The position numbers and the translations under genes are program-made. The notes under the pieces were generated by a model. That model made no database searches, had not been told where the DNA came from, and saw only the letters and a program-made list of their open reading frames with translations. Below are positions 1 through 64,000 of a stretch of 64,000 nt of DNA, one piece after another (positions within the stretch are counted from its first letter, which is position 1; the number at the start of each line of letters is the position of its first letter). Origin of the DNA: Butyribacter intestini (GTDB lineage Bacteria > Bacillota > Clostridia > Lachnospirales > Lachnospiraceae); contig LLKB01000001.1 in the NCBI GenBank assembly GCA_001414325.1, forward strand, positions 1,353,156 to 1,417,155, given 5' to 3'.

Positions 1-1776
1 ACCCTTTTTATTTTTCCTTACATCTTCAAGCGTAACAGGATAAGTTCCCATCTGAAGATTTGACTGCACAAACTCATTCTGACCGTTATAGGCATATTTT
101 TCTCCATAGAACCAGTCATATTCAAGAGTCTTTAAGTCCGAAAGATAAGAATTGCTGTTCCAATCCATCTGCTGATGGTATCTTGTTATAAGCCCCTCAT
201 GTATCCCCGCCTTTCCGAGAACATATGAATACAACTGATATGCAGCCATATCCTTATCTAACTTTTTAAGACCAAAATTATCCCAAATAACATACTGCGT
301 CTGATACAAATCAGAATTTTTGAGTTCATCTGCTGATATATCAAGGCTTGGAAGATGATCTCCATAAAGAACGAGAATAGTCTTCTCGTTTCTCTTCCGT
401 AGTCTGTTTATGAGATTTCCAATCATATTGTCAACCTGTGCAATCTGATTTACATAATAAGTGTATTGGTTTTCCATACCTTCTTTTGCACCGGTAACTT
501 TTATCGGCTGTTCACCTTCAATATCAACATCATATTTACCATGACTCTGAACCGTAATTCCAAATGTAAAGTCTGAACCCTGTGTAGAATCAAGTGTCTT
601 AATTATCTGCGGTACCATCACATCGTCATTTACCCAGCCGTTTAGATTTTCCTTAAGACCGTTCATATATTCCATTGAAGTAAATGTGTCAAATCCAAGA
701 TTCTTAAAAACAGTATTTCTTCCATAGAATGTAGCATTGTTATTGTGAACACAATGCGATTTATATCCTATCGAAGCAAGATCATTGCATACGCTCTCAG
801 AAGTCGTGCTCTTAAGAACTGTCTTATACGGATACTCACATACCCCAAAGTCTCTCTGACGCATACCGGTAAGCACTTCAAACTCAGTATTAACTGTACC
901 TGCACCAACCGTAGGCACTTTTAACAGTCCACTGGAATAATTTTTACAAAGTTTGTGGAATACCGGTAACGGATCTTTAGAAAACTTTAAATTTTTCATA
1001 TAATCCACATCAAAAAATGACTCTAACTGTATCATTATAATATTTGGCTTATCATCACTATTTTTTGACTTTGACTGATTTTTTGAGCTGTCATCAAGTT
1101 TATTCACAATTTTCTTAACTGACTTCTCGCTGTAATCATCAGGCTCTGATATACCGGTATCTATAATACTGTTTGTAAAGCAGTAAACGAAGCCGTAATT
1201 TTCATATGCTTCAGATATATTTGTATAGTTTGTAGCAAGAGCCTGTACAGAACCGCTTGAACTTTTCATAAATACGAGTGCAAGCGAAATTGATGCAACT
1301 GCCATAACTGAAACCACTATGTGTTTATGATTTCTCTTATGATGTTTTGGTGCTCTTCTATAAAGTGACACCATTGCAAAGCCCAGCACACCGGCTGCAA
1401 CCACCATCATAAGCACATTTAAAACCGTGAGATAATGACCTGACACACTTATTGCTGTATTTATCATTGTAAAATCAACTGCAGAAAATGGTGTGACCCT
1501 GAAGTGGAGTATCACAAAATTTGCAACTCCAAAACAAAGCCATACGACTGCCACTGTTATAAAAACAAAAATCTCCCTTTTGAAAAAAAGTGCAACTGAT
1601 AATGTCAGCATTATTATGAGAGCATTAAACGAAAATAACACAGGACTTGAAAACATATATCCTATTCCTGAAATCAATGACTTTCTGCTCAATGACTCTA
1701 TTATTATTTCCAACAATACAGGCATCATCAAATACCGAAATATATATGTGAACGCTTTCTTCAAATTATAATGCAT
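1..1776 (-). CDS. LtaS-family membrane phosphoglycerol transferase/sulfatase, C-terminus cut by window edge
   Basis: The frame is open through base 1, so about 592 residues are visible and the C-terminal end is missing. Residues about 8-165 hold five hydrophobic helices. An extracellular alkaline-phosphatase-fold domain follows, with MIQLESFFD, the segment GTVNTEFEVLTG where LtaS enzymes carry the nucleophilic Thr, and the metal motif LYGDHLP. Family members transfer glycerophosphate from phosphatidylglycerol to envelope polymers on the outer membrane face. I chose the ATG at 1776 because AAAGGGG lies 8-12 bases upstream; the earlier in-frame ATG at 1800 has no ribosome site. It is the third gene of an operon with the ABC exporter upstream, which suggests a joint role in surface glycopolymer synthesis or decoration. 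The exact polymer cannot be told from sequence. Confidence 0.85.
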   Translation of the reverse strand, partial: MHYNLKKAFTYIFRYLMMPVLLEIIIESLSRKSLISGIGYMFSSPVLFSFNALIIMLTLSVALFFKREIFVFITVAVVWLCFGVANFVILHFRVTPFSAVDFTMINTAISVSGHYLTVLNVLMMVVAAGVLGFAMVSLYRRAPKHHKRNHKHIVVSVMAVASISLALVFMKSSSGSVQALATNYTNISEAYENYGFVYCFTNSIIDTGISEPDDYSEKSVKKIVNKLDDSSKNQSKSKNSDDKPNIIMIQLESFFDVDYMKNLKFSKDPLPVFHKLCKNYSSGLLKVPTVGAGTVNTEFEVLTGMRQRDFGVCEYPYKTVLKSTTSESVCNDLASIGYKSHCVHNNNATFYGRNTVFKNLGFDTFTSMEYMNGLKENLNGWVNDDVMVPQIIKTLDSTQGSDFTFGITVQSHGKYDVDIEGEQPIKVTGAKEGMENQYTYYVNQIAQVDNMIGNLINRLRKRNEKTILVLYGDHLPSLDISADELKNSDLYQTQYVIWDNFGLKKLDKDMAAYQLYSYVLGKAGIHEGLITRYHQQMDWNSNSYLSDLKTLEYDWFYGEKYAYNGQNEFVQSNLQMGTYPVTLEDVRKNKKG

Positions 1777-1820
1777 TAAAACATCCCCTTTATATGCCAT
1801 CTTATCTTATGAACCGACTA

Positions 1821-2561
1821 CTATTCTGTCATATTTTTATATATCCTTGCAACTTTGTCAACCGGACCTGATGCAACAAGCCTTCCACTGTCAAGTATTA
1901 TCGCCCTGTCACAAAGTCTTTTTACCTGTTCAAGTGAATGAGATACAAAAAGTACGGTAACTCCGTTGTCAAACATACTCATTATCTTTTTTTCACTTTT
2001 AGTTCTGAATTTCTTATCACCTACCGACAAAACTTCGTCAAGTATAAGAATATCAGGCTCTACAATTGTGGCTATCGAAAAACCGAGACGGGATTTCATT
2101 CCTGAAGAATAATTTTTTATAGGAACTTCTATAAATTCTCCAAGTTCTGAAAAATCAACTATCTCGTCAAACTTTTCATCAAGAAATTCTTTTGTATAAC
2201 CGAGCACTGAACCGTAGAGATAAATATTTTCTCTTCCGGTGTACTCCGGACTAAATCCTGCACCAAGTTCAAGAAGCGGAGCTATAACACCTCTCGTTGT
2301 TATGCTTCCTGCTGATGGTTTTAAAACTCCTGACACCACTTTAAGAAGTGTACTTTTGCCTGAACCGTTAAGACCTAAAACTCCGAGTCTCTGACCCTTT
2401 TTTATCTCAAAATTTATGTCTTTGAGTGCCCAGAACTCACTATATTTTAAATCTCTTTTTAAAAATTTTATAACATATTCTTTTAAGTTGTCAACTCGTT
2501 CCTGATTAAGATTGAAACGCATTCCAACATCTTTTACGCTGACTGCAACATCTTTTTTCAC
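1821..2561 (-). CDS. ABC transporter ATPase for polysaccharide/teichoic acid export (TagH/Wzt type)
   Basis: 246 residues. The Walker A motif is GLNGSGKST (about residue 67), the signature is YSSGMKSRLGFS (about 152), Walker B is DILILDE and the H-loop is LFVSHS. The motif YSSGMK and the N-terminal block ending in the lead-in to Walker A are typical of the RfbB/TagH/Wzt subfamily, which energises export of lipid-linked O-antigen or teichoic-acid chains across the membrane. There is no C-terminal carbohydrate-binding extension of the Wzt type. The start is GTG, preceded by AGGAGG. The permease ends 14 bp upstream, so the two are co-translated; the LtaS-like gene follows 44 bp downstream. Confidence 0.9.
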   Translation of the reverse strand: MKKDVAVSVKDVGMRFNLNQERVDNLKEYVIKFLKRDLKYSEFWALKDINFEIKKGQRLGVLGLNGSGKSTLLKVVSGVLKPSAGSITTRGVIAPLLELGAGFSPEYTGRENIYLYGSVLGYTKEFLDEKFDEIVDFSELGEFIEVPIKNYSSGMKSRLGFSIATIVEPDILILDEVLSVGDKKFRTKSEKKIMSMFDNGVTVLFVSHSLEQVKRLCDRAIILDSGRLVASGPVDKVARIYKNMTE

Positions 2562-2575
2562 AGCAACCTCCTGAA

Positions 2576-3361
2576 TTATACATACAATATAAATTTATCC
2601 TGTTTCTTGTAAAATAATACCGAACCGACTATGACACTTACAATTGCAAATATCGCAGAATGGATACAATAGCTCATGTCCATTGGTTTTCCATACAAAA
2701 CGGCATTACGGAAATTTGCTATACACATATACAACGGATTAATATTAAACACCCATCCGTTTCCCGTATTTATAACTCTCTCTGTCGTATAGAATATAGC
2801 CGATGCATACATGATAAGCATACTTACTACAGTCCATATATACTCAATATCCCTGAAAAATACATTTAATGTAGCAAGGATAAGACCTATTCCGAGAGTC
2901 ATAACAAACAATATAACTAATGGCACAAGTCCCTCTATAATATGCCATGTAGGCTCTACTTTAAGAACTGCACCTACTCCTACAAGTACAATGAGCGATA
3001 TTAAAAATATAACAAAGTTCGATACAATCGCAGCTACAACATATATATACTTAGGTACATATACTTTCTTTATCATGGCGGCATTTCCACTTACTGCCTT
3101 TAGTCCTGCCTTTGTAGCTGATGAGAAAAATGAATACAAAAGTCGTCCACACAATATATATACCGGATATGTCGGATCATCTTTTCCAAACAATGTACCA
3201 AACACAAGTGTAAGAACTATCATGGTAAGGAGTGGTTCAATAAGTGTCCATAAAATACCAAGATATGATCTTCTGTATTTTAATTTAATATTCTTTTTCA
3301 CAAGTTCGTACAGAAGGTATTTATACTTGAGAAAATTCTTTAAATGATTTTTAATCTTCAT
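2576..3361 (-). CDS. ABC-2 type permease for polysaccharide export (TagG/Wzm type)
   Basis: 261 residues with about six membrane helices. The N-terminal cytoplasmic segment RRSYLGILWTLIEPLL is the hallmark of ABC-2 polysaccharide exporters (TagG, RfbA, Wzm). It forms the membrane channel for the ATPase encoded directly downstream. It is the first gene of the operon and starts at ATG with GGAGC upstream. A good promoter lies 115-150 bp upstream (3483-3510), leaving a leader of roughly 115 nt. Substrate is inferred only as a lipid-linked glycan or teichoic-acid-like polymer. Confidence 0.9.
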   Translation of the reverse strand: MKIKNHLKNFLKYKYLLYELVKKNIKLKYRRSYLGILWTLIEPLLTMIVLTLVFGTLFGKDDPTYPVYILCGRLLYSFFSSATKAGLKAVSGNAAMIKKVYVPKYIYVVAAIVSNFVIFLISLIVLVGVGAVLKVEPTWHIIEGLVPLVILFVMTLGIGLILATLNVFFRDIEYIWTVVSMLIMYASAIFYTTERVINTGNGWVFNINPLYMCIANFRNAVLYGKPMDMSYCIHSAIFAIVSVIVGSVLFYKKQDKFILYV

Positions 3362-3482
3362 ATTTAATGCTGCTCCATATTTGATAAATATATGTTTACG
3401 GTTACAATCTGCCTTTTAAGACAATTACTTTATCTTATATATTTAATGTGTCATTTGTCTGTCAAAAGGCAAGTCAAAGGTA

Positions 3483-3510
3483 ATTATAACATAGACTTAC
3501 AAAAAGTCAA
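3483..3510 (-). promoter_or_regulatory. sigma-A promoter of the polysaccharide export operon
   Basis: Read on the minus strand: TTGACT (3505-3510), a 16-bp spacer and TATAAT (3483-3488). Transcription would start near 3476 and give a leader of about 115 nt. A second, weaker TTGACA lies slightly downstream near 3470 with a TATATA box. Confidence 0.65.
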
Positions 3511-3518
3511 ATGATACA

Positions 3519-3538
3519 TAACAGTTCAGCCATAAAAA
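3519..3538 (+). repeat. solo end of structured repeat family 1
   Basis: The 20 bases TAACAGTTCAGCCATAAAAA are identical to the left end of the full repeat at 38929-39111 (positions 38930-38949). The rest of the repeat is absent. It sits between the two divergent promoters at 3483 and 3571. Confidence 0.6.
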
Positions 3539-3542
3539 CATA

Positions 3543-3571
3543 TTGCTACTTTTATTAAAATAAGATATACT
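3543..3571 (+). promoter_or_regulatory. sigma-A promoter of the 152-residue acidic protein gene
   Basis: TTGCTA (3543-3548), 17-bp spacer, TATACT (3566-3571). The transcript would begin near 3578, about 27 nt before the start codon. Confidence 0.65.
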
Positions 3572-3604
3572 TTAATTAATATGATTTGAGAAACGGGGGA
3601 TTTT

Positions 3605-4063
3605 ATGAATAATTTACATATGTCAGAAATTCTGTCATCTAAATATGATGTACATTTAGATTATCAGATTACCATGTACGATCAGCTTCCGTACAAACGC
3701 AATGCAGATTTGTGTGGTGAACAAAATATTGCTATGTATAGCGGACACATTATAAAATACTATATGTGCGATAACAAAGAGGATTCTTTCGAGGTGGACA
3801 ACCACGATGGCGAAATAAAAACACTTCTCGCAGACATTGAGGCAAATACCTCTGTCACACCAACCGTAGAAGATATTTCTGATAATGAGGATGATATGCC
3901 TGAGGGCATTTCACAAAAACAGGTGCAGACACTTCTCGATGACAAACCTGAACCTGAAGATATTTCAGTAAAAGAATTTGAGTCTTTTGACGATGTCCCT
4001 GATAATGAACCAAATCCTTCCATACCGACTGTTGATGCATTCGCCGGTATAGAAGACTGGTAG
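3605..4063 (+). CDS. hypothetical acidic protein, 152 residues
   Basis: I do not recognise this family. No signal peptide or membrane helix is visible. Residues 1-60 are mixed with several Tyr and two Cys; residues 60-152 are very acidic and low in complexity, with repeated phrases such as VEDISDNEDD, PEDISVKEF and SFDDVPDNE, which suggests a disordered tail. Evidence for a real gene: a promoter at 3543-3571, the ribosome site GGGGGA 6-11 bases before the ATG, and a perfect terminator four bases after the stop codon. It stands alone between two minus-strand operons, so neighbours do not suggest a role. Confidence 0.7.
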   Translation: MNNLHMSEILSSKYDVHLDYQITMYDQLPYKRNADLCGEQNIAMYSGHIIKYYMCDNKEDSFEVDNHDGEIKTLLADIEANTSVTPTVEDISDNEDDMPEGISQKQVQTLLDDKPEPEDISVKEFESFDDVPDNEPNPSIPTVDAFAGIEDW

Positions 4064-4066
4064 TGC

Positions 4067-4130
4067 AAAAGACTGTCCGGGTAAAACTTTAGCTCTGATA
4101 TTAAGTTTTACCCGGACAGTCTTTTTTAAG
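4067..4130 (+). terminator. rho-independent terminator of the acidic protein gene
   Basis: A 23-bp perfect inverted repeat (4067-4089 with 4103-4125) around a 13-base loop, ending in TTTTTT. The A-run at its start also makes it usable in the minus direction. Confidence 0.9.
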
Positions 4131-4165
4131 TATATGAAAATGCTCGTAAAGTAGTGTGGCATCAG

Positions 4166-4194
4166 GAGCAAAATGTTGGTTTTGCTCTTTTTTA
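4166..4194 (+). terminator. second terminator-like hairpin, plus orientation
   Basis: GAGCAAAA (4166-4173) pairs with TTTTGCTC (4180-4187) and is followed by a T-run on the plus strand. It lies only 40 bp after the first terminator, so it may be a backup or insulate against dnaJ read-through. Confidence 0.6.
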
Positions 4195-4239
4195 TTTCAT
4201 TATATTTTTATTTAATTTAATATTTATTTCATTATATTT

Positions 4240-5397
4240 TTATTTCTTTTTTCTTCCAAACGGTCCTTTTTTACCGTGCTTCTTTTCATCGGATGGTGTT
4301 TCATCTTCATTTTTCTCACCATACATCGCTTTGTCAAATGCTTCAAGAAGCTCTTTCTGTTCTGAGTTCATCTTTGTAGGCACTTCAACTACAAGCGTTA
4401 CATAGTGGTCACCACGCACCTGCTTGTTTCTAAGCGATGGAACACCTTTATTTCTAAGGCGTACCCTTGTGTTTGTCTGAGTTCCCGGTTTAACGGTATA
4501 AATAACCTCGCCGTCAACAGTCTTTATGCGTACATCACCACCGAGTGCTGCCTGTGCAAATGTGATAGGTGCAGTCGAGAATATATCTCTATCCTGTCTC
4601 TGGAAGATAGGATGTCTTGAGACAACAACCTCAACTAAAAGGTCACCTCTCTGACCGCCGTTCACACCCGGCTCACCCTTATCGCGTATTCTAACACACT
4701 GACCGTTATCGATACCGGCAGGAATTGAAACCGAAATTTTCTTTCTCTTACTTATATATCCTGAACCGCTGCAGTCTGAACAACGCTCTTTTATTATCTT
4801 TCCTGTTCCGTGACAGTCAGGACAAGCCTGCACATTTCTCACAACACCAAACAAAGACTGCTGTGTAAATACGACCTGACCTTTACCACCACACTTCTTA
4901 CAGGTTTCCGGTGATGTTCCCGGCTTAGCACCTGTTCCGTGACAGGTTGCACACTCTTCTTTCAGTGTAACATCAATTTCCTTGTCAACACCAAAACAAG
5001 CCTCTTCAAATGTAATCCTTACTGATGTACGGATGTTCTGACCTTTCATAGGACCATTGCTCTGACCTCTTGAACGGCCGCCGCCAAAGAAATCTCCAAA
5101 AATATCACCGAATATGTCACCCATATCCATGCCGCCAAAGTCAAAGCCACCTGCACCACCGGCACCGCCATCAAATGCTGCATGACCGAACTGGTCATAC
5201 TGTCTTCTCTTATCTGCATCACTAAGAACTGCATATGCCTCAGATGCTTCTTTAAACTTAGCTTCGGCTTCTTTATCCCCCGGATTCATATCCGGATGAT
5301 ATTTCTTAGCCAGCTTTCTATATGCTGATTTAATCTCGGAATCAGACGCCCCCTTACTGACACCCAAGACCTCATAATAATCTCTTTTCTCTGCCAT
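4240..5397 (-). CDS. dnaJ: chaperone DnaJ
   Basis: 385 residues. J domain at residues 1-70 with the catalytic HPD (in [11 protein letters not shown]), then a Gly/Phe-rich stretch (about 75-115). Four zinc-binding CxxCxGxG repeats follow ([32 protein letters not shown]), then the C-terminal substrate-binding beta domains and a Lys-rich tail. It delivers unfolded clients to DnaK and stimulates its ATPase. The open frame extends 21 codons further upstream, but the ATG at 5397 is preceded by GAGGAG and begins the conserved [12 protein letters not shown]. Last gene of the hrcA-grpE-dnaK-dnaJ operon, separated from dnaK by 195 bp that hold several hairpins. Confidence 0.97.
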
Positions 5398-5514
5398 AAA
5401 ACTCCTCGTTTCCGTGCCAAAGCACACAATCCAAAAATAAAAAATCACAAAAACAACCATAAGGCCGCCACCGTGGGAGGCAGCAGCCTAAAAATCTTAT
5501 ATTTAATGTGGGAA

Positions 5515-5589
5515 GAACAGCCATGCTGTTCAAATGAAGAATGGTCAAAGACCATTCTTCTAATGACAAAATGCTTTTAGCATTTTGTC
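5515..5589. repeat. cluster of three perfect hairpins between dnaK and dnaJ
   Basis: Three short perfect inverted repeats follow one another in 75 bp: GAACAGC/GCTGTTC (5515-5531, loop CAT), GAAGAATGGTC/GACCATTCTTC (5536-5560, loop AAA) and GACAAAATGC/GCATTTTGTC (5565-5589, loop TTTTA). None is followed by a good T-run in the minus direction, so they look more like mRNA-stability or processing elements than terminators. Confidence 0.6.
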
Positions 5590-5592
5590 TAT

Positions 5593-7470
5593 TTATACCT
5601 CGCGGTAATCTCCGTCTACTACATCATCAGCTCCGGCATTGCTGTCATTTGCCGTTCCTGCTCCGGCAGCTCCCATGTCAGGACCTGCACCTGCTGCACC
5701 CTGTGCCTGAGCCTGCTCATACATCTTCTGGAATACACCCTGTGCACTTTCCATAAGTTTTTCTTTTCCTGCTTTAAGCTCATCAATCTCACTGTCAGTC
5801 ATTGACTCAGGATTTGTTTTCTCAACAACAGCCTTAAGTGCATCAATATCTGCCTGGACTTTTTCTTTCTCAGCAGCATCTACCTTGTCTCCTGCTTCGT
5901 CAAGAGCTTTCTGTGTCTGGAATACCATGCTGTCTGCTTCGTTTCTTGCATCGATTCCATCTTTACGCTTCTTATCCTCAGCCTCAAACTGTGCTGCTTC
6001 CTTAACAGCCTTATCAATATCTTCATCAGACATATTTGAACCTGCTGTGATAGTGATATGCTGCTCTTTTCCTGTACCAAGGTCTTTTGCTGAAACATTT
6101 ACGATACCGTTTGCATCAATATCGAATGTAACTTCAATCTGTGGAACACCTCTTCTTGCAGGTGGAATACCATCAAGTCTGAACTGTCCAAGTGACTTAT
6201 TGTCTTTAGCAAACTGTCTCTCACCCTGAAGTACATTGATATCAACTGCACTCTGGTTATCAGCGGCAGTAGAGAATATCTGGCTCTTCTTTGTAGGGAT
6301 TGTTGTGTTTCTCTCGATAAGTCTTGTAGCAACTCCACCCATTGTCTCGATTGAAAGTGAAAGTGGTGTTACATCAAGAAGAAGGATGTCTCCTGCACCT
6401 GCATCTCCTGCAAGCTTACCACCCTGTACTGATGCTCCGATAGCTACACACTCATCAGGGTTAAGTGATTTGCTAGGCTCATGTCCTGTAAGCTGTTTAA
6501 CCTTATCCTGTACGGCAGGAATACGAGTAGAACCACCTACAAGTAATACTTTTCCAAGCTCTGAAGCTGTAATTCCTGCATCGTTAAGTGCATTCTGAAC
6601 CGGAGTAGCAGTAGCTTCTACAAGGTCATGTGTAAGTTCATCAAACTTTGCTCTTGAAAGATCCATGTCAAAGTGCTTTGGTCCTTCTGCTGTTGCTGTG
6701 ATGAATGGGAGATTGATATTTGTTGTTGTAGCTGATGAAAGTTCTTTCTTTGCTTTCTCAGCAGCTTCTTTCAATCTCTGGAGTGCCATTTTATCTGTTG
6801 AAAGATCGATGCCCTCTTTATTCTTAAATTCCTGAATCATGTAGTCTGTAATTTTCTGGTCGAAGTCATCACCACCAAGATGATTATTACCTGATGTTGC
6901 TAATACTTCGATAACGCCGTCACCAATCTCAATGATAGATACATCAAATGTACCACCACCTAAATCGTAAACCATGATCTTCTGCTCTTTTTCATTGTCA
7001 AGACCATAAGCAAGTGCGGCTGCCGTTGGCTCGTTGATGATTCTCTTTACATCAAGACCAGCAATCTTACCTGCATCCTTTGTGGCCTGACGCTGTGCAT
7101 CGTTGAAATATGCCGGAACAGTGATAACTGCTTCTGTTACTTTCTCACCGAGATAACTCTCAGCATCTCCTTTTAATTTCTGGAGAACCATTGCTGAAAT
7201 CTCCTGTGGAGAATATTTCTTATCATCTATAGTTACTTTATAATCTGAACCCATATGTCTCTTGATAGAAGATATAGTCTTGTCAGCATTTGTAACTGCC
7301 TGACGCTTTGCAGGCTCACCTACAAGTCTTTCTCCTGTCTTTGTGAATGCTACAACAGAAGGTGTTGTTCTTGCTCCCTCTGTATTTGCAACTACTACAG
7401 GTTTTCCACCTTCCATAACTGCTACACAAGAGTTTGTTGTTCCTAAGTCAATACCAATAATCTTACTCAT
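5593..7470 (-). CDS. dnaK: chaperone DnaK (Hsp70)
   Basis: 625 residues, normal length for a Gram-positive DnaK. The ATPase domain begins with [13 protein letters not shown] and includes the phosphate and adenosine motifs [12 protein letters not shown] and [11 protein letters not shown]. The inter-domain linker region is [12 protein letters not shown]. The substrate-binding domain and lid follow, ending in an Ala/Gly/Asp-rich tail. ATP-driven folding chaperone working with DnaJ and GrpE in the cytoplasm. AGGAGG sits 8 bases before the ATG. Third gene of the CIRCE-controlled operon. Confidence 0.98.
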
Positions 7471-7538
7471 AATGATTGCCTCCTATATCATAATCTCTTT
7501 ATTTCATATATTATTTATTAGAAAAATAACTGATAAAA

Positions 7539-8165
7539 CTAATTAACTACTTTTACCATACTGTGTCTTACGACACTTTCTTTATACATATAGCCTTTCT
7601 GCATTTCCTCTGCAACTGTTCCGCTCTCCAATGAATCATCATCGACAGCCATAACAGCATTGTGAAGATTTGGATCAAATTCTTTTCCAACTGCATCTAT
7701 AGGTTTAACTCCCATCTCATCGAAAGCTGTGAGCATCTGTTTATAAACCATCTCAACACCTTTGACAAACGGTGCGTCTTTTTCTTCCTCAGGTACTCCC
7801 TGTAATCCTCTCTCAAAATTGTCAATAACCGGAAGAATCTTTTCGATAACGCTCTTTGCTCCGACTTCAAACATCTGACTCTTTTCTTTTTCAGAACGTT
7901 TGCGGAAGTTTTCAAACTCAGCAAGCTGTCTCACCCTCATATCTTCAAGCTCTTTAACTTTCTCCTCAAGCTTTTCAACCGCTTTATCCTTTTTCTTGCC
8001 GAATTTCTTTTCTTTCTTTGGAGCTGCTTCCTTTGAAGCCTCATCTTTTTTATCTTTTGCATCCTCCGCTGCTTTTTCTTCCTCAACAGCTTCATCTGCG
8101 GTATTATCTTCTTTTACTTCTTCAATATCAATATCTTTTTCTATATCTTTATTCTCTGCTGCCAA
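7539..8165 (-). CDS. grpE: nucleotide exchange factor GrpE
   Basis: 208 residues. The first ~70 residues are a highly charged Glu/Asp/Lys-rich, probably disordered extension. A coiled coil (about 70-125, KLEEKVKELEDMRVRQLAEF) and the compact beta-wing domain follow, ending in the family pattern GYMYKESVVRHSMVKVV. It releases ADP from DnaK. The start is an uncommon TTG at 8165 with GAGAGG upstream; no ATG occurs before the conserved region. It lies 68 bp upstream of dnaK and 15 bp after hrcA. Confidence 0.95.
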   Translation of the reverse strand: MAAENKDIEKDIDIEEVKEDNTADEAVEEEKAAEDAKDKKDEASKEAAPKKEKKFGKKKDKAVEKLEEKVKELEDMRVRQLAEFENFRKRSEKEKSQMFEVGAKSVIEKILPVIDNFERGLQGVPEEEKDAPFVKGVEMVYKQMLTAFDEMGVKPIDAVGKEFDPNLHNAVMAVDDDSLESGTVAEEMQKGYMYKESVVRHSMVKVVN

Positions 8166-8180
8166 TTCCCTGCCACCTCT

Positions 8181-9248
8181 CTATTTTTGCTTTTTTTTGA
8201 ATATATCATCAAGCTCAGACATAAGCGACTGTAATGTACTTACAACCTTATCATAATCCATTCGCTTTGGTCCGACGATACCAATCTTTCCATATACACC
8301 TTCGTGAATCTTGTATGTTGCCGTTACAACCGAACAATCTTTCATGGTATCTACTTTTGTCTCATTTCCAATGTAAACCTGAATATCATGAGTGTCGCCC
8401 GGCTTACTCTTGCCCTGACCGTTTTCTCCTGATTCCGACTCTGCCGTATCAAGCCAGTCACCTATAATATTTTTTTCCTCAAACGCATTGAGTAACTCCG
8501 TTGCACTCGCCTTATCCGAGAGCTCAGGATATTTCAAAATATTTGTTGCTCCACTTGTATATATCTCCAGATCATCATCTTCCGTAAGTGCCTTTCCGAT
8601 AACCTCCAAGACTGAATCAATGACCTCCGTATGACTGCCGACCTGTTCCTTTATCTTTCTGATGATGGCCAGGTTCATCTCGGTAACATCAAGTCCGTTC
8701 AATGTGGTATTTAATATAAAATTTAACTTTACCATCATTTCCTGGTCTATATCACCCTCAACTCGCACCATCTCATTTTTAACTACATTGTTGTCAAGAA
8801 CTATAACAGCAAGTATGCTGTCGGCATCAACCTGTGTGAGCTGTATAAACTTAACTTTCTTTGACTCATATCTCGGCCCTGAAACAAGTGTCGCATAATT
8901 TGTATTGTTTGCGAGCAGCTTTGCAACCTGCTTAAGCAATACATCTATCTTTCCTGCTTTCTGTTCCAGCTCATCCTTAAGGTTCATAACCTCACTCGTC
9001 TTGTCATCGAGCATCGTATCTACATAAAGACGATAACCTTTATCAGAAGGAACCCTGCCTGCCGATGTATGAGGCTGGATGATATATCCCATCTCCTCAA
9101 GATCAGACATTTCATTACGAATAGTCGCTGAACTTAGATTGAGGTCAGTATCTTTTGAAATCGTTCTTGAACCTACCGGCTCTCCGGTTTCAAGATAAGT
9201 CCTGATAATCGTTTGAAGTATCTTTAACTTCCTATCATCTAACTCCAC
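8181..9248 (-). CDS. hrcA: heat-inducible transcription repressor HrcA
   Basis: 355 residues. The N-terminal winged helix contains the conserved TIRNEMSDLEEMGYI and PHTSAGRVPSDKGYRLYVD. GAF-like and C-terminal dimerisation regions follow (VGPKRMDYDKVVSTL). HrcA binds CIRCE and represses the dnaK operon until heat stress titrates the chaperones. GTG start, with AAGGGAG upstream. First gene of the operon; its own CIRCE lies 26 bp upstream of the start codon, so it is autoregulated. Confidence 0.96.
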   Translation of the reverse strand: MELDDRKLKILQTIIRTYLETGEPVGSRTISKDTDLNLSSATIRNEMSDLEEMGYIIQPHTSAGRVPSDKGYRLYVDTMLDDKTSEVMNLKDELEQKAGKIDVLLKQVAKLLANNTNYATLVSGPRYESKKVKFIQLTQVDADSILAVIVLDNNVVKNEMVRVEGDIDQEMMVKLNFILNTTLNGLDVTEMNLAIIRKIKEQVGSHTEVIDSVLEVIGKALTEDDDLEIYTSGATNILKYPELSDKASATELLNAFEEKNIIGDWLDTAESESGENGQGKSKPGDTHDIQVYIGNETKVDTMKDCSVVTATYKIHEGVYGKIGIVGPKRMDYDKVVSTLQSLMSELDDIFKKKQK

Positions 9249-9273
9249 TTAACCACTCCCTTCTGCTTCTCTG

Positions 9274-9300
9274 TTAGCACTCTTTGTAGTGGAGTGCTAA
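9274..9300. promoter_or_regulatory. CIRCE operator
   Basis: Perfect match to the consensus: TTAGCACTC (9274-9282), nine bases, GAGTGCTAA (9292-9300). It lies at the start of the transcript, directly downstream of the hrcA promoter, as is usual for HrcA control. Confidence 0.98.
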
Positions 9301-9312
9301 CATCTATAAAGT

Positions 9313-9341
9313 AAGATAGCACGCATACAAAATCTTGTCAA
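9313..9341 (-). promoter_or_regulatory. sigma-A promoter of the hrcA-grpE-dnaK-dnaJ operon
   Basis: Minus strand: TTGACA (9336-9341), exactly 17 bp, TATCTT (9313-9318). The predicted start at about 9306 places CIRCE at the 5' end of the mRNA. Confidence 0.85.
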
Positions 9342-9492
9342 GAGTATTTTGAAACTTTTTTTATTTTTTATTACAGTTCAGTCAAAAAACAAGAAAATGA
9401 ACCATTATATTTTTTCACCTTTAAAGTCGATATAATAAATATAATACTTAAATGACTTTGCAAATCTCTTTATAAGTATTATTATGATGCAA

Positions 9493-9514
9493 GGGTCAAA
9501 ACAGCTTTTGCCCC
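9493..9514. repeat. GGGTCAAAA inverted repeat upstream of the FliK-like gene
   Basis: GGGTCAAAA (9493-9501) and TTTTGCCCC (9506-9514) pair with one mismatch. They lie 49-70 bp upstream of the start codon. Related inverted repeats occur at 11790-11811 and 24616-24637. A further degenerate copy of the repeat-family-1 end (ACAGTTCAG) lies near 9374-9382. Confidence 0.5.
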
Positions 9515-9562
9515 GGAAATCATTATAATAGTAGAAACTAACACATTGAAATGAGGAGTATT

Positions 9563-11785
9563 ATGGATAATAATGCAAGCAGAATAAATTCATTAAACAC
9601 AAACAGAATGAATAGCCAGACGGCTGGCGGACAGACCCGGACAAGAACCGCTGCATCGGGAACCAATAGTGCAGGTGCTCAAAATCCCGGAAATATTTCA
9701 AGGACTCCGGGCGGCAACAGTGATTACGGCGTTGCAAGAAGTGCCACACAGCTAAAAGCAGGTGACATCGTCAAAGGTGAGATTTCCGACCTCAGAGGAA
9801 ACCAGATAACTGTCACTCTCGACAACAATACCATTTTAAAAGGATATATTGCTGACAGTTCAAAACTTTCCATCGGACAGACCGCCGCTTTTTCGCTCAG
9901 CAGCCCAAATCCCGGTCAAATACTTCTTTCACCAGTATCAAACAGCTACTCTGATACTGAACTTAACCTTATCAATAAAGCACTTGAAGAAGCGGGACTT
10001 CCAAACACTGAGCACAACCAGGCAACTGTAAAGGCTCTTATGGACAATCTCCTCCCTATAAACAAGAACTCTATCCAGTCACTTATGCAGCAAGCATACG
10101 ATTGCAAGACAGAGGACTTTTCAACATTAGCGATAATGAACCGTCTTATGATGGATATAAATGAAGACACCGTGACCCAGTTTTCAAGCTACAGACATGG
10201 AACTTACCACCTTATAGACAAGCTTTCATCACTTTCAGAACAGATACCGGAGCTCCTCAGTTCTCTCTCTGAGAATGCAGCCTCCTCATCTGTTGCCGCA
10301 TTTGGTGAAAAACTTATAGATATATTGTTTCAGTCCTTTGACAAGGCAAATAATACCTCACAGCCACAGACAATCTCATTTCTCAGCAGCGAACAGAGAA
10401 ATGAACTTTTAAATCTTTTATCGGGCACGGCAATGACCGAGGACACTTTAGAACAGCTTGAAAATGGTACTCTCTCTCTAAGAGATGCACTTACAATGCT
10501 TAGGGACTCCGCAGGCAGCAAGTCACTTGTCTTTCCCGGCGGTATGGATGCCACAAATGAACTGTTTCAGCAGACACTTTTAAATATAGACAGTACTCTC
10601 GAATCTGCAACCGATATTTCAGTGCTTAAAAACTCTGACTTATTTAAGAACATCCCTACGATAAATGAAAACATTGAAAATACCGAATCGGCTGATACAG
10701 AAGCTTTGGAAGAACAAAAAAATACTGCCGATACTGAAAATGCAAAAAATGTAATTGAGGAACTTCCAAAGGGGAATACATCCGAGAACAGGATAGGATT
10801 TGCCGCAAAGTTTCTTCACAATATTACCGAGACGGCAAAAAATTCCATCAACAACATGCTTCAGCAGTCATCACAAAATACTGACAAAAGGGAAATTTCA
10901 ACCTCCGGAACGGTCATTGACACACTGTGCGAAAAGTTTAACTCACTTGGCATTGAAAACGATTATCTAAGCACATTCCTTGACAAAGACGCAAGAAATG
11001 AACTGTTAAGTACATTATCAAAACTTCCGGTCAGCAAAGCCCTTATCATGAAGATTACATCAGGTGATGCCACCGCAAAAGAAGTGCTTACCGTAATCAA
11101 AAATCTTATACCACTCTCTGACCCCGAAACAATAAATGAACTTTTCAGGTCACAGTCCTTTGAATCCATATTTTCAAAGGTACTTGAAAGTAACTGGCTG
11201 CTCTCACCACAGAAATTAAAAGACGGTGAAAACATAAATAATTTCTATAACAAGATGCAAAAACAGTTAAAAGATTTTGATTCACTTATAAGTACCAATC
11301 TCTCAGGTGACGATTCCGACAGTCTCGGCAGTCAGGCAAGAGATGCACAGAGCAACATTGATTTCATGAAAACATTAAGCGAAGCATTTTCGTATTTTCA
11401 GATGCCTTTAAAATTAAGAAACCATAATACACACGGCGACCTTTATGTCTACACCAAAAAGGAAAAGCTGAGGAAAGACCCAAACAACATACATGTATTA
11501 CTGCATCTTGATATGGAAAATCTCGGTGCACTTGATGTATATCTCGATAAAAACCACAATGAGATAAACACTAAATTCATATCCGACAATGACAGGTCGA
11601 TAGATCTTCTCTCGACAAATGCCGGTCTTTTAAAAGATGCATTAAACTCACAGGGTTATGCTTGTCATTTAAAAATAGAAAAAGCTGATGCAAGCACCAG
11701 CACTGTAGATGAATTTATCAATGCAAAGATAAACACACAACAGACAACCGATATGAAACGGTTCTCGTTTGATATAAGGGCTTAA
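9563..11785 (+). CDS. FliK-like flagellar hook-length control protein
   Basis: 740 residues. A low-complexity N-terminus (Asn/Thr/Gly rich) is followed by a small beta-type segment (KAGDIVKGEISDLRGNQITV, about 60-110), a long helical, Asn/Ser-rich middle, and residues about 630-720 resembling the FliK C-terminal domain (HVLLHLDMENLGALDVYLD and later STNAGLLKDALNSQGY). In that family the C-terminal domain triggers the export-specificity switch of the flagellar type III apparatus and the middle acts as a ruler. The ATG at 9563 is chosen because GAGGAG lies 6-11 bases upstream; the ATG at 9551 overlaps that ribosome site. It is not in a flagellar operon here, so FliK is an assignment by C-terminal similarity. 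A more distant secretion-ruler role is possible. Confidence 0.65.
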   Translation: MDNNASRINSLNTNRMNSQTAGGQTRTRTAASGTNSAGAQNPGNISRTPGGNSDYGVARSATQLKAGDIVKGEISDLRGNQITVTLDNNTILKGYIADSSKLSIGQTAAFSLSSPNPGQILLSPVSNSYSDTELNLINKALEEAGLPNTEHNQATVKALMDNLLPINKNSIQSLMQQAYDCKTEDFSTLAIMNRLMMDINEDTVTQFSSYRHGTYHLIDKLSSLSEQIPELLSSLSENAASSSVAAFGEKLIDILFQSFDKANNTSQPQTISFLSSEQRNELLNLLSGTAMTEDTLEQLENGTLSLRDALTMLRDSAGSKSLVFPGGMDATNELFQQTLLNIDSTLESATDISVLKNSDLFKNIPTINENIENTESADTEALEEQKNTADTENAKNVIEELPKGNTSENRIGFAAKFLHNITETAKNSINNMLQQSSQNTDKREISTSGTVIDTLCEKFNSLGIENDYLSTFLDKDARNELLSTLSKLPVSKALIMKITSGDATAKEVLTVIKNLIPLSDPETINELFRSQSFESIFSKVLESNWLLSPQKLKDGENINNFYNKMQKQLKDFDSLISTNLSGDDSDSLGSQARDAQSNIDFMKTLSEAFSYFQMPLKLRNHNTHGDLYVYTKKEKLRKDPNNIHVLLHLDMENLGALDVYLDKNHNEINTKFISDNDRSIDLLSTNAGLLKDALNSQGYACHLKIEKADASTSTVDEFINAKINTQQTTDMKRFSFDIRA

Positions 11786-11789
11786 ACAA

Positions 11790-11833
11790 GGGCAAAACCT
11801 GCGTTTTGCCCCCAAGAATTGCTTCGCAATTCT
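11790..11833. repeat. tandem hairpins after the FliK-like gene
   Basis: Two perfect inverted repeats: GGGCAAAAC/GTTTTGCCC (11790-11811, loop CTGC) and AGAATTGC/GCAATTCT (11815-11833, loop TTC). They begin five bases after the stop codon. No T-run follows, so they are more likely 3'-end protection or an extragenic repeat than a simple terminator. Confidence 0.6.
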
Positions 11834-11878
11834 CGTTGGCTTCACATTACTTTATGAGCATTTTCCTATACATTAAAT

Positions 11879-11914
11879 AAGCCCCCGGTACATCTATAGA
11901 CAGACCGGGGGCTT
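11879..11914. terminator. convergent terminator between the FliK-like gene and the PilZ gene
   Basis: AAGCCCCCGGT (11879-11889) pairs perfectly with ACCGGGGGCTT (11904-11914). The GC-rich stem lies between converging genes and can serve both, though the T-tracts on either side are short. Confidence 0.7.
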
Positions 11915-11922
11915 TACAATAA

Positions 11923-12306
11923 TCAATTATTCATTTTTTCATCGTCAGAATGATTTTTCAAATACTCATTTTCTATATCGTCAAATATATAGTCAAATAT
12001 CGACGGCATACCTACAAATTCACAACCGTAAAGCGTTGTACCATCATCTTTTTGTTTTCTTCTGACTATCTGAACCACGCAGTTTAAACTGTCATTCTTC
12101 TTTTCAAATTCAAGTCTTGAATTAAAATAAAATCCAATAGGCAAAACACTTTTTGTGACAAATCCGATACCATTTCTTGAAATATCCGTTATCTCAATAG
12201 GTGCATTTATGTTCTTTACATGAACATTATCCTGTTTAAACAATGATGATACATCAAGATGCATTGTTATCGGTATTCTCTTACTTCTTCTTTTTTCAGC
12301 ACCCAT
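11923..12306 (-). CDS. single-domain PilZ protein (cyclic-di-GMP receptor)
   Basis: 127 residues, one PilZ domain. The two c-di-GMP-binding motifs are present: RRSKR near the N-terminus (RxxxR) and DISRNGIGF (D/NxSxxG). The remainder fits the six-stranded beta barrel and a short C-terminal helix. Such proteins relay c-di-GMP levels to motility or exopolysaccharide machines. GGAGG precedes the ATG. The adjacent convergent gene is FliK-like and the MCP at 22446 carries a second PilZ domain, which suggests c-di-GMP control of motility. The target is unknown. Confidence 0.88.
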   Translation of the reverse strand: MGAEKRRSKRIPITMHLDVSSLFKQDNVHVKNINAPIEITDISRNGIGFVTKSVLPIGFYFNSRLEFEKKNDSLNCVVQIVRRKQKDDGTTLYGCEFVGMPSIFDYIFDDIENEYLKNHSDDEKMNN

Positions 12307-12340
12307 ACCCTTACCTCCATTTTAACACTGCCGTTCACAC

Positions 12341-12354
12341 CCTGATGCATCAGG
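12341..12354. repeat. 14-bp perfect palindrome in the PilZ gene leader
   Basis: CCTGATGCATCAGG is an exact palindrome 35 bp upstream of the PilZ start codon, inside a larger weak pairing of CTGCC with GGCAG. It could be an operator or a leader hairpin; nothing else identifies it. Confidence 0.4.
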
Positions 12355-12451
12355 CAGTTTTTATATTATGATATGAGTGTCAATAAGTCTATAATGCTCA
12401 TTTGTGCAGACAAAATCGAATTTTATACTTTTGACACTTACATGATATTCT

Positions 12452-13888
12452 TTATTTGTCAAGTATCTCTTTTAATATCTGGTTTATCATTCCCGGATCA
12501 GCCTTTCCCTGTGTTGCTTTCATCGTCTGACCCACAAGGAAACCGATAGCCTTTTTCTTTCCACTGTGATAATCCTCTACTGACTGTGGATTGTCGGCAA
12601 CTATCTTTTCGATAGTCTCTTTTAAAGCTCCATCATCAGTATCATTTTTAAGACCATTTTCCTCGACATATTTCTCAGGATCAATATCCTCGTTAAATAT
12701 CTTTTCAAAGACTTCTTTTGCAACTGAGCTGTTTATAACCCTGCTTTCTGCAAGGTTTATAAGTTTCGCAAGATTTTCAGGCGAGAACTTAAGCTGTTCA
12801 GGCTCCATCTCATTTTCTTTCATAAGACGCATTGTCTCGACCATAAGCCAGTTAGAAACCTTTTTAGGATTGTTGCATATTGCCGTTGTAACTTCAAAAA
12901 GATCAGCAAGATGCTTATTCCCCGTAAGAATGTCCGCATCATATTCAGGAAGTTTGTATTCTTCAATATATCTCTTGAATTTCTCATCCCTAAACTCAGG
13001 CTGGTTTTTCTTTATCTCGTCAAGCCATTCATCACTTATGATAATAGGTACAAGGTCAGGCTCAGGGAAGTATCTGTAATCCTGTGCATCCTCTTTTGAT
13101 CGCATCGCATAAGAATACTCTTTTGTATCATCCCATCTTCTTGTCTCCTGAACAACCTTTTCTCCTGCTTCGATAAGGTCTATCTGACGCTCTCTCTCGC
13201 CCTCTATCGCTCTTGCGATTGCTTTGAAAGAATTAAGGTTCTTCATCTCCGTTCTCGTGCCAAACTCTGCCGCTCCGACTTCCCTTACCGAAAGGTTTAC
13301 ATCAGCACGCATTGAACCCTCCTGTAATTTACAATCAGAAGCACCGAGGTACTGAACGATAAGTCTTAACTTTTCAAGATATGCGATAACTTCCTCAGCA
13401 GACCTCATATCAGGCTCAGATACTATCTCGATAAGCGGTACACCTGAACGGTTGAAATCTACAAGTGAACTTTCACCCCACTCATCATGCACGAGCTTTC
13501 CGGCATCTTCTTCCATGTGTATCTCATGTATTCCGATGCTCTTTTTGACACCGCTCTCTGTCTCTATATCAATATGACCGTTGCGGCAGATTGGCTGGTA
13601 CAACTGTGAAATCTGATAATTCTGAGGATTATCAGGATAAAAATAATTCTTTCTGTCAAATTTGCAATTTTGTGTAATAGTACAGTTTGTGGCAATACCT
13701 ACTGCTGCGGCATATTCAACAACCTTTTTATTAAGTACAGGAAGTGAACCCGGCATACCCGTACATACTGGACAGGTATGTGAATTTGGCTTGCCGCCAA
13801 ACTCTGTAGAACATCCGCAAAAAATCTTTGTCTTTGTGGCAAGCTCTACATGTACTTCCAATCCGATGACTGTTTCATACTGTTTCAT
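12452..13888 (-). CDS. gatB: Asp-tRNA(Asn)/Glu-tRNA(Gln) amidotransferase subunit B
   Basis: 478 residues. It begins with the conserved GLEVHVEL and contains the zinc-type motif CGCSTEFGGKPNSHTCPVC and the kinase-domain block DFNRSGVPLIEIVSEPDM. The C-terminal YqeY-like helical tail (SGKKKAIGFLVGQTMKATQG) binds the tRNA. GatB activates the misacylated aminoacyl-tRNA with ATP; ammonia comes from GatA. AGAGG precedes the ATG. Last gene of gatCAB, 17 bp after gatA. Confidence 0.97.
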   Translation of the reverse strand: MKQYETVIGLEVHVELATKTKIFCGCSTEFGGKPNSHTCPVCTGMPGSLPVLNKKVVEYAAAVGIATNCTITQNCKFDRKNYFYPDNPQNYQISQLYQPICRNGHIDIETESGVKKSIGIHEIHMEEDAGKLVHDEWGESSLVDFNRSGVPLIEIVSEPDMRSAEEVIAYLEKLRLIVQYLGASDCKLQEGSMRADVNLSVREVGAAEFGTRTEMKNLNSFKAIARAIEGERERQIDLIEAGEKVVQETRRWDDTKEYSYAMRSKEDAQDYRYFPEPDLVPIIISDEWLDEIKKNQPEFRDEKFKRYIEEYKLPEYDADILTGNKHLADLFEVTTAICNNPKKVSNWLMVETMRLMKENEMEPEQLKFSPENLAKLINLAESRVINSSVAKEVFEKIFNEDIDPEKYVEENGLKNDTDDGALKETIEKIVADNPQSVEDYHSGKKKAIGFLVGQTMKATQGKADPGMINQILKEILDK

Positions 13889-13905
13889 ACTTTACCTCTT
13901 TTCCA

Positions 13906-15366
13906 TTATTCTGCAAGCGGACTGTGTTTAAAATCTCTTGTCTGCTCAAAACTGTATGCTGCACGTATAATGTTTTTTTCCTTAAAGCAGTCACCAATAA
14001 GCTGTAAACCTATCGGCAGACCTTTTGAATCCGTTCCGCATGGAACAGTTATACCCGGAAGTCCGGCAAGATTTACCGAAATAGTGTATATATCTCCAAG
14101 ATACATCTTAAGAGGATCACTTAAACTTTCACCAAGCTTTGGTGCTGTTGTAGGTGCAGCCGGTCCTAAAATAACATCGTATTTTGCAAATGCTTCATCA
14201 AATGCTTTCTTTATGAGAGCCTTTGTCCTGAGTGCCTTAAGATAATACGCATCATAATATCCTGAACTCAAAACGAAAGAACCGAGCATTATTCTTCTCT
14301 TTACTTCTGCTCCAAAGCCCTCTGAGCGGGACTTTTTATACATATTGTGAAGTCCGTCGTACTCTTCTGTGCGGTATCCGTATTTCACACCGTCAAATCT
14401 CGCAAGATTTGAACTTGCCTCAGCACAGGCGATAACATAATATGCAGGGATAGCATACTCAACGAGGCTTAAATCAAACTCCTCAACTATCGCACCTTTT
14501 TCTTCAAGAACCTTTGCAGCGTTTAGGATTGCATCTTTTACTTCGCTGTCAAGTCCCTCACCGAGATAATCTTTAGGAATACCTATCTTCATGCCTTTTA
14601 CATCATCCACAAGTGCAGATGTGAAATCAAGGTCATCTCTCTTAACGGAAGTTGAATCCTTTTCATCATGTGAAGCTATTATCTCAAGAATAGTAGCACA
14701 ATCAGTGACATCTTTTGCAACAGGTCCTATCTGGTCAAGCGATGAACCGTAAGCGATAAGTCCGTAACGCGATACCGTTCCGTAAGTCGGCTTTATGCCC
14801 GTAACACCACAGAATGAACTTGGCTGTCTTATAGATCCGCCGGTGTCAGAACCGAGTGCATAAAAACACTCTTCTGCCGCAACTGCCGCACATGAACCGC
14901 CTGAAGAACCACCCGGAACATGCTCTAAATTCCACGGATTTTTAGTTTCGCCGTATGCGGAAGTCTCTGTTGTACTTCCCATGGCAAACTCATCCATATT
15001 TGTCTTGCCAAGAATGACAGCTCCTGCTTTTTCAAGATTTAATACTGCCTCAGATGTAAATGTAGGGACAAAATTTCCAAGAATTTTAGAACTGCATGTA
15101 GTAAGAAGTCCCTCTGTGCACATATTATCTTTTATCGCAACCGGAACACCCGCAAGCGGTCCGTCAAGTTTTCCATCGTCTATAAGTTTCTGAACTTCCT
15201 CTGCTCTTTTTAATGCACCCTCCCTGTCAACAGTCACAAAGCTGTTTACTTTGTCTTCTTTTGCATCAATGGCATCAAGAGCAGCCTTTGTAGCTTCCAC
15301 TACCGTAACTTCTTTATTTTTAATCTTTTTTCCCAGCTCAACAGCTGTAAGATTCATCAAAGACAT
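13906..15366 (-). CDS. gatA: Asp-tRNA(Asn)/Glu-tRNA(Gln) amidotransferase subunit A
   Basis: 486 residues, amidase-signature family. The Ser-cisSer-Lys triad is visible: Lys in PVAIKDNM (about residue 79), the cis-Ser in GGSSGGSCAAVAA and the nucleophile in SDTGGSIRQPSSF. It hydrolyses glutamine to ammonia and channels it to GatB. GGAGG stands before the ATG. Middle gene of gatCAB. The presence of GatCAB implies that Gln-tRNA and/or Asn-tRNA is made by the indirect route in this organism. Confidence 0.97.
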   Translation of the reverse strand: MSLMNLTAVELGKKIKNKEVTVVEATKAALDAIDAKEDKVNSFVTVDREGALKRAEEVQKLIDDGKLDGPLAGVPVAIKDNMCTEGLLTTCSSKILGNFVPTFTSEAVLNLEKAGAVILGKTNMDEFAMGSTTETSAYGETKNPWNLEHVPGGSSGGSCAAVAAEECFYALGSDTGGSIRQPSSFCGVTGIKPTYGTVSRYGLIAYGSSLDQIGPVAKDVTDCATILEIIASHDEKDSTSVKRDDLDFTSALVDDVKGMKIGIPKDYLGEGLDSEVKDAILNAAKVLEEKGAIVEEFDLSLVEYAIPAYYVIACAEASSNLARFDGVKYGYRTEEYDGLHNMYKKSRSEGFGAEVKRRIMLGSFVLSSGYYDAYYLKALRTKALIKKAFDEAFAKYDVILGPAAPTTAPKLGESLSDPLKMYLGDIYTISVNLAGLPGITVPCGTDSKGLPIGLQLIGDCFKEKNIIRAAYSFEQTRDFKHSPLAE

Positions 15367-15382
15367 AACTTTCCTCCATTCT

Positions 15383-15679
15383 CTATCCTACAATGGTTTT
15401 TGGCACAACAAAACTGTCATCCTTTTGTTCAGGTGCATTTGCAAGCGTCTGCTTCGTGCCATCACCGTTTGTAACCACATCTTCCCTGAACACATTGTTT
15501 ACGGGGAATACATGAGACATTGGTTCAACATCCGATGTATCAAGCTCATTTAACTTGTCTATATAATCGAGCATTTCTTCCATGTCTTTTTTAGCTTTTT
15601 CTTTTTCTTCATCACTAAGTTCAAGCTTTGCGAGAATTCCAACATAATCTATTGTTTCATCAGAAATAATATTTGCCAT
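15383..15679 (-). CDS. gatC: Asp-tRNA(Asn)/Glu-tRNA(Gln) amidotransferase subunit C
   Basis: 98 residues. It shows the GatC pattern [31 protein letters not shown] in shortened form ([15 protein letters not shown]) and the C-terminal block [18 protein letters not shown]. It acts as a belt that stabilises the GatA-GatB complex. I chose the ATG at 15679, which has GTGAGG upstream; a GTG at 15691 lies inside that ribosome site. First gene of the operon, 16 bp before gatA. Confidence 0.95.
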
Positions 15680-15710
15680 ATTCAACCTCACTTCATATTA
15701 GCCAAAATAA

Positions 15711-15741
15711 CTGTCGTCCGCATCCGGTTTGCAGACAACAG
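15711..15741 (-). promoter_or_regulatory. leader hairpin upstream of gatC
   Basis: CTGTCGTCCGCA (15711-15722) pairs with TGCAGACAACAG (15730-15741) with two mismatched positions. It lies 32-62 bp before the gatC start codon. Role unknown; no T-run follows. Confidence 0.35.
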
Positions 15742-15780
15742 ACAAAAACTTTTACATTTAAAGAGTTATTTTAAACATAA

Positions 15781-15806
15781 GAGACTCACTCATTTGGGTG
15801 AGTCTC
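15781..15806 (-). terminator. hairpin after the DUF1002 gene
   Basis: GAGACTCAC (15781-15789) and GTGAGTCTC (15798-15806) form a 9-bp stem 16 bp beyond the stop codon of the DUF1002 gene. The following minus-strand bases are AT-rich without a long T-run. Confidence 0.6.
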
Positions 15807-15822
15807 AGATTTTTAATTTATT

Positions 15823-16752
15823 TTATCCGAACAAACCTGAGAAAAAGTTTGCTATCGCCGTAAATATATTGCCAAAGAAATCGCCTATTTTCTCACTGAG
15901 TCCCTTTGTATCTACATTTGCAAGGTCAATACCTTTTTCTTTTAATTTGTTATATATATCAGATGCCTGCTTTGCGATCGTGTCAGGATCTATATCCTCT
16001 TTAGACACTTTCATCATCATGTTTGTCAGCTTTTCAACATCATCATCCGAAAGATCGATACTAAGTTCATTGGCAGCCTGTTCAATAGCATCCCTTATAT
16101 CCGTCTCAGATGAAAGCTGATCCTCAAACACTGCTTTCTTTGCTGCTGCCACAAGCTCCGTGACTTTCTGCTTATCACCAACATTTTTGGCAACTTCCGC
16201 AGTTGTTACAAGCTCATCTGTCGCAGTATCCATCGTCTTTTCGGATATTTCTTCACCCGTCATAACAGAATAGGCTTTCATCGCACCAACAAGTGCAGAT
16301 GTACCTGATATATCAAATGGTCCGACAACAGTCACCTTTGCATCTGAAAGACCTGCCGTTACAAGTGCATTACAATACATACCAGATGTGCAGTAGGTAA
16401 TATGCTTTGTCGAAACATTTACACCACTGTTTTCATCTGCTTTCACTACCATAACAGATGACAATGCTCTTGTCCCAATAACGGAGTCCGACATATAATC
16501 ACCGAGATAATCATGCTCATCTTTATTTGTAATCTCTATCGTCTTATAATCTGACAGATCACTTTCGGTAATGCCAAATCCGTCGAGTACCGCCGCCTTT
16601 TCTTTTGCATTAAGGTCTGCTCCAAATGCAATATATTTTGAAGTTCCCGTAACTGCATCTGCCGATACCACATTTTTTTGTACTGCCACCGAAGTTATGA
16701 CAAGTCCGGCGGTAAGTACGATACCCATCGCTCTAACTATACACTTTTTCAA
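15823..16752 (-). CDS. secreted DUF1002 family protein (YpuA-like)
   Basis: 309 residues with a cleavable-looking signal peptide (residues 1-32, ending VSADA). The DUF1002 pattern is recognisable: KYIAFGADLNAKEKAAVLDGFG, SVIGTRALSSVMV and the VTVVGPFDISGTSALVGAM block. The C-terminal ~30 residues are amphipathic and Phe-rich (FFGNIFTAIANFF). The function of this family is not established. The start is TTG, with GAGG correctly placed upstream; no ATG fits. It is monocistronic, bounded by a hairpin downstream. Confidence 0.85.
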   Translation of the reverse strand: MKKCIVRAMGIVLTAGLVITSVAVQKNVVSADAVTGTSKYIAFGADLNAKEKAAVLDGFGITESDLSDYKTIEITNKDEHDYLGDYMSDSVIGTRALSSVMVVKADENSGVNVSTKHITYCTSGMYCNALVTAGLSDAKVTVVGPFDISGTSALVGAMKAYSVMTGEEISEKTMDTATDELVTTAEVAKNVGDKQKVTELVAAAKKAVFEDQLSSETDIRDAIEQAANELSIDLSDDDVEKLTNMMMKVSKEDIDPDTIAKQASDIYNKLKEKGIDLANVDTKGLSEKIGDFFGNIFTAIANFFSGLFG

Positions 16753-16859
16753 TATAATTCCTCACTTTTAAATTCATGACTTTAAATGCAGCATAAATAT
16801 GCATCACATTTACTATAAATTCGGCAAGCCTGTAAGTAACAACACCCTGCCGCTTGTCA

Positions 16860-18080
16860 TCACGCTTTACCTGCTTTGATACGCTCCATTGCTTTCTTTG
16901 TATTCTCAAGACTTCCGAATGCTGTCAGTCTAAAGTAGCCCTCACCACTTGGTCCAAATCCTGAACCAGGTGTTCCGACAATGTTAAGATTTTCAAGGAG
17001 ATAATCAAAGAACTCCCATGAAGTCATCTTGTCAGGTGTCTTAAGCCATATATATGGAGCATCAACACCACCGTAAACTTCATAGCCTGCACCTGTAAGA
17101 CCGTCTCTTATTATCTTGGCATTGTTCATATAATATGCTATCTGCTCTTTAGTCTCTTTCTTTCCCTCATCAGTGTAAACTGCTGCACCGGCTGCCTGAA
17201 TAATATAAGGAGCACCGTTAAACTTAGTTCCGTGACGGCGTGCCCAAAGACTGTGAAGCATTACATCACCGCATTTAAGTTCTTTAGGGATTACTGTAAA
17301 TCCAAGTCTTGTACCTGTAAATCCTGCATTTTTTGAAAAGCTTCTAAGTTCGATGGCACATCCTTTTGCACCCTCACACTCATAGATTGAATGAGGTATA
17401 TTTTCAGTAGAAATATATGCTTCGTAAGCAGCATCATAGATGATAACCGCACCTATCTTTAAGGCATAGTCAACCCATACCTGTAACTGGTCTTTTGTAA
17501 TAGTTGTTCCTGTAGGATTGTTAGGGAAGCAGAGATAAATAATGTCAGGCTCTTCCTTAGGAAGTTCAGGAACAAAGTTGTTTTCTTTTGTGCATGGCAT
17601 ATAGATAACATCTGACCACTTTTCTGTTTCAGGGTTATATACACCTGTACGGCCTGCCATGGCGTTTGTATCTACATATACAGGATAAACAGGGTCGCAT
17701 ACGGCAATCTTGTTGTCAACTGCGAATATGTCTCCGATATTTCCTGAATCACTCTTTGCACCGTCACTTACAAAAATCTCATCTGCCGCAATATCGCATC
17801 CTCTTGCCTTGTAATCGTTCTCTACGATAGTTGTACGAAGAAATTCATATCCGAGGTCAGGAGCATATCCCTTAAATGTCTCTTTTACTGCCATCTCGTC
17901 AACCGCACTGTGAAGTCTCTTTATAACAGCAGGTGCAAGTGGTAATGTAACATCTCCGATACCGAGTTTGATAACTTCTTTATCAGGATTTGCTGCCGTA
18001 TATGCTGCTACTTTCTTTCCAATGGTAGAAAAAAGATAACTACCAGGTAATTTTAAATAATTGTCATTAATCTTAAACAT
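16860..18080 (-). CDS. dapL: LL-diaminopimelate aminotransferase
   Basis: 406 residues, class I/II PLP aminotransferase. The PLP-binding lysine is in [14 protein letters not shown] (about residue 245). The DapL-type sequence includes [11 protein letters not shown] at the N-terminus, [16 protein letters not shown] and the C-terminal [14 protein letters not shown]. It converts tetrahydrodipicolinate directly to LL-diaminopimelate, the one-step variant of lysine and peptidoglycan-precursor synthesis. The leader of about 165 nt is partly structured (18131-18184), with a promoter at 18254-18282. I see no lysine riboswitch or T-box core. Confidence 0.95.
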
Positions 18081-18130
18081 TCTAATTTAACCCGCCTTTC
18101 AGTTCCGTCACCGCTAAATCCGCATATTAT

Positions 18131-18184
18131 CACACCGTCTGACAGTCAGGCGGATATTTACAATCCGTACTGCTGCCTGCTTAT
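18131..18184 (-). promoter_or_regulatory. structured dapL leader containing a short interspersed repeat
   Basis: The minus-strand leader holds CGGAT/ATCCG and CCGCCTGAC/GTCAGACGG-type hairpins. The part from 18150 to 18184, GCGGATATTTACAATCCG then GCTGCCTGCT on the plus strand, recurs with few changes at 48523-48560 upstream of ptuA. It may be an extragenic repeat rather than a dapL-specific regulator. Confidence 0.4.
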
Positions 18185-18253
18185 AATATTATTATCTTAT
18201 AGTGCTAAATGTCAGACTTATAAATTAGCTGCAACTTATTTTCTCAATTACAC

Positions 18254-18282
18254 ATTTTACACGAAACAACACGTTATTGCAA
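18254..18282 (-). promoter_or_regulatory. probable dapL promoter
   Basis: Minus strand TTGCAA (18277-18282), 17 bp, TAAAAT (18254-18259). The predicted start is near 18247. Confidence 0.55.
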
Positions 18283-18332
18283 GATGTGATATTTTCGCTG
18301 TTCACTCAATAATGAAAAAGGGTGTTATTCAC

Positions 18333-18365
18333 TTACAAGCCTGATACTGACTATCAGGCTTGTAA
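18333..18365 (-). terminator. terminator of the GH51 gene
   Basis: A 14-bp perfect stem (18333-18346 with 18352-18365) with a 5-base loop, 30 bp after the GH51 stop codon. There is no long T-run in the minus direction. Confidence 0.6.
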
Positions 18366-18394
18366 ATAAACTTTTATGACTATGGTAAATATTT

Positions 18395-21300
18395 TTAGAA
18401 TACTACTACCGCTACTGAATTTGCAGGGAGTAATATCTCTGCTGTCTGATTATTTACGGCTGTCTGATATTTTACCGGAACGACATATTCTTTTTCTTTA
18501 GTATTAACATTTGCAACACCGGCAAGCTCCTTATCCGCCGTAAGCATTACAACTTCGGCACTCGCAACTTTTTTGTAAGCATCAAGTTTTACTGATACTT
18601 TCTTTGCAACATTATCTTTATTTACAAGTTTTGCATAGATGTTCTTTTCATCTCTTGTTACGGAATTAAATACAACTCTGTTATATGCATTTAATTTATA
18701 GTCAAGGACTATGCTCTTATTTCCTGCCTCATCTGTATAATACATCTTAAGTTCCTTCGCATCTCCGCATCCGTAATTAACAGTAAATACATACTGTTTT
18801 CCGTCCTGAAGCGGTTCAAAATTGCACTCTCTCAAATTTCCTGCAAGCTCACTTGATGAGTAGTCGCCCATTCGGTAGCCCTCACTTCCGTCCTTAAAGA
18901 CTCTTACACCGGTGAGATAACCGTGCATTGAAACAGCATACTCAACGACATTTTTATTCTTCTCTGATATATCCGTAAGACCTGCTCCCACAAACAATCC
19001 GCCGTTTCCTGATATTCTCTTTGCAGTTACATTTATCTTATAATCTGTCCAACTATCATCATATATATAAATTCCGTTTGCTGCTTTGTCAGTTGCCTTA
19101 AACAAAATTCCATCTGCCTGTTTTTCATAATTCTCCGAACCCGGTATCAGTGAAATTTTCTCATTAAGTTCATTTGCAAAATCCTGGCTGAACAATACAC
19201 TTCCGTCTGCATTTGAGGTTATCTCAATTTTCTGTAAAAGCACATCAGCTTCAGTTACCGAAACTGACACTCCGCCATGCGGTATAAGCTGCTTCTTCTC
19301 GTCTTTGTCATACATCTTAAATGATGTGTCAACGGCACGGTCACCTATATACTTTGCAAACATCTGCTGAACATAATAGTTTGGTGTGTACCATACCGAA
19401 TCATTGTCAAACCAGATAGCATCAGGTGTCCAGCGGTATGCTCCGTCAGAGAGCACCTTATTAAACAGTGGTGCTGTTGCCGCAAGTCTTACTACATCTG
19501 AGTTATTTTCAAAACCTGTCATGACCGCTGCCTCTGCAACTGCTCCGGCGAGTGTATTTTTATCCGATGATGCATACTCACCGACAAATACTTTTGATGA
19601 ATTACTGTCATCTATTGTTCCGTCTGTATTGTATGCCCTGTAATAATAATCATATCTGTCTGCATTTTCATATAAATACGCATTTGAACGGTAATAATGC
19701 TCGTCAGCTACCGTCTCCATATAATGTTTCTGGTATTTATACCACTCGACTTCCTTATCAAAACTCTCGTTTCCGTCAGTAAATGCAATGACAGCTCCCT
19801 TATCCTTAAGATTACCGCTCAAATATCTCCATCCAAACTTATAGGCATCATCATCTGCCTGTGCACCTACCGTTGAAATGATAGTGAGGTCATAACCCGG
19901 ATAATTCTTTTCCATATGCTCGTCAATAGCGTGTTTAAATTCTTCAAAACTTGCGAAAAATTCTTCGCCCCAGTTTTCATTTCCAACACCTAAAAGGTGC
20001 ATATCAAACGGCTTTTCGTGTCCCATCTTCTTTCTCAAAGCAGCCCACTCATTATTTTCACAGTCGGTACTTATCGCAAAGTCGATAAGGTCTGTAAAGT
20101 TTTTAATATATTTCTCCTGAAGGCTTCCACCTGCCGGATTTGCATAATCAGAACGAGCCTGACAAAGCACTCCGCAAGCCATGACAGGAAGCGGTGATGC
20201 ACCTAAGTCCTCGGCAAGCTGGAAATATTCCATATAACCGAGTCCCATTGTCATCATATATCCCCACACATTAAAGTTTTCTTTTCTGTATTCAATATCA
20301 TCGACCGAATCTTTCCAGTCATATACATTTTCCCAGATAAATGAACCCTCTGAAATACATCCACCCGGAAATCTTAAGAATTTCGGATGAAGGTCACGCA
20401 TGGCTTCAACAAGATCTCTCCTTAAACGATAATTCTTGTTGCCAATATAGTTTGCATGAGCTGTAGCACTTGTGCTCTCCTCACCTGCTCCCCATACATT
20501 TTCAGGCATAAGAGAAACCATATCTATTGAAATCTCGCCCTCAAACGCAAGTCTTAACTGTGCATATCCTGTCTTTTTTGCAGTAAGGACAATCTTTTCA
20601 TCCTCACCAAATTTCTTCCATGTGTCTGAAATTCCAGCAAGTTCTTTCTCGTCACTTACCAAAACATCATCCTCATCGACAAGAGCTATCTTTATCTTTG
20701 CCACATTGTCTGTACTCTTAGCCCATATAGAAAAATCATATTTCTCATCTTTTTTAAGATACATTGAGAGAGCCGCCGTCGTGTCACAGAAACCTCTGTT
20801 ATAGAGCACCGCACCTGACTTTGCAATAACATAATACTCACTTGTATCAGGTTTTGTAATTCCGAGATGCTCATTTAAACCGCCCTCACATTTAGGTGTG
20901 ACCTTATCTGTGTCACCAAACCAGAATGCGAGCGGCGTGTGATTTCTTCCTGTCGATTTTGCGTTTTCCCCTGAGGACGGGTCATATGTATTATATGTAA
21001 ACGCTTCAAATGAACGGTTATTTACAAGTTCGGCATAGATACCGCCATCTGCCGCATTGTTTATATCCTCATAGAAAAGACCGTAGAGAGTATCACTTAT
21101 CTTTACCTTTTCACGGTCGGCATGAATAGTGAGTTCGTATGGAACTTCCGTCTTTGGAACAACAGTAACCATATATTCAATAGTCTTTTTCTCATCATCA
21201 AAAGAGAGCATTGCACTAAGTTTCATATACTTAGCTTTCTCAAAATCCCCGACTTTTCCATCAGAGCTTAAAACAGCTTCGTCCTCTGACTTCCATACAA

Positions 21301-22108
21301 CATTTACCTTTCCTCCCATATAAGATGTAGGAAGTTCTATATCCTCTGTTATTATCTTGTCAGGTGCAGTGAGATATTTTTCGCACACCATCTCAAGAAT
21401 ATCTTTCTTTGAAATGCTCTCACACACAATATCTACTATATCACCCTCTGAAAGTGCAGAATCGTAAATCCTGAAATCTGAAAGTGCCACATTTGCATCC
21501 GGGTCTGCATCAAACTGTGAACGACCGATAAAGTTATTTACATATTTTCCGTCATCCTTAAGGCCTGCAAACCACTCTCTGAGTCTTCTGTAGTTTCCGC
21601 TTGATGTCTGACTTATAAGACCGTCTGCTATAAGCTCACCGTCAACATATACCTGCGGACCTGCACTGCTGAGTGTTCCGTTCTTCGTGCCGTGAACAAC
21701 AACTGCAACATGAATCCATGTGTGCTCTGCAAATCCTTTTCCCGGATCAGCTAAAAGGTCTGCCCCACTAAAACAGCTTGCCCTGAGATTTCTCGTAAGG
21801 AAGAAATAAGGTCCCATTGTAGAATGACCGAAATCAAAAAGTCTCTCCCACACATTCTCACCTTTAGAGAGATTCATCCAGAAAGAAATGCAAAGACCGT
21901 CATCATCAGAAACACCCTTAAGGATATTTTCAGGAAGTTTAATGTATGAATTAGCGACCTTTCCATCACCGCTGATAACAACAGCCTTTCTTCCGTCAAC
22001 ATCCTTTATGACGGGGGCATTATCCCCGGCAGGAGCGGCATCAAAACCATTCCCTGAACTATCTGCTCCAATATTTTTTTCATCATCAAATTTGTACCAT
22101 GCTATCAT
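18395..22108 (-). CDS. multidomain GH51 alpha-L-arabinofuranosidase, no signal peptide
   Basis: 1237 residues. Domains in order: LamG/concanavalin-like (about 1-230, starting MIAWYKFDD), an atrophied Ig-like domain (about 235-320, ending YMVTVVPK), then the GH51 region. The GH51 region holds a carbohydrate-binding-like insert ending in SIDMVSLMPE and the barrel with PKFLRFPGGCISEG. The acid/base Glu is in GVGNENWGEEF and the nucleophile Glu in VFVGEYASSD. The C-terminal beta-sandwich is interrupted by a second concanavalin-like domain (about 960-1140). It should release arabinose from arabinan or arabinoxylan oligosaccharides. The ATG has AAGGAG eight bases upstream and the protein begins directly with LamG, so it appears cytoplasmic, which is odd for a LamG protein. 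A related GH51 gene lies at 61900. Confidence 0.88.
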   Translation of the reverse strand: MIAWYKFDDEKNIGADSSGNGFDAAPAGDNAPVIKDVDGRKAVVISGDGKVANSYIKLPENILKGVSDDDGLCISFWMNLSKGENVWERLFDFGHSTMGPYFFLTRNLRASCFSGADLLADPGKGFAEHTWIHVAVVVHGTKNGTLSSAGPQVYVDGELIADGLISQTSSGNYRRLREWFAGLKDDGKYVNNFIGRSQFDADPDANVALSDFRIYDSALSEGDIVDIVCESISKKDILEMVCEKYLTAPDKIITEDIELPTSYMGGKVNVVWKSEDEAVLSSDGKVGDFEKAKYMKLSAMLSFDDEKKTIEYMVTVVPKTEVPYELTIHADREKVKISDTLYGLFYEDINNAADGGIYAELVNNRSFEAFTYNTYDPSSGENAKSTGRNHTPLAFWFGDTDKVTPKCEGGLNEHLGITKPDTSEYYVIAKSGAVLYNRGFCDTTAALSMYLKKDEKYDFSIWAKSTDNVAKIKIALVDEDDVLVSDEKELAGISDTWKKFGEDEKIVLTAKKTGYAQLRLAFEGEISIDMVSLMPENVWGAGEESTSATAHANYIGNKNYRLRRDLVEAMRDLHPKFLRFPGGCISEGSFIWENVYDWKDSVDDIEYRKENFNVWGYMMTMGLGYMEYFQLAEDLGASPLPVMACGVLCQARSDYANPAGGSLQEKYIKNFTDLIDFAISTDCENNEWAALRKKMGHEKPFDMHLLGVGNENWGEEFFASFEEFKHAIDEHMEKNYPGYDLTIISTVGAQADDDAYKFGWRYLSGNLKDKGAVIAFTDGNESFDKEVEWYKYQKHYMETVADEHYYRSNAYLYENADRYDYYYRAYNTDGTIDDSNSSKVFVGEYASSDKNTLAGAVAEAAVMTGFENNSDVVRLAATAPLFNKVLSDGAYRWTPDAIWFDNDSVWYTPNYYVQQMFAKYIGDRAVDTSFKMYDKDEKKQLIPHGGVSVSVTEADVLLQKIEITSNADGSVLFSQDFANELNEKISLIPGSENYEKQADGILFKATDKAANGIYIYDDSWTDYKINVTAKRISGNGGLFVGAGLTDISEKNKNVVEYAVSMHGYLTGVRVFKDGSEGYRMGDYSSSELAGNLRECNFEPLQDGKQYVFTVNYGCGDAKELKMYYTDEAGNKSIVLDYKLNAYNRVVFNSVTRDEKNIYAKLVNKDNVAKKVSVKLDAYKKVASAEVVMLTADKELAGVANVNTKEKEYVVPVKYQTAVNNQTAEILLPANSVAVVVF

Positions 22109-22159
22109 AGTATGCTTCTCCTTTTTTTGTATTTTTATTTTTCAAAGCTATAGCACTAT

Positions 22160-22210
22160 TTTACAATTTATTAAAATAATTTACAATATTATTTTCAAAA
22201 AAATTGTAAA
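22160..22210 (-). promoter_or_regulatory. candidate operator region of the GH51 gene
   Basis: Three copies of TTTACAAT or its complement ATTGTAAA occur in 51 bp (22160-22167, 22180-22187, 22203-22210), two direct and one inverted, 50-100 bp before the start codon. They may bind a sugar-responsive repressor. No clear -35/-10 pair was fixed, and the sequence is not the known AraR box. Confidence 0.35.
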
Positions 22211-22215
22211 AGTTC

Positions 22216-22399
22216 GTAACAGTTCAGCCAAAAAAAGATAAGTCAATAATACACGAGCTTGCTCGATGTATTATTGGCTTGTTTTTTTGGGCGGAATAGC
22301 CTTTCATTTATGAAATGAAGTAAACACAAGCTGCATTGCAGCGACTGACAGCTTGCTGGCAGGTTTACGAATGTAATAAATGAGAGGCTGAACTGTTAC
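22216..22399. repeat. structured repeat family 1, copy A (184 bp)
   Basis: Bounded by a perfect 14-bp inverted repeat, GTAACAGTTCAGCC and GGCTGAACTGTTAC. Inside are a long hairpin (about 22229-22288), a stem CTTTCATTTAT/ATAAATGAGAG (22301-22311, 22376-22386), a stem GTAAAC/GTTTAC (22320-22325, 22363-22368) and two small hairpins, GCTGC/GCAGC and CAGC/GCTG. Copy B at 38929-39111 keeps these pairings while several paired bases differ. It codes for nothing obvious. It starts 108 bp upstream of the GH51 start codon. Confidence 0.85.
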
Positions 22400-22407
22400 A
22401 AAAGTTC

Positions 22408-22432
22408 AGCCATACTGTTTTTCAGTATGGCT
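22408..22432. terminator. terminator hairpin of the MCP gene
   Basis: AGCCATACTG (22408-22417) pairs with CAGTATGGCT (22423-22432), 14 bp beyond the MCP stop codon. The T-run is on the plus-strand loop side; the minus-strand tail is weak. Confidence 0.55.
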
Positions 22433-22445
22433 GTTTCACTTTCAC

Positions 22446-24557
22446 CTAATTACAATAATTATTATTTACATAATGCTTTATAGAGATTATGTCTTCCGGC
22501 ATACGGCATCCTACTGTGTACTCCCCGTCATTATTTGAGCATCTTATAATGCAGCCCTCTAGTGGATTTGTACAAATCTCATCAAAATTATCCACTGAAA
22601 CAATTATATTCTTATCTTTTGCATTTACAAAAGCACTGTCACAGACCGAAAATGCAAAACCGTTTGCACTCACATTTACCATACGCCCATTATATGTTTT
22701 GTCATCATTCTCAAATTTTATCGTACAGGCATTTGCAATCGGCATACGAGGATATTTTCTTCTGTTATGTACCTGCGGATTTGACTCTATATAAAGTTTA
22801 TACTCACCACTTTCAGCGGCTTTACTGTGTCTGATTGATATATTTTCCCAATAATACAATACATTGTCTACTACTATATTAAAGTTACATCTCGTATGTT
22901 TATCTTTTTTATCAAACAATTCACTGTCTTTTTCGTCAACAGTTATATATAGTTCATTGCCTTTACGCTCTACAACTTCACCACTATACTCTTTCTTAAC
23001 ACCATTTACATTGCTTATGGAAATCTTCATGCCGCTTCTTACATCCTGAACACCCATAAATCCGCCAACGCCAAGTTCTTCCATTAGTTTTCCGACAACA
23101 TCCTCAATGTCCATCGCACTTTTAGCACTTGACTCATACTTGCTGAGCATGGTTCTTGTAGTAAGTTCTGCCTTGTTTATACTTTCTGTCATATCGTTCA
23201 TAACAGCACCTACCTGATTCATATTGTCAGTAAGTGTTTTATTTGATGTCTCTACCTCTTTTACTGCACTGTCTACAATCTTTATATTTTCACCAAGCGT
23301 TGCAGCATCATTTGTTATTTTTGTCACACTCCTATTAACATTTGATACTTTTTCTATGTTCAACTGGATAAGTTCTATAGTCTGTGCAATGGAATCCATC
23401 ATTTTTGCCGATGTCTCCTCAAGTCTTGAAAGTGCCTGCATAATACTTCCCGATGATTCTTTAGTTCCATTACTTAAATTTCTTATCTCATCTGCAACAA
23501 CTGCAAAGCCCTTTCCTGCTTCACCTGCTCTTGCTGCCTCTATTGAAGCATTAAGTGCAAGAAGATTCGTCTGCGATGTTATACCATCTATCGTGCTTGT
23601 CTCATCTTTAACACCGTTGAACTCTTCTTTAAAATCTGCCAGTATATTTTCTACTTCTTTAGAAAGTTCAGACATTTTGTTTGTTGTATCAACCACTTCC
23701 ACAAGGTCCTTAGCACTTGTATCTGCGTGCTCAACAGATGCATTTATAAGTTCTACGACCTGTTCCATAAGTCCTGCAACATTTCTTACCTGGTCGTCAA
23801 TTACATTTGTCATATCAACCGAAGATACGGTTTTCTCATTTAATACATCATTGTTATCCGAGAGCACTCTCATATCTTTAACAACTTCATCCGCACCTGC
23901 CTTATTCTCATCTGCAAGCTCTCTTACAACAGTTACTCCATCAACAACCTCATTACTTGCAATTTTTACCTGTTCAACTGTCTTTACCACTCTCGCAAGG
24001 TTTCCTTTAATCGAAGCTGTCAATGCTCCATCTGACTCTACAAGATGCTTTATTGCCATATTTGTGCATACATAACAACAGATGACAACGGCAAACTCAA
24101 GTGCACATTCCTCACTTGAAACAAAATCCATCATCCCCTTTACTAAACCTTTGTACATATTACTGGAAAAAAGAATAAATAATGTTATCCACATCATGAC
24201 CTTTATGAACTTAGGATCCTTATAGAGTATCAATATTGAAAGTAATGGCAATATAAATACATATGATACCTGGTCAAGTGAGGTCCATGCAATAACAGAA
24301 TAAAACAATAAATATCCTATTCCTAACATCCATTTATAATTTTTATTGTCCTCACCCTTAACTTTTAATAATACTTTGCTGATAATAAACGACAGCCATC
24401 CAACAGTAAAAAACATAAAGAAATATCCAACATCCAGCTTGCCGGTACCAACCTTTATACCATAATAAACTGACACTATTATCATCAATATAAACCATGT
24501 CACTCCACCACGCTTATTAGCTTTTGTTATAAAAAATGATTCATCATATTCCTGCAT
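22446..24557 (-). CDS. methyl-accepting chemotaxis protein fused to a YcgR-like PilZ module
   Basis: 703 residues. Six hydrophobic helices occupy about residues 15-175, with no large extracellular sensor domain and no clear HAMP. The cytoplasmic coiled coil contains the MCP tip, including TNLLALNASIEAARAGE and GFAVVADEIRNLS (about 335-375). After residue ~500 comes a YcgR-N/flagellar-brake-like beta domain (GMKISISNVNG onward). A PilZ domain follows, with RRKYPR (about 595) and NVSANGFAF, the two c-di-GMP motifs. MCPs control CheA; PilZ binds c-di-GMP. The fusion suggests that c-di-GMP directly tunes chemotaxis signalling. GAGG precedes the ATG. Monocistronic. Confidence 0.9.
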   Translation of the reverse strand: MQEYDESFFITKANKRGGVTWFILMIIVSVYYGIKVGTGKLDVGYFFMFFTVGWLSFIISKVLLKVKGEDNKNYKWMLGIGYLLFYSVIAWTSLDQVSYVFILPLLSILILYKDPKFIKVMMWITLFILFSSNMYKGLVKGMMDFVSSEECALEFAVVICCYVCTNMAIKHLVESDGALTASIKGNLARVVKTVEQVKIASNEVVDGVTVVRELADENKAGADEVVKDMRVLSDNNDVLNEKTVSSVDMTNVIDDQVRNVAGLMEQVVELINASVEHADTSAKDLVEVVDTTNKMSELSKEVENILADFKEEFNGVKDETSTIDGITSQTNLLALNASIEAARAGEAGKGFAVVADEIRNLSNGTKESSGSIMQALSRLEETSAKMMDSIAQTIELIQLNIEKVSNVNRSVTKITNDAATLGENIKIVDSAVKEVETSNKTLTDNMNQVGAVMNDMTESINKAELTTRTMLSKYESSAKSAMDIEDVVGKLMEELGVGGFMGVQDVRSGMKISISNVNGVKKEYSGEVVERKGNELYITVDEKDSELFDKKDKHTRCNFNIVVDNVLYYWENISIRHSKAAESGEYKLYIESNPQVHNRRKYPRMPIANACTIKFENDDKTYNGRMVNVSANGFAFSVCDSAFVNAKDKNIIVSVDNFDEICTNPLEGCIIRCSNNDGEYTVGCRMPEDIISIKHYVNNNYCN

Positions 24558-24615
24558 ATCCTAATACCTCACTTATTCTTCTATTTAATAATCTACTTGT
24601 TATTCTAAGATGTTG

Positions 24616-24637
24616 GGGTCAAAAGGTATTTTGACCC
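24616..24637. repeat. GGGTCAAAA inverted repeat upstream of the MCP gene
   Basis: GGGTCAAAA (24616-24624) pairs perfectly with TTTTGACCC (24629-24637), 59-80 bp upstream of the MCP start. TTTTGACCCTAAC is repeated directly at 24673-24685. Related to the repeats at 9493 and 11790. Confidence 0.55.
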
Positions 24638-24685
24638 TAACTGATGCTCCGGATTGCTTCATTGCTATCTACTTTTGACCCTAAC

Positions 24686-24844
24686 ACCATTCTAATATAT
24701 TATAATATATAAATCAACATACTGATACGCTTTTCAAAAATTATTTTCCCTGCTGCTGCCATATTTCAGTCTGTTTTTGTTCATTGTATCGCATAACAAG
24801 TAACTGTTCAGCCTTGCATTTCTTACATTCATAATTTTAATATA
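24686..24844. other. AT-rich intergenic stretch with a solo repeat end
   Basis: Part of the 402-bp gap between the MCP and esterase genes. The only recognisable item is GTAACTGTTCAGCC (24800-24813), which differs by one base from the terminal repeat of structured repeat family 1. Confidence 0.4.
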
Positions 24845-24873
24845 TTGACAAACATTATTCAAAGTTATAAAAT
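24845..24873 (+). promoter_or_regulatory. sigma-A promoter of the esterase gene
   Basis: TTGACA (24845-24850), 17 bp, TAAAAT (24868-24873). The leader of about 80 nt contains a direct repeat of TTAGCTTTCT near 24888 and 24900. Confidence 0.7.
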
Positions 24874-24959
24874 AACAGCAGTATTGATTAGCTTTCTAAT
24901 TAGCTTTCTTACTTTAAAATCACATTTGTTTTACTATATTAAACCCGGAGGTTACAGAC

Positions 24960-26138
24960 ATGAAAAAAAAATCAACACTTATTCTCACAGCAACACTGAC
25001 AATTTCTACACTATTATTACCCGTCACATCATTTTGCACCACACACAGTATTGCAAAGACTGCCGGACAACCTAAACTGAGTGCAAAAAAACTCATAATG
25101 AAAACAGGACAGACTAAAAAATTAAAATTAAAAAATGTTTCCGGTAAAAATCAGAAAAAGATTAAATGGAGTTCAAATAACAAATCCATTATTACAGTTA
25201 ATAAATCAGGACTTATAAAAGCAAAAAAGAAAGGAAAAGGCAAAATAATGGCAAAATACAACAATAAAACTTATACTTGTAATGTCACGGTAAAAAAAAG
25301 ACCAGCAACAAAGCCGGACCCATATGACGGCGATGTGGCATATCCTGTATCTTTTGCATATACAGAAAAAAACAGTGATGTCACTTATGGTAAGGTTAAA
25401 ATTGATACATACTTTTCAACAACCACCAACAAAAACAGAAAATGTGCCGTAGTACTGCCGCCAAACTACGACAAAAACAAAAAATATCCGGTGTGCTATC
25501 TTCTCCATGGTCTTGGTCAGGATCATACAGACTGGCTTAATGCTAATGCACCTGTTATAATAGGAAACATGATTGCTGAAAAAACGGCAAAAGAAATGAT
25601 ACTTGTGCTTCCAAACTGCCGTGCAAGGGCAAATGATACATATGTTGGAGATGCTTTTTCGCTTGACAATTATCGTGCATTTGACAATTTCATAAATGAT
25701 CTTCGTGACAATCTTATGCCTTATATAAAGGAAAATTATTCGGTAGCAGAAGGTCGTGAAAACACAGCAATTGCCGGTTTTTCAATGGGTGGCCGTACTG
25801 CACTTTATATCGGTCTTTCAATGCAGGACACTTTTGGATATATAGGAGGTTTCTGCCCTGCTCCCGGACTTTTTGCATACGAAATGAACGGAATAGCTGA
25901 AGACGGTCTTTTTAAAGCAGATACATTTAAGTTAAATGATGAATATGCCGACAACACTCTTTTAATGATTGTTGCAGCCAAAAGCGATACAGTTGTTTTT
26001 GATATTCCTGAAACATACCACAATGCACTTGTTAAAAATAACACTAAACATATATGGTACAAAACAACCGGTGGGCATGATGCCACAGTAATGGATCACG
26101 GTTTTTACAATTTTGCAAAAAAACTTTTTAACAATTAG
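24960..26138 (+). CDS. secreted CE1-type esterase with N-terminal Big_2 domain
   Basis: 392 residues. Signal peptide at 1-~25 (MKKKSTLILTATLTISTLLL), then a Big_2 Ig-like domain (about 38-118, containing IKWSSNNKSIITVNKSGLIK) and an alpha/beta hydrolase of the esterase D/feruloyl esterase family (about 125-392). The nucleophile Ser sits in GFSMGGR, the catalytic His in GGHDATVMDH, and PVCYLLHGLGQDHTDW forms the oxyanion region. Such CE1 enzymes remove ferulic or acetyl esters from hemicellulose. CGGAGG lies 9-14 bases before the ATG. The Big_2 domain suggests cell-surface retention. Substrate is inferred. A MarR gene follows 35 bp downstream. Confidence 0.88.
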   Translation: MKKKSTLILTATLTISTLLLPVTSFCTTHSIAKTAGQPKLSAKKLIMKTGQTKKLKLKNVSGKNQKKIKWSSNNKSIITVNKSGLIKAKKKGKGKIMAKYNNKTYTCNVTVKKRPATKPDPYDGDVAYPVSFAYTEKNSDVTYGKVKIDTYFSTTTNKNRKCAVVLPPNYDKNKKYPVCYLLHGLGQDHTDWLNANAPVIIGNMIAEKTAKEMILVLPNCRARANDTYVGDAFSLDNYRAFDNFINDLRDNLMPYIKENYSVAEGRENTAIAGFSMGGRTALYIGLSMQDTFGYIGGFCPAPGLFAYEMNGIAEDGLFKADTFKLNDEYADNTLLMIVAAKSDTVVFDIPETYHNALVKNNTKHIWYKTTGGHDATVMDHGFYNFAKKLFNN

Positions 26139-26173
26139 TAGTTAATATTTACTATCAAACGAGGATTTTACAT

Positions 26174-26593
26174 ATGAATGAGAAATTTTTTTTAAAACTG
26201 CTTGAACTTTCCGCAGCACACGCAAAACGCAGCCATGCCATTTTTGAAAGGCTTAATCTTTCAAATGCACAGCCAAAAGTTTTGTATATACTCAGAGAGA
26301 CAGATGGATACACCCAGAAAGAACTTGCCTCTATCTGCAGAATAACACCCCCGTCTATGACATCCATACTTAATAACATGGAAAAAGCTGATTTTATATA
26401 TCGCGAAAAAGTATTAACTGCAGGTCAAAAACACGCACATAAAATTTATCTTACGACAAAAGGAAAAAAAACTGCTGAAGAAGTTTATTCCGAATTTGAA
26501 AAACTTGAAGAGTTATGTCTTAATGGTTTCTCGGAAAAAGAAAAACTTCAGGTATTTGAAATTTTTGACAAAATAATTAAAAATCTTTCATAA
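26174..26593 (+). CDS. MarR-family transcriptional regulator
   Basis: 139 residues with a winged helix-turn-helix. The recognition region is YTQKELASICRITPPSMTSI, followed by the wing (REKVLTAGQKHAHKIYLTTKGKK) and a C-terminal dimerisation helix. The spacing matches MarR/SlyA proteins. GAGGA stands nine bases before the ATG. It is encoded 35 bp after the esterase, probably on the same transcript. Ligand and targets are unknown. Confidence 0.9.
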   Translation: MNEKFFLKLLELSAAHAKRSHAIFERLNLSNAQPKVLYILRETDGYTQKELASICRITPPSMTSILNNMEKADFIYREKVLTAGQKHAHKIYLTTKGKKTAEEVYSEFEKLEELCLNGFSEKEKLQVFEIFDKIIKNLS

Positions 26594-26653
26594 TTTCATA
26601 ACGATAAAAATATCGTTAAACATTTATATCTTGTATAACTCTGTATTAAAAAC

Positions 26654-26700
26654 AATAAGCCGTATTCTAAATATCATTATCATTTAGAATACGGCTTATT
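26654..26700. terminator. bidirectional terminator
   Basis: A 19-bp perfect stem (26654-26672 with 26682-26700) between the converging MarR gene and Big_2 protein gene, flanked by AT-rich sequence on both sides. Confidence 0.9.
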
Positions 26701-26708
26701 TATTTCAC

Positions 26709-29054
26709 TTAATATGTATATTTGTAACTATAATATGCCGTCTGCAGATTTATATCCGAAGTAAAAGCATTATTTCTCAAATCTATAGCATGTTTCATTT
26801 TACTGTTTTTTGATACTGTTACCGTTATCGTCTTTGAACTGTATGCTTTCATATTCACTTTCTTATTAACCACTCTCTGGTGCAGACATCTGCCATTTGC
26901 GTATATTTTTACATCAAGTGCCTTTATAACTTTTAATTTTCTGTCAGTATATGTATTATATAATTTTATTTTGACTTTAAGTTTGTTCCCTGAAAAATAT
27001 GTCTTTACAACCTGATAATATATCCTGTCGAGAAGCATATCTTTAATTTTTGCAGAAGGCTGTGTATATACATTCTTATGTACTGTAACTTTCTTCTTTA
27101 TTGTAATACCATTCACCTTACATTTTAATGTTGCAACACCCGTTTTTTTAGCTGTTATCTTTCCATTTTTCACCGTTAATATCTTTTTATTTGATGATGA
27201 CCATCTTTCTTTTTTTGATGAATTTGATCCTATAATTCGCATTTTGCAGCTAAGCCCCTCTGTCATAGTGCCATCCATTCCAATCATATACGGTGTATCA
27301 ACAGTAACACTGCAAGTTAATTTGACTCCGTCAACTTTGCATATAATCAAAGCATTACCTCGTTTTTTTGCCGTAATTTTCCCACTCTTTGATACCGTGG
27401 CTACTTTTTTATTTGATGTACTCCATTTCAAAGTTCCTTTTTTATCAAGCACTTTTACTTTCTGCGTATTTCCAATATACAAATAACATCTTGAGCAATT
27501 CAGATAAGGACCTTTAACATTAACTTCACATGACATCTCATAACTTCTTGTTCCTATTTTCATAGTGACATCTACAACTGTATTACCTCTTCCGGCTGCC
27601 TTCAAAATACACTTATCATCCCCACTTTTTGTAACCCTCACCACACTTTCGTCACGAGATATAAATAATACCTCATCCCATTTGTATCCTGTATAATCTT
27701 TCCCATCATCATATGTAAGAACAGGCTTAAGTGTAAACTTTTCATTTACTCTCATTTTTACGAAAGATTCATTAAGTGAAATCTGCGGCTCCTGAACTAC
27801 TATCTCATATTTTTTCACGACTCCATCCCATGTCGTTGCTGTTATGTTAGTCGTTCCCATATTGACAGATGTAACAAGACCATTTTGATTCACGATTGCA
27901 ACGCCTTCGTCTTCTGATGCCCAGGTAACTTCATTGTTCTCTCCTGAAGCCGTTGTGACTTTTGCGTTAAGCTGCATTGTCTTTTCAAGCCCTACTATCA
28001 GTTTGTCACCAGTTCCTGTAATTTCAAGGTCTTTTGTTTTTTCCCTTACAAGAACATCTATCGACCCTGTTGTATATGAATCTTCAAAACATACCCTTAC
28101 TGTATATACCTGATTTGCCTCAAGCTCACAAGATATATCTGCATTTGATATTCCTCTTTCACTTGCAATATATCCTTCTGTTTCCTGAACCTTATCTCCC
28201 TTATATATATATACTACACCGCCTACACCCTTCTGCATCTCTATCATAAAATTATATTGAGTTGTATTCTTTGGAGTAAATGTAAAATATGCCTCTGCAT
28301 CACCGCTTTTTATATCAGCACTTGCTTTTTTGTTTACTGTCAGCTCTTTTTCAGATAAAACACTGTCCGTACTTATAACCGTAACATAAAAAGTTTCTTC
28401 ATAATTATCATATGTAGAGATATTTATGCTTGTGCTGCCGGCTTTCACTGCCGTAACAACTCCGTTTTCATCAACCGTTGCAATGCCCTCATCCAGACTT
28501 CTATAAGTTATAAGTCCATTTGTCTTGATACTTGCAGGTTCAACCTGAGTATCAATCTTTAATTTGTTTTCATTTCCGATAATAATTCCTGTTCTTTTAG
28601 AAAGAACTAACGACTCTGTCTGCGGTAATATTTTCACCCCGGCACAGCTTGCATAATACATAGAACTGACTTTTTCTACCTCTATTGTATATTTTCTTCC
28701 CTCTGTCATATTATAACTGAAATAATCATTTTTTCCCGCCTTGATATGCTCAACATAGTTATTTTCAACATCATCATGAATCCTTATAGTCATTCGTTGA
28801 TCTTCATAATCATTTATTTCAATTCTATATCTTGCCGTATCTTTTGCCGTAAATGTCGCATAACCTTTACCTGTTCTGTCAGTAAAATTAATCTTATTTT
28901 CAACAGCAAGCGAAAACAGTTTATTCTTAAATGCCGCATTTTCATCTGTATATTCATTAACCGTCTGTGCCGCCTTCACTATATTTGTATCACTTGGAAT
29001 AATACTCAATGTCATTGCTATAAGCATAATAAAAACTCTAATATTCTTTTTCAT
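26709..29054 (-). CDS. secreted multi-Big_2 surface protein
   Basis: 781 residues with a signal peptide (1-~29). Order: a PPC-like beta domain (about 40-140), Big_2 (about 148-228), a second PPC-like domain (about 235-335), then four further Ig-like repeats (about 340-640). The repeats carry the Big_2 signature, for example VTWASEDEGVAIVNQNGLVT, LKWSTSNKKVATVSKSGKIT and RWSSSNKKILTVKNGKIT. The last ~110 residues resemble an SLAP-like domain that may bind the cell wall (LKVKIKLYNTYTDRKLKVI). No catalytic domain is visible, so a structural, adhesive or binding role is likely. AGGAG precedes the ATG. Confidence 0.8.
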   Translation of the reverse strand: MKKNIRVFIMLIAMTLSIIPSDTNIVKAAQTVNEYTDENAAFKNKLFSLAVENKINFTDRTGKGYATFTAKDTARYRIEINDYEDQRMTIRIHDDVENNYVEHIKAGKNDYFSYNMTEGRKYTIEVEKVSSMYYASCAGVKILPQTESLVLSKRTGIIIGNENKLKIDTQVEPASIKTNGLITYRSLDEGIATVDENGVVTAVKAGSTSINISTYDNYEETFYVTVISTDSVLSEKELTVNKKASADIKSGDAEAYFTFTPKNTTQYNFMIEMQKGVGGVVYIYKGDKVQETEGYIASERGISNADISCELEANQVYTVRVCFEDSYTTGSIDVLVREKTKDLEITGTGDKLIVGLEKTMQLNAKVTTASGENNEVTWASEDEGVAIVNQNGLVTSVNMGTTNITATTWDGVVKKYEIVVQEPQISLNESFVKMRVNEKFTLKPVLTYDDGKDYTGYKWDEVLFISRDESVVRVTKSGDDKCILKAAGRGNTVVDVTMKIGTRSYEMSCEVNVKGPYLNCSRCYLYIGNTQKVKVLDKKGTLKWSTSNKKVATVSKSGKITAKKRGNALIICKVDGVKLTCSVTVDTPYMIGMDGTMTEGLSCKMRIIGSNSSKKERWSSSNKKILTVKNGKITAKKTGVATLKCKVNGITIKKKVTVHKNVYTQPSAKIKDMLLDRIYYQVVKTYFSGNKLKVKIKLYNTYTDRKLKVIKALDVKIYANGRCLHQRVVNKKVNMKAYSSKTITVTVSKNSKMKHAIDLRNNAFTSDINLQTAYYSYKYTY

Positions 29055-29177
29055 CTTAATTGTCCTCTCCTATCCGTATATAATTCTATGCATTATGAAC
29101 ACATTGACATTTATTGTACCACATATTTACACAAAAATCTCCTAACAGCATAAAAACATCATACTTATCTCCACTTT

Positions 29178-30131
29178 CTATTTTTTCATATATGAATAAT
29201 ATCCGTCGTTTTCCTTTCGCACTGTCATATTAAATCCATCTGTTGTTTTATCTCCCTTTTCTTTAAATTTCACATTTATTTCTAACAGCTTTATATCTTC
29301 CTCCGACTGCTGTTTTTTTGTAATATTAGCCGTAAACATCAGCTTTGTTCCAGATTTACACACAACTTTTGCTTTTTTATTTTCTTTCCAATTGCTGTCT
29401 TTGTCAGATAAAACTGTTTTTTCTATCGACATACCGGCATTTGTCTCTTTAACATTGCAAATATATGTGCCTCCATCACCAGATTTGCCAAATTGCAATA
29501 TAAATTGGATTTTTGTTGTCTCTCCGTCTTTTGTTGCATGAACTTTTAATTTCTGCTTTTTGTTAGTTCTTATTTCTGTGCCATCAGCACAATTGTCCCC
29601 ACTTTTAGCCGAACCGCTGTTTTTTTCCTCCGTTTTATCATAATCTGCACTTACACCATCTTCTGTCCCACTCTTTTTATTTTTCTGCGTGTCGGATACA
29701 TTTTCATCATATCCTGCTGCTATATCCTGCAACACGCTGGTTTGTGTCCCGTCAGAGTCCTGTATTTCTTCCTCTGTTATCTCAGGATTATAGATATATA
29801 TATGTATATTTTCTGATGCATATTTAAATGTCTCACTCTCATCCATAGAATCATCATTCTTGCTTTTATCATAGTTTTTTTCAACAGTCTTCCCTGTCGA
29901 ACTTAATTCATTTTTATATGACTTTTTCGGTTTTTCATATACAAATAATGCACAACCTATGACTGCTGCGGCTGTCCCAACGGCAAATACAGTTTTTGCA
30001 TATTTTTTTAATCTCTTTCGTCTAAAAGACATCTTTTTAATATTTTCTGAATAATCCTCTGCTTCTTTTAGCATTTCTTCTGAAACACCGCCAATGGCAT
30101 ACATCAGCTTTTCCGCCTTTTTTTCGCTCAC
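29178..30131 (-). CDS. single-pass membrane protein, probable anti-sigma factor
   Basis: 317 residues. A cytoplasmic N-terminus (1-~47) opens with MYAIGGVSEEMLKEAEDYS. One membrane helix follows (about 48-66, VFAVGTAAAVIGCALFVY), and then a hydrophilic, Lys/Ser/Asp-rich extracellular part ending in a beta-type domain (from about 190). The GTG start overlaps the sigma factor stop codon by four bases (GTGA). Translational coupling and topology are those of ECF anti-sigma factors, though no zinc-binding ASD motif (HxxxCxxC) is present. The signal it responds to is unknown. Confidence 0.7.
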   Translation of the reverse strand: MSEKKAEKLMYAIGGVSEEMLKEAEDYSENIKKMSFRRKRLKKYAKTVFAVGTAAAVIGCALFVYEKPKKSYKNELSSTGKTVEKNYDKSKNDDSMDESETFKYASENIHIYIYNPEITEEEIQDSDGTQTSVLQDIAAGYDENVSDTQKNKKSGTEDGVSADYDKTEEKNSGSAKSGDNCADGTEIRTNKKQKLKVHATKDGETTKIQFILQFGKSGDGGTYICNVKETNAGMSIEKTVLSDKDSNWKENKKAKVVCKSGTKLMFTANITKKQQSEEDIKLLEINVKFKEKGDKTTDGFNMTVRKENDGYYSYMKK

Positions 30132-30685
30132 ACTACCGCCTCCTTTTCAAGCCATACGGCAAGCTCCTTTCTCATACGGCTAAGGATTGATTTTACCGTA
30201 CCCTCTTTTATATCAAGCTCCTCAGCGATTTCCTTAATATCCATAACATAGAAATATCGTTTCAAAAAGACGGTACGTTTTCTCTTAGTCTGTTTCCACA
30301 AAAAATCTTCTATTGACTCTGTAAGAAGTTTATATTCCATGTCTTTTTCCACCGTCTTTCCGTCAGTTATACACTCATTAAGTTCCTCTATTGCAATATT
30401 CACACTATTCCCTCCTCTTTTTAATGCATGCATATCCCTATACCTGTTAAGCGACAGATTCCTCACTATCTTGGCAAGAAATGTACTAAGCACTGACGGT
30501 CGGCTTGGCGGAATCGTATTCCATGTCCTTAGCCATGTATCATTTACACACTCTTTTGCATCTTCCTCATCATGTACAATACGCTCTGAAATACAAAAAC
30601 AATAACGGTCGTATTTTTCAGATAGTTCGTTAATACCGTTTTCATTTCTGTCCCATATCAACTGTACTATTTTCTCATCTTCCAT
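30128..30685 (-). CDS. ECF-type RNA polymerase sigma factor
   Basis: 185 residues. Region 2 includes DAKECVNDTWLRTWNTIPPS, and region 4 has MDIKEIAEELDIKEGTVKSILSR in its helix-turn-helix (about 145-175). It directs polymerase to a specific regulon when released by the anti-sigma protein encoded next. The open frame runs 16 codons further upstream into a repeat, but the ATG at 30685 has AAAGGAG seven bases ahead and begins MEDEKIVQLIW. A 200-bp foldback repeat starts 34 bp upstream, inside the probable 5' leader. Confidence 0.9.
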   Translation of the reverse strand: MEDEKIVQLIWDRNENGINELSEKYDRYCFCISERIVHDEEDAKECVNDTWLRTWNTIPPSRPSVLSTFLAKIVRNLSLNRYRDMHALKRGGNSVNIAIEELNECITDGKTVEKDMEYKLLTESIEDFLWKQTKRKRTVFLKRYFYVMDIKEIAEELDIKEGTVKSILSRMRKELAVWLEKEAVV

Positions 30686-30718
30686 ATATCTCCTTTTTGT
30701 TAAATTAAAAATAGGCGT

Positions 30719-30919
30719 TTGCGAAACTATCATAAATCTTGATTAAATTGTGCAGATATAACAAAAAGTGTTAGTCGGCATTTTTGTCGTCGTCAGCACT
30801 TAATCAGCGTTTTTTGCTGATTTATGTACTGCTACGAACGACAACATAGAGCGAAAGCGTGCCGACGATATTATTTGTTATATGTGTGCAATTGACACAA
30901 CATATAGTTAGTTTCGCAA
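30719..30919. repeat. foldback repeat family 2, copy 1 (201 bp)
   Basis: Ends are TTGCGAAACTA (30719-30729) and TAGTTTCGCAA (30909-30919). Inside, GATATAACAAA pairs with TTTGTTATAT, GTCGGCA with TGCCGAC, and AATCAGC with GCTGATT at the tip, so the whole unit folds as one long imperfect hairpin. Nearly identical to 57560-57758. It ends four bases before the serpin stop codon and lies in the leader of the sigma factor gene. No coding capacity recognised. Confidence 0.85.
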
Positions 30920-30923
30920 TTAT

Positions 30924-32396
30924 CTATGCAACTCTATTTACTGCTCCCATAAATATTGGAAGACCGTCACTTGTTGAAACTATTATAATAAATGGTCTGT
31001 TGCAATTCATTGTGACAGTATCCTTTTTTTCGTCTGCCAATGCATCAATGGCAATCTCTGTATATGATGCCATACTGCATCCGTTTTCGTCAATCGTCAT
31101 CCTGCTATTTTGTTTTGCTTTACTAACATAAATTCCACCTTCTGATTTATTTTCTCCATCTGACACAAACATTTTAGAAAAATCTGCTTTTTTCCCATTA
31201 AAAATATTTTTTATACCCATATCCTGCATCAATGGATTTAATTCAAGTTCACTTTTAAAATCCAGTTTAGGCATTGAAAATTTTACTATCTTAGAATAAT
31301 CCCATTTTTTATTGAATGTGTTACACAATGAAATTATCTGCTTTGCGTCCTTATTATTTATGAGTTTGTCTGCTGCCACATTTTCCTTTGGCAGTATTAT
31401 ATTCATATTTGCATTTGTCATAGGTATCGAAACTGCCTGATACCTGCCATTCTCAGTATAGGCATAAGCATACTCCGAATTTAAAAAACTGCATTTTTCC
31501 TTATCAATCTTTTCCTCCTCAGTGGTATTACCACAGGTGTATGCAGACTGGCCGTAGAATATGCCCTTCCTTGTATTGTTTTTATCAAATCTGACTTTCC
31601 ACTGCTCCTTAAAATTTACGGCTGACAACAATAACATAGCCATGTCTTTATTTGTTTTCAGATTACCTTTTATCTTACCACCTGTCTGCTCATCAATCCA
31701 TTTATTTATTTTATCATTAAAACTTTTACTTCCCATCTCTCCCGTTAAACTATACGCATTATAATCATTTTTAAGTATTGTGCCGGCTTCTCTGGAATAA
31801 TCATATTTATCACTGAGCCATGCAGAATTACCTAAAGAACAGTTTTCGGATTTTATTTTACCGCTTATATACCCCATCATCTTTCTTATTATCTTCTGTT
31901 CTTTCTCCTCTCTTTCATTTACATTTATGCAATCCGAAACATCTGCTCTAAACATATTTTTGCCAAATGAATTTAATATCTGCTCCCGACTCTGCCCTGC
32001 AGTCATTTCCGAGAGCATCCCGTTTGCAAGATACATATTTATATTTGAGCAGGCGACAAGCCCCTTTTGTGGATTATCCCCCCAGCTCTGTTTAAGAAAA
32101 TGATATAAAAGACTACTGTTATAATCTTTATAAATCTGTTTACATTTTTTAACTTCTTCATTTGACAAATTTACAGATGATTTTTTCTTCTTTCCCACAA
32201 GTTCCTTTTTCTTGTCTTGTACTTCGCTGCTTGATGACTCACCATCCTTTTTCTGAATATCAGATGTTTTTTGTGTACTTACATTTTTGTTTCCTGTTTC
32301 ATTAAGACCGGTCTTTCTGCCGCCACATCCGGTCGTTCCTGCTATTACAAGTGTCATAAATAATGCAAATGCCTTTGCAATCCTGTCTTTTCTCAT
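30924..32396 (-). CDS. lipoprotein serpin (serine protease inhibitor)
   Basis: 490 residues. A lipoprotein signal peptide ends at GTTGCGG, with the lipobox Cys at about residue 24. A charged Ser/Lys linker follows, then a serpin domain (about 75-490). Family hallmarks: NVNEREEKEQKI-type helices, NFKEQWKVRFDKNNTRKGIF, the hinge region TIDENGCSMASYTEIAID before the reactive loop, and the C-terminal RPFIIIVSTSDGLPIFMGAV. Serpins trap serine or cysteine proteases by loop insertion; on the cell surface this would defend against host or competitor proteases. The hinge (ENGCSMASYTEI) has small residues in the right places but is not the ideal Ala-rich form, so inhibitory activity is likely, not certain. 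AAAGGAGG precedes the ATG. Confidence 0.88.
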   Translation of the reverse strand: MRKDRIAKAFALFMTLVIAGTTGCGGRKTGLNETGNKNVSTQKTSDIQKKDGESSSSEVQDKKKELVGKKKKSSVNLSNEEVKKCKQIYKDYNSSLLYHFLKQSWGDNPQKGLVACSNINMYLANGMLSEMTAGQSREQILNSFGKNMFRADVSDCINVNEREEKEQKIIRKMMGYISGKIKSENCSLGNSAWLSDKYDYSREAGTILKNDYNAYSLTGEMGSKSFNDKINKWIDEQTGGKIKGNLKTNKDMAMLLLSAVNFKEQWKVRFDKNNTRKGIFYGQSAYTCGNTTEEEKIDKEKCSFLNSEYAYAYTENGRYQAVSIPMTNANMNIILPKENVAADKLINNKDAKQIISLCNTFNKKWDYSKIVKFSMPKLDFKSELELNPLMQDMGIKNIFNGKKADFSKMFVSDGENKSEGGIYVSKAKQNSRMTIDENGCSMASYTEIAIDALADEKKDTVTMNCNRPFIIIVSTSDGLPIFMGAVNRVA

Positions 32397-32588
32397 AAAA
32401 AAACCTCCTTTAAACTTCCGTTATTATTCAAAACAAACATCATAAGAAGTCAAACTTATGACAATTTTGCTTTCTACTTATAATAACCCGGTTATTTAAA
32501 GAAGGTTGCATTTTTATATAAATTTTTTAACACAATTTGCAAAAGCAATACAATGATATGGCATCATCAAGCATACCACGACATCATT

Positions 32589-35500
32589 TTACACCTCATG
32601 CTGTTCTGAGATAGTTGCCACATCTACGATAGAAAGCTTATCCTTGCCCTCTGTCTCAAGTGATGTGAGAAGTGCTGCTGCCGTATCAAGCGATGTAAGG
32701 CAGTTTACACCTGTCTCAATGGCTGTTCTTCTGATAAGGAAACCATCTTTAAGCTTGTCATCATGCGTTGGTGTATCTATTACAAGATCTATCTGATGCT
32801 CAAGCAACAGATCCATAAGTGTAGGTGCTTCTTCATTTATACGGTTTACAGGTATTGCAAGAACTCCTGCTTCGTTAAATACCTTAGCTGTTCCCCTCGT
32901 AGAGAAAATGTCATAGCCAAGTTTCTTAAAGCGTTTAGCAATCTCGATTCCCTCTTCTTTGTCAGCATCATTAAGAGTGATTATCATCTTCTTATGCTTT
33001 GGAAGATCTATTCCTGCTCCCTTAAATGCCTTATAAAGTGCTTCATTGAAGTCTTTTGATATACCGAGACACTCACCTGTTGATTTCATTTCAGGTCCAA
33101 GGCTTATCTCTGCTCCCCTAAGTTTTTCAAATGAGAATACAGGCATCTTGATGGCAATATATTTTGACTTCTTTGCAAGTCCTGTTCCATATCCGAAATC
33201 TTTAACCTTTGCACCAAGTATTACTTTTGTTGCAAGATCTACGATAGGAATACCTGTTACCTTGCTGATATATGGAACGGTACGGCTTGAACGAGGATTT
33301 ACCTCAATTACATACACCTGGTCATGGTAAACAATAAACTGTATATTTATAAGTCCGATTACATGAAGTGATTTTGCAAGTTTTCTTGTGTAATCGACAA
33401 GCATATCCTGTATTCTGTCAGTGATAGTCTGTGCAGGATATACCGAGATACTGTCTCCCGAATGAATACCTGCTCTCTCGATATGCTCCATGATACCCGG
33501 TATAAGAATATCCTCACCGTCGCATACGGCATCTACCTCTATCTCTTTACCCATAAGATATTTATCTATAAGAATAGGATGCTCCTGATGATATCTTGTT
33601 ACAACCTGCATAAATTTCTTTATATCATCATCTGATACTGCTATCTGCATACCCTGTCCGCCAAGTACATATGAAGGACGGATAAGTACCGGATAACCAA
33701 GCTCATTTGCGACTTTAAGTGCTTCTTCTGTTGTGAATACCGTATCACCCTTTGCTCTTGGTATCTGACACTCCTCGAGTATCTGATCAAACAACTCTCT
33801 ATCCTCTGCGGCATCTACATCCTCTGCACTCGTTCCGAGAATCTTAACCCCCATCTTCATAAGTGATTCGGTAAGATTGATAGCTGTCTGTCCACCAAAC
33901 TGTACCACTGCTCCATCAGGTTTTTCAAGACGGACAATATTTTCAACATCCTCCGGTGTAAGCGGCTCAAAATAGAGTTTATCTGCTATATCAAAGTCTG
34001 TACTGACTGTCTCAGGATTGTTATTTATTATAATAGTCTCATAACCTTCTTCCCTAAGTGCCCATACACTGTGAACTGAACAGTAGTCAAACTCTATACC
34101 CTGTCCTATTCTGATAGGACCTGAACCAAGAACAATTATCTTTTTCTTTTTAGTTGTATCTTCTACTTCATTCACACCGTCAAAGCAGCTATAATAATAT
34201 GGAGTTTCTGAGGCAAACTCTGCCGCACAGGTATCAACCATCTTAAATGCTGCCGTGATGCCATACTCATAACGGAGATTTTTAATCTCTTCCTCAGTCT
34301 TTCCTGTCCAGCGTGCGATTACATTATCAGGAAATTCAAGTCTCTTAGCTTCTTTTAACAGCTCTTTGTCAAGATTTCCTTTTGACTCTTTAATCTTCTT
34401 CTCCATCTCTACGAGAATTGCAAGTTTATCGATAAACCACTTGTCAATCTTTGTAACCTCATGAATTTCATCATAAGAAGCGATTCCTCGGCGGAGTATT
34501 TCTGCTATAAGGTAAATTCTGCGGTCATCTACTACTGAAAGATGCTCGAGAACCTCCTCGTCAGACATATTATCATAATCTCCTGTCTCAAGGCAGTCAA
34601 CATGCTGTGAAAGTGACCTGATGGCTTTCATAAGTCCACCCTCAAAATTCGTGCAGATACTCATAACCTCACCTGTCGCTTTCATCTGCGTGGTAAGAGT
34701 TCTCTTTGCACTGATAAATTTATCAAATGGAAGACGAGGTATCTTAACTACCACATAGTCAAGTGCAGGCTCAAAACTTGCATATGTCTTTCCTGTTACG
34801 GCATTCGGAATCTCATCAAGCGTATATCCGAGTGCTATCTTTGCTGAAACCTTTGCAATAGGATAACCCGTTGCCTTTGAAGCAAGAGCTGATGAACGGC
34901 TTACACGAGGATTTACCTCTATTACTATATATTCAAATGATGTAGGATGAAGTGCAAACTGAACATTACATCCACCCGTGATTCCAAGTTCGTCGATAAT
35001 CTTTAAAGCAGATGTACGAAGCATCTGATACTCTTTGTCTGACAATGTCTGTGACGGTGCAACTACGATACTGTCACCTGTATGAACTCCGACCGGGTCA
35101 AGGTTTTCCATGTTGCAGACGGTAATGCAGGTTCCGTTGCTGTCACGCATTACCTCATACTCTATCTCTTTCCATCCTGCGATACATCTCTCTACAAGTA
35201 CCTGTCCTACTCTTGAAAGTCTAAGACCATTTGAAAGTATCTCCACAAGTTCTTCCTCATTGTGTGCTATACCGCCGCCTGAACCTCCGAGCGTATATGC
35301 AGGACGAAGTACGACCGGATAACCGATCTTATTTGCAAATTCGATACCGTCTTCAATATTTTCAACGAGTTCTGATGATGCACACGGCTCACCGATTTTC
35401 TCCATAAGGTCTTTAAATTCCTGACGACCCTCAGCATTTCTGATAGTCTCTGCTGTCGTTCCGAGAAGTCTTACTCCGTGGCTCTCAAGAAATCCGGACT

Positions 35501-35810
35501 CAGCAAGCTCCATGCCGAGATTAAGACCTGCCTGTCCGCCCATGTTAGGCAAAAGACTATCAGGCTTTTCAACTTCGATTATATGCTGCAATACCTCTGT
35601 TGTAAGTGGCTCTATATAGACCTTATCTGCAATATCTTTATCTGTCATAATAGTTGCAGGATTAGAATTGACGAGGATAACTTCCATTCCCTCCTCTTTA
35701 AGAGAGCGGCACGCCTGTGTTCCTGCATAATCAAACTCTGCGGCCTGTCCGATTACAATAGGACCAGAACCTATTACAAGTACCCTTTTGATTCCTTCCA
35801 TCTTTGGCAT
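32589..35810 (-). CDS. carB: carbamoyl-phosphate synthase large subunit
   Basis: 1073 residues, standard length. Two homologous ATP-grasp halves each begin with the VLVIGSGPIVIGQAAEFDY-type motif (residue 9, and IIVLGSGPIRIGQGIEFDY at about 556). A C-terminal MGS-like allosteric domain starts near 940. It makes carbamoyl phosphate from bicarbonate, two ATP and ammonia from CarA, for pyrimidine and arginine synthesis. Start and carA stop overlap by one base (TAATG), so the two are translationally coupled. Last gene of the GS-like/ANTAR/carAB operon. Confidence 0.98.
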   Translation of the reverse strand: MPKMEGIKRVLVIGSGPIVIGQAAEFDYAGTQACRSLKEEGMEVILVNSNPATIMTDKDIADKVYIEPLTTEVLQHIIEVEKPDSLLPNMGGQAGLNLGMELAESGFLESHGVRLLGTTAETIRNAEGRQEFKDLMEKIGEPCASSELVENIEDGIEFANKIGYPVVLRPAYTLGGSGGGIAHNEEELVEILSNGLRLSRVGQVLVERCIAGWKEIEYEVMRDSNGTCITVCNMENLDPVGVHTGDSIVVAPSQTLSDKEYQMLRTSALKIIDELGITGGCNVQFALHPTSFEYIVIEVNPRVSRSSALASKATGYPIAKVSAKIALGYTLDEIPNAVTGKTYASFEPALDYVVVKIPRLPFDKFISAKRTLTTQMKATGEVMSICTNFEGGLMKAIRSLSQHVDCLETGDYDNMSDEEVLEHLSVVDDRRIYLIAEILRRGIASYDEIHEVTKIDKWFIDKLAILVEMEKKIKESKGNLDKELLKEAKRLEFPDNVIARWTGKTEEEIKNLRYEYGITAAFKMVDTCAAEFASETPYYYSCFDGVNEVEDTTKKKKIIVLGSGPIRIGQGIEFDYCSVHSVWALREEGYETIIINNNPETVSTDFDIADKLYFEPLTPEDVENIVRLEKPDGAVVQFGGQTAINLTESLMKMGVKILGTSAEDVDAAEDRELFDQILEECQIPRAKGDTVFTTEEALKVANELGYPVLIRPSYVLGGQGMQIAVSDDDIKKFMQVVTRYHQEHPILIDKYLMGKEIEVDAVCDGEDILIPGIMEHIERAGIHSGDSISVYPAQTITDRIQDMLVDYTRKLAKSLHVIGLINIQFIVYHDQVYVIEVNPRSSRTVPYISKVTGIPIVDLATKVILGAKVKDFGYGTGLAKKSKYIAIKMPVFSFEKLRGAEISLGPEMKSTGECLGISKDFNEALYKAFKGAGIDLPKHKKMIITLNDADKEEGIEIAKRFKKLGYDIFSTRGTAKVFNEAGVLAIPVNRINEEAPTLMDLLLEHQIDLVIDTPTHDDKLKDGFLIRRTAIETGVNCLTSLDTAAALLTSLETEGKDKLSIVDVATISEQHEV

Positions 35811-36913
35811 TATTTATTTCCTCCAATCATCTTCATAAATTCATCAAACAACATTTCTGAGTCCTTAGGACCTGCATTTGCCTCAGGATGAAACTGCACT
35901 GTCTTTACAGGCTTTCCTATATATTCAAGTCCCTCTATAGTTCCGTCATTTACATTTACAAACCACGGTTTTGCCACTGATGCATCTATTCCGTCCGCAT
36001 CTACTACATATCCATGATTCTGTGAAGAAATATATACTTTTCCGGTCTCAAGATTTTTGACTGGATGGTTTGCTCCTCTATGTCCGTATTTCATCTTATA
36101 TGTCTTTGCATTATGTGCAAGTGCCATAAGCTGATGACCGAGACAGATTGCAAATACAGGTATATTTGAATCGGCAAGTTTTTTTACCTGTGCGATAATA
36201 TCTACACACTCAGCAGGATCTCCCGGTCCGTTTGTTATCATAATTCCGTCAGGCTTTGATGCGATAACCTCGTCTGCATCAAAATCACACGGATAAACAG
36301 TTACATTGCATCCTCTGTTTAAAAGGCATCTTATAATGTTTTTCTTTGTTCCAACATCAATAACTGCAACATCTTTGTCAGCCGCAACGCTCTCTGAGCC
36401 TATATCTCCCGGAACATATTTTTCAATCTTGTCACATGAAACTTTCTTAACTACACCTGTGACCGTATATTCTTTAAGCTTTGGAATGATCTCATCGAGA
36501 TTATAATTTTCATTTGTTGTTATCATTCCATTCATTGTACCTTTTTCACGAAGTATCTTTGTCAATGCTCTTGTATCTATGCCGCTGATACCCGGAATAT
36601 CATTTTTTTCAAGGAAATGCTGTACGGTGTCTTCTGAACGGAAATTACTTGGAACTCTTGCAAGTTCTCTAACGATAAAGCCGTCAGGCCAGCCTTTTTT
36701 TGACTCCATATCCTTATAGCATATTCCATAGTTTCCAATAAGCGGATACGTCATGGTAACTGCCTGTCCCGCATAACTTGGATCTGTAAGAACCTCTAAA
36801 TAACCTGTCATTGATGTATTAAAAACAATCTCTGAGATTATCTCTTTGTCAACACCAATACTTTTTCCTTCAAATACTGTTCCATCTTCTAATATAAGAA
36901 ACGCTTTCTTCAT
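35810..36913 (-). CDS. carA: carbamoyl-phosphate synthase small subunit (glutaminase)
   Basis: 367 residues. N-terminal CPSase_sm domain (LEDGTVFEGKSIG) and C-terminal class I glutamine amidotransferase with the nucleophile Cys in FAICLGHQLMALA and the His-Glu pair in VQFHPEA. It hydrolyses glutamine and supplies ammonia to CarB. The ATG at 36913 lies one base after the stop of the ANTAR gene, with AAAGGAATGG upstream; an earlier in-frame ATG inside the ANTAR gene is less likely. Tight packing shows co-transcription with the ANTAR and GS-like genes. Confidence 0.97.
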   Translation of the reverse strand: MKKAFLILEDGTVFEGKSIGVDKEIISEIVFNTSMTGYLEVLTDPSYAGQAVTMTYPLIGNYGICYKDMESKKGWPDGFIVRELARVPSNFRSEDTVQHFLEKNDIPGISGIDTRALTKILREKGTMNGMITTNENYNLDEIIPKLKEYTVTGVVKKVSCDKIEKYVPGDIGSESVAADKDVAVIDVGTKKNIIRCLLNRGCNVTVYPCDFDADEVIASKPDGIMITNGPGDPAECVDIIAQVKKLADSNIPVFAICLGHQLMALAHNAKTYKMKYGHRGANHPVKNLETGKVYISSQNHGYVVDADGIDASVAKPWFVNVNDGTIEGLEYIGKPVKTVQFHPEANAGPKDSEMLFDEFMKMIGGNK

Positions 36914-36914
36914 A

Positions 36915-37475
36915 TTAAAATTCCCATTCCTTTCCATTAAGTTCTAATATCATCTCGGCGGTCTCTACTATATTGTTACCGCTGTCCATACTAAGTTTTT
37001 GAATATAATGATGTGCTTCGTCTTCTGTCATCTGATTACGTTCCATCAAAAGCTCTTTAGCTGCCGTAATCACTTTTCGGTCATTTTCAGATCTGACTTT
37101 TGGTTTTTTCTTCTGCTTCTTCTTCCATCTGTTGTACTGAACCATCATCATCTCAAGAGTGTTCAACAGATCCTGTACCTTAAAAGGCATAGCCAGTGAA
37201 ACAATTCCATCCAAATCGCAATCTGCCAGTTTCGCCGGAGATGCAAGCAAAAGCATAGCAAAGCCTTTTGGAAGATAATCATTTATCTCCGAATAATGCA
37301 TATCTGAAAATTTGTATCCGGATATAACTATTCCTCCATCAAGACTGTTTACCGCACTCACTATCTGTGCTCCACTGTCACAAACCATGTTTACATCATA
37401 ACCGTTACGAACAAGAAGCTTTCTTAAATTCTTCGCATCGTCCAATTTTGGAAAAGCTATGATAATATCTGCCAT
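36915..37475 (-). CDS. pseudo-receiver/ANTAR RNA-binding antiterminator
   Basis: 186 residues. Residues 1-115 have the response-regulator fold pattern but the phospho-acceptor position reads IVISGYKF instead of a V/L-L-D-x-x-M/L block, and the N-terminal acidic pair is replaced (IIIAFPKLDD). Phosphorylation is therefore unlikely. Residues about 120-186 form a coiled coil and an ANTAR domain (VITAAKELLMERNQMTEDEAHHYIQKLS with the family Ala and aromatic positions). ANTAR proteins bind paired RNA hairpins and prevent termination. AGGAGG precedes the ATG at 37475; the frame opens ten codons earlier without a ribosome site. It lies between the GS-like gene (36 bp upstream) and carA. Confidence 0.88.
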   Translation of the reverse strand: MADIIIAFPKLDDAKNLRKLLVRNGYDVNMVCDSGAQIVSAVNSLDGGIVISGYKFSDMHYSEINDYLPKGFAMLLLASPAKLADCDLDGIVSLAMPFKVQDLLNTLEMMMVQYNRWKKKQKKKPKVRSENDRKVITAAKELLMERNQMTEDEAHHYIQKLSMDSGNNIVETAEMILELNGKEWEF

Positions 37476-37511
37476 GCAGAAACCTCCTGTCTTCTGTGCA
37501 AACAATCAATC

Positions 37512-38825
37512 CTATAAACTGGTTAAATATCTTTTCGTCTCCCATTGAGTCACCTGAGTACAATATTCATTCCATTCTTTGTCTTTGCTCTTTATGATAT
37601 GCTCTGAAATGTGGCTGCCAACAATCTCCTGCAGAAAATCATCTTCCTCAAATAATTTTACAGCCTCATAAAGCGTCCTCGGAAGGACTTCACATTTCTG
37701 TGCTTCTTTTTCAGATAAGTCATCCATACATACCGGCGGTTCAAGTTCCTCTTTTATACCACTAAGCCCGGCTGCAAGGCAGGCTGCGATAACAAGATAA
37801 GGATTTGCTGCACCATCAGGACTTCTTAAAACTATCCTCGCACCGTCACTTCCTATTGAAGTAAGTCGTATGAGCGGACTGGAATTTGTTGAAGACCATC
37901 CGACTGTGACCGGTGCCAGATAACCCGGTATAAGTCTCTTATATGAATTTACGATAGGGTTATTTATAAGTGACATATTCGCAATATGACTTAATATTCC
38001 TGCCATAAACTGATAACCCTCTTTGCTCACTCCCAAATCATCATTTTCATCATTAAAAACATTTTTTCCGTCTTTAAATAATGTAAATGTATAATGTGCT
38101 CCTGACCCCTTCGTATCTTTTTTAGGTTTTGGCATAAATGTCGCATTAACACCATGTCTCTTTGCCACGGTCCGTATAACAAGTCTCGATGTCATAATGT
38201 TATCTGCCATGTCAAGAGCATCCGCATAACTTAAGTCAAGCACATGCTGTGCCGATTCATCAGAATGATATGATGTTTCAACACTTATCCCCATATCTGC
38301 AAGATAAAGTACCATATCACGCCTTGCATTTTCGCCACCGTCAGCAGGTCCAACATCAAAATAGCCGCCCTGTTCACTTGAATGATTGGTCGGCTCTCCG
38401 TTCTCACCGAGGTCAAAAAGGAAGAACTCATTCTTGATAGCTACCTTAAATTCATATCCAAGTTCCTTTGCCTCTGAAATAACTTTCTTTAAAATATATC
38501 TGCTGTCACCATCAAAAGGTGTGCCGTCAGGCTTAACAACATCACATAAAAAACGGGCAACCTTGCCGTGCTGTGGACGCCAAGGAAAAATAACAAATGT
38601 ATCTAAGTCCGGAACTAAAAACAGTTCTTCATATCCAGTACCACGGAAACCGTCAATAGCCGCACAATCAAACTTATAATGTCCGTCTAAAATCTTATCA
38701 AGCTGGTCAATTGTAGTCGCCATGTTCTTTAAATTTCCGGATATATCCGTGAACTGAAGGCGGATAAATTCTATATCTTCTTCATCAATCAGTTCCAATA
38801 TATCCTGTCTGGTATATTTTGCCAT
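37512..38825 (-). CDS. glutamine-synthetase-like protein with degenerate active site
   Basis: 437 residues, GSI fold throughout (ends WNEYCTQVTQWETKRYL). Compared with known GSI ligands (Salmonella numbering, from memory): E129 is Lys and E131 is kept (AIKNEFFLF). E212 and E220 are Ser and Val in SYHSDESAQHVLDL, where active enzymes have HHEVAxxQHEI. H269 is kept (GSGAHYTF). Flap E327 is Leu (PGYLAPV). The SARNRS arginines are lost (SSTNSSPLIR). E357 is Val (ARIVLRSPD). Most metal and catalytic groups are gone, so synthesis of glutamine is doubtful. No adenylylation loop is seen. GGAGG and ATG at 38825; strong promoter 47 bp upstream. First gene of the operon with the ANTAR protein and carAB, suggesting a ligand-sensing role. 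Automatic annotation would call it glnA. Confidence 0.85.
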   Translation of the reverse strand: MAKYTRQDILELIDEEDIEFIRLQFTDISGNLKNMATTIDQLDKILDGHYKFDCAAIDGFRGTGYEELFLVPDLDTFVIFPWRPQHGKVARFLCDVVKPDGTPFDGDSRYILKKVISEAKELGYEFKVAIKNEFFLFDLGENGEPTNHSSEQGGYFDVGPADGGENARRDMVLYLADMGISVETSYHSDESAQHVLDLSYADALDMADNIMTSRLVIRTVAKRHGVNATFMPKPKKDTKGSGAHYTFTLFKDGKNVFNDENDDLGVSKEGYQFMAGILSHIANMSLINNPIVNSYKRLIPGYLAPVTVGWSSTNSSPLIRLTSIGSDGARIVLRSPDGAANPYLVIAACLAAGLSGIKEELEPPVCMDDLSEKEAQKCEVLPRTLYEAVKLFEEDDFLQEIVGSHISEHIIKSKDKEWNEYCTQVTQWETKRYLTSL

Positions 38826-38871
38826 CACGCTTCCTCCTTGTATTATTTATACATAACTACACATTGTTCCT

Positions 38872-38900
38872 ATTATACAAAAAAAACTCTCATATGTCAA
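38872..38900 (-). promoter_or_regulatory. strong sigma-A promoter of the GS-like/ANTAR/carAB operon
   Basis: Minus strand: TTGACA (38895-38900), 17 bp including a T-tract, TATAAT (38872-38877), both perfect consensus. Transcription starts near 38865, leaving about 40 nt of leader, too short for a paired-hairpin antiterminator target. Confidence 0.9.
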
Positions 38901-38928
38901 AGACATTTGCAATTATGTTTATACATTA

Positions 38929-39111
38929 GTAACAGTTCAGCCATAAAAAGATAATCAGCAATGCATAAGCTCGCTTAATGAATTGCTGATTATCTTTTTA
39001 TGGTAGAATAGCCTTTCATCTCTGAAATGAAATAAACAAAAGCTGCATAGCAGCGACTGACAGCTTGCTGGCAGGTTTATGAATGTTAGAGATGAAAGAC
39101 TGAACTGTTAC
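38929..39111. repeat. structured repeat family 1, copy B (183 bp)
   Basis: Same architecture as copy A at 22216: ends GTAACAGTTCAGCC and GACTGAACTGTTAC; a long hairpin whose 20-bp stem (about 38941-38998) has a sequence different from copy A; stem CTTTCATCTCT/AGAGATGAAAG (39013-39023, 39088-39098); stem ATAAAC/GTTTAT (39032-39037, 39075-39080); and the conserved core GCTGCATAGCAGCGACTGAC. It starts 104 bp upstream of the GS-like start codon, just beyond the promoter. Confidence 0.85.
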
Positions 39112-39198
39112 ATACATTATTTTTTCAATCAATAACCATGCCTATTCTCAATCTGCTGCTATACCTGTTCATATACAATATTTCTGTTCTTTTGCACC

Positions 39199-39239
39199 AA
39201 AAACAGAGGATGTAATCAGATTATACACCCTCCGTTTTC
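39199..39239 (-). terminator. terminator of gltBD
   Basis: In the minus direction, AAAACGGAGGGTGTA pairs imperfectly with TTACATCCTCTGTTTT, and a T-run follows. It lies about 130 bp beyond the gltD stop. The intervening 39240-39369 holds no recognised gene; a 25-codon open stretch after the gltD stop has no start or ribosome site. Confidence 0.7.
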
Positions 39240-39369
39240 GATACGGTCACTATTATTCATGTTTATCACAAATAATAACAAACCATCTATTTCATTTTAA
39301 GGACTTTACTTTTAATGGCTTTTGTAATTTATTGATATATTTGTAGTTATCTTTAACATCTGTAATTTT

Positions 39370-40851
39370 TTATGGAAGATTTGTGTAACCCATAAGGAAC
39401 TCATCAACTTCCCTAGCTACATGTCTTCCCTCATTTATTCCCCACACAACGAGCGACTGGCCTCTGTGCATATCACCGGCAGTAAACACCTTATCTACAG
39501 ATGTTTTATAACTGCCCTCTGCCGTCTCTACATTTGTACGGGCATTTAATTTTACCCCGAACGCTTTTGCAACATAATCCTGAGTACCAAGAAAACCTGC
39601 TGCGATAAGTACATAGTCGGCAGGAATCTCAAATTCACTTCCCGGTATCTCGACCATATTTAATCTGCCTGTCTTTGCATCTTTCTTTGGCTCGAGTTTT
39701 ACAAGTTTAACTTTCTTTAACTTGCCATTCTTGTCAGCGATAAACTCTTTTACAGTTGCCTGATATATTCTCGGATCTTTGCCAAATACTGCTATCGCTT
39801 CTTCCTGACCGTAATCTGTCTTGCAGACACGAGGCCATTCCGGCCACGGATTGTTTGCGGCTCTCTCATCAGGAAGTTTGGGCATCATCTCAATCTGCAC
39901 TACCGATTTTGCACCCTGTCTTACCGCTGTTCCGACACAGTCATTACCCGTATCACCGCCACCGATGACAACAACATTCTTTCCTTTTGTATCTACCCAG
40001 CCGTCTTTTTTGCCCGTAAGCACATGCTTTGTAGAGCGTGTAAGGAAATCTACGGCAAAATAGATTCCGTCAGCTTCACGACCTGTCGCTTTTATATCTC
40101 TCGGATTTGATGCTCCGCAGGCAAGGATAACACTGTCATAATCTTTGACAATATCTGCCGCTTTCACCGTTTTTCCTACATCCGCGTTTACGACAAATTT
40201 AACGCCTTCTTCTTCCATGACTTTCTGTTTTCTGTCGATAACCCATTTCTCAAGCTTCATATTTGGAATACCGTACATAAGAAGTCCGCCGATATGGTCA
40301 TTTCTCTCAAAAACGGTTACATCATGACCTCTCCTGTTAAGCTGATCTGCTGCCGCAAGTCCTGAAGGACCTGAGCCGATGATTGCAACTTTCTTGCCTG
40401 TGCGTACCTTAGGCTTTCTAGCCTCCATAAGTCCGTTTGCATATCCATACTCTACAATGGCATTCTCATTTGCCTTACATGTTACCGGCGAATCGTTAAG
40501 CCCGCAGGTGCAGGCTGCTTCACAGAGTGCCGGGCATACTCTCGATGTAAACTCCGGAAAATTGTTAGTCTGGCGGAGCATCTGAAGTGCCTCTTTCATA
40601 CATCCGTGATAGAGAAGATCATTCCATTCAGGCACGAGATTGTTTAAAGGACAACCTGATGCCATTCCATTTATCATCATACCTGACTGGCAGAACGGAA
40701 CACCACAGTTCATACATCTTGAAGCCTGTTCTTTTCTATCCTTATCACTCATAGGAGTGTGAAATTCATTAAAGTTCTTTATTCTCTCTAAAGGCTCTAC
40801 TGCCTTATTATTTTTTCTTTCATATTCAAGAAATCCGGTTGGTTTGCCCAT
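39370..40851 (-). CDS. gltD: glutamate synthase small subunit
   Basis: 493 residues. The N-terminal Fe-S domain has Cys clusters CMNCGVPFC and CPALCEAACTCG. FAD binding is at VAIIGSGPSGLAAADQL (about 148) and NAD(P) binding at VVVIGGGDTGNDCVG (about 290). It passes electrons from NAD(P)H through FAD to GltB. The ATG at 40851 has AAGGAGG six bases upstream; the frame opens nine codons earlier without a ribosome site. Second gene of gltBD, 86 bp after gltB, with a hairpin between. Confidence 0.97.
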   Translation of the reverse strand: MGKPTGFLEYERKNNKAVEPLERIKNFNEFHTPMSDKDRKEQASRCMNCGVPFCQSGMMINGMASGCPLNNLVPEWNDLLYHGCMKEALQMLRQTNNFPEFTSRVCPALCEAACTCGLNDSPVTCKANENAIVEYGYANGLMEARKPKVRTGKKVAIIGSGPSGLAAADQLNRRGHDVTVFERNDHIGGLLMYGIPNMKLEKWVIDRKQKVMEEEGVKFVVNADVGKTVKAADIVKDYDSVILACGASNPRDIKATGREADGIYFAVDFLTRSTKHVLTGKKDGWVDTKGKNVVVIGGGDTGNDCVGTAVRQGAKSVVQIEMMPKLPDERAANNPWPEWPRVCKTDYGQEEAIAVFGKDPRIYQATVKEFIADKNGKLKKVKLVKLEPKKDAKTGRLNMVEIPGSEFEIPADYVLIAAGFLGTQDYVAKAFGVKLNARTNVETAEGSYKTSVDKVFTAGDMHRGQSLVVWGINEGRHVAREVDEFLMGYTNLP

Positions 40852-40885
40852 AATTATCCTCCTTATCCTGTCGCTCAAACATCAC

Positions 40886-40915
40886 CGCACTGCCCGACTG
40901 TATGTCAGGCGTGCG
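40886..40915 (-). repeat. intercistronic hairpin between gltB and gltD
   Basis: CGCAC-GCC-GAC (40886-40898) pairs with GTC-GGC-GTGCG (40904-40915) around TGTAT. Related GC-rich units occur in the dapL leader. Possibly an mRNA processing or stability element. Confidence 0.5.
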
Positions 40916-40937
40916 TATAAACAGTATTTCCTATAGT

Positions 40938-43900
40938 TTATGCCTGATTTTTGTGTGCATAAAATGCTTCTATCTGTGCCTGCTCGTAGCTTAATCCTCT
41001 TTCTTCCATCTGAGCGATAAGCTGAAGCATCTTGCTGTAATCATAAGAAATTATCTTTTTAAACTTAGGAAGATAATCACTGAAGTTTTCAAGGATATTC
41101 TTTCCTTTTGCTGAATTTGTAGCTTCAACATGCTCCTCTATTATCTTCTTTAACTCAAGTACATCATATTTGTCTGTTACCGGCTGTGATGAGACAAGGT
41201 CTTTGTTAAGTTTAAGGTAAAGGTCACTGTTCTCATCAAGTACATATGCGACACCGCCGCTCATACCAGCCGCAAAGTTCTTTCCTGTAGGTCCGAGTAT
41301 AACCACGCGACCGCCTGTCATGTACTCACATCCGTGGTCGCCGACACCCTCAACAACTGCCGTTGCTCCTGAGTTACGGACACAGAAACGCTCACCGGCA
41401 ATACCGTTTATAAATGCCTTACCGCTTGTAGCACCATACAGTGCAACATTACCAATAATGATATTATCCTCTGCCTTAAATTTAGAACCTGCCTGTGGAT
41501 ATACAACAATTTTTCCGCCTGAAAGACCTTTTCCGAGGTAATCATTTGAATCACCGACAAGCTCAAGTTTAAGCCCCTTAGGGATAAATGCACCGAAGCT
41601 CTGACCGCCGCTTCCGTGACACTCAACAGTAATAGTGTCCTCCTCAAGCGTATCGCTGAATTTCTTTGTAATCTCTGAACCGAGTATCGTACCAAATGTA
41701 CGGTTGATATTTGTCACATCGACTGTAACTTTTGCCGGTTCTCCTGTCTGGAGTGATTTTTTAAGTTTAGGAAGTAAAACTTTTTCATCTATTGTCTTTT
41801 CAAGCTCAAAGTTATATACATTCTTTGGATTGAATTTATTTTCTTTTCTCTCATTTGCAAATGATGAGTCAATTATCTCGTTAAAGTTGATGTGATGTTC
41901 CTCAACCTTTGGATCATCCTTAACTTTAAGAAGGTCTGTGCGGCCGATGAGGTCATCGACTTTCTTAATTCCAAGTAAAGCCATGTACTCACGAAGTTCC
42001 TGTGCGATAAACTTCATAAAGTTCTCAACATATTCAGGCTTTCCTTTAAATCTCTTTCTGAGTTCAGGATTCTGTGTTGCAACACCTACAGGGCAGGTAT
42101 CGAGATTACATACACGCATCATTACGCAGCCCATTGTTACAAGCGGTGCTGTTGCAAATCCATACTCTTCTGCTCCAAGAAGTGCTGCCACAAGCACATC
42201 ACGGCCTGTCATAAGTTTACCGTCTGTCTCGATGCGGACACGGGAACGGAGTCCGTTCATTATTAGTGTCTGGTGTGTCTCCGCAAGACCAAGTTCCCAA
42301 GGAAGACCTGCATTGTAGATTGAACTTCTAGGTGCTGCTCCTGTACCTCCGTCATATCCTGAAATAAGGATAACTGCCGCTCCGGCTTTGGCAACACCGG
42401 CTGCTACAGTACCTACTCCGGCTTCTGAAACAAGTTTAACTGATATTCTCGCATCTTTATTACTATTCTTAAGGTCATAGATAAGCTGTGCCAAGTCCTC
42501 GATAGAATAGATGTCATGATGTGGCGGAGGTGAGATAAGACTTACACCAGGTGTTGAATGTCTTGTCTTTGCAACCCACGGATAAACCTTTCCTCCCGGA
42601 AGATGACCTCCCTCACCAGGCTTAGCTCCCTGTGCCATCTTAATCTGGATTTCCTTTGCACTGACAAGATAACGCGATGTTACACCAAAACGACCTGATG
42701 CAACCTGCTTTATTGCTGAACATCTATCCTCAGGCTGTCCTGCCGTAAGAAGTCTGTCAAGGCTTTCACCACCCTCACCACTATTTGACTTACCATGAAG
42801 ATGATTCATCGCAATGGCAAGTGTCTCATGTGCCTCCTGTGAAATTGAACCATAAGACATTGCACCTGTCTTAAATCTCTTAACAATCTCGTCAACACTC
42901 TCAACCTCATCAATCGAAATACCCTTCTTAGGATAATTAAAATCAAGCATACTTCTTAATGTTACATTATGCTCTTTTTCATCTATACACTTTGAATACT
43001 GTTTGAACAACTCATAATTTCCAGTCCATGTAGCCTGCTGCAAAAGATGTATTGTCTCAGGATTATATAAATGTTCCTCTTTATGACCTCTCTCTTTGTG
43101 CTGACCACGGCTCTCAAGATTCATATCAGTCTCAAGTCCAAGTGGATCAAATGCTGCTGAATGAAGTGTATCAACCTGTTTCTCAATATCCTCAAGTGTA
43201 ATATCACCTGCACAGCATACAGTGTCAGTAAAGTATTTCTCGATAACATCCTCTGAAATACCAATGGCTTCAAAAATCTTTGAACCCTGGTATGACTGAA
43301 TTGTAGAAATACCCATTTTTGATGTAATCTTGACAATTCCGTGAAGGACCGCTGCGTCATAATCATCAACCGCTGCATAATAATCTTTGTCAAGAAGATT
43401 CTGCCCGATAAGCTCTTTTATAGTGCTGTGGGCAAGATAAGGATTTATCGCACAGGCACCATATCCCAATATTGTAGCAAAGTGATGTACTTCTCTTGGC
43501 TCTGCTGATTCAAGTATCATTGCAACACTTGTTCTCTTCTTTGTAGTTACAAGATGCTGCTGCATTGAAGCTACCGCAAGAAGTGACGGTATAGCCACAT
43601 GGTTCTCATCAACTCCCCTGTCAGTAAGGATAAGAATGTTTGCACCCTCCTTGTAAGCTCTGTCAGCTTCAAGACACATACGGTCAAGTGCTTTCTTAAG
43701 TGATGTATTCTTATAATAAGTAATAGGAATATCAACGCACTTAAATCCCTCTTTATCCATATATTTAATCTTCATAAGGTCAGTGTCAGTAAGGATAGGA
43801 TTGCGGATTTTAAGCACCTTGCAGTTGTCAGCCTTTTCTTCAAGCAGATTTCCGTCCTCACCGATATAAACGCTTGTCGATGTTACGATTTCCTCTCTTA

Positions 43901-45530
43901 TCGCATCAATAGGAGGGTTTGTAACCTGTGCAAAAAGCTGTTTAAAATAGTTGAACAATGGCTGTGGCTTATCTGAAAGCATTGGAAGCGGTGTATCAGT
44001 ACCCATTGAAGCAATAGGCTCTGCACCTTTCTGTGCCATAGGAAGAATCGACTCCTTGTAATCCTCATAAGTATAACCGAATGCCTTCTGAAGTCTTGCT
44101 CTCTCCTCGTCAGTAAACTCCACTACTTTCTTATTAGGAATACGAAGTTCCTTTAAAGTAACAAGATTGCTGTTAAGCCACTCACCATAAGGCTGGCGTG
44201 AAGCATATTTTTCTTTAAGCACTTCATCATCGATAAGCTCACCCTTGACTGTATCAACAAGAAGCATACGACCCGGTCTTAATCTGTCTTTCTTAACAAT
44301 CTTTTCAGGCGGAATGTCGAACACGCCTACTTCTGAAGAAAGGATAAGCTGGTCATCTGTTGTAATGTAATAACGTGATGGACGAAGACCGTTTCTGTCA
44401 AGAACCGCTCCCATAATATCACCGTCAGAGAAAAGGATTGAAGCCGGTCCATCCCAAGGCTCCATCATCGTCGCATAATACTGATAGAAATCTCTCTTTT
44501 TCTGGCTGACGCTCATGTCATGTTCCCACGGTTCAGGAATGGTTATCATAACAGCAAGCGGAAGCTCCATACCGCTCATCACAAGAAACTCAAGTGTATT
44601 ATCAAGTCTTGCCGAATCAGAACCGTTTGGATTGACAACCGGAAGAACCTTGTGGAAATCATTTGCAAGGAGTGAAGTTTCCATAGTCTCCTCACGGGCG
44701 AGCATCTTGTCGGCATTACCTACGATAGTATTTATCTCACCGTTGTGAACGATAAATCTGTTCGGATGTGCTCTCATCCAGCTTGGATTTGTATTCGTAC
44801 TAAATCTTGAATGTACCGTTGCGATAGCTGATACATAATCAGGATCCTGAAGGTCTTTAAAGAAAAGACGAAGCTGTCCTACAAGGAACATACCTTTATA
44901 GACTATCGTACGGCTTGAAAATGAAACAACATATGTGTCATCGTTACTCTGTTCAAACACACGGCGTGCAACATAGAGTTTGCGGTCAAAATCAAGTCCT
45001 TTCTCAACCTCCTCAGGTCTTTTAACAAATGCCTGCATGATGTATGGCATACATTCAAGTGCCTTATGTCCTAATATTTCAGGCTCAGTAGGAACTTTTC
45101 TCCAGCCGAGAAGTTCAAGCCCCTCCTTTTCAATAATGACTTCAAACATCTTTTTGGCACGGTTTCTTTTAAGTTCATCCTGTGGGAAGAAAAACATTCC
45201 GATACCGTAATCTCTCTCATCTCCGAGTTCAAAACCGAGTGGTTTAACTGCCTTTTTAAAGAATTTATGTGAAATCTGTAAGAGAATACCAACACCGTCA
45301 CCGGTCTTTCCCTCAGCATCCTTACCTGCACGATGCTCCAGCTTCTCGACAATGTCAAGAGCTCCGGAAACAGTATCATGTGTCTTATTTCCCTTGATAT
45401 TTACAATAGAACCGATACCACAGTTATCATGTTCATAACGGGGATCGTAAAGACCTCTCTTTTCATGATCAATAACCTTTGAGGCTTCATCTAAAACCCT
45501 GCTGTTACAAGTTTCAGTATTTGTCATCAT
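40938..45530 (-). CDS. gltB: glutamate synthase large subunit
   Basis: About 1530 residues. A propeptide is followed by NCGIGS, whose Cys becomes the N-terminal nucleophile of the class II glutaminase. Next come the central domain and the FMN-binding synthase barrel (GAKPGEGGHLPGGKVYPWV, SGYDGGTGAAPRSSI). The 3Fe-4S cysteines lie in CVMMRVCNLDTCPVG, and the C-terminal GXGXG beta-helix follows. It makes two glutamates from glutamine and 2-oxoglutarate. Start at ATG 45530 or the adjacent ATG 45527, both behind GGAGG. Transcribed from the promoter at 45850-45878 through a long structured leader. Confidence 0.97.
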   Translation of the reverse strand: MMTNTETCNSRVLDEASKVIDHEKRGLYDPRYEHDNCGIGSIVNIKGNKTHDTVSGALDIVEKLEHRAGKDAEGKTGDGVGILLQISHKFFKKAVKPLGFELGDERDYGIGMFFFPQDELKRNRAKKMFEVIIEKEGLELLGWRKVPTEPEILGHKALECMPYIMQAFVKRPEEVEKGLDFDRKLYVARRVFEQSNDDTYVVSFSSRTIVYKGMFLVGQLRLFFKDLQDPDYVSAIATVHSRFSTNTNPSWMRAHPNRFIVHNGEINTIVGNADKMLAREETMETSLLANDFHKVLPVVNPNGSDSARLDNTLEFLVMSGMELPLAVMITIPEPWEHDMSVSQKKRDFYQYYATMMEPWDGPASILFSDGDIMGAVLDRNGLRPSRYYITTDDQLILSSEVGVFDIPPEKIVKKDRLRPGRMLLVDTVKGELIDDEVLKEKYASRQPYGEWLNSNLVTLKELRIPNKKVVEFTDEERARLQKAFGYTYEDYKESILPMAQKGAEPIASMGTDTPLPMLSDKPQPLFNYFKQLFAQVTNPPIDAIREEIVTSTSVYIGEDGNLLEEKADNCKVLKIRNPILTDTDLMKIKYMDKEGFKCVDIPITYYKNTSLKKALDRMCLEADRAYKEGANILILTDRGVDENHVAIPSLLAVASMQQHLVTTKKRTSVAMILESAEPREVHHFATILGYGACAINPYLAHSTIKELIGQNLLDKDYYAAVDDYDAAVLHGIVKITSKMGISTIQSYQGSKIFEAIGISEDVIEKYFTDTVCCAGDITLEDIEKQVDTLHSAAFDPLGLETDMNLESRGQHKERGHKEEHLYNPETIHLLQQATWTGNYELFKQYSKCIDEKEHNVTLRSMLDFNYPKKGISIDEVESVDEIVKRFKTGAMSYGSISQEAHETLAIAMNHLHGKSNSGEGGESLDRLLTAGQPEDRCSAIKQVASGRFGVTSRYLVSAKEIQIKMAQGAKPGEGGHLPGGKVYPWVAKTRHSTPGVSLISPPPHHDIYSIEDLAQLIYDLKNSNKDARISVKLVSEAGVGTVAAGVAKAGAAVILISGYDGGTGAAPRSSIYNAGLPWELGLAETHQTLIMNGLRSRVRIETDGKLMTGRDVLVAALLGAEEYGFATAPLVTMGCVMMRVCNLDTCPVGVATQNPELRKRFKGKPEYVENFMKFIAQELREYMALLGIKKVDDLIGRTDLLKVKDDPKVEEHHINFNEIIDSSFANERKENKFNPKNVYNFELEKTIDEKVLLPKLKKSLQTGEPAKVTVDVTNINRTFGTILGSEITKKFSDTLEEDTITVECHGSGGQSFGAFIPKGLKLELVGDSNDYLGKGLSGGKIVVYPQAGSKFKAEDNIIIGNVALYGATSGKAFINGIAGERFCVRNSGATAVVEGVGDHGCEYMTGGRVVILGPTGKNFAAGMSGGVAYVLDENSDLYLKLNKDLVSSQPVTDKYDVLELKKIIEEHVEATNSAKGKNILENFSDYLPKFKKIISYDYSKMLQLIAQMEERGLSYEQAQIEAFYAHKNQA

Positions 45531-45650
45531 TATTACCTCCATATCATTATTTATGTACTCTCGGCATCTTCTCAAAACGAATAATTTCGGCTGAATTTCC
45601 GAAGGTACATTATTTTACAATTTTGTGTTTTGTTTATATCCTTTAGAAAA

Positions 45651-45832
45651 ACAAAAAGAGGCTCAGCAAATAACTGAAAACACATATGGAACATCTTCTT
45701 CATAAGAAAAAGTCCTATCATGTAAACAGATACTATATCAAAAGACACTTCCGGCTAAAAGCCATACCAGTCCTGTGATACAAATATCCCTTTACTGATA
45801 ATTGTTTTCATATCATTTGCTGAACCCCTTTG
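45651..45832 (-). promoter_or_regulatory. candidate riboswitch/attenuator leader of gltBD
   Basis: On the minus strand, the 5' arm GGGGTTCAGCAAATGATATG (revcomp of 45828-45809) and the 3' arm CAGTTATTTGCTGAGCCTC (revcomp of 45676-45658) form a long closing stem around ~130 nt. A T-rich tract (CTTTTTGTTTTTC) follows the 3' arm. Inside, TATCACAGGAC pairs with GTCTTTTGATA, GGC/GCC forms a small hairpin within it, and GGACTTTTTCTT pairs with AAGAAGATGTTCC. Transcription starts about 15 nt before the first arm. I do not recognise the class; it lacks glutamine-riboswitch or T-box signatures that I know. Confidence 0.6.
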
Positions 45833-45849
45833 TTCATCAAACTGGTTTG

Positions 45850-45878
45850 ATTATATATTTTTTGAGCAAAAAAAGCAA
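45850..45878 (-). promoter_or_regulatory. sigma-A promoter of gltBD
   Basis: Minus strand TTGCTT (45873-45878), 17 bp, TATAAT (45850-45855). Predicted start near 45843, giving a 310-nt leader. The remaining gap to 46015 is AT-rich with nothing else recognised. Confidence 0.75.
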
Positions 45879-46015
45879 GATTATTTAGTAAAATTATGTT
45901 TTTTACTAATAAAATTAAGCAAAATCGCTTTTTAGTTTATTTTATTCATTTATCCAAACTTATGTTCTAAAGAAATTATTGATAAAATTTATTTTTTTAA
46001 GAGGAGTTTTGATGC

Positions 46016-46573
46016 TTATTTTGTATCGGAGGCGATAAGAATTTTTATCCACTCCGCATATCGCTCAATTGTTTTTTCTCCAAAATCATATAAAGCACAA
46101 TTTATTGTATCTATATCAAATATCTTTTTTTCTATAAAATACTTTATTATTATGTCTCCCCTATCTCCCGGAGATAATGCATATCCTGCACTTTCAAGAA
46201 ATTCTATTGCATTATCTATATCAAGTTTAAGTGCAATACATAATGCAATTATCGTATTTTTTTTAGGATGATATGCAGGATTGTTCCTGATTTTTGAAAA
46301 TAATTTTCTGTCTATACCTGCATTTTTGTATATATCAGATTCCTTTTGATTATTCTCTTCAATAAGTCTAAACAACATTTCATGAAACGATTCACCTGCT
46401 TCCTGCACTAAAGCCGAAAGATCCTGTTTCTGCTGTTCAAACTTTTTTCCACTACTTTTAGTTATTTCTTCTTCATTTATATCAGGACATAAAAAATCTT
46501 CTTCTACACTTGCTACATAATTTAGCTTTATGTATATTTCAAGTTTTCTTTTTAAATTATTGTCTAAAACCAT
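46016..46573 (-). CDS. helix-turn-helix-like protein next to Septu genes
   Basis: 185 residues. The N-terminal ~60 residues are charged and may be coiled coil. Residues about 75-125 look like an XRE-type HTH (SDIYKNAGIDRKLFSKIRN, then KKNTIIALCIALKLDIDNA). A C-terminal helical segment follows (YALSPGDRGDIIIKYFIEK). The same HTH-plus-tail layout occurs in proteins near mobile and defence loci in Clostridia (from memory, family not named). It begins 25 bp after ptuB in the same direction with GGGAGA upstream, so it is probably co-transcribed with the Septu-like genes as a regulator or accessory factor. Confidence 0.6.
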   Translation of the reverse strand: MVLDNNLKRKLEIYIKLNYVASVEEDFLCPDINEEEITKSSGKKFEQQKQDLSALVQEAGESFHEMLFRLIEENNQKESDIYKNAGIDRKLFSKIRNNPAYHPKKNTIIALCIALKLDIDNAIEFLESAGYALSPGDRGDIIIKYFIEKKIFDIDTINCALYDFGEKTIERYAEWIKILIASDTK

Positions 46574-46598
46574 CTAATTATCTCCCGCTGTCTGTTCC

Positions 46599-47168
46599 TC
46601 ACCCATTCACATACCACTTAATCACATTATAATAAGGCTGGTACTCCTCGTCCTGTTCATTCATATACACCAGTTTTATCGTTTCTTTGTCAAGATGCTG
46701 CAACTGCTGATATACCGCCCTGCGTGCTTCACGCAATTCATAGTCATTTAAATTTAAAAGGTTTATTGTGTATTCATCCCCTACTATTGTTCCATTTCCA
46801 TAATATATAAACTTTTTCTCACACTCCTGTTCTAATGGAGACACAAATTTATCCGAATCATATTTGTTTTCCTTTTTTCTTCCGCAGGTTCTTATTGTAT
46901 TACAACTTGCCACAAGATTTGAATAATCTAATGAGCGTTTACTCACATATTTCCCCGGATTTCTTGGTTCTATATGCTCATTATGAACATTTTCCTTTTT
47001 TATTCTGCCACAACAATATGCACAGATTCCTTTTTGCTCTTTTATAAGTACATCTGTAAGAATTCCTCTGTAATGTGCAAATTCTTCCGAATCATAAGTC
47101 TTATCGGGATTTTTTCGTTTAAACTCACTCAAAAACTCTGGTTCTTCAGACTTTTCAATATATATCAT
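46599..47168 (-). CDS. ptuB: HNH endonuclease, PtuB-like (TIGR02646 type)
   Basis: 189 residues. A zinc/HNH core is visible: CAYCCGR, then NEHIEPRNPGKY as the His motif and YSNLVASC with a later CGRKK as the second Cys pair. The N-terminal IEKSEEPEFLSEFK and the overall length match the PtuB/TIGR02646 family. In Septu systems PtuB is the nuclease effector bound to PtuA. Start and ptuA stop overlap as ATGA, so they are co-translated. Confidence 0.85.
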   Translation of the reverse strand: MIYIEKSEEPEFLSEFKRKNPDKTYDSEEFAHYRGILTDVLIKEQKGICAYCCGRIKKENVHNEHIEPRNPGKYVSKRSLDYSNLVASCNTIRTCGRKKENKYDSDKFVSPLEQECEKKFIYYGNGTIVGDEYTINLLNLNDYELREARRAVYQQLQHLDKETIKLVYMNEQDEEYQPYYNVIKWYVNG

Positions 47169-48421
47169 ATATATCTTCTCCTCTTTAATTCCATCCTTGC
47201 CGTAATAACATCCGGATGGTTCTCACTTGTAATTTCAGCAAGTGCATTTATTTTCACTTCTGCCTGCTCAAATAATCTACTGTTTATATCATCATATATC
47301 GAGTCTATAAAACTTTTTATTTTTTCATTAATAGAACTTGTATCCATAAACTGTTCCAAAACAGCATTTGCATCATACCCATTTAACTGTTTATTTTTTT
47401 GAATATTGATCTTACCATCACTATTATCAATAAAAAACAAATTATAATTCTCATCAGCTTCACTCAATACGATAGGTGAATGTGTGGTAATAATAAATTG
47501 GATATTTGGAAATGTATCTCTTAATACAGATAACACTTTTCTCTGCCATGACGGGTGCATATGCAGTTCAACTTCATCAATCAGAACGATTCCTTCTCCA
47601 AGCAATGGATTTTCTTTATTTGGATTTGCTAAGGTAAGCCTTCTGGCTAAATCACCAAACAAAGCTAATGTGCATTTTTCCCCATCAGACATTTGAGAAA
47701 CATTCAAGCTGATATTTGCCTTGTTTATTTTCATTTCCAAACGAGGTTTTCTTACAACACGAAGATTGGAGCAGCCGTCTAACATTGACAAAATAGCTTT
47801 TCTTACCGCCTGCAAGGCTTTATCTTTCCGTTCTAAATCCCCTGTCTCGACTTTTTGCTCATTTTCATAATCTTCCTGATTTCTATACCACTCAAAAAAA
47901 GTTCTAAAATCTATTTTATTCTCAATCGCTTTTTCAAATGCAGAATATATATCAAAAGTATGGTGTGTTCTGATGCGCAATGGTATATCCAACACAAGCC
48001 GGTTTGTACCATAATTTGCAAAAATAGGAATATCATTCTGTTTTTCATCACTAATATACTTTTCATGGAATATCTCAACAATTTCATTTAATGCTTTTTT
48101 GTTATGTGTTTTTCTTCCGCTACTTCGCACCATATTTTTTGAATATTCAAACTCCGTACCTTCAAATTCAATCGTTGCGTGTATGCTTGTTCCACTTTTT
48201 CCATACATAATATCTTCTAATTGAATAGCATAGTTTTGTTTTAATTCTTTTCTGTTTACAACCTGATTTATAATATTTGCAAACAATAAATTAACAGAAC
48301 GAAGAATACTTGATTTCCCTGTTCCGTTAATTCCAAAAATAACCGTACTTTTACCGTCAAATTCAATAATTGCATCATCAATAGCTCTAAAATTTGTTAA
48401 TTTAATCTGTTTTAGTCGCAT
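47165..48421 (-). CDS. ptuA: AAA/ABC-type ATPase, PtuA-like, Septu anti-phage system
   Basis: 418 residues. Walker A GINGTGKSS (about residue 30), the ABC-type signature MSDGEKCTLALFG, Walker B GIVLIDEVELHMHPSWQ and the H-loop FIITTHSPIVLS. The AAA_21/RecF-like layout with a short middle insert matches PtuA. In Septu, PtuA senses phage and controls the HNH nuclease PtuB. AGGAG precedes the ATG. No retron reverse transcriptase is encoded nearby, so this is the stand-alone two-gene form, with a third HTH gene downstream. Confidence 0.85.
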   Translation of the reverse strand: MRLKQIKLTNFRAIDDAIIEFDGKSTVIFGINGTGKSSILRSVNLLFANIINQVVNRKELKQNYAIQLEDIMYGKSGTSIHATIEFEGTEFEYSKNMVRSSGRKTHNKKALNEIVEIFHEKYISDEKQNDIPIFANYGTNRLVLDIPLRIRTHHTFDIYSAFEKAIENKIDFRTFFEWYRNQEDYENEQKVETGDLERKDKALQAVRKAILSMLDGCSNLRVVRKPRLEMKINKANISLNVSQMSDGEKCTLALFGDLARRLTLANPNKENPLLGEGIVLIDEVELHMHPSWQRKVLSVLRDTFPNIQFIITTHSPIVLSEADENYNLFFIDNSDGKINIQKNKQLNGYDANAVLEQFMDTSSINEKIKSFIDSIYDDINSRLFEQAEVKINALAEITSENHPDVITARMELKRRRYI

Positions 48422-48522
48422 CAGCCACTTCTCCTATATTATATTTATTCTCAATTGTTTCATACCAAACCTGCAGTTTCTTTGATATATTTTTATATAA
48501 TTAATTGTACCACATATCAAGC

Positions 48523-48560
48523 GGATATTCGCAATCCGCTTTGCTGCCTGCTCATACATT
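48523..48560. repeat. short hairpin repeat upstream of ptuA
   Basis: AGCGGAT/ATCCGCT hairpin followed by GCTGCCTGCT. It matches 18150-18184 in the dapL leader at about 28 of 33 positions, in the same orientation. It lies about 100 bp upstream of the ptuA start codon. Confidence 0.5.
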
Positions 48561-48637
48561 TAAACACCACTTCCAATAACTTAACAAAATAGTGTCCTTT
48601 TCTGTTTATGTTTGTCCGAATAAAATTTTACGCTAAC

Positions 48638-48895
48638 CTAACTCCAATACGGCTTCTGGTCCTTATGCGTAAATCCCTCAAGTTCCCTCTTATACCTCGT
48701 AAGCCTTGCTTCATATTCTAACTTTTTCTTTTCGCTAAGCTGCCCATTCTCCCAAAACTCATTTATCCTTTTTTCAAGACAGACAACCGCCTCCTGCGCC
48801 GCATCTTTATAATTATTTGCAGCATTAGACTCTATCTGTGCTATTATCTCATCAAGTTCTTTATTAACTTTACCATTCTTAAAAAATCCATACAT
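48638..48895 (-). CDS. small hypothetical protein, 85 residues
   Basis: Not recognised. It is soluble, mostly helical and highly charged (ELDEIIAQIESNAANNYKDA, then a Lys/Glu/Arg-rich helix, ending HKDQKPYWS). The ATG at 48895 is preceded by AAGGAATAGG; the frame opens 20 codons earlier with no ribosome site. It stands alone between the Septu locus and the two-component system. Gene reality is supported by codon use and ribosome site only. Confidence 0.6.
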   Translation of the reverse strand: MYGFFKNGKVNKELDEIIAQIESNAANNYKDAAQEAVVCLEKRINEFWENGQLSEKKKLEYEARLTRYKRELEGFTHKDQKPYWS

Positions 48896-49087
48896 TTTAA
48901 ACCTATTCCTTCTTATCCTATTTTCTATAGTATAACAGTACATCCCAAAATACACAATGTTACAACAAAAAATAATAATGCTTACCTACAATGTAACTGA
49001 CAACGGTTACAGTACACACTTATCAAATCTATAATCGTATTTTCCATTTGCTTTTCTTTACTATCCGTCATACAATCTATATTATAT

Positions 49088-49116
49088 TTGTTTCAAAATG
49101 TATTTTGACATATAAA
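49088..49116 (+). promoter_or_regulatory. promoter of the two-component system genes
   Basis: TTGTTT (49088-49093), 17 bp, TATAAA (49111-49116), about 30 nt before the ATG. Confidence 0.55.
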
Positions 49117-49152
49117 TTTTATAAATAATCATAGAAATGGAGATTTTTAATA

Positions 49153-49839
49153 ATGAAAGTGCAGCAAATTCTTATTATAGAAGACGATACAAGTCTTAAT
49201 AAAGGTCTTTGTCAGGCTCTTAGTTCAGAGGACAGACAGATTTTTTCATGCACAAATCTGCAAGCCGCCAGACAACAGCTTGCCTGTTTTAAGGCTTCAC
49301 TCATACTGCTTGACATTACACTTCCGGATGGCAGCGGACTTGATTTTCTAGTTGAAGTAAAAACCGATTTTCCTGATATTCCTGTTATCCTGCTTACCGC
49401 AAATGATACTGATTTTGATATTGTAAGCGGTCTTGAACTCGGTGCTGATGATTATATAACAAAACCTTTTTCTCTCGCCGTTCTTCGTGCCAGAGTTAAT
49501 ACACAGCTTAGAAAACATCCCATTTGCAATTCCCAGACGGCTAATTCCATTATAACAATAGATAATTTTTCATTTGATTTTGTGCACCTAACTTTTCTTG
49601 TTTTAGGCAAGCCTGTTGAATTAAGCAAAACCGAGCAAAAGCTTCTTTCTCTCCTCGTTGAGAACCGTGGCAATATCATGACCCGTGATGTCCTTACCGA
49701 CCGCATATGGACAGATGGCTCTGAATATGTGGATAACAATGCACTTTCCGTTGTTGTCAAAAGGCTCCGTGATAAACTTAACGCTTCGGATTATATACAT
49801 ACCGTCTATGGCATCGGTTATAAATGGGACAAAAAATAA
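49153..49839 (+). CDS. OmpR-family response regulator
   Basis: 228 residues. The receiver (1-120) has the acidic pair in IIEDD, the phospho-Asp in LILLDITLPDGSG (about 53), and the conserved Thr/Ser and Lys (LLTAND, TKPFS). A winged helix follows (about 130-226, LSKTEQKLLSLLVENRGNIM, ending YIHTVYGIGYKW). It pairs with the kinase 67 bp downstream and likely controls the ABC transporter genes that follow, as in BceRS-AB-type peptide-detoxification modules. Confidence 0.93.
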   Translation: MKVQQILIIEDDTSLNKGLCQALSSEDRQIFSCTNLQAARQQLACFKASLILLDITLPDGSGLDFLVEVKTDFPDIPVILLTANDTDFDIVSGLELGADDYITKPFSLAVLRARVNTQLRKHPICNSQTANSIITIDNFSFDFVHLTFLVLGKPVELSKTEQKLLSLLVENRGNIMTRDVLTDRIWTDGSEYVDNNALSVVVKRLRDKLNASDYIHTVYGIGYKWDKK

Positions 49840-49906
49840 AAAGAAAGTCACTATACCCCAAAATACATAAAAAATATCAAAGCATACTCCAAACGAAAGG
49901 ATTTTT

Positions 49907-50812
49907 ATGACTAAAGATTTCATTATATTTATTCAGTTTATAATTATTATAATATGTATAAGTTCCATACTCCTAAACCGTTATAAAACAGATAAACTTC
50001 TCACTTCTCTCGAAAATATGATTGACTCAGCTTTAAAGGGAAGTTTTACTGAAAAGGTTTTTGATGAGAGCCGCCTGTCAGCACTTGAGACAAAATTTGC
50101 ACAATACCTCTCAGGTCAGACCTGCTCTACCCAAAATATAATGCACGAAAAAGACAGCATTAAAACTCTTATCGCTGATATTTCACATCAGACAAAAACA
50201 CCTGTCTCAAACATTCTTCTCTACTGTGAATTACTTTTAGAAGATGATCTCTCAGAAAACTCAAAAAATAATCTTATGGCACTTTATTCCCAGACTAAAA
50301 AACTCCGTTTTCTGATAGAGTCTCTCATAAAACTTTCACGGCTTGAAACAGGTATCATTTCCCTATCTCCAAAGAAGCAGGAAATCCAGCCGTTACTTGA
50401 TAAGATATTTATACAATACAACCAGAAAGCCGATTCAAAAGATTTGTATCTTAATACCGTCAAAACTGATGCAACGGCAGTGTTTGATGAAAAATGGACA
50501 CTTGAGGCTCTTTGCAATATAGTTGACAATGCTATCAAGTACACCGTGACGGGTGGCATTTCCATAAATGTAATAGTCTATGAATTTTTTGTCAGAATTG
50601 ATATTTCAGACACAGGCATTGGTATATCAGATAATGAGCATGAAAAAGTTTTTTCAAGATTTTACCGCTCCGAAAAAGCCAACACTACAGAAGGTGTCGG
50701 AATAGGACTCTATCTTGCAAGAAAGATAATTACAGGCGAAAATGGTTATATCAAAGTTTCTTCTTTACCGGAACACGGCTCAACTTTTTCCGTATTTCTT
50801 TCAAAACTGTAA
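49907..50812 (+). CDS. sensor histidine kinase with one membrane helix
   Basis: 301 residues. A single hydrophobic helix (about 5-25, FIIFIQFIIIIICISSILL), no extracellular domain and no clear HAMP. HisKA has the phospho-His in ISHQTKTPVSN (about 95), and HATPase_c has NAIKYT, DTGIGIS and GVGIGLYLARK. Intramembrane kinases of this kind typically sense through a partner ABC transporter. GAAAGG stands ahead of the ATG. Second gene of the response-regulator operon. Having one rather than two helices is unusual for the BceS type. Confidence 0.9.
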   Translation: MTKDFIIFIQFIIIIICISSILLNRYKTDKLLTSLENMIDSALKGSFTEKVFDESRLSALETKFAQYLSGQTCSTQNIMHEKDSIKTLIADISHQTKTPVSNILLYCELLLEDDLSENSKNNLMALYSQTKKLRFLIESLIKLSRLETGIISLSPKKQEIQPLLDKIFIQYNQKADSKDLYLNTVKTDATAVFDEKWTLEALCNIVDNAIKYTVTGGISINVIVYEFFVRIDISDTGIGISDNEHEKVFSRFYRSEKANTTEGVGIGLYLARKIITGENGYIKVSSLPEHGSTFSVFLSKL

Positions 50813-50838
50813 GATTTCATATTGTGTTCTGAAAGATT

Positions 50839-50867
50839 TTGGAAAGTTTTATATGCCATACTATTAT
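50839..50867 (+). promoter_or_regulatory. probable promoter of the ABC transporter genes
   Basis: TTGGAA (50839-50844), 17 bp, TATTAT (50862-50867). An inverted repeat GTTCTGAA (50825-50832) and TTCAGAAC (50890-50897) brackets it and could be the response-regulator target. Confidence 0.5.
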
Positions 50868-50907
50868 AGTAAAATCTTACAGATATTTTTTCAGAACGGA
50901 GGTCATT

Positions 50908-51579
50908 ATGACAATACTAAAAACAGAAAATCTTACAAAAATCTATGGCTCAGGTGACAATGCCGTACACGCATTACAAAATGTAAACCTTGCCATCGAA
51001 AACGGTGAATTTGCCGCAGTCGTCGGAACATCAGGCAGCGGTAAATCAACACTTCTCCATATGCTCGGCGGTCTTGACAAGCCCACTTCCGGCAAGGTGT
51101 TTGTTGATGGAAAAGATATTTCTTCATTAAAAGACGAACCGCTCACCATATTTCGCAGAAGAAAAATAGGATTTATTTTTCAGGCTTACAACCTTGTACC
51201 AGTCTTAAATCTGTATGAAAATATCGTACTGCCGCTCGAACTTGACGGAAGAAAGATAGATAAGGATTTTGTAGCACAGATAACCGATACCTTAGGACTT
51301 TCAAAAAGACTTAATGCACTGCCAAACCAGCTTTCCGGCGGTCAGCAACAGCGTGTTGCCATCGCAAGAGCCTTAGCATCCGCTCCGGCAATAATACTTG
51401 CGGATGAGCCAACCGGAAATCTCGATTCAAAAACAAGCCAGGACGTTCTAAGTCTGCTAAAAGTTTCATGCAAAAAGTTTTCCCAGACAATGGTAATGAT
51501 AACCCACAACGAAGAAATAGCACAGACAGCAGACCGTATAATCCATATTGAAGACGGTCATGTAATAACTAAAGATTAG
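50908..51579 (+). CDS. MacB/LolD-type ABC transporter ATPase
   Basis: 223 residues. Walker A GTSGSGKST, signature LSGGQQQR, Walker B IILADEP and the H-loop MVMITHN. The FtsE/LolD/BceA-like sequence (ADEPTGNLDSKTS) pairs with the FtsX-type permease 12 bp downstream. The ATG at 50908 follows CGGAGG by five bases; the open frame extends 23 codons further into the promoter region. Proposed role: mechanotransmission or peptide-resistance transport controlled by the upstream two-component system. Confidence 0.93.
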   Translation: MTILKTENLTKIYGSGDNAVHALQNVNLAIENGEFAAVVGTSGSGKSTLLHMLGGLDKPTSGKVFVDGKDISSLKDEPLTIFRRRKIGFIFQAYNLVPVLNLYENIVLPLELDGRKIDKDFVAQITDTLGLSKRLNALPNQLSGGQQQRVAIARALASAPAIILADEPTGNLDSKTSQDVLSLLKVSCKKFSQTMVMITHNEEIAQTADRIIHIEDGHVITKD

Positions 51580-51591
51580 GAGGACAAACTC

Positions 51592-54246
51592 ATGAATGTA
51601 AAAAATAAAAAATGTATCTTCCGTTTGAGTTACCGTTCTCTGCGTGCTGCAAAAAAGAGAAATATAATAGCTGTTATCGCAATTATACTTACCACTATCC
51701 TGTTTACATCACTTTTCACGATAGCACTTTCACTAAATGACAGTTATCAAACTTACTCATTCCGTCAGATGGGTGGTTATTCACACGGGACATTTAAAGA
51801 TGTAACTGACGAACAGGCAGACAAACTTATCACCCATTCAAAAATAAAAGCTTACGGTAAACGAACTTGCATTGGTTCTATAAAATCAGATTATTTTGGA
51901 CAGATTTCAGGCGAAGTCAGTTATATGGATGAAAACTGCTCAAAATGGAGTTATGCAACACCAACAACAGGCAGAAATCCGGAAAACTCCGATGAAATAG
52001 CAATGGATACTACGGCTTTAAAGCTCCTCGGCACCAAAGCAAAACTTGGAACAAAGATAAAACTTACCTATACAGTACGTGACAATAAAAGTAAAACATT
52101 TGAAAAAACGGACTATTTCAAACTTACAGGTTATTACGACTATAATAGTTTAATGCCGGTTCACTATATCAATGTTTCAAAAAAATATACTGAAAATATT
52201 ATCAAAGAAGCCAAAAACAATGGACTTGATGATTTTCGGACAGACTTAAATGTTATGCTTAAATCAAGCCATAATATCGAAAAACAAATGGAACAGATTG
52301 ATAAAGACTTCGGGTATGACTGGCAGACACGAGACGAAAAAAACAGTGTGCGTATCGGTGTAAACTGGGGCTACACCTCTGAAAAAGTTGCAGAAAACAC
52401 AGACCCCGTAACGCTTGTCGGAATTGTTGCTTTCCTTATACTTGTCATATTTACCGGATACCTTATCATCTACAATATTTTTCAGATCTCAGTAACAAAT
52501 GACATACATTTTTACGGTCTTATAAAGACAATCGGTGTCACTCCACATCAGCTTCGCAGGATAATCTATATCCATGCATTGCTTCTTTGTGCAATAGGTA
52601 TTCCGATTGGACTATTTATAGGATATTTCAGCGGTGTTACTCTGTTTCCTGCCATAATCTCACAGACTACGCTTGGTACAGAAAGCACCTCTATAAGCAT
52701 ATCCCCGCTTATTTTTGTAATATCAATACTTTTTTCACTATTAACCGTGCTTATGTCATGTCTGCGTCCGGGATTTATCGCCTCTAAGATTTCCCCTGTT
52801 GAAGCGGTAAAATATACGGACAATTCAAACACAAAAAAGAAGAAAAAACATACCCGAGGTGCAAAAGTTTACCAGATGGCATTTACAAATCTTGGCAGGA
52901 ACAAGCTGAGCACTTTCCTTGTTGTCATATCACTTTCACTCTCCGTAGTGCTTCTAAATACATTGTTTTTCTTTGTAAATGGAATTGATATGAACAGATT
53001 TGTTTCACGGAGTGTATGCTCTGATTTCATTGTAAGTACAAAAAGCTATTTCCGATATGAAATTGACGGTGAACACTGTATCTCAGACAAGGATATTCGC
53101 CGTATCACTGCAAATACAGATAACAGATTAACCGGATGTGGATATTTCCTGCCTTCCACTGATGTGGTAGGATGGGTTGATAAAAAGACCTATATAAATA
53201 TGTGTAAAGGCACTTTCAGTCAAAAAGAATTACAACAAAACCTCAATTCAATAAGAAAAAAGAGAGATAAAGTTGCATCCGATCCACTTATTGAGGGAAT
53301 TGATATAAAACTTTTAAATAAAGTTAAAGTCATTTCTGGCAGCATTTCTCCACTTAAAGACAAAAAACAGCACAATATAGCTATAAGTGTAATGACTGAT
53401 GATTACGGCAATCCACAAAACATGGGAATATACCCAAAAGTCGGCGATAAGTTCACAATGTCATATATTGATGATGCTTATTTTATTGATAATCGGACAG
53501 GCAAAAAAGTAACCGATGACACCCCCGAAAAATATATGGAATACTATATAGCCAAAGAACATGAAGTCACATATACGGTATGTGCACTTGTGAATGTTCC
53601 ATATTCAATGGGATTTCGATACGGTTCTGTAACCGGATATAATGTGGTAATGTCAACCGACAGCCTGAAAAATGATAGCAGGCAAAAAATTTCACCATTA
53701 TTTTATATGTTAGACTCTAAAAACAAAAAAGCTGAGATACGGACTGAGAACTACCTTAAAAATATAACTTCCGCACCTTCATCTTCACTTTCCTTTGAAA
53801 GTAAAGCTAAGGTTCGTCAGGGATTTGACAGTTTTAAAAATATGTTTATATTGCTTGGCGGTCTGCTGTGTGCTGTTATAGGGATTATCGGAATACTTAA
53901 TTTTGTCAATGCCGTCCTCACAGGAATCATGTCAAGAAAACATGAATTTGCAATGCTTAAATCCATAGGTATGACAAACAGACAGCTTCGCAGAATGCTT
54001 ATATATGAAAGTTTATTCTATAGCGTAAGTTCATCCGTCGTATCACTCATTACTTCGGTAATATTTGCCGTACTCACTAAAAGACTGTTTGAAAATATTT
54101 TCTGGTTCTTCAACGGACATTTTGTAATACTTCCTGTATTGCTTGTTGCTCCGGTATTTATCATACTTAGCTGTATTATCCCGATGTTGATGTATGGAAA
54201 TACTGAAAAACAAAGTGTTGTAGATACTTTAAGAGATTTTGTGTAA
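51592..54246 (+). CDS. FtsX-type ABC permease with two FtsX domains
   Basis: 884 residues, about eight membrane helices in two blocks. One helix at about 20-45 is followed by an extracellular domain (about 50-270) and three helices (about 275-410). After a cytoplasmic linker (KKKKKHTRGAKVYQM) comes a helix at about 440-465, a second extracellular domain (about 470-745) and three helices to the end. This duplicated layout is that of MacB/LolC-like mechanotransmitters and of many Clostridia exporters of unknown substrate. It differs from the ten-helix BceB. AGGAGG precedes the ATG. A strong terminator follows 67 bp downstream. Confidence 0.88.
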   Translation: MNVKNKKCIFRLSYRSLRAAKKRNIIAVIAIILTTILFTSLFTIALSLNDSYQTYSFRQMGGYSHGTFKDVTDEQADKLITHSKIKAYGKRTCIGSIKSDYFGQISGEVSYMDENCSKWSYATPTTGRNPENSDEIAMDTTALKLLGTKAKLGTKIKLTYTVRDNKSKTFEKTDYFKLTGYYDYNSLMPVHYINVSKKYTENIIKEAKNNGLDDFRTDLNVMLKSSHNIEKQMEQIDKDFGYDWQTRDEKNSVRIGVNWGYTSEKVAENTDPVTLVGIVAFLILVIFTGYLIIYNIFQISVTNDIHFYGLIKTIGVTPHQLRRIIYIHALLLCAIGIPIGLFIGYFSGVTLFPAIISQTTLGTESTSISISPLIFVISILFSLLTVLMSCLRPGFIASKISPVEAVKYTDNSNTKKKKKHTRGAKVYQMAFTNLGRNKLSTFLVVISLSLSVVLLNTLFFFVNGIDMNRFVSRSVCSDFIVSTKSYFRYEIDGEHCISDKDIRRITANTDNRLTGCGYFLPSTDVVGWVDKKTYINMCKGTFSQKELQQNLNSIRKKRDKVASDPLIEGIDIKLLNKVKVISGSISPLKDKKQHNIAISVMTDDYGNPQNMGIYPKVGDKFTMSYIDDAYFIDNRTGKKVTDDTPEKYMEYYIAKEHEVTYTVCALVNVPYSMGFRYGSVTGYNVVMSTDSLKNDSRQKISPLFYMLDSKNKKAEIRTENYLKNITSAPSSSLSFESKAKVRQGFDSFKNMFILLGGLLCAVIGIIGILNFVNAVLTGIMSRKHEFAMLKSIGMTNRQLRRMLIYESLFYSVSSSVVSLITSVIFAVLTKRLFENIFWFFNGHFVILPVLLVAPVFIILSCIIPMLMYGNTEKQSVVDTLRDFV

Positions 54247-54312
54247 AGTGTTTATATGATTAGGAATAATTGTATTTTTATCATCTAAAGGTACCGACAG
54301 AATTATAATTTT

Positions 54313-54384
54313 CACTATGCTCTATTCTAAGTAATAAGCGGCTGCTGTTTGATTATATGCTTAGAATGGGGCATAGTGTTTTTT
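54313..54384 (+). terminator. terminator of the ABC transporter genes
   Basis: CACTATGC-C-ATTCTAAG (54313-54331) pairs with CTTAGAAT-GGGCATAGTG (54360-54378) and is followed by TTTTTT. The large 28-base loop may contain a smaller structure. Confidence 0.8.
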
Positions 54385-54448
54385 ATTTACATAATAATAT
54401 TTTTTTATTAAATATATTTTGTATAATCAAAAAACTTAACAATATTAA

Positions 54449-55036
54449 TCAATCTGTTCCAATCAGCACCTCTTTCCCCTTGAAAGCAAATCCATAATGT
54501 CTTATATTTTCTTTCTTCACACCTCTGCCTGTAAGTTCTGTATCATAATCTTTTTCATTTATTTGCTTTAATGCCGCCGACAATGTGTCTTTTAATGTAT
54601 CTTCTTTTCTAAAGTTAAACACTTTAAATTCTATTACTATCCCCGGATATTTCATATTGTTTTTATCTAAATGATTGATATAAGTCACATACAAATTTTT
54701 TTATTCTTGCAATCGTATCTTCATAATTATTTTGTTTTACACCTGCAAAGCTAAGAAAAATCACCTGGTATGTTCCCTGAAGTTTTCTATATTTTCATAA
54801 TTTCATATTTCAAGTCCCTCAAACAAATCATCTCTTTCTGCAAATTTATTTAAAAAAAAGCAATTTAACATATCTATATTCAATGTTTTCCCAAAACGAC
54901 GCGGACGGATAATCAATGTTACATCATCATTCTTCTCCCACCACTCCTTTATAAACATTGTCTTATCTATATAAAAACAATCATTTATCCGAATACTTTC
55001 AAAGCTCTGTTTTCCTATACCTACTGTTTTAAACAT
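54449..55036 (-). pseudogene. decayed AAA-ATPase-like/PDDEXK_9 gene
   Basis: Three pieces of one family appear in order on the minus strand. The N-terminal piece (55036-54803) has FYIDKTMFIKEWWE and LIIRPRRFGKTLNIDM, the AAA-ATPase-like Walker A region. A short out-of-frame piece near 54780-54700 reads VIFLSFAGVKQNNYED. The C-terminal nuclease-like piece (54694-54449) has GIVIEFKV, ALKQINEKDY and YGFAFKGKEVLI. Intact members have about 500-570 residues; most of the middle is deleted and frames are broken. These genes are often present in many variable copies in Clostridia and Bacteroidetes; this copy is non-functional. Confidence 0.8.
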
Positions 55037-55189
55037 ATTCTATCTCCATTTTCCCCAAAAAATATTCTAAATTTCTTTGATACAGTTCTCATATCAGTCA
55101 CTATGTAAATACTATTACAAGTTTAACATATATAGCCCTAAATAACAAATTTCTAAACTCAAAAATAAAAATAATATATTAAAAAAATT

Positions 55190-55226
55190 CAAAAAAAGAA
55201 AGAGATTAACCAAATAACCTCTTTCT
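55190..55226 (-). terminator. terminator of rpsU
   Basis: In the minus direction AGAAAGAG (revcomp of 55219-55226) pairs with CTCTTTCT (revcomp of 55197-55204) and runs into seven T residues (55190-55196). Confidence 0.85.
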
Positions 55227-55263
55227 GATTTTAGGATCTGACACTCAAATCCCTAACATACGA

Positions 55264-55437
55264 TTAGTATTTGCGCTTACGAGCTGCCTCAGACTTCTTC
55301 TTACGACGAACGCTTGGCTTCTCATAATGCTCTCTCTTACGAATTTCCTGCTGGATGCCAGCTTTAGCACAATTTCTTTTGAAACGACGTAAAGCGTTAT
55401 CCAATGTCTCATTCTCTTTTACGATTACATTTGACAT
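55264..55437 (-). CDS. rpsU: 30S ribosomal protein S21
   Basis: 57 residues, from [20 protein letters not shown] to the very basic tail [14 protein letters not shown]. This matches bS21 over its full length. The ATG at 55437 has GGAGG 14 bases and AGGTG 8 bases upstream. It has its own promoter (55543-55570), a ~100-nt leader and a terminator, so it is monocistronic. bS21 aids base pairing between the mRNA and the 16S 3' end in initiation. Confidence 0.97.
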
Positions 55438-55542
55438 AGTCTCACACCTAACCTCCCTCCAGTTGTAGATTATGCATCAAATACACAAACAACTGTGTAG
55501 GGTATTTTTTCACAGAACCACAGTCCTGTACGCACAAATACT

Positions 55543-55570
55543 ATTATACCACAAATCTATCATTAGTCAA
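55543..55570 (-). promoter_or_regulatory. rpsU promoter
   Basis: Minus strand TTGACT (55565-55570), 16 bp, TATAAT (55543-55548). Upstream of it, up to 55767, the sequence is AT-rich; the only structure seen is ATTTTATCAA/TTGATAAAAT (55668-55677, 55715-55724), possibly a weak terminator for the AlkD-like gene. Confidence 0.8.
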
Positions 55571-55767
55571 CAGCTTTTTATATTTTCCCCCCAATTTTTT
55601 TTTGACCTTTTTTTGAAACAGTTTACCATTCCATTTTTTATTTTTATAAACAACTCATTTCTTTATTATTTTATCAAATCAAACTCCACTATTGTCTGAA
55701 ATGTAAAATTTAACTTGATAAAATCAAATTTACTTATCAGTACATAACTTTATATCTTATACTATAC

Positions 55768-56646
55768 CTACGATTGAACGGTAACAATATATTTCTTTAA
55801 TTGCTTAGTCGGTATTTTTGACTCACATATCTTCCTTATTGCTTTTTTATATGACACTTCATCAAGCTTCAAGTTGTTTTTGTCATTCAAAAAATCCCAT
55901 ACTGCTTTTGGATATACCACAAACAACTCTGCTATAAGCCAGCCTGCCGCCATCTGCGTATAGTAGCCGTTTTTTGAAAAATCTCTGTTTACAAGCTCAA
56001 GTATTTTGTCTGTATATTTACCTTTATAAACACTATTTAGGGCTTCATTATTATATCTGACTTTACTGGTATCACTATCCGACTGCAAAGCGTTTCTTTC
56101 CTCTATTACACCTTCATCTGTCAATATGCTTTCTAAATCTATATCATATCTGTCCACCGTTTTCTTTCTTGCAATCTTATTCCCTGCCATATCAATCTTT
56201 ACATAATGCTCAAGCAAAAGTACAAGTCCCGCCCTCGCCACATACTCCTTTTTAGAAGCTGTCATTTTTTCAATATCATTTATAAACTCGTCATGATGTT
56301 TATCAATTATCCTGAACTCTTTACAAAACCCATCATTTATAGACCAGTTATTTATATAAGGAAGAAACTCATTCAATTTCTTTCTTGCAATTTTCACATC
56401 ATCTTCCTTTGCCATCGCTATACCTGTAATAAATCCACGAAGCATCGTCTCCTCAAAGTACAAATCATCCTCTTCAAGCAATCCCTGCCAGTCCTCATTT
56501 TCTTTTATAAGTTCTCTCGCATACTTCCTGATAAGGGGCACTCTAACCCCAAGCATATTATCGCAGCCCGGAATAAGAGCCTTAGAAAAATCTCTGTATT
56601 TCTCCTCGCTCATAGAAAAAAGTCTTTCACGCACTGTTTTATCCAT
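55768..56646 (-). CDS. AlkD-like DNA alkylation repair protein with an insertion
   Basis: 292 residues of HEAT-like helices. Family features: GVRVPLIRKYARELI near the N-terminus, NWSINDGFC (the conserved W-x-x-x-D region of AlkD), EYVARAGLVLLLEHYV and the C-terminal YYTQMAAGWLIAELFVVYP. AlkD excises N3- and N7-alkylated purines without base flipping. Relative to the usual ~230 residues it carries about 60 extra residues (about 155-215, Asp/Lys-rich) between two repeats. Such small AlkD-like proteins in Firmicutes are widely annotated but their activity is rarely tested. AAGGAG is 11 bases before the ATG. Confidence 0.85.
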   Translation of the reverse strand: MDKTVRERLFSMSEEKYRDFSKALIPGCDNMLGVRVPLIRKYARELIKENEDWQGLLEEDDLYFEETMLRGFITGIAMAKEDDVKIARKKLNEFLPYINNWSINDGFCKEFRIIDKHHDEFINDIEKMTASKKEYVARAGLVLLLEHYVKIDMAGNKIARKKTVDRYDIDLESILTDEGVIEERNALQSDSDTSKVRYNNEALNSVYKGKYTDKILELVNRDFSKNGYYTQMAAGWLIAELFVVYPKAVWDFLNDKNNLKLDEVSYKKAIRKICESKIPTKQLKKYIVTVQS

Positions 56647-56930
56647 AATCTAAAAAATCTCCTTAAATTTTATCTTATAAGAGAACAAATTCTCTTGTCT
56701 TGCAAATTTATGATAACATTTTATCCTTTATGTCCTATTATAAGAAAACAAAAACATTAGTGCAAGCCGACTCATTATCCCGTACCACAAATAAACGCCA
56801 AAAACATAACCATCCTATATTGTATAATTATAAAAACAGCTTAAATTCACAATAATACTTTATAATTCATAACATATTTTTCAACCTATAACACTTTAAA
56901 CCAATACAACATACTTTCATAAAAACAGGC

Positions 56931-57050
56931 GTGAAAAAGGATTATTATTCTAACTATATTAAATATTTGCGAAACTATCTGTTGCATGAATAAATTGTGC
57001 AAATATAATTAGTTTCGCAATTACTTAACAGAATAATAATCCTTTTTCAC
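56931..57050 (-). terminator. flavodoxin terminator with a mini repeat in its loop
   Basis: A perfect 21-bp inverted repeat, 56931-56951 with 57030-57050, lies 37 bp beyond the flavodoxin stop. The minus-strand 3' arm is followed after CACGCCTG by a T-run. The 78-base loop contains the short copy of repeat family 2 (56966-57020), so the original terminator appears to have been split by an insertion. Confidence 0.75.
56966..57020. repeat. foldback repeat family 2, short copy (55 bp)
   Basis: Ends TTGCGAAACTA (56966-56976) and TAGTTTCGCAA (57010-57020). The inside matches only the left arm of the full copies (TAAATTGTGC then ATATAA), so it is an internal-deletion form. Confidence 0.8.
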
Positions 57051-57086
57051 GGCGTCACTTTATCATTATATTGTAAGTCCTCAATC

Positions 57087-57518
57087 CTACATTCCGGCAA
57101 GCTGTTTCCCGAGACTCTCACATTCACTTATCACATCACCATCAGGTGCTTCCTGGCATATAAGGCCCTCTCCGTTTACGACTGTCGCTCCGGCACTTGT
57201 CATGCGTTCTTCCCAGTCACGCATCCACTGACCATCTCCCCAGCCGTATGAACCAAACAGAGCAATCTTCTTACCTTTTACATTTCCCTCAAGTTCTGCA
57301 ACAAATGGCTCCATCTCACTTTCCTCAAGAACCTCGGCTCCCATGGCAGGACAACCGAGTGCAAACACTTCCTCTGTATCAAGGTCACTGACCTGGCAAC
57401 TACTTACATTGACAACTTCTGCCTGTGCTCCGCCATCTGTGATACCTTTACCTATTGCCTCCGCCATAGCGAGTGTATTTCCTGACTGCGACCAATATAC
57501 AACACTTATCTTACCCAT
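57087..57518 (-). CDS. flavodoxin
   Basis: 143 residues. The FMN phosphate loop is SQSGNTLAMA (about 8-17). The second FMN region is GSYGWGDGQWMRDWEERM (about 88-105) and the acidic flavodoxin fold is complete. It is a low-potential electron carrier replacing ferredoxin, typically made under iron limitation. The ATG at 57518 has AAAGGAG ahead of it; the longer frame starting at 57605 enters repeat family 2 and is rejected. The 200-bp repeat separates the gene from its promoter and dyad operator at 57777-57831. Confidence 0.93.
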   Translation of the reverse strand: MGKISVVYWSQSGNTLAMAEAIGKGITDGGAQAEVVNVSSCQVSDLDTEEVFALGCPAMGAEVLEESEMEPFVAELEGNVKGKKIALFGSYGWGDGQWMRDWEERMTSAGATVVNGEGLICQEAPDGDVISECESLGKQLAGM

Positions 57519-57539
57519 GATTATAATTCTCCTTTCAAA

Positions 57540-57552
57540 ATGAAATACTTTA
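57540..57552. repeat. 13-bp direct repeat flanking repeat copy 2 (left)
   Basis: ATGAAATACTTTA occurs exactly at 57540-57552 and again at 57765-57777, on the two sides of the foldback repeat. This looks like a target-site duplication. Confidence 0.65.
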
Positions 57553-57559
57553 TAGGCGT

Positions 57560-57758
57560 TTGCGAAACTATCATAAATCTTGATTAAATTATGCAGATAT
57601 AACAAATAGTGTTAGTCGGCATTTTTGTCGTCGTCAGCACTTAATCAGCGTTTTTTGCTGATTTATGTACTGCTACGAACGACAACATAGCGAAAGCGTG
57701 CCGACGATATTATTTGTTATATCTGTGCAATTAACACAACATATAGTTAGTTTCGCAA
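57560..57758. repeat. foldback repeat family 2, copy 2 (199 bp)
   Basis: Ends TTGCGAAACTA (57560-57570) and TAGTTTCGCAA (57748-57758); with flanks the ends extend to TAGG..CCTA. It differs from 30719-30919 at only a handful of bases plus one 2-base deletion, and has the same orientation. It lies 42 bp upstream of the flavodoxin start codon, inside its leader. Confidence 0.85.
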
Positions 57759-57764
57759 TTACCT

Positions 57765-57777
57765 ATGAAATACTTTA
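57765..57777. repeat. 13-bp direct repeat flanking repeat copy 2 (right)
   Basis: ATGAAATACTTTA, identical to 57540-57552. See the left copy. Confidence 0.65.
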
Positions 57778-57794
57778 GTTAGTTTTCCCTAACT
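57777..57794. promoter_or_regulatory. dyad operator candidate of the flavodoxin gene
   Basis: AGTTAG (57777-57782), six bases, CTAACT (57789-57794), placed at the predicted transcription start. It resembles half-sites of DtxR/IdeR-type iron repressors, but the match is not good enough to name the regulator. Confidence 0.4.
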
Positions 57795-57802
57795 TTGAGA
57801 TT

Positions 57803-57831
57803 ATGATACATAAATTATATACTAAAGTCAA
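57803..57831 (-). promoter_or_regulatory. flavodoxin promoter
   Basis: Minus strand TTGACT (57826-57831), 17 bp, TATCAT (57803-57808). Now about 285 bp from the start codon because of the repeat. Confidence 0.65.
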
Positions 57832-57840
57832 TAAAATAAA

Positions 57841-57885
57841 TGACACCTTTTTATCAATATAACTATTATTGATAAAAAGATGTCA
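57841..57885 (-). terminator. terminator of the P1B ATPase gene
   Basis: A 19-bp stem with one mismatch (57841-57859 with 57867-57885), 22 bp beyond the stop codon, leading into an AT-rich tail on the minus strand. Confidence 0.8.
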
Positions 57886-57906
57886 TTTTATTCCTCACTT
57901 ATCTAA

Positions 57907-59982
57907 TTAGTCAAGAAAACTTTCCATACTCTTAAGACTTATTGCAAGCGTAGATGCATTATGCAAAAGTGCTGATGTTGTAGGTGCAAGTATTCCGGTC
58001 ACACCACAGAGTATAAGTCCCGAATTAAATCCAACTATTGTTCTGTAGTTTTTCTTTATCCTTTTCATAAGTGCATCGCTTAACATCTTAAGTGTCACTA
58101 TCTGGTAAAGATCGTCCGAGCCAACCGTTATGTCGGCAATTTCTCTTGCTATCTCTGCTCCATCACTTATGGCAATTCCGACATTTGCTGCCGAAAGTGC
58201 AGGCGAATCATTTATTCCATCACCTATCATGATGACTTTTCTTCCCTCACTTCTCTCTTTCTCTACAAATGCAGCCTTATCTGCCGGAAGTACCTCCGAA
58301 TAATAAACATCAACTCCGACTTTCTCAGCTATGTTCTTTGCAATCCTGTCACTATCTCCGGTCATCATTACAACCTTACTTATTCCCGATTTTCTCAGAG
58401 AATTAACAACTGCTTCTGCTTCATCCCTGAGAGGGTCTTCTATAAGTATAACTGCCGCAAGTTCACCCTGTATCGCAAGATAAAGTCTTGAATATTCATC
58501 AGATATATTTTCAAACTGTTCTTTCTTATCTTCAGGTACAATGCATTTTTCATCTTCAAAGACAAAATGATAACTTCCGATAACTGCTTTTCTGTTGTCA
58601 ATATAGCTGGATATTCCATGAGCGACAACATAATCAACCTTTGAGTGCATCTCCTCATGTTCAAGAGATTTTTGTTTTGCTGCCTCAACGACTGCTTTTG
58701 CCATTGAATGAGGGAAATGTTCCTCAAGGCAGGCTGCAATCCTCAAAAGTTCATCCGGTGTCTCATCACAGAACGAAACAACATCCACTACAGTAGGCTT
58801 AGCCTTTGTGAGTGTTCCTGTTTTATCAAACACAATAGTGTCTGCTTCTGAAACTGCTTCAAGGAATTTACCGCCTTTAACAGTTACATTATGAAGGCTT
58901 GCTTCTCTAATCGCCGACAGAACCGTTATCGGCATTGCAAGTTTTAGTGCACAGGAAAAATCTACCATAAGCACTGATAATGCCTTTGTGACATTTCTCG
59001 TCAAAAGATATGTTAAGGCTGTTCCTCCAAGTGTATAAGGAACAAGTTTATCCGCAATATGACTTGCCTTACTCTCACTTGCAGATTTGAGTTTTTCTGT
59101 CTCCTCTATCATCCCAACTATCTTTTCGTACTGGCTCGTTCCACCGACTTTTTTAACTTTGATGGTTATCTCGCCCTCTTCAACTACAGTTCCGGCATAG
59201 ACATAATTGTCTTTAACTCGTCTTACAGGCATTGACTCACCTGTTATCGAAGCCTGATTTACCATCGCCTCGCCATCATAAACCTCACCGTCAAAAGGAA
59301 TGATTGTTCCCATATGTACGACTACGCAGTCGCCCTCTTTTATATCATTTGAAGAAACCTGAACTTCTTTTCCATCACTGAGCATCCAGACACTTCCCGT
59401 ATTTAGTGACATTGTCCTTGCAAGGTCATCAACTGATTTCTTATGTGTCCACTCCTCCAACAGTTCACCTATTCCAAGCAGGAACATAATCGAATCCGCA
59501 GTTGCTATATCGTTTCTGATAACTGATACACCTATTGCAGTTGCATCAAGAACTGGAACTTCTATCTTACCTTTAAGCAAAGTCTTTACACCTTTATAAA
59601 TATATTTCAATGACATTGCCGTTGTATAGACCGCCCTTACCGGATAAGGAAGAAGTATCCTTCTCGCATATCTGTAAACGACTTTTTCAACCATTTTTCT
59701 CTGATATGTGTTGTTAAGTCCCCTGCCTGATGTTTCTAATACTGCTGCCGGCACATCAACATTTTCATAAGCAAATTTTCTCAATGCTTCTATTATATTT
59801 TCCCTGTCACCGACAAAATAAATAGCAGCATCTGCTGTTCTCTCAAACACTTTTGCATTTGTAACATACTGGTTGTTGGTCAGATAATATAATAATGTAT
59901 CTGCCTGTTCAAAGGACATTCTGTTTTGATGTAAATGAACTCTTATTCTGCCTTTTATTTCATGCTTAATAGAAAATTTCAT
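57907..59982 (-). CDS. atypical P1B heavy-metal ATPase
   Basis: 691 residues. The N-terminal HMA_2-like domain (1-~75) lacks CxxC. Then come membrane helices, the actuator TGESMP, DKTGTLTKAKP with the phosphorylated Asp (about 385), MMTGDS and GDGINDSPAL. The membrane CPC motif is replaced by FSC in FSCALKLAMP, and the HP motif reads HS (FPHSMAKAV). These departures set it apart from Cu, Cd/Zn and Co exporters, so the metal is uncertain; iron or manganese export is possible. GGGGG lies seven bases before the ATG. The DUF6110 gene upstream is a recurring partner (from memory). Confidence 0.85.
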   Translation of the reverse strand: MKFSIKHEIKGRIRVHLHQNRMSFEQADTLLYYLTNNQYVTNAKVFERTADAAIYFVGDRENIIEALRKFAYENVDVPAAVLETSGRGLNNTYQRKMVEKVVYRYARRILLPYPVRAVYTTAMSLKYIYKGVKTLLKGKIEVPVLDATAIGVSVIRNDIATADSIMFLLGIGELLEEWTHKKSVDDLARTMSLNTGSVWMLSDGKEVQVSSNDIKEGDCVVVHMGTIIPFDGEVYDGEAMVNQASITGESMPVRRVKDNYVYAGTVVEEGEITIKVKKVGGTSQYEKIVGMIEETEKLKSASESKASHIADKLVPYTLGGTALTYLLTRNVTKALSVLMVDFSCALKLAMPITVLSAIREASLHNVTVKGGKFLEAVSEADTIVFDKTGTLTKAKPTVVDVVSFCDETPDELLRIAACLEEHFPHSMAKAVVEAAKQKSLEHEEMHSKVDYVVAHGISSYIDNRKAVIGSYHFVFEDEKCIVPEDKKEQFENISDEYSRLYLAIQGELAAVILIEDPLRDEAEAVVNSLRKSGISKVVMMTGDSDRIAKNIAEKVGVDVYYSEVLPADKAAFVEKERSEGRKVIMIGDGINDSPALSAANVGIAISDGAEIAREIADITVGSDDLYQIVTLKMLSDALMKRIKKNYRTIVGFNSGLILCGVTGILAPTTSALLHNASTLAISLKSMESFLD

Positions 59983-60070
59983 TTTTTGCCCCCATTTCCG
60001 TATTATTCCTTTAACTTCGATATTGTTCTTTTAACTTCAATTAGTATCATCTTACTGCCATATACCTAAA

Positions 60071-60100
60071 ACAAGACACCTGAAAAATCAGATGTCTTGT
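60071..60100 (-). terminator. terminator of the DUF6110 gene
   Basis: ACAAGACACCTGA (60071-60083) pairs with TCAGATGTCTTGT (60088-60100) with one mismatch, 110 bp beyond the stop codon and upstream of the P1B ATPase gene. Confidence 0.7.
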
Positions 60101-60212
60101 ATAAATATATGTCAGATTATTATCTAATGATAAATTTTGTGCAAAAAGATAAAACTTTAAGATAACAGTTCTGCCTTACACTTTAAAGCTCATCTTTTCA
60201 CATTTATGTTAA

Positions 60213-60545
60213 TTACTCAGCATCTGCTGCTGCCTCTGCGTCTGCTTCGTTTTCAACTTCCTCAAAATCATCATCGTCTGCTTCATCTTCAAAGCACTCT
60301 TTCTTTGCCGCTCTCTCTTCATTAATCTCTACAGCTTCTGCATAAATATCTTCTGCATTTTCCTGAACTGTTGATACAACATTCATAACACAGTCTTTTG
60401 CACGAAGAACTGCTGCTGTGCAATTTGAATATACATTCTTTGCATCATCACTTGAAAGAATTTTGATTCCTGCTGTACCAAATGCAACACCTGCTGCAAA
60501 TAAACCTGTCTTTTTCCAATTAATAGCCTTTAAACAATCTAACAT
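60213..60545 (-). CDS. DUF6110-like small membrane-associated protein
   Basis: 110 residues. A hydrophobic segment occupies about residues 13-28 (TGLFAAGVAFGTAGIKIL), then SSDDAKNVYSNCTAAVLRAKD and a helical region. A very acidic C-terminal tail (about 85-110) is rich in Glu, Asp and Ala. Similar proteins occur beside P1B ATPases in Firmicutes, but their function is not known; the acidic tail and single Cys in YSNC could bind metal. GGAGG stands eight bases before the ATG. Confidence 0.7.
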   Translation of the reverse strand: MLDCLKAINWKKTGLFAAGVAFGTAGIKILSSDDAKNVYSNCTAAVLRAKDCVMNVVSTVQENAEDIYAEAVEINEERAAKKECFEDEADDDDFEEVENEADAEAAADAE

Positions 60546-60680
60546 AATAAGTTCCTCCTATGGATAAAAAATTTTATTTGTATTTTTTTCACAAAAACAG
60601 ATATATCTGTCTGCTTTTGTGACATTATACAACAAAAAATCCAGTACGACACGACTAATTTTACTTATTGAGAAATTTTA

Positions 60681-60712
60681 ATCAAAAAGAGCCCGGAGAG
60701 ACTCTTTTTGAT
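60681..60712 (-). terminator. terminator of the aldo/keto reductase gene
   Basis: ATCAAAAAGAG (60681-60691) pairs perfectly with CTCTTTTTGAT (60702-60712) around a GC-rich loop, 84 bp beyond the stop codon. AT-rich sequence follows on the minus strand. Confidence 0.75.
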
Positions 60713-60795
60713 ATTGTTTCTCAATATTTTTTTAATATTAAATGAGTTTTTATTTTATTTCTGCATTAAATAATTTATCCTGATGTCTGCAATTA

Positions 60796-61773
60796 TTAAC
60801 CAATATGTCTTTCAAATCTCTTAAAATCGAGTATTTTTTCAATCTCTTCGAATGCATCGGCAGGAATTCTAAAATCTGCCGCCGCAAGATTATTCTCAAG
60901 CTGTGACGGTTTGCTTGCACCTGTTATAACACTTGAAATGATTGATTTTCTAAGTATCCAGCTAAGTGCAATAACTGACATATTTGTTCCAAGCTCCTTA
61001 GCTATCTTTGACAGTTTTTCAACCTTATCAAGATTTTCATCTGTGAGGAGATTATTTATCTGTTTATCTGCCTGGTGGGTTGCCCTTGAACCCTCAGGAT
61101 ATGGCTCTCCTTTTTTATATTTTCCGGTGAGAAGCCCCTGTGCCAGCGGCGAGAACGGTGTAATTCCGATACCGTACTTTTCACAAACGGACATTATCTC
61201 ATGCTCTATGTATCTGTCAATCATATTGTACTGCGGCTGAACAACCGTCATAGGATAAAGTCCGTATTTTTCGATTATCCTCTGTGCTTCTTCAAGTCTT
61301 GCAGCACCCCACTCCTCGCTTACACCATAATAAAGAATCTTTCCCTTTGAAACAAGGTCATTTAATGCTCTCAAAGTTTCTTCCATCGGAGTTGTGTTAT
61401 CAAATCTATGGCAATAATAGAGGTCAATGTAATCCATGTTCAGATTTGAAAGGGAACGGTCAACATTCTCAAAAATATGTTTTCTCGACAATCCCCAGTC
61501 ATTTGCACCGCCGCCTGTCGGGAAAAAAACTTTACTCGAAACAACATAGCTGTGTCTCGGATATTCATTAAGTATCTTGCCTAAAAACTTCTCAGCTTCG
61601 CCGCCGCTGTAAGCATCAGCACAATCAAAAAAATTAATACCATTTTCATATGCAAGTTTAATCGTATCTCTTGCAATATCAACCTTTTTAGACCCCACAA
61701 GATCTGTCATCCAGCTTCCAACTGCAATCTCACTAACCTTTAATCCTGACTTTCCTACATTTCTATAATTCAT
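60796..61773 (-). CDS. aldo/keto reductase, voltage-gated K+ channel beta-subunit-like
   Basis: 325 residues. AKR tetrad: Asp and Tyr in FFDCADAYSGGEAE, Lys in VVSSKVFF, His in LYYCHRFD. The NADP-binding tail region has VIALSWILRKSIISSVITGAS. The N-terminus YRNVGKSGLKVSEIAVGSW and the length place it with the AKR6/12-like Kv-beta, YghZ/GSP69 group, which reduces aldehydes or methylglyoxal with NADPH. The substrate is not predictable. AGGAGG precedes the ATG. Monocistronic. Confidence 0.9.
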   Translation of the reverse strand: MNYRNVGKSGLKVSEIAVGSWMTDLVGSKKVDIARDTIKLAYENGINFFDCADAYSGGEAEKFLGKILNEYPRHSYVVSSKVFFPTGGGANDWGLSRKHIFENVDRSLSNLNMDYIDLYYCHRFDNTTPMEETLRALNDLVSKGKILYYGVSEEWGAARLEEAQRIIEKYGLYPMTVVQPQYNMIDRYIEHEIMSVCEKYGIGITPFSPLAQGLLTGKYKKGEPYPEGSRATHQADKQINNLLTDENLDKVEKLSKIAKELGTNMSVIALSWILRKSIISSVITGASKPSQLENNLAAADFRIPADAFEEIEKILDFKRFERHIG

Positions 61774-61899
61774 AAAAACCTCCTAGTCTCATTTATATAC
61801 TTGCAAAAAAAATGTCATATACTTACATTTAACAAAACTTGCAATAAAATCCGCAGCCACCTGTTTTTTGCTATATATTTTGTCTTTTTATCATTTTAA

Positions 61900-64000
61900 T
61901 TATTGATGTTTTATGCGGAGAACCGTAACAGAATACTTCGGAACAGTATAGTTAAACTTATCTTTAATACCTGTCACCTTATCACTCTTTAAAGTCACAG
62001 CCTCCTCTTTTCCGAGAATATTATCATCTGTCTCGCTCTGTCCTGCAACAACATCCACATCTGCTTCGTCTGAAATTTCGCCCAATCCCGTCACATCTAT
62101 TGCAAATGTTTTATCTGCTCCTGTTACATTGACAAGTTTTATGATAACATCGCCCGTCTTGTCCGTACTTACAACCTGGTAGCTCTCGCTTCCCTCTGTC
62201 TCAGGTATAGTATAATCCACATAGAGCATATCATCAAGATAGCATTTAACATTTCTGTCTTTTACTACTATCTTTATCTTGTACTTTTCGCCCTCGCTTA
62301 TCTGACAGCTCATAATAGTTCCTGCTATCTGACCTGATTTTGAACCGCCTGATACTTTCTGTAAGCATGATACCGTATTGTTCCAGCCGCCAATGTTCCA
62401 GAAATAATTTTCGTTCTTATCTCCTACGGCAAACGGTATCATAAATCCTTCCTGTCCTGAAGTCTTTGTCGCTTCAACAGTATATGTATAATTTTTCCAT
62501 GTATTGTTTCCAAAGTAAGCAACACTTCCCTGATTTCCATATGCCACAGTGTTTGTCACATCTGATGACTGAACAAGTTTTCCGTTCTTGACCGACCAGT
62601 TTCCGTCTGTTGCTTTCTCCCAGTATTTCGAGAAGTTTTCTGCTTTTGTAAATGTATCTTTTCCTAAAATCTTTCCATTGTCGTTTGAGACAACCTTTGC
62701 ATTGTCAAATTTTGCAGCCGTATTCCATGTGCCTACACCGACTTTTCCTGCAAACGGCTTTGATGCCACCGTTGCCCCTGACATATCCGATTTAAGAAGT
62801 GTAGTTCCTGCATTCTTGGCAAATATTTTCTGAACATAATAATTTACCGAGCTTGTAACCGTGTTATTGTTAAACCATATAAGATCAGGTGACCAGTGAA
62901 GTGCCGTCAAGTTTCCAAATAATGGTGCATATGCAGCCATCTTAACTATGTCTCCATTTCTCTCTAGTCCCGTCATATATGCTGCTTCGGAAAGTGCTGC
63001 TTTCCAGGTATTTGACTGTGCCGCATATTCTCCAAGAAACACATTCATTCCGCCGCCGTAAGTTGAAGTTGTCATGTTGTCAGTAGTTCTGCTGTAATTC
63101 TTTTCATCATAATAATCCGTGTGTGTTAAGAACCAGCTTGGCTCATTATAATAATGATGGTCGATAGCTCCCGCAAAGTCATTTATTGTCTTGTCAGGAT
63201 GTGCCTTAAGCCATGTTGCAGCTTCATTATATGCTTCCATATAAACATCTTTTCCACTGTCTCCGTCATCGACACCCGCTGTAAACATAAGCTCTATATC
63301 ACCATAAAGTGCAGGATTTGTTTTCTTTGCATCGTTAAACGCATCTACAAACGCTTCATAATGCTTAAAGAAATCATCACCCCACTGTTCGTTGCCAATA
63401 CCGATATATTTGAGTTTAAATGGTTTTTCATGTCCCATCGCAATTCTTATCTTTCCCCACTTTGTAGTCTTATCACCACGACAGAACTCAACAAGATCAA
63501 GAGCGTCCTGAATATACTGCTTGAACTCAGCAGAGTCTAATGACGGTCCGTTTCCATCCGACTGTCCCATACAACATTTACCACAGTTAATAACCGGAAC
63601 TCCGACTGCATCTATATCCTCAGCAAGCTGAAAATACTCATAAAATCCAAGACCGTATGTCATAAATGAAGGATATTTATCGTTTGTTGCCCTCTCATCC
63701 GTCCATATATTTTGTCCCTGCTTTCTTGCTGCAACATCGCCATATGTTCCGTTAAATTCAAACGGCTGCCCGCTTGAGTCTGCACCTATTGAATCTTTCC
63801 AGTTATATCTTGTCTCGATGGTCGCGCCCTCAACAACACATCCTCCCGGAAATCTCAAAAATCCCGGATGAAGTTCCTCTAATTTTTCTGCAAGATCTTT
63901 TCTAAGACCGTTCTTTCTTCCCTTATATGTATCCTGTGGAAAAAGCGAAACCATGTCTACCGCAATTTTCCCCTTAGGAATCGTAACCTGTAATTTTACA
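61900..64000 (-). CDS. GH51 alpha-L-arabinofuranosidase, N-terminal part outside the window
   Basis: The frame stays open to the right edge, so about 699 C-terminal residues are visible and the N-terminus is missing. An internal ATG at 63954 is not the start: the residues before it (KGKIAVDMVSL) match the SIDMVSL block of the first GH51 enzyme. The barrel shows GFLRFPGGCVVEG, the acid/base Glu in IGIGNEQWGDDFF and the nucleophile in VFLGEYAAQS. The C-terminal sandwich is interrupted by a concanavalin-like domain (about 455-600), the same architecture as the gene at 18395. Whether it is secreted cannot be seen. Confidence 0.9.
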   Translation of the reverse strand, partial: VKLQVTIPKGKIAVDMVSLFPQDTYKGRKNGLRKDLAEKLEELHPGFLRFPGGCVVEGATIETRYNWKDSIGADSSGQPFEFNGTYGDVAARKQGQNIWTDERATNDKYPSFMTYGLGFYEYFQLAEDIDAVGVPVINCGKCCMGQSDGNGPSLDSAEFKQYIQDALDLVEFCRGDKTTKWGKIRIAMGHEKPFKLKYIGIGNEQWGDDFFKHYEAFVDAFNDAKKTNPALYGDIELMFTAGVDDGDSGKDVYMEAYNEAATWLKAHPDKTINDFAGAIDHHYYNEPSWFLTHTDYYDEKNYSRTTDNMTTSTYGGGMNVFLGEYAAQSNTWKAALSEAAYMTGLERNGDIVKMAAYAPLFGNLTALHWSPDLIWFNNNTVTSSVNYYVQKIFAKNAGTTLLKSDMSGATVASKPFAGKVGVGTWNTAAKFDNAKVVSNDNGKILGKDTFTKAENFSKYWEKATDGNWSVKNGKLVQSSDVTNTVAYGNQGSVAYFGNNTWKNYTYTVEATKTSGQEGFMIPFAVGDKNENYFWNIGGWNNTVSCLQKVSGGSKSGQIAGTIMSCQISEGEKYKIKIVVKDRNVKCYLDDMLYVDYTIPETEGSESYQVVSTDKTGDVIIKLVNVTGADKTFAIDVTGLGEISDEADVDVVAGQSETDDNILGKEEAVTLKSDKVTGIKDKFNYTVPKYSVTVLRIKHQ

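Follow-up and report, generated by a model that had tools for sequence, protein, structure and literature searches.

The window, by which we mean the whole 64,000-nt stretch of DNA analysed here, encodes a protein of the type I glutamine synthetase (GSI) family that, judged from its sequence, is a catalytically dead glutamine synthetase (GS) and a conserved pseudoenzyme, and beside it an ANTAR protein with a pseudo-receiver. We propose that the dead GS is probably the signal-sensing partner of the ANTAR protein and that the pair controls glnN, the gene for GSIII, and the glutamate synthase (GOGAT) genes gltBD by antitermination; the complex, its ligand, the direction of control and the binding to RNA are what we infer. 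The features are collected in Table 1. Their coordinates and order agree with the initial annotation, the GS-like gene being followed by the ANTAR gene and then, one base beyond the ANTAR stop, by carA.

Table 1. Genes and predicted regulatory features of the window that bear on the GS-like/ANTAR pair
Feature	Position in window	Strand	Basis and remarks
GS-like pseudoenzyme, GSI family	37512..38825	-	437 aa; Pfam, NCBIfam and structure alignment
Promoter-like TTGACA-N17-TATAAT upstream of GS-like gene	38872..38900	-	read from the sequence; leader ~40 nt
ANTAR protein with pseudo-receiver	36915..37475	-	186 aa; Pfam and AlphaFold fold match
carA	35810..36913	-	starts at ~36913, one base past the ANTAR stop, same direction
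carB	32589..35810	-	
gltB, glutamate synthase large subunit, likely target	40938..45530	-	
gltD, glutamate synthase small subunit, likely target	39370..40878	-	
ANTAR-type hairpin GAAC-AAAGGG-GTTC (loop A1, G4), gltB leader	45822..45835	-	pattern search
Intrinsic terminator, gltB leader, 5' arm overlapping the hexaloop hairpin	45650..45831 (ends approximate)	-	-80.4 kcal/mol, z -9.1
Promoter-like TTGCTT-N17-TATAAT just upstream of gltB leader hairpin	45850..45878	-	read from the sequence

The GS fold of the GS-like protein was evident from Pfam matches to Gln-synt_C (PF00120; 341.7 bits) and Gln-synt_N (PF03951; 72.6 bits), from a structure comparison in which GSI enzymes were the best solved structures, and from an end-to-end alignment with Bacillus subtilis GS (4s0r; E 5.9e-136). 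Its NCBIfam score against the GlnA equivalog TIGR00653 was 393.4 bits, below the cut-off of 429.15. The initial annotation had described a full-length GSI relative with altered motifs, and all four of the motif changes that it quoted are present, including GYEAP to GYLAP, VELRSPD to IVLRSPD and SARNRS to SSTNSS. Compared with B. subtilis GS, whose numbering we use, the protein carries R62G, N240K and R316S and has lost the metal ligands and flap glutamate expected of a GSI enzyme (E132K, E189S, E196V, E333V and E304L); E134, G241, H245, R298, R321 and R335 are retained. We take E132, E189 and E196 to be the three glutamates of one metal site, E333 a ligand of the second and E304 the flap glutamate, while G241, H245, R298 and R335 are presumably pocket residues in GS. 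In all, five of the seven active-site residues that we scored are gone.

These losses are not an oddity of sequencing, since alignment against the crystallised GSI enzyme showed the same five positions (132, 189, 196, 304 and 333) changed in 20 of 20 distinct GS-like sequences, of which 18 came from same-genus genomes and two, of similar identity, from the named loci L034 and L044; L022 is truncated and was omitted. Position 132 is K in every one of them; the others hold S or L (189), V or A (196), L or M (304) and V or I (333). The 17 same-genus relatives are 74-78% identical to the window protein, and full-length open frames were present in 18 of 19 same-genus loci, the exception being L022, at a contig end. 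One same-genus genome (G014) has a GS-like open frame with an insertion of ~100 aa. Ratios of pN/pS were 0.05-0.21 in nine pairs of dead GS genes and 0.05 and 0.09 in two pairs of live ones; these pairs were hand-picked, and dS was saturated in several. By these sequence measures the GS-like gene looks to be under purifying selection.

A search for linkage between the two genes showed that in 77 of 80 named loci the ANTAR gene comes directly downstream of the GS gene, both being on one strand. In the three exceptions no ANTAR gene was found within 6 kb (L105), the contig ended (L106) or the ANTAR gene was 1.9 kb away (L110). In a set of 30 loci the two genes are adjacent in 29, and the 30th (L022) is the one at a contig end. 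Most GS proteins of the 77 paired loci have intact catalytic residues, so by comparison of these sequences the pairing is older than the loss of catalysis, and the system goes back to a clostridial pairing of GS with ANTAR, in part already known. The initial annotation knew of no described system of this type; this stands for the dead GS as a partner, of which we found no description, but not for the GS-ANTAR pairing as such, which is not peculiar to dead GS.

In a tree of 92 GS proteins, 21 rows are without at least two of the seven catalytic residues, and three changes of state are needed to account for them. Nineteen of the 21 fall into one clade (SH-aLRT 97) that comprises Anaeromicropila populeti (L047), the loci L045-L051 and the window's group, and the replacement residues differ between its branches. 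The tree was built by a quick method with the active-site columns masked; L033, L045 and L049 have long branches and an uncertain placement, and L106 and the same-genus loci L005-L022, many of them copies of named ones, were omitted.

The ANTAR protein, the product of the single ANTAR gene that Pfam found in the window's genome, scored 60.0 bits against PF03861 (cut-off 27.3). Its AlphaFold model (pLDDT 89.6) has a fold nearest to the EutV-RNA structure 6ww6 (E 3.6e-10). The receiver lacks the phospho-acceptor Asp, as first annotated: the window protein has Gly at position 53, which we take to be the phosphorylation site, and of 107 aligned family members only three, L030, L032 and L088, all distant, have Asp there (the 107 rows include copies; 98 are distinct). 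Because the receivers are degenerate across the group, ordinary phosphorylation is, from sequence, an unlikely input to the ANTAR protein, and GS, its constant neighbour, is the input that most readily suggests itself. The RNA-binding core is largely retained, with K140 in 107/107 rows and M163 in 106/107; by manual count along the alignment, we equate this Met with EutV M172, a residue named in PMC8934654. The EutV Tyr that stacks on loop G4 is replaced by His here and in 99 of the 107 ANTAR relatives, and at the position that we match to EutV K147 the window protein has Ala and the family varies. Of 29 loci in the window's group, 28 encode an ANTAR protein with a C-terminal KEW tail, the remaining one being truncated at a contig end; the tail is absent from all 78 others. 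This tail is a candidate for a contact that the ANTAR protein may make with the former GS active site.

We then turned to the RNA sites at which such a protein would act. In the passages of PMC3369931 and PMC8934654 available to us, the ANTAR target is a hexaloop that has A1 and G4 and lies within a terminator, and the minimal target is redefined as one hexaloop in those of PMC8934654. In many other genera a strong promoter is followed immediately, at the start of the GS-ANTAR operon itself, by GAAC-AAGGGC-GTTC or a sequence close to it, and the loop and 3' stem of this leader hairpin double as the 5' arm of an intrinsic terminator. From 24 such GS-ANTAR leaders, none of them of the window's genus, we built an RNA model, R1; since its training rows were picked for the hairpin and terminator, its pairing statistics hold partly by construction and are not independent proof. 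At E <= 0.01, R1 matched eight more GS leaders outside the training set (L052, L055, L057, L059, L064, L075, L095 and L101). Tandem hexaloops were found by script, which considered only stems of at least 4 pairs, in 4 of 110 GS leaders and in neither of the two leaders of the window.

In the window's genome, R1 gave four hits at E <= 10. The best of these (C1:1172638-1172679(-), E 4.3e-4) is the leader of the GSIII gene glnN, which lies outside the window; the second (L119, E 0.016) lies upstream of genes for a Fer2_4 protein and an FAD oxidoreductase, and the other two are weak. Within the window R1 gave no match, the gltB element, with its long loop, included. A plain pattern search of the same genome returned four matches, namely the glnN leader, the gltB leader and two sites inside open frames (L116 and L117), which we set aside as they lie in frames on the same strand; a reversed control pattern likewise returned four. 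The R1 matches L120, L145, L165, L168, L171, L174 and L180 were not counted, being chance-like or without a sensible gene downstream. An Rfam scan of the window had no match at the gathering threshold.

Besides the GS-like protein, GSIII was the one GS that we found in the window's genome, and all six of its metal-ligand positions are intact. It was present in 27 of 28 same-genus genomes, and its leader had the hairpin and terminator in all 25 genomes that could be assessed (24 through R1 at E <= 0.5 and G020 by reading), the count omitting G010, in which the leader is split between contigs, G013, in which no GSIII was found, and G022, in which the N-terminus is cut. The gltB leader likewise had both in 21 of 21 assessable same-genus genomes, including the window, 17 of them by script, with loops having A1 and G4, and four (G003, G009, G010 and G016) by eye; six genomes in which no gltB N-terminus was found (G013, G015, G017, G019, G021 and G024) and one in which it is cut (G011) were omitted. 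Loop position 4 is G in 21/21 of these leaders and position 1 is A in 20/21, G003 having G there. The loop of the gltB terminator is enlarged by ~140 nt in the window's species. One canonical hexaloop was seen in each target leader, and a second was not found in them. The hairpin/terminator in front of the GSIII gene and gltB makes it most likely that the pair regulates GS/GOGAT genes; from these sequences the strongest target is glnN, and gltBD, which the initial annotation had suggested, are a likely one.

The GS-like gene itself has a different kind of leader. We saw no hexaloop hairpin or terminator in the ~40-nt leader of the window gene, and R1 found no match in the leader of this gene at any of the 30 loci that form the window's group (L004-L022 and L034-L044), some of which are copies of one another and five of which have <250 nt of upstream sequence (L006, L012, L014, L037 and L038). 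A promoter of the TTGACA-N17-TATAAT type is present within ~170 nt of most GS-like genes of this group. In L047, the least altered member of the dead clade, a hairpin and terminator are still visible by eye. A strongly folded segment upstream of the window promoter (38935-39115, within a stretch of z -7.1) was considered as a regulatory leader and rejected, since it belongs to a repeat with at least 40 near-full-length copies in the genome. By sequence, then, the ANTAR-control sites look to be on the GS/GOGAT genes, and the sensor pair itself looks to have been freed from such control.

Several genomes have the element and no detectable regulator. ANTAR was not found in 8 of the 28 same-genus genomes, and carA was also missing from seven of the eight. 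Six same-genus genomes (G003, G005, G007, G015, G017 and G021) have the glnN element and neither an ANTAR nor a GS-like gene that we could find; five of these are also without carA, and the contig that carries gltB stops within this gene or just past it in G003, G005 and G007. Since carA is absent too and the gltB contigs end there, the missing region is probably an assembly gap, gene loss being the alternative. G021 has carAB without an adjacent ANTAR gene, and its glnN hairpin is broken at the outer pair with the terminator intact. In G042, reported to be 100% complete and with no ANTAR found, the glnN leader gives a weak match (E 0.0125) and the hairpin stem is imperfect at the outer pair. 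These two genomes fit a decay of the hairpin after loss of the regulator, although they are two cases only.

carAB, also suggested by the initial annotation as a target, found no support in that role here: in the window these genes only follow the pair in the same direction, and a search with the hairpin pattern and R1 found no ANTAR-type site upstream of them. carA comes immediately after ANTAR in 10 of the 11 closest named loci (L039 ends before that point), is within the fetched flanks of 13 of all 80, with carB in one more, and in L060 and L067 carAB is just upstream of GS. In another genus (G030), an ANTAR-type element was detected upstream of carA (L152).

We weighed other explanations of the GS-like protein. 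It could be a different enzyme, such as a metal-poor or altered gamma-glutamyl ligase, with the ANTAR neighbour acting independently. GS relatives with other substrates exist, glutamylpolyamine synthetases among them, and with E134, H245, R298 and R335 retained the pocket may bind glutamate; but 20/20 sequences have lost the whole ligand set of one metal site (E132, E189 and E196) together with the ligand E333 and the flap residue E304, in the roles that we assume for them, residues were lost differently across the dead clade, unlike what a conserved new chemistry would leave, and the adjacency to ANTAR outlasts the loss of catalysis. We therefore consider a new enzymatic role improbable. Slightly less probable again is that the dead GS serves as a structural or regulatory subunit that tunes active GSIII or CarAB and is no partner of ANTAR. 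The position of carAB directly after the pair in the window's group, and just upstream of GS in two other loci, would suit such a role, as would GSIII being the sole other GS found in the genome and the short distance, ~6-10 kb on one contig, between glnN and the GS-like gene in three relatives (G008, G016 and G023). Yet GSIII is only distantly related to the GS-like protein (~25-33% identity over short stretches) and is ~220 kb away in the window's genome, and the carA and carB counts given above compare poorly with the 77 loci in which ANTAR is beside GS. That the gene is decaying and persists only through linkage we regard as scarcely credible: the loss of five of seven scored residues and the insertion in G014 could be read in this way, whereas the open frames in 18 of 19 loci, the 74-78% identity, the low pN/pS and invariant replacement residues such as K132 speak for a gene that is maintained.

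The RNA elements also allow a different reading, in which the glnN and gltB hairpin/terminators work as ordinary attenuators and answer to a factor other than the window's ANTAR protein. A match to an ANTAR-type site is by itself no proof of binding, the element is present in some assemblies in which ANTAR was not found, and His stands here in place of the Tyr with which EutV contacts G4. Against this, the same element fronts the GS-ANTAR operon itself in other genera, the gltB-leader loops keep G4 and A1 almost without exception, and Pfam finds just one ANTAR gene in the genome. We think that independent attenuators have only a small chance of being the right explanation.

Our preferred reading is thus that of a dead GS that senses nitrogen for the ANTAR protein. 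When nitrogen is high, the GS-like protein would bind a ligand, most likely glutamine, and hold the ANTAR protein inactive; glutamine is proposed because the pocket residues G241, H245, R298 and R335 persist while the metal chemistry is gone. When nitrogen is low, the ANTAR protein would be released and bind the hexaloop hairpin at the start of the glnN and gltBD transcripts. As the hairpin shares bases with the 5' arm of the terminator, this binding would prevent termination, and the GS/GOGAT genes would be read through. The direction of control is taken from NitR, which, in passages of PMC6316151, induces GS/GOGAT genes on nitrogen limitation, and the closest working analogy may be the restraint of TnrA by B. 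subtilis GS. As for its history, we lean, with less assurance, towards a course of events in one Lachnospiraceae clade in which GS became a dedicated nitrogen receptor: catalysis was lost, with K132 fixed at a former metal ligand, the operon shed its own antiterminator and is now driven by a promoter, and the receptor gates antitermination of the GSIII and GOGAT genes through ANTAR.

In the NitR and Clostridium thermocellum systems, GS is taken to be an enzyme. NitR is a clostridial ANTAR protein of Clostridium saccharobutylicum that acts on GS/GOGAT genes by antitermination (passages of PMC6316151), and in C. thermocellum an ANTAR gene (Clo1313_2030), a type I GS gene (2031) and GOGAT genes (2032-2036) have consecutive locus tags (passages of PMC4676874 and PMC9888227). 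The window resembles both in the linkage of an ANTAR protein to a type I GS and GOGAT genes, and it has ANTAR-type sites in a GS leader (glnN) and a GOGAT leader (gltB), as expected of a NitR-type system. Unlike in the NitR system, the GS here is without its catalytic residues, no site was found before its own operon, and the sites are on glnN (GSIII) and gltBD.

Pairs of a ligand sensor with an ANTAR protein that is released under ligand control include AmiC-AmiR, a pair also named in the title of 1qo0. AmiC and NasS have a periplasmic-binding fold. NasS-NasT is a pair of the same kind, as described in parts of PMC3795266. The GS-ANTAR pair has in common with these two a sensor drawn from another protein class and encoded next to ANTAR, but the partner is a GS relative and not periplasmic-binding-protein-like. 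In B. subtilis, GS makes contact with GlnR. It also reports nitrogen status to TnrA by protein-protein contact (passages of PMC6316151). By analogy, we propose GS as a nitrogen reporter to a regulator here too; there, however, an active enzyme meets DNA-binding partners, whereas here a dead GS would meet a predicted RNA-binding antiterminator. Lengsin is a vertebrate lens pseudoenzyme with a GS fold, without GS activity and with no known link to an RNA regulator. It is presumably the entry 2j9i in the structure-match list of the GS-like protein, and the two are alike in keeping the GS fold without catalysis, lengsin being eukaryotic. EutV, according to passages of PMC3369931 and PMC8934654, is phosphorylated at an Asp, contacts G4 through a Tyr and has leaders with two hexaloops each. 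The likeness to EutV and the eut leaders is in the predicted fold and in the A1/G4 hexaloop within the 5' side of a terminator; the receiver here is degenerate, Tyr is replaced by His and one hexaloop was seen. In the open-licence literature, in such parts as were available, we found no description of a GS pseudoenzyme paired with ANTAR, which is not proof of absence. ANTAR antitermination of clostridial GS/GOGAT genes is already known; what looks new is the conserved dead GS partner together with sites on GSIII and GOGAT genes.

Nitrogen sensing in clostridia is poorly known, and the mechanism in C. saccharobutylicum is called "yet not fully understood" in a passage of PMC6316151. A dead GS fixed beside ANTAR separates the sensing role of GS from its role as an enzyme and makes testable, across the wider GS-ANTAR family, the idea that antitermination takes its signal from GS itself. 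A concrete candidate RNA target is available in the glnN and gltB leaders, and the tree allows enzyme and non-enzyme partners to be compared. If the proposal is true, a pseudoenzyme would control the replacement enzyme for its own former reaction.

Linkage of carAB to the GS-ANTAR pair (the GS-like gene and its ANTAR neighbor) recurs in a different gene order at two other loci: at L060, carAB lies directly upstream of GS-ANTAR, and at L067, where the contig ends, carB does. In a genus other than that of the window, the hairpin/terminator element (an ANTAR-type hexaloop hairpin overlapping an intrinsic terminator) was also found upstream of carA at L152, with a long terminator loop. The gltB terminator loop in the window's species is ∼140 nt longer than in most relatives, and that of genome G003 is likewise long; the extra sequence looks like an insertion within a terminator that still closes.

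Features discussed, with coordinates in the window unless a genome is given
Feature	Location	Strand	Remark
R1 match, L119	G000:C1:1155929-1155965	-	E 0.016
Element before carA, L152	G030:C17:48292-48367	-
gltB leader terminator	45650-45831
Palindromic intergenic repeat	38935-39115		181 bp; between gltD and GS-like gene
ANTAR C-terminus, KEW tail	36915-36940
Serpin-domain protein	30924-32396
ECF sigma factor	30128-30733
Big_2 repeat protein	26709-29054
ATP-grasp operon loci	L123 (G004), L126 (G014), L130 (G015), L136 (G020), L151 (G018), L154 (G010)

The repeat upstream of the GS-like gene is probably a member of a MITE/REP-like family, since the genome holds at least 40 near-full-length copies at 85 to 100% identity, the window copy included (40 of 196 candidates scored). 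Within the window's group, the ANTAR protein carries the KEW tail at 28 of 29 loci, and at the one exception a contig end truncates it; the tail is absent from all 78 others. Its region is the least confident part of the structure model. Separately, the window encodes a bacterial Serpin-domain protein close to the ECF sigma factor and the Big_2 repeat protein.

The second-best match in the window's genome to R1, the RNA model of the element built from GS-ANTAR leaders of other genera, precedes genes for an Fer2_4 protein and an FAD oxidoreductase. At six further loci, the element lies upstream of an operon led by a circularly permuted ATP-grasp gene, identified as such by Pfam at four and by 83 to 92% identity to L123 at the remaining loci; at L151 an Alpha-E gene comes next. 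This placement suggests that an amidoligase-like system is under nitrogen control.
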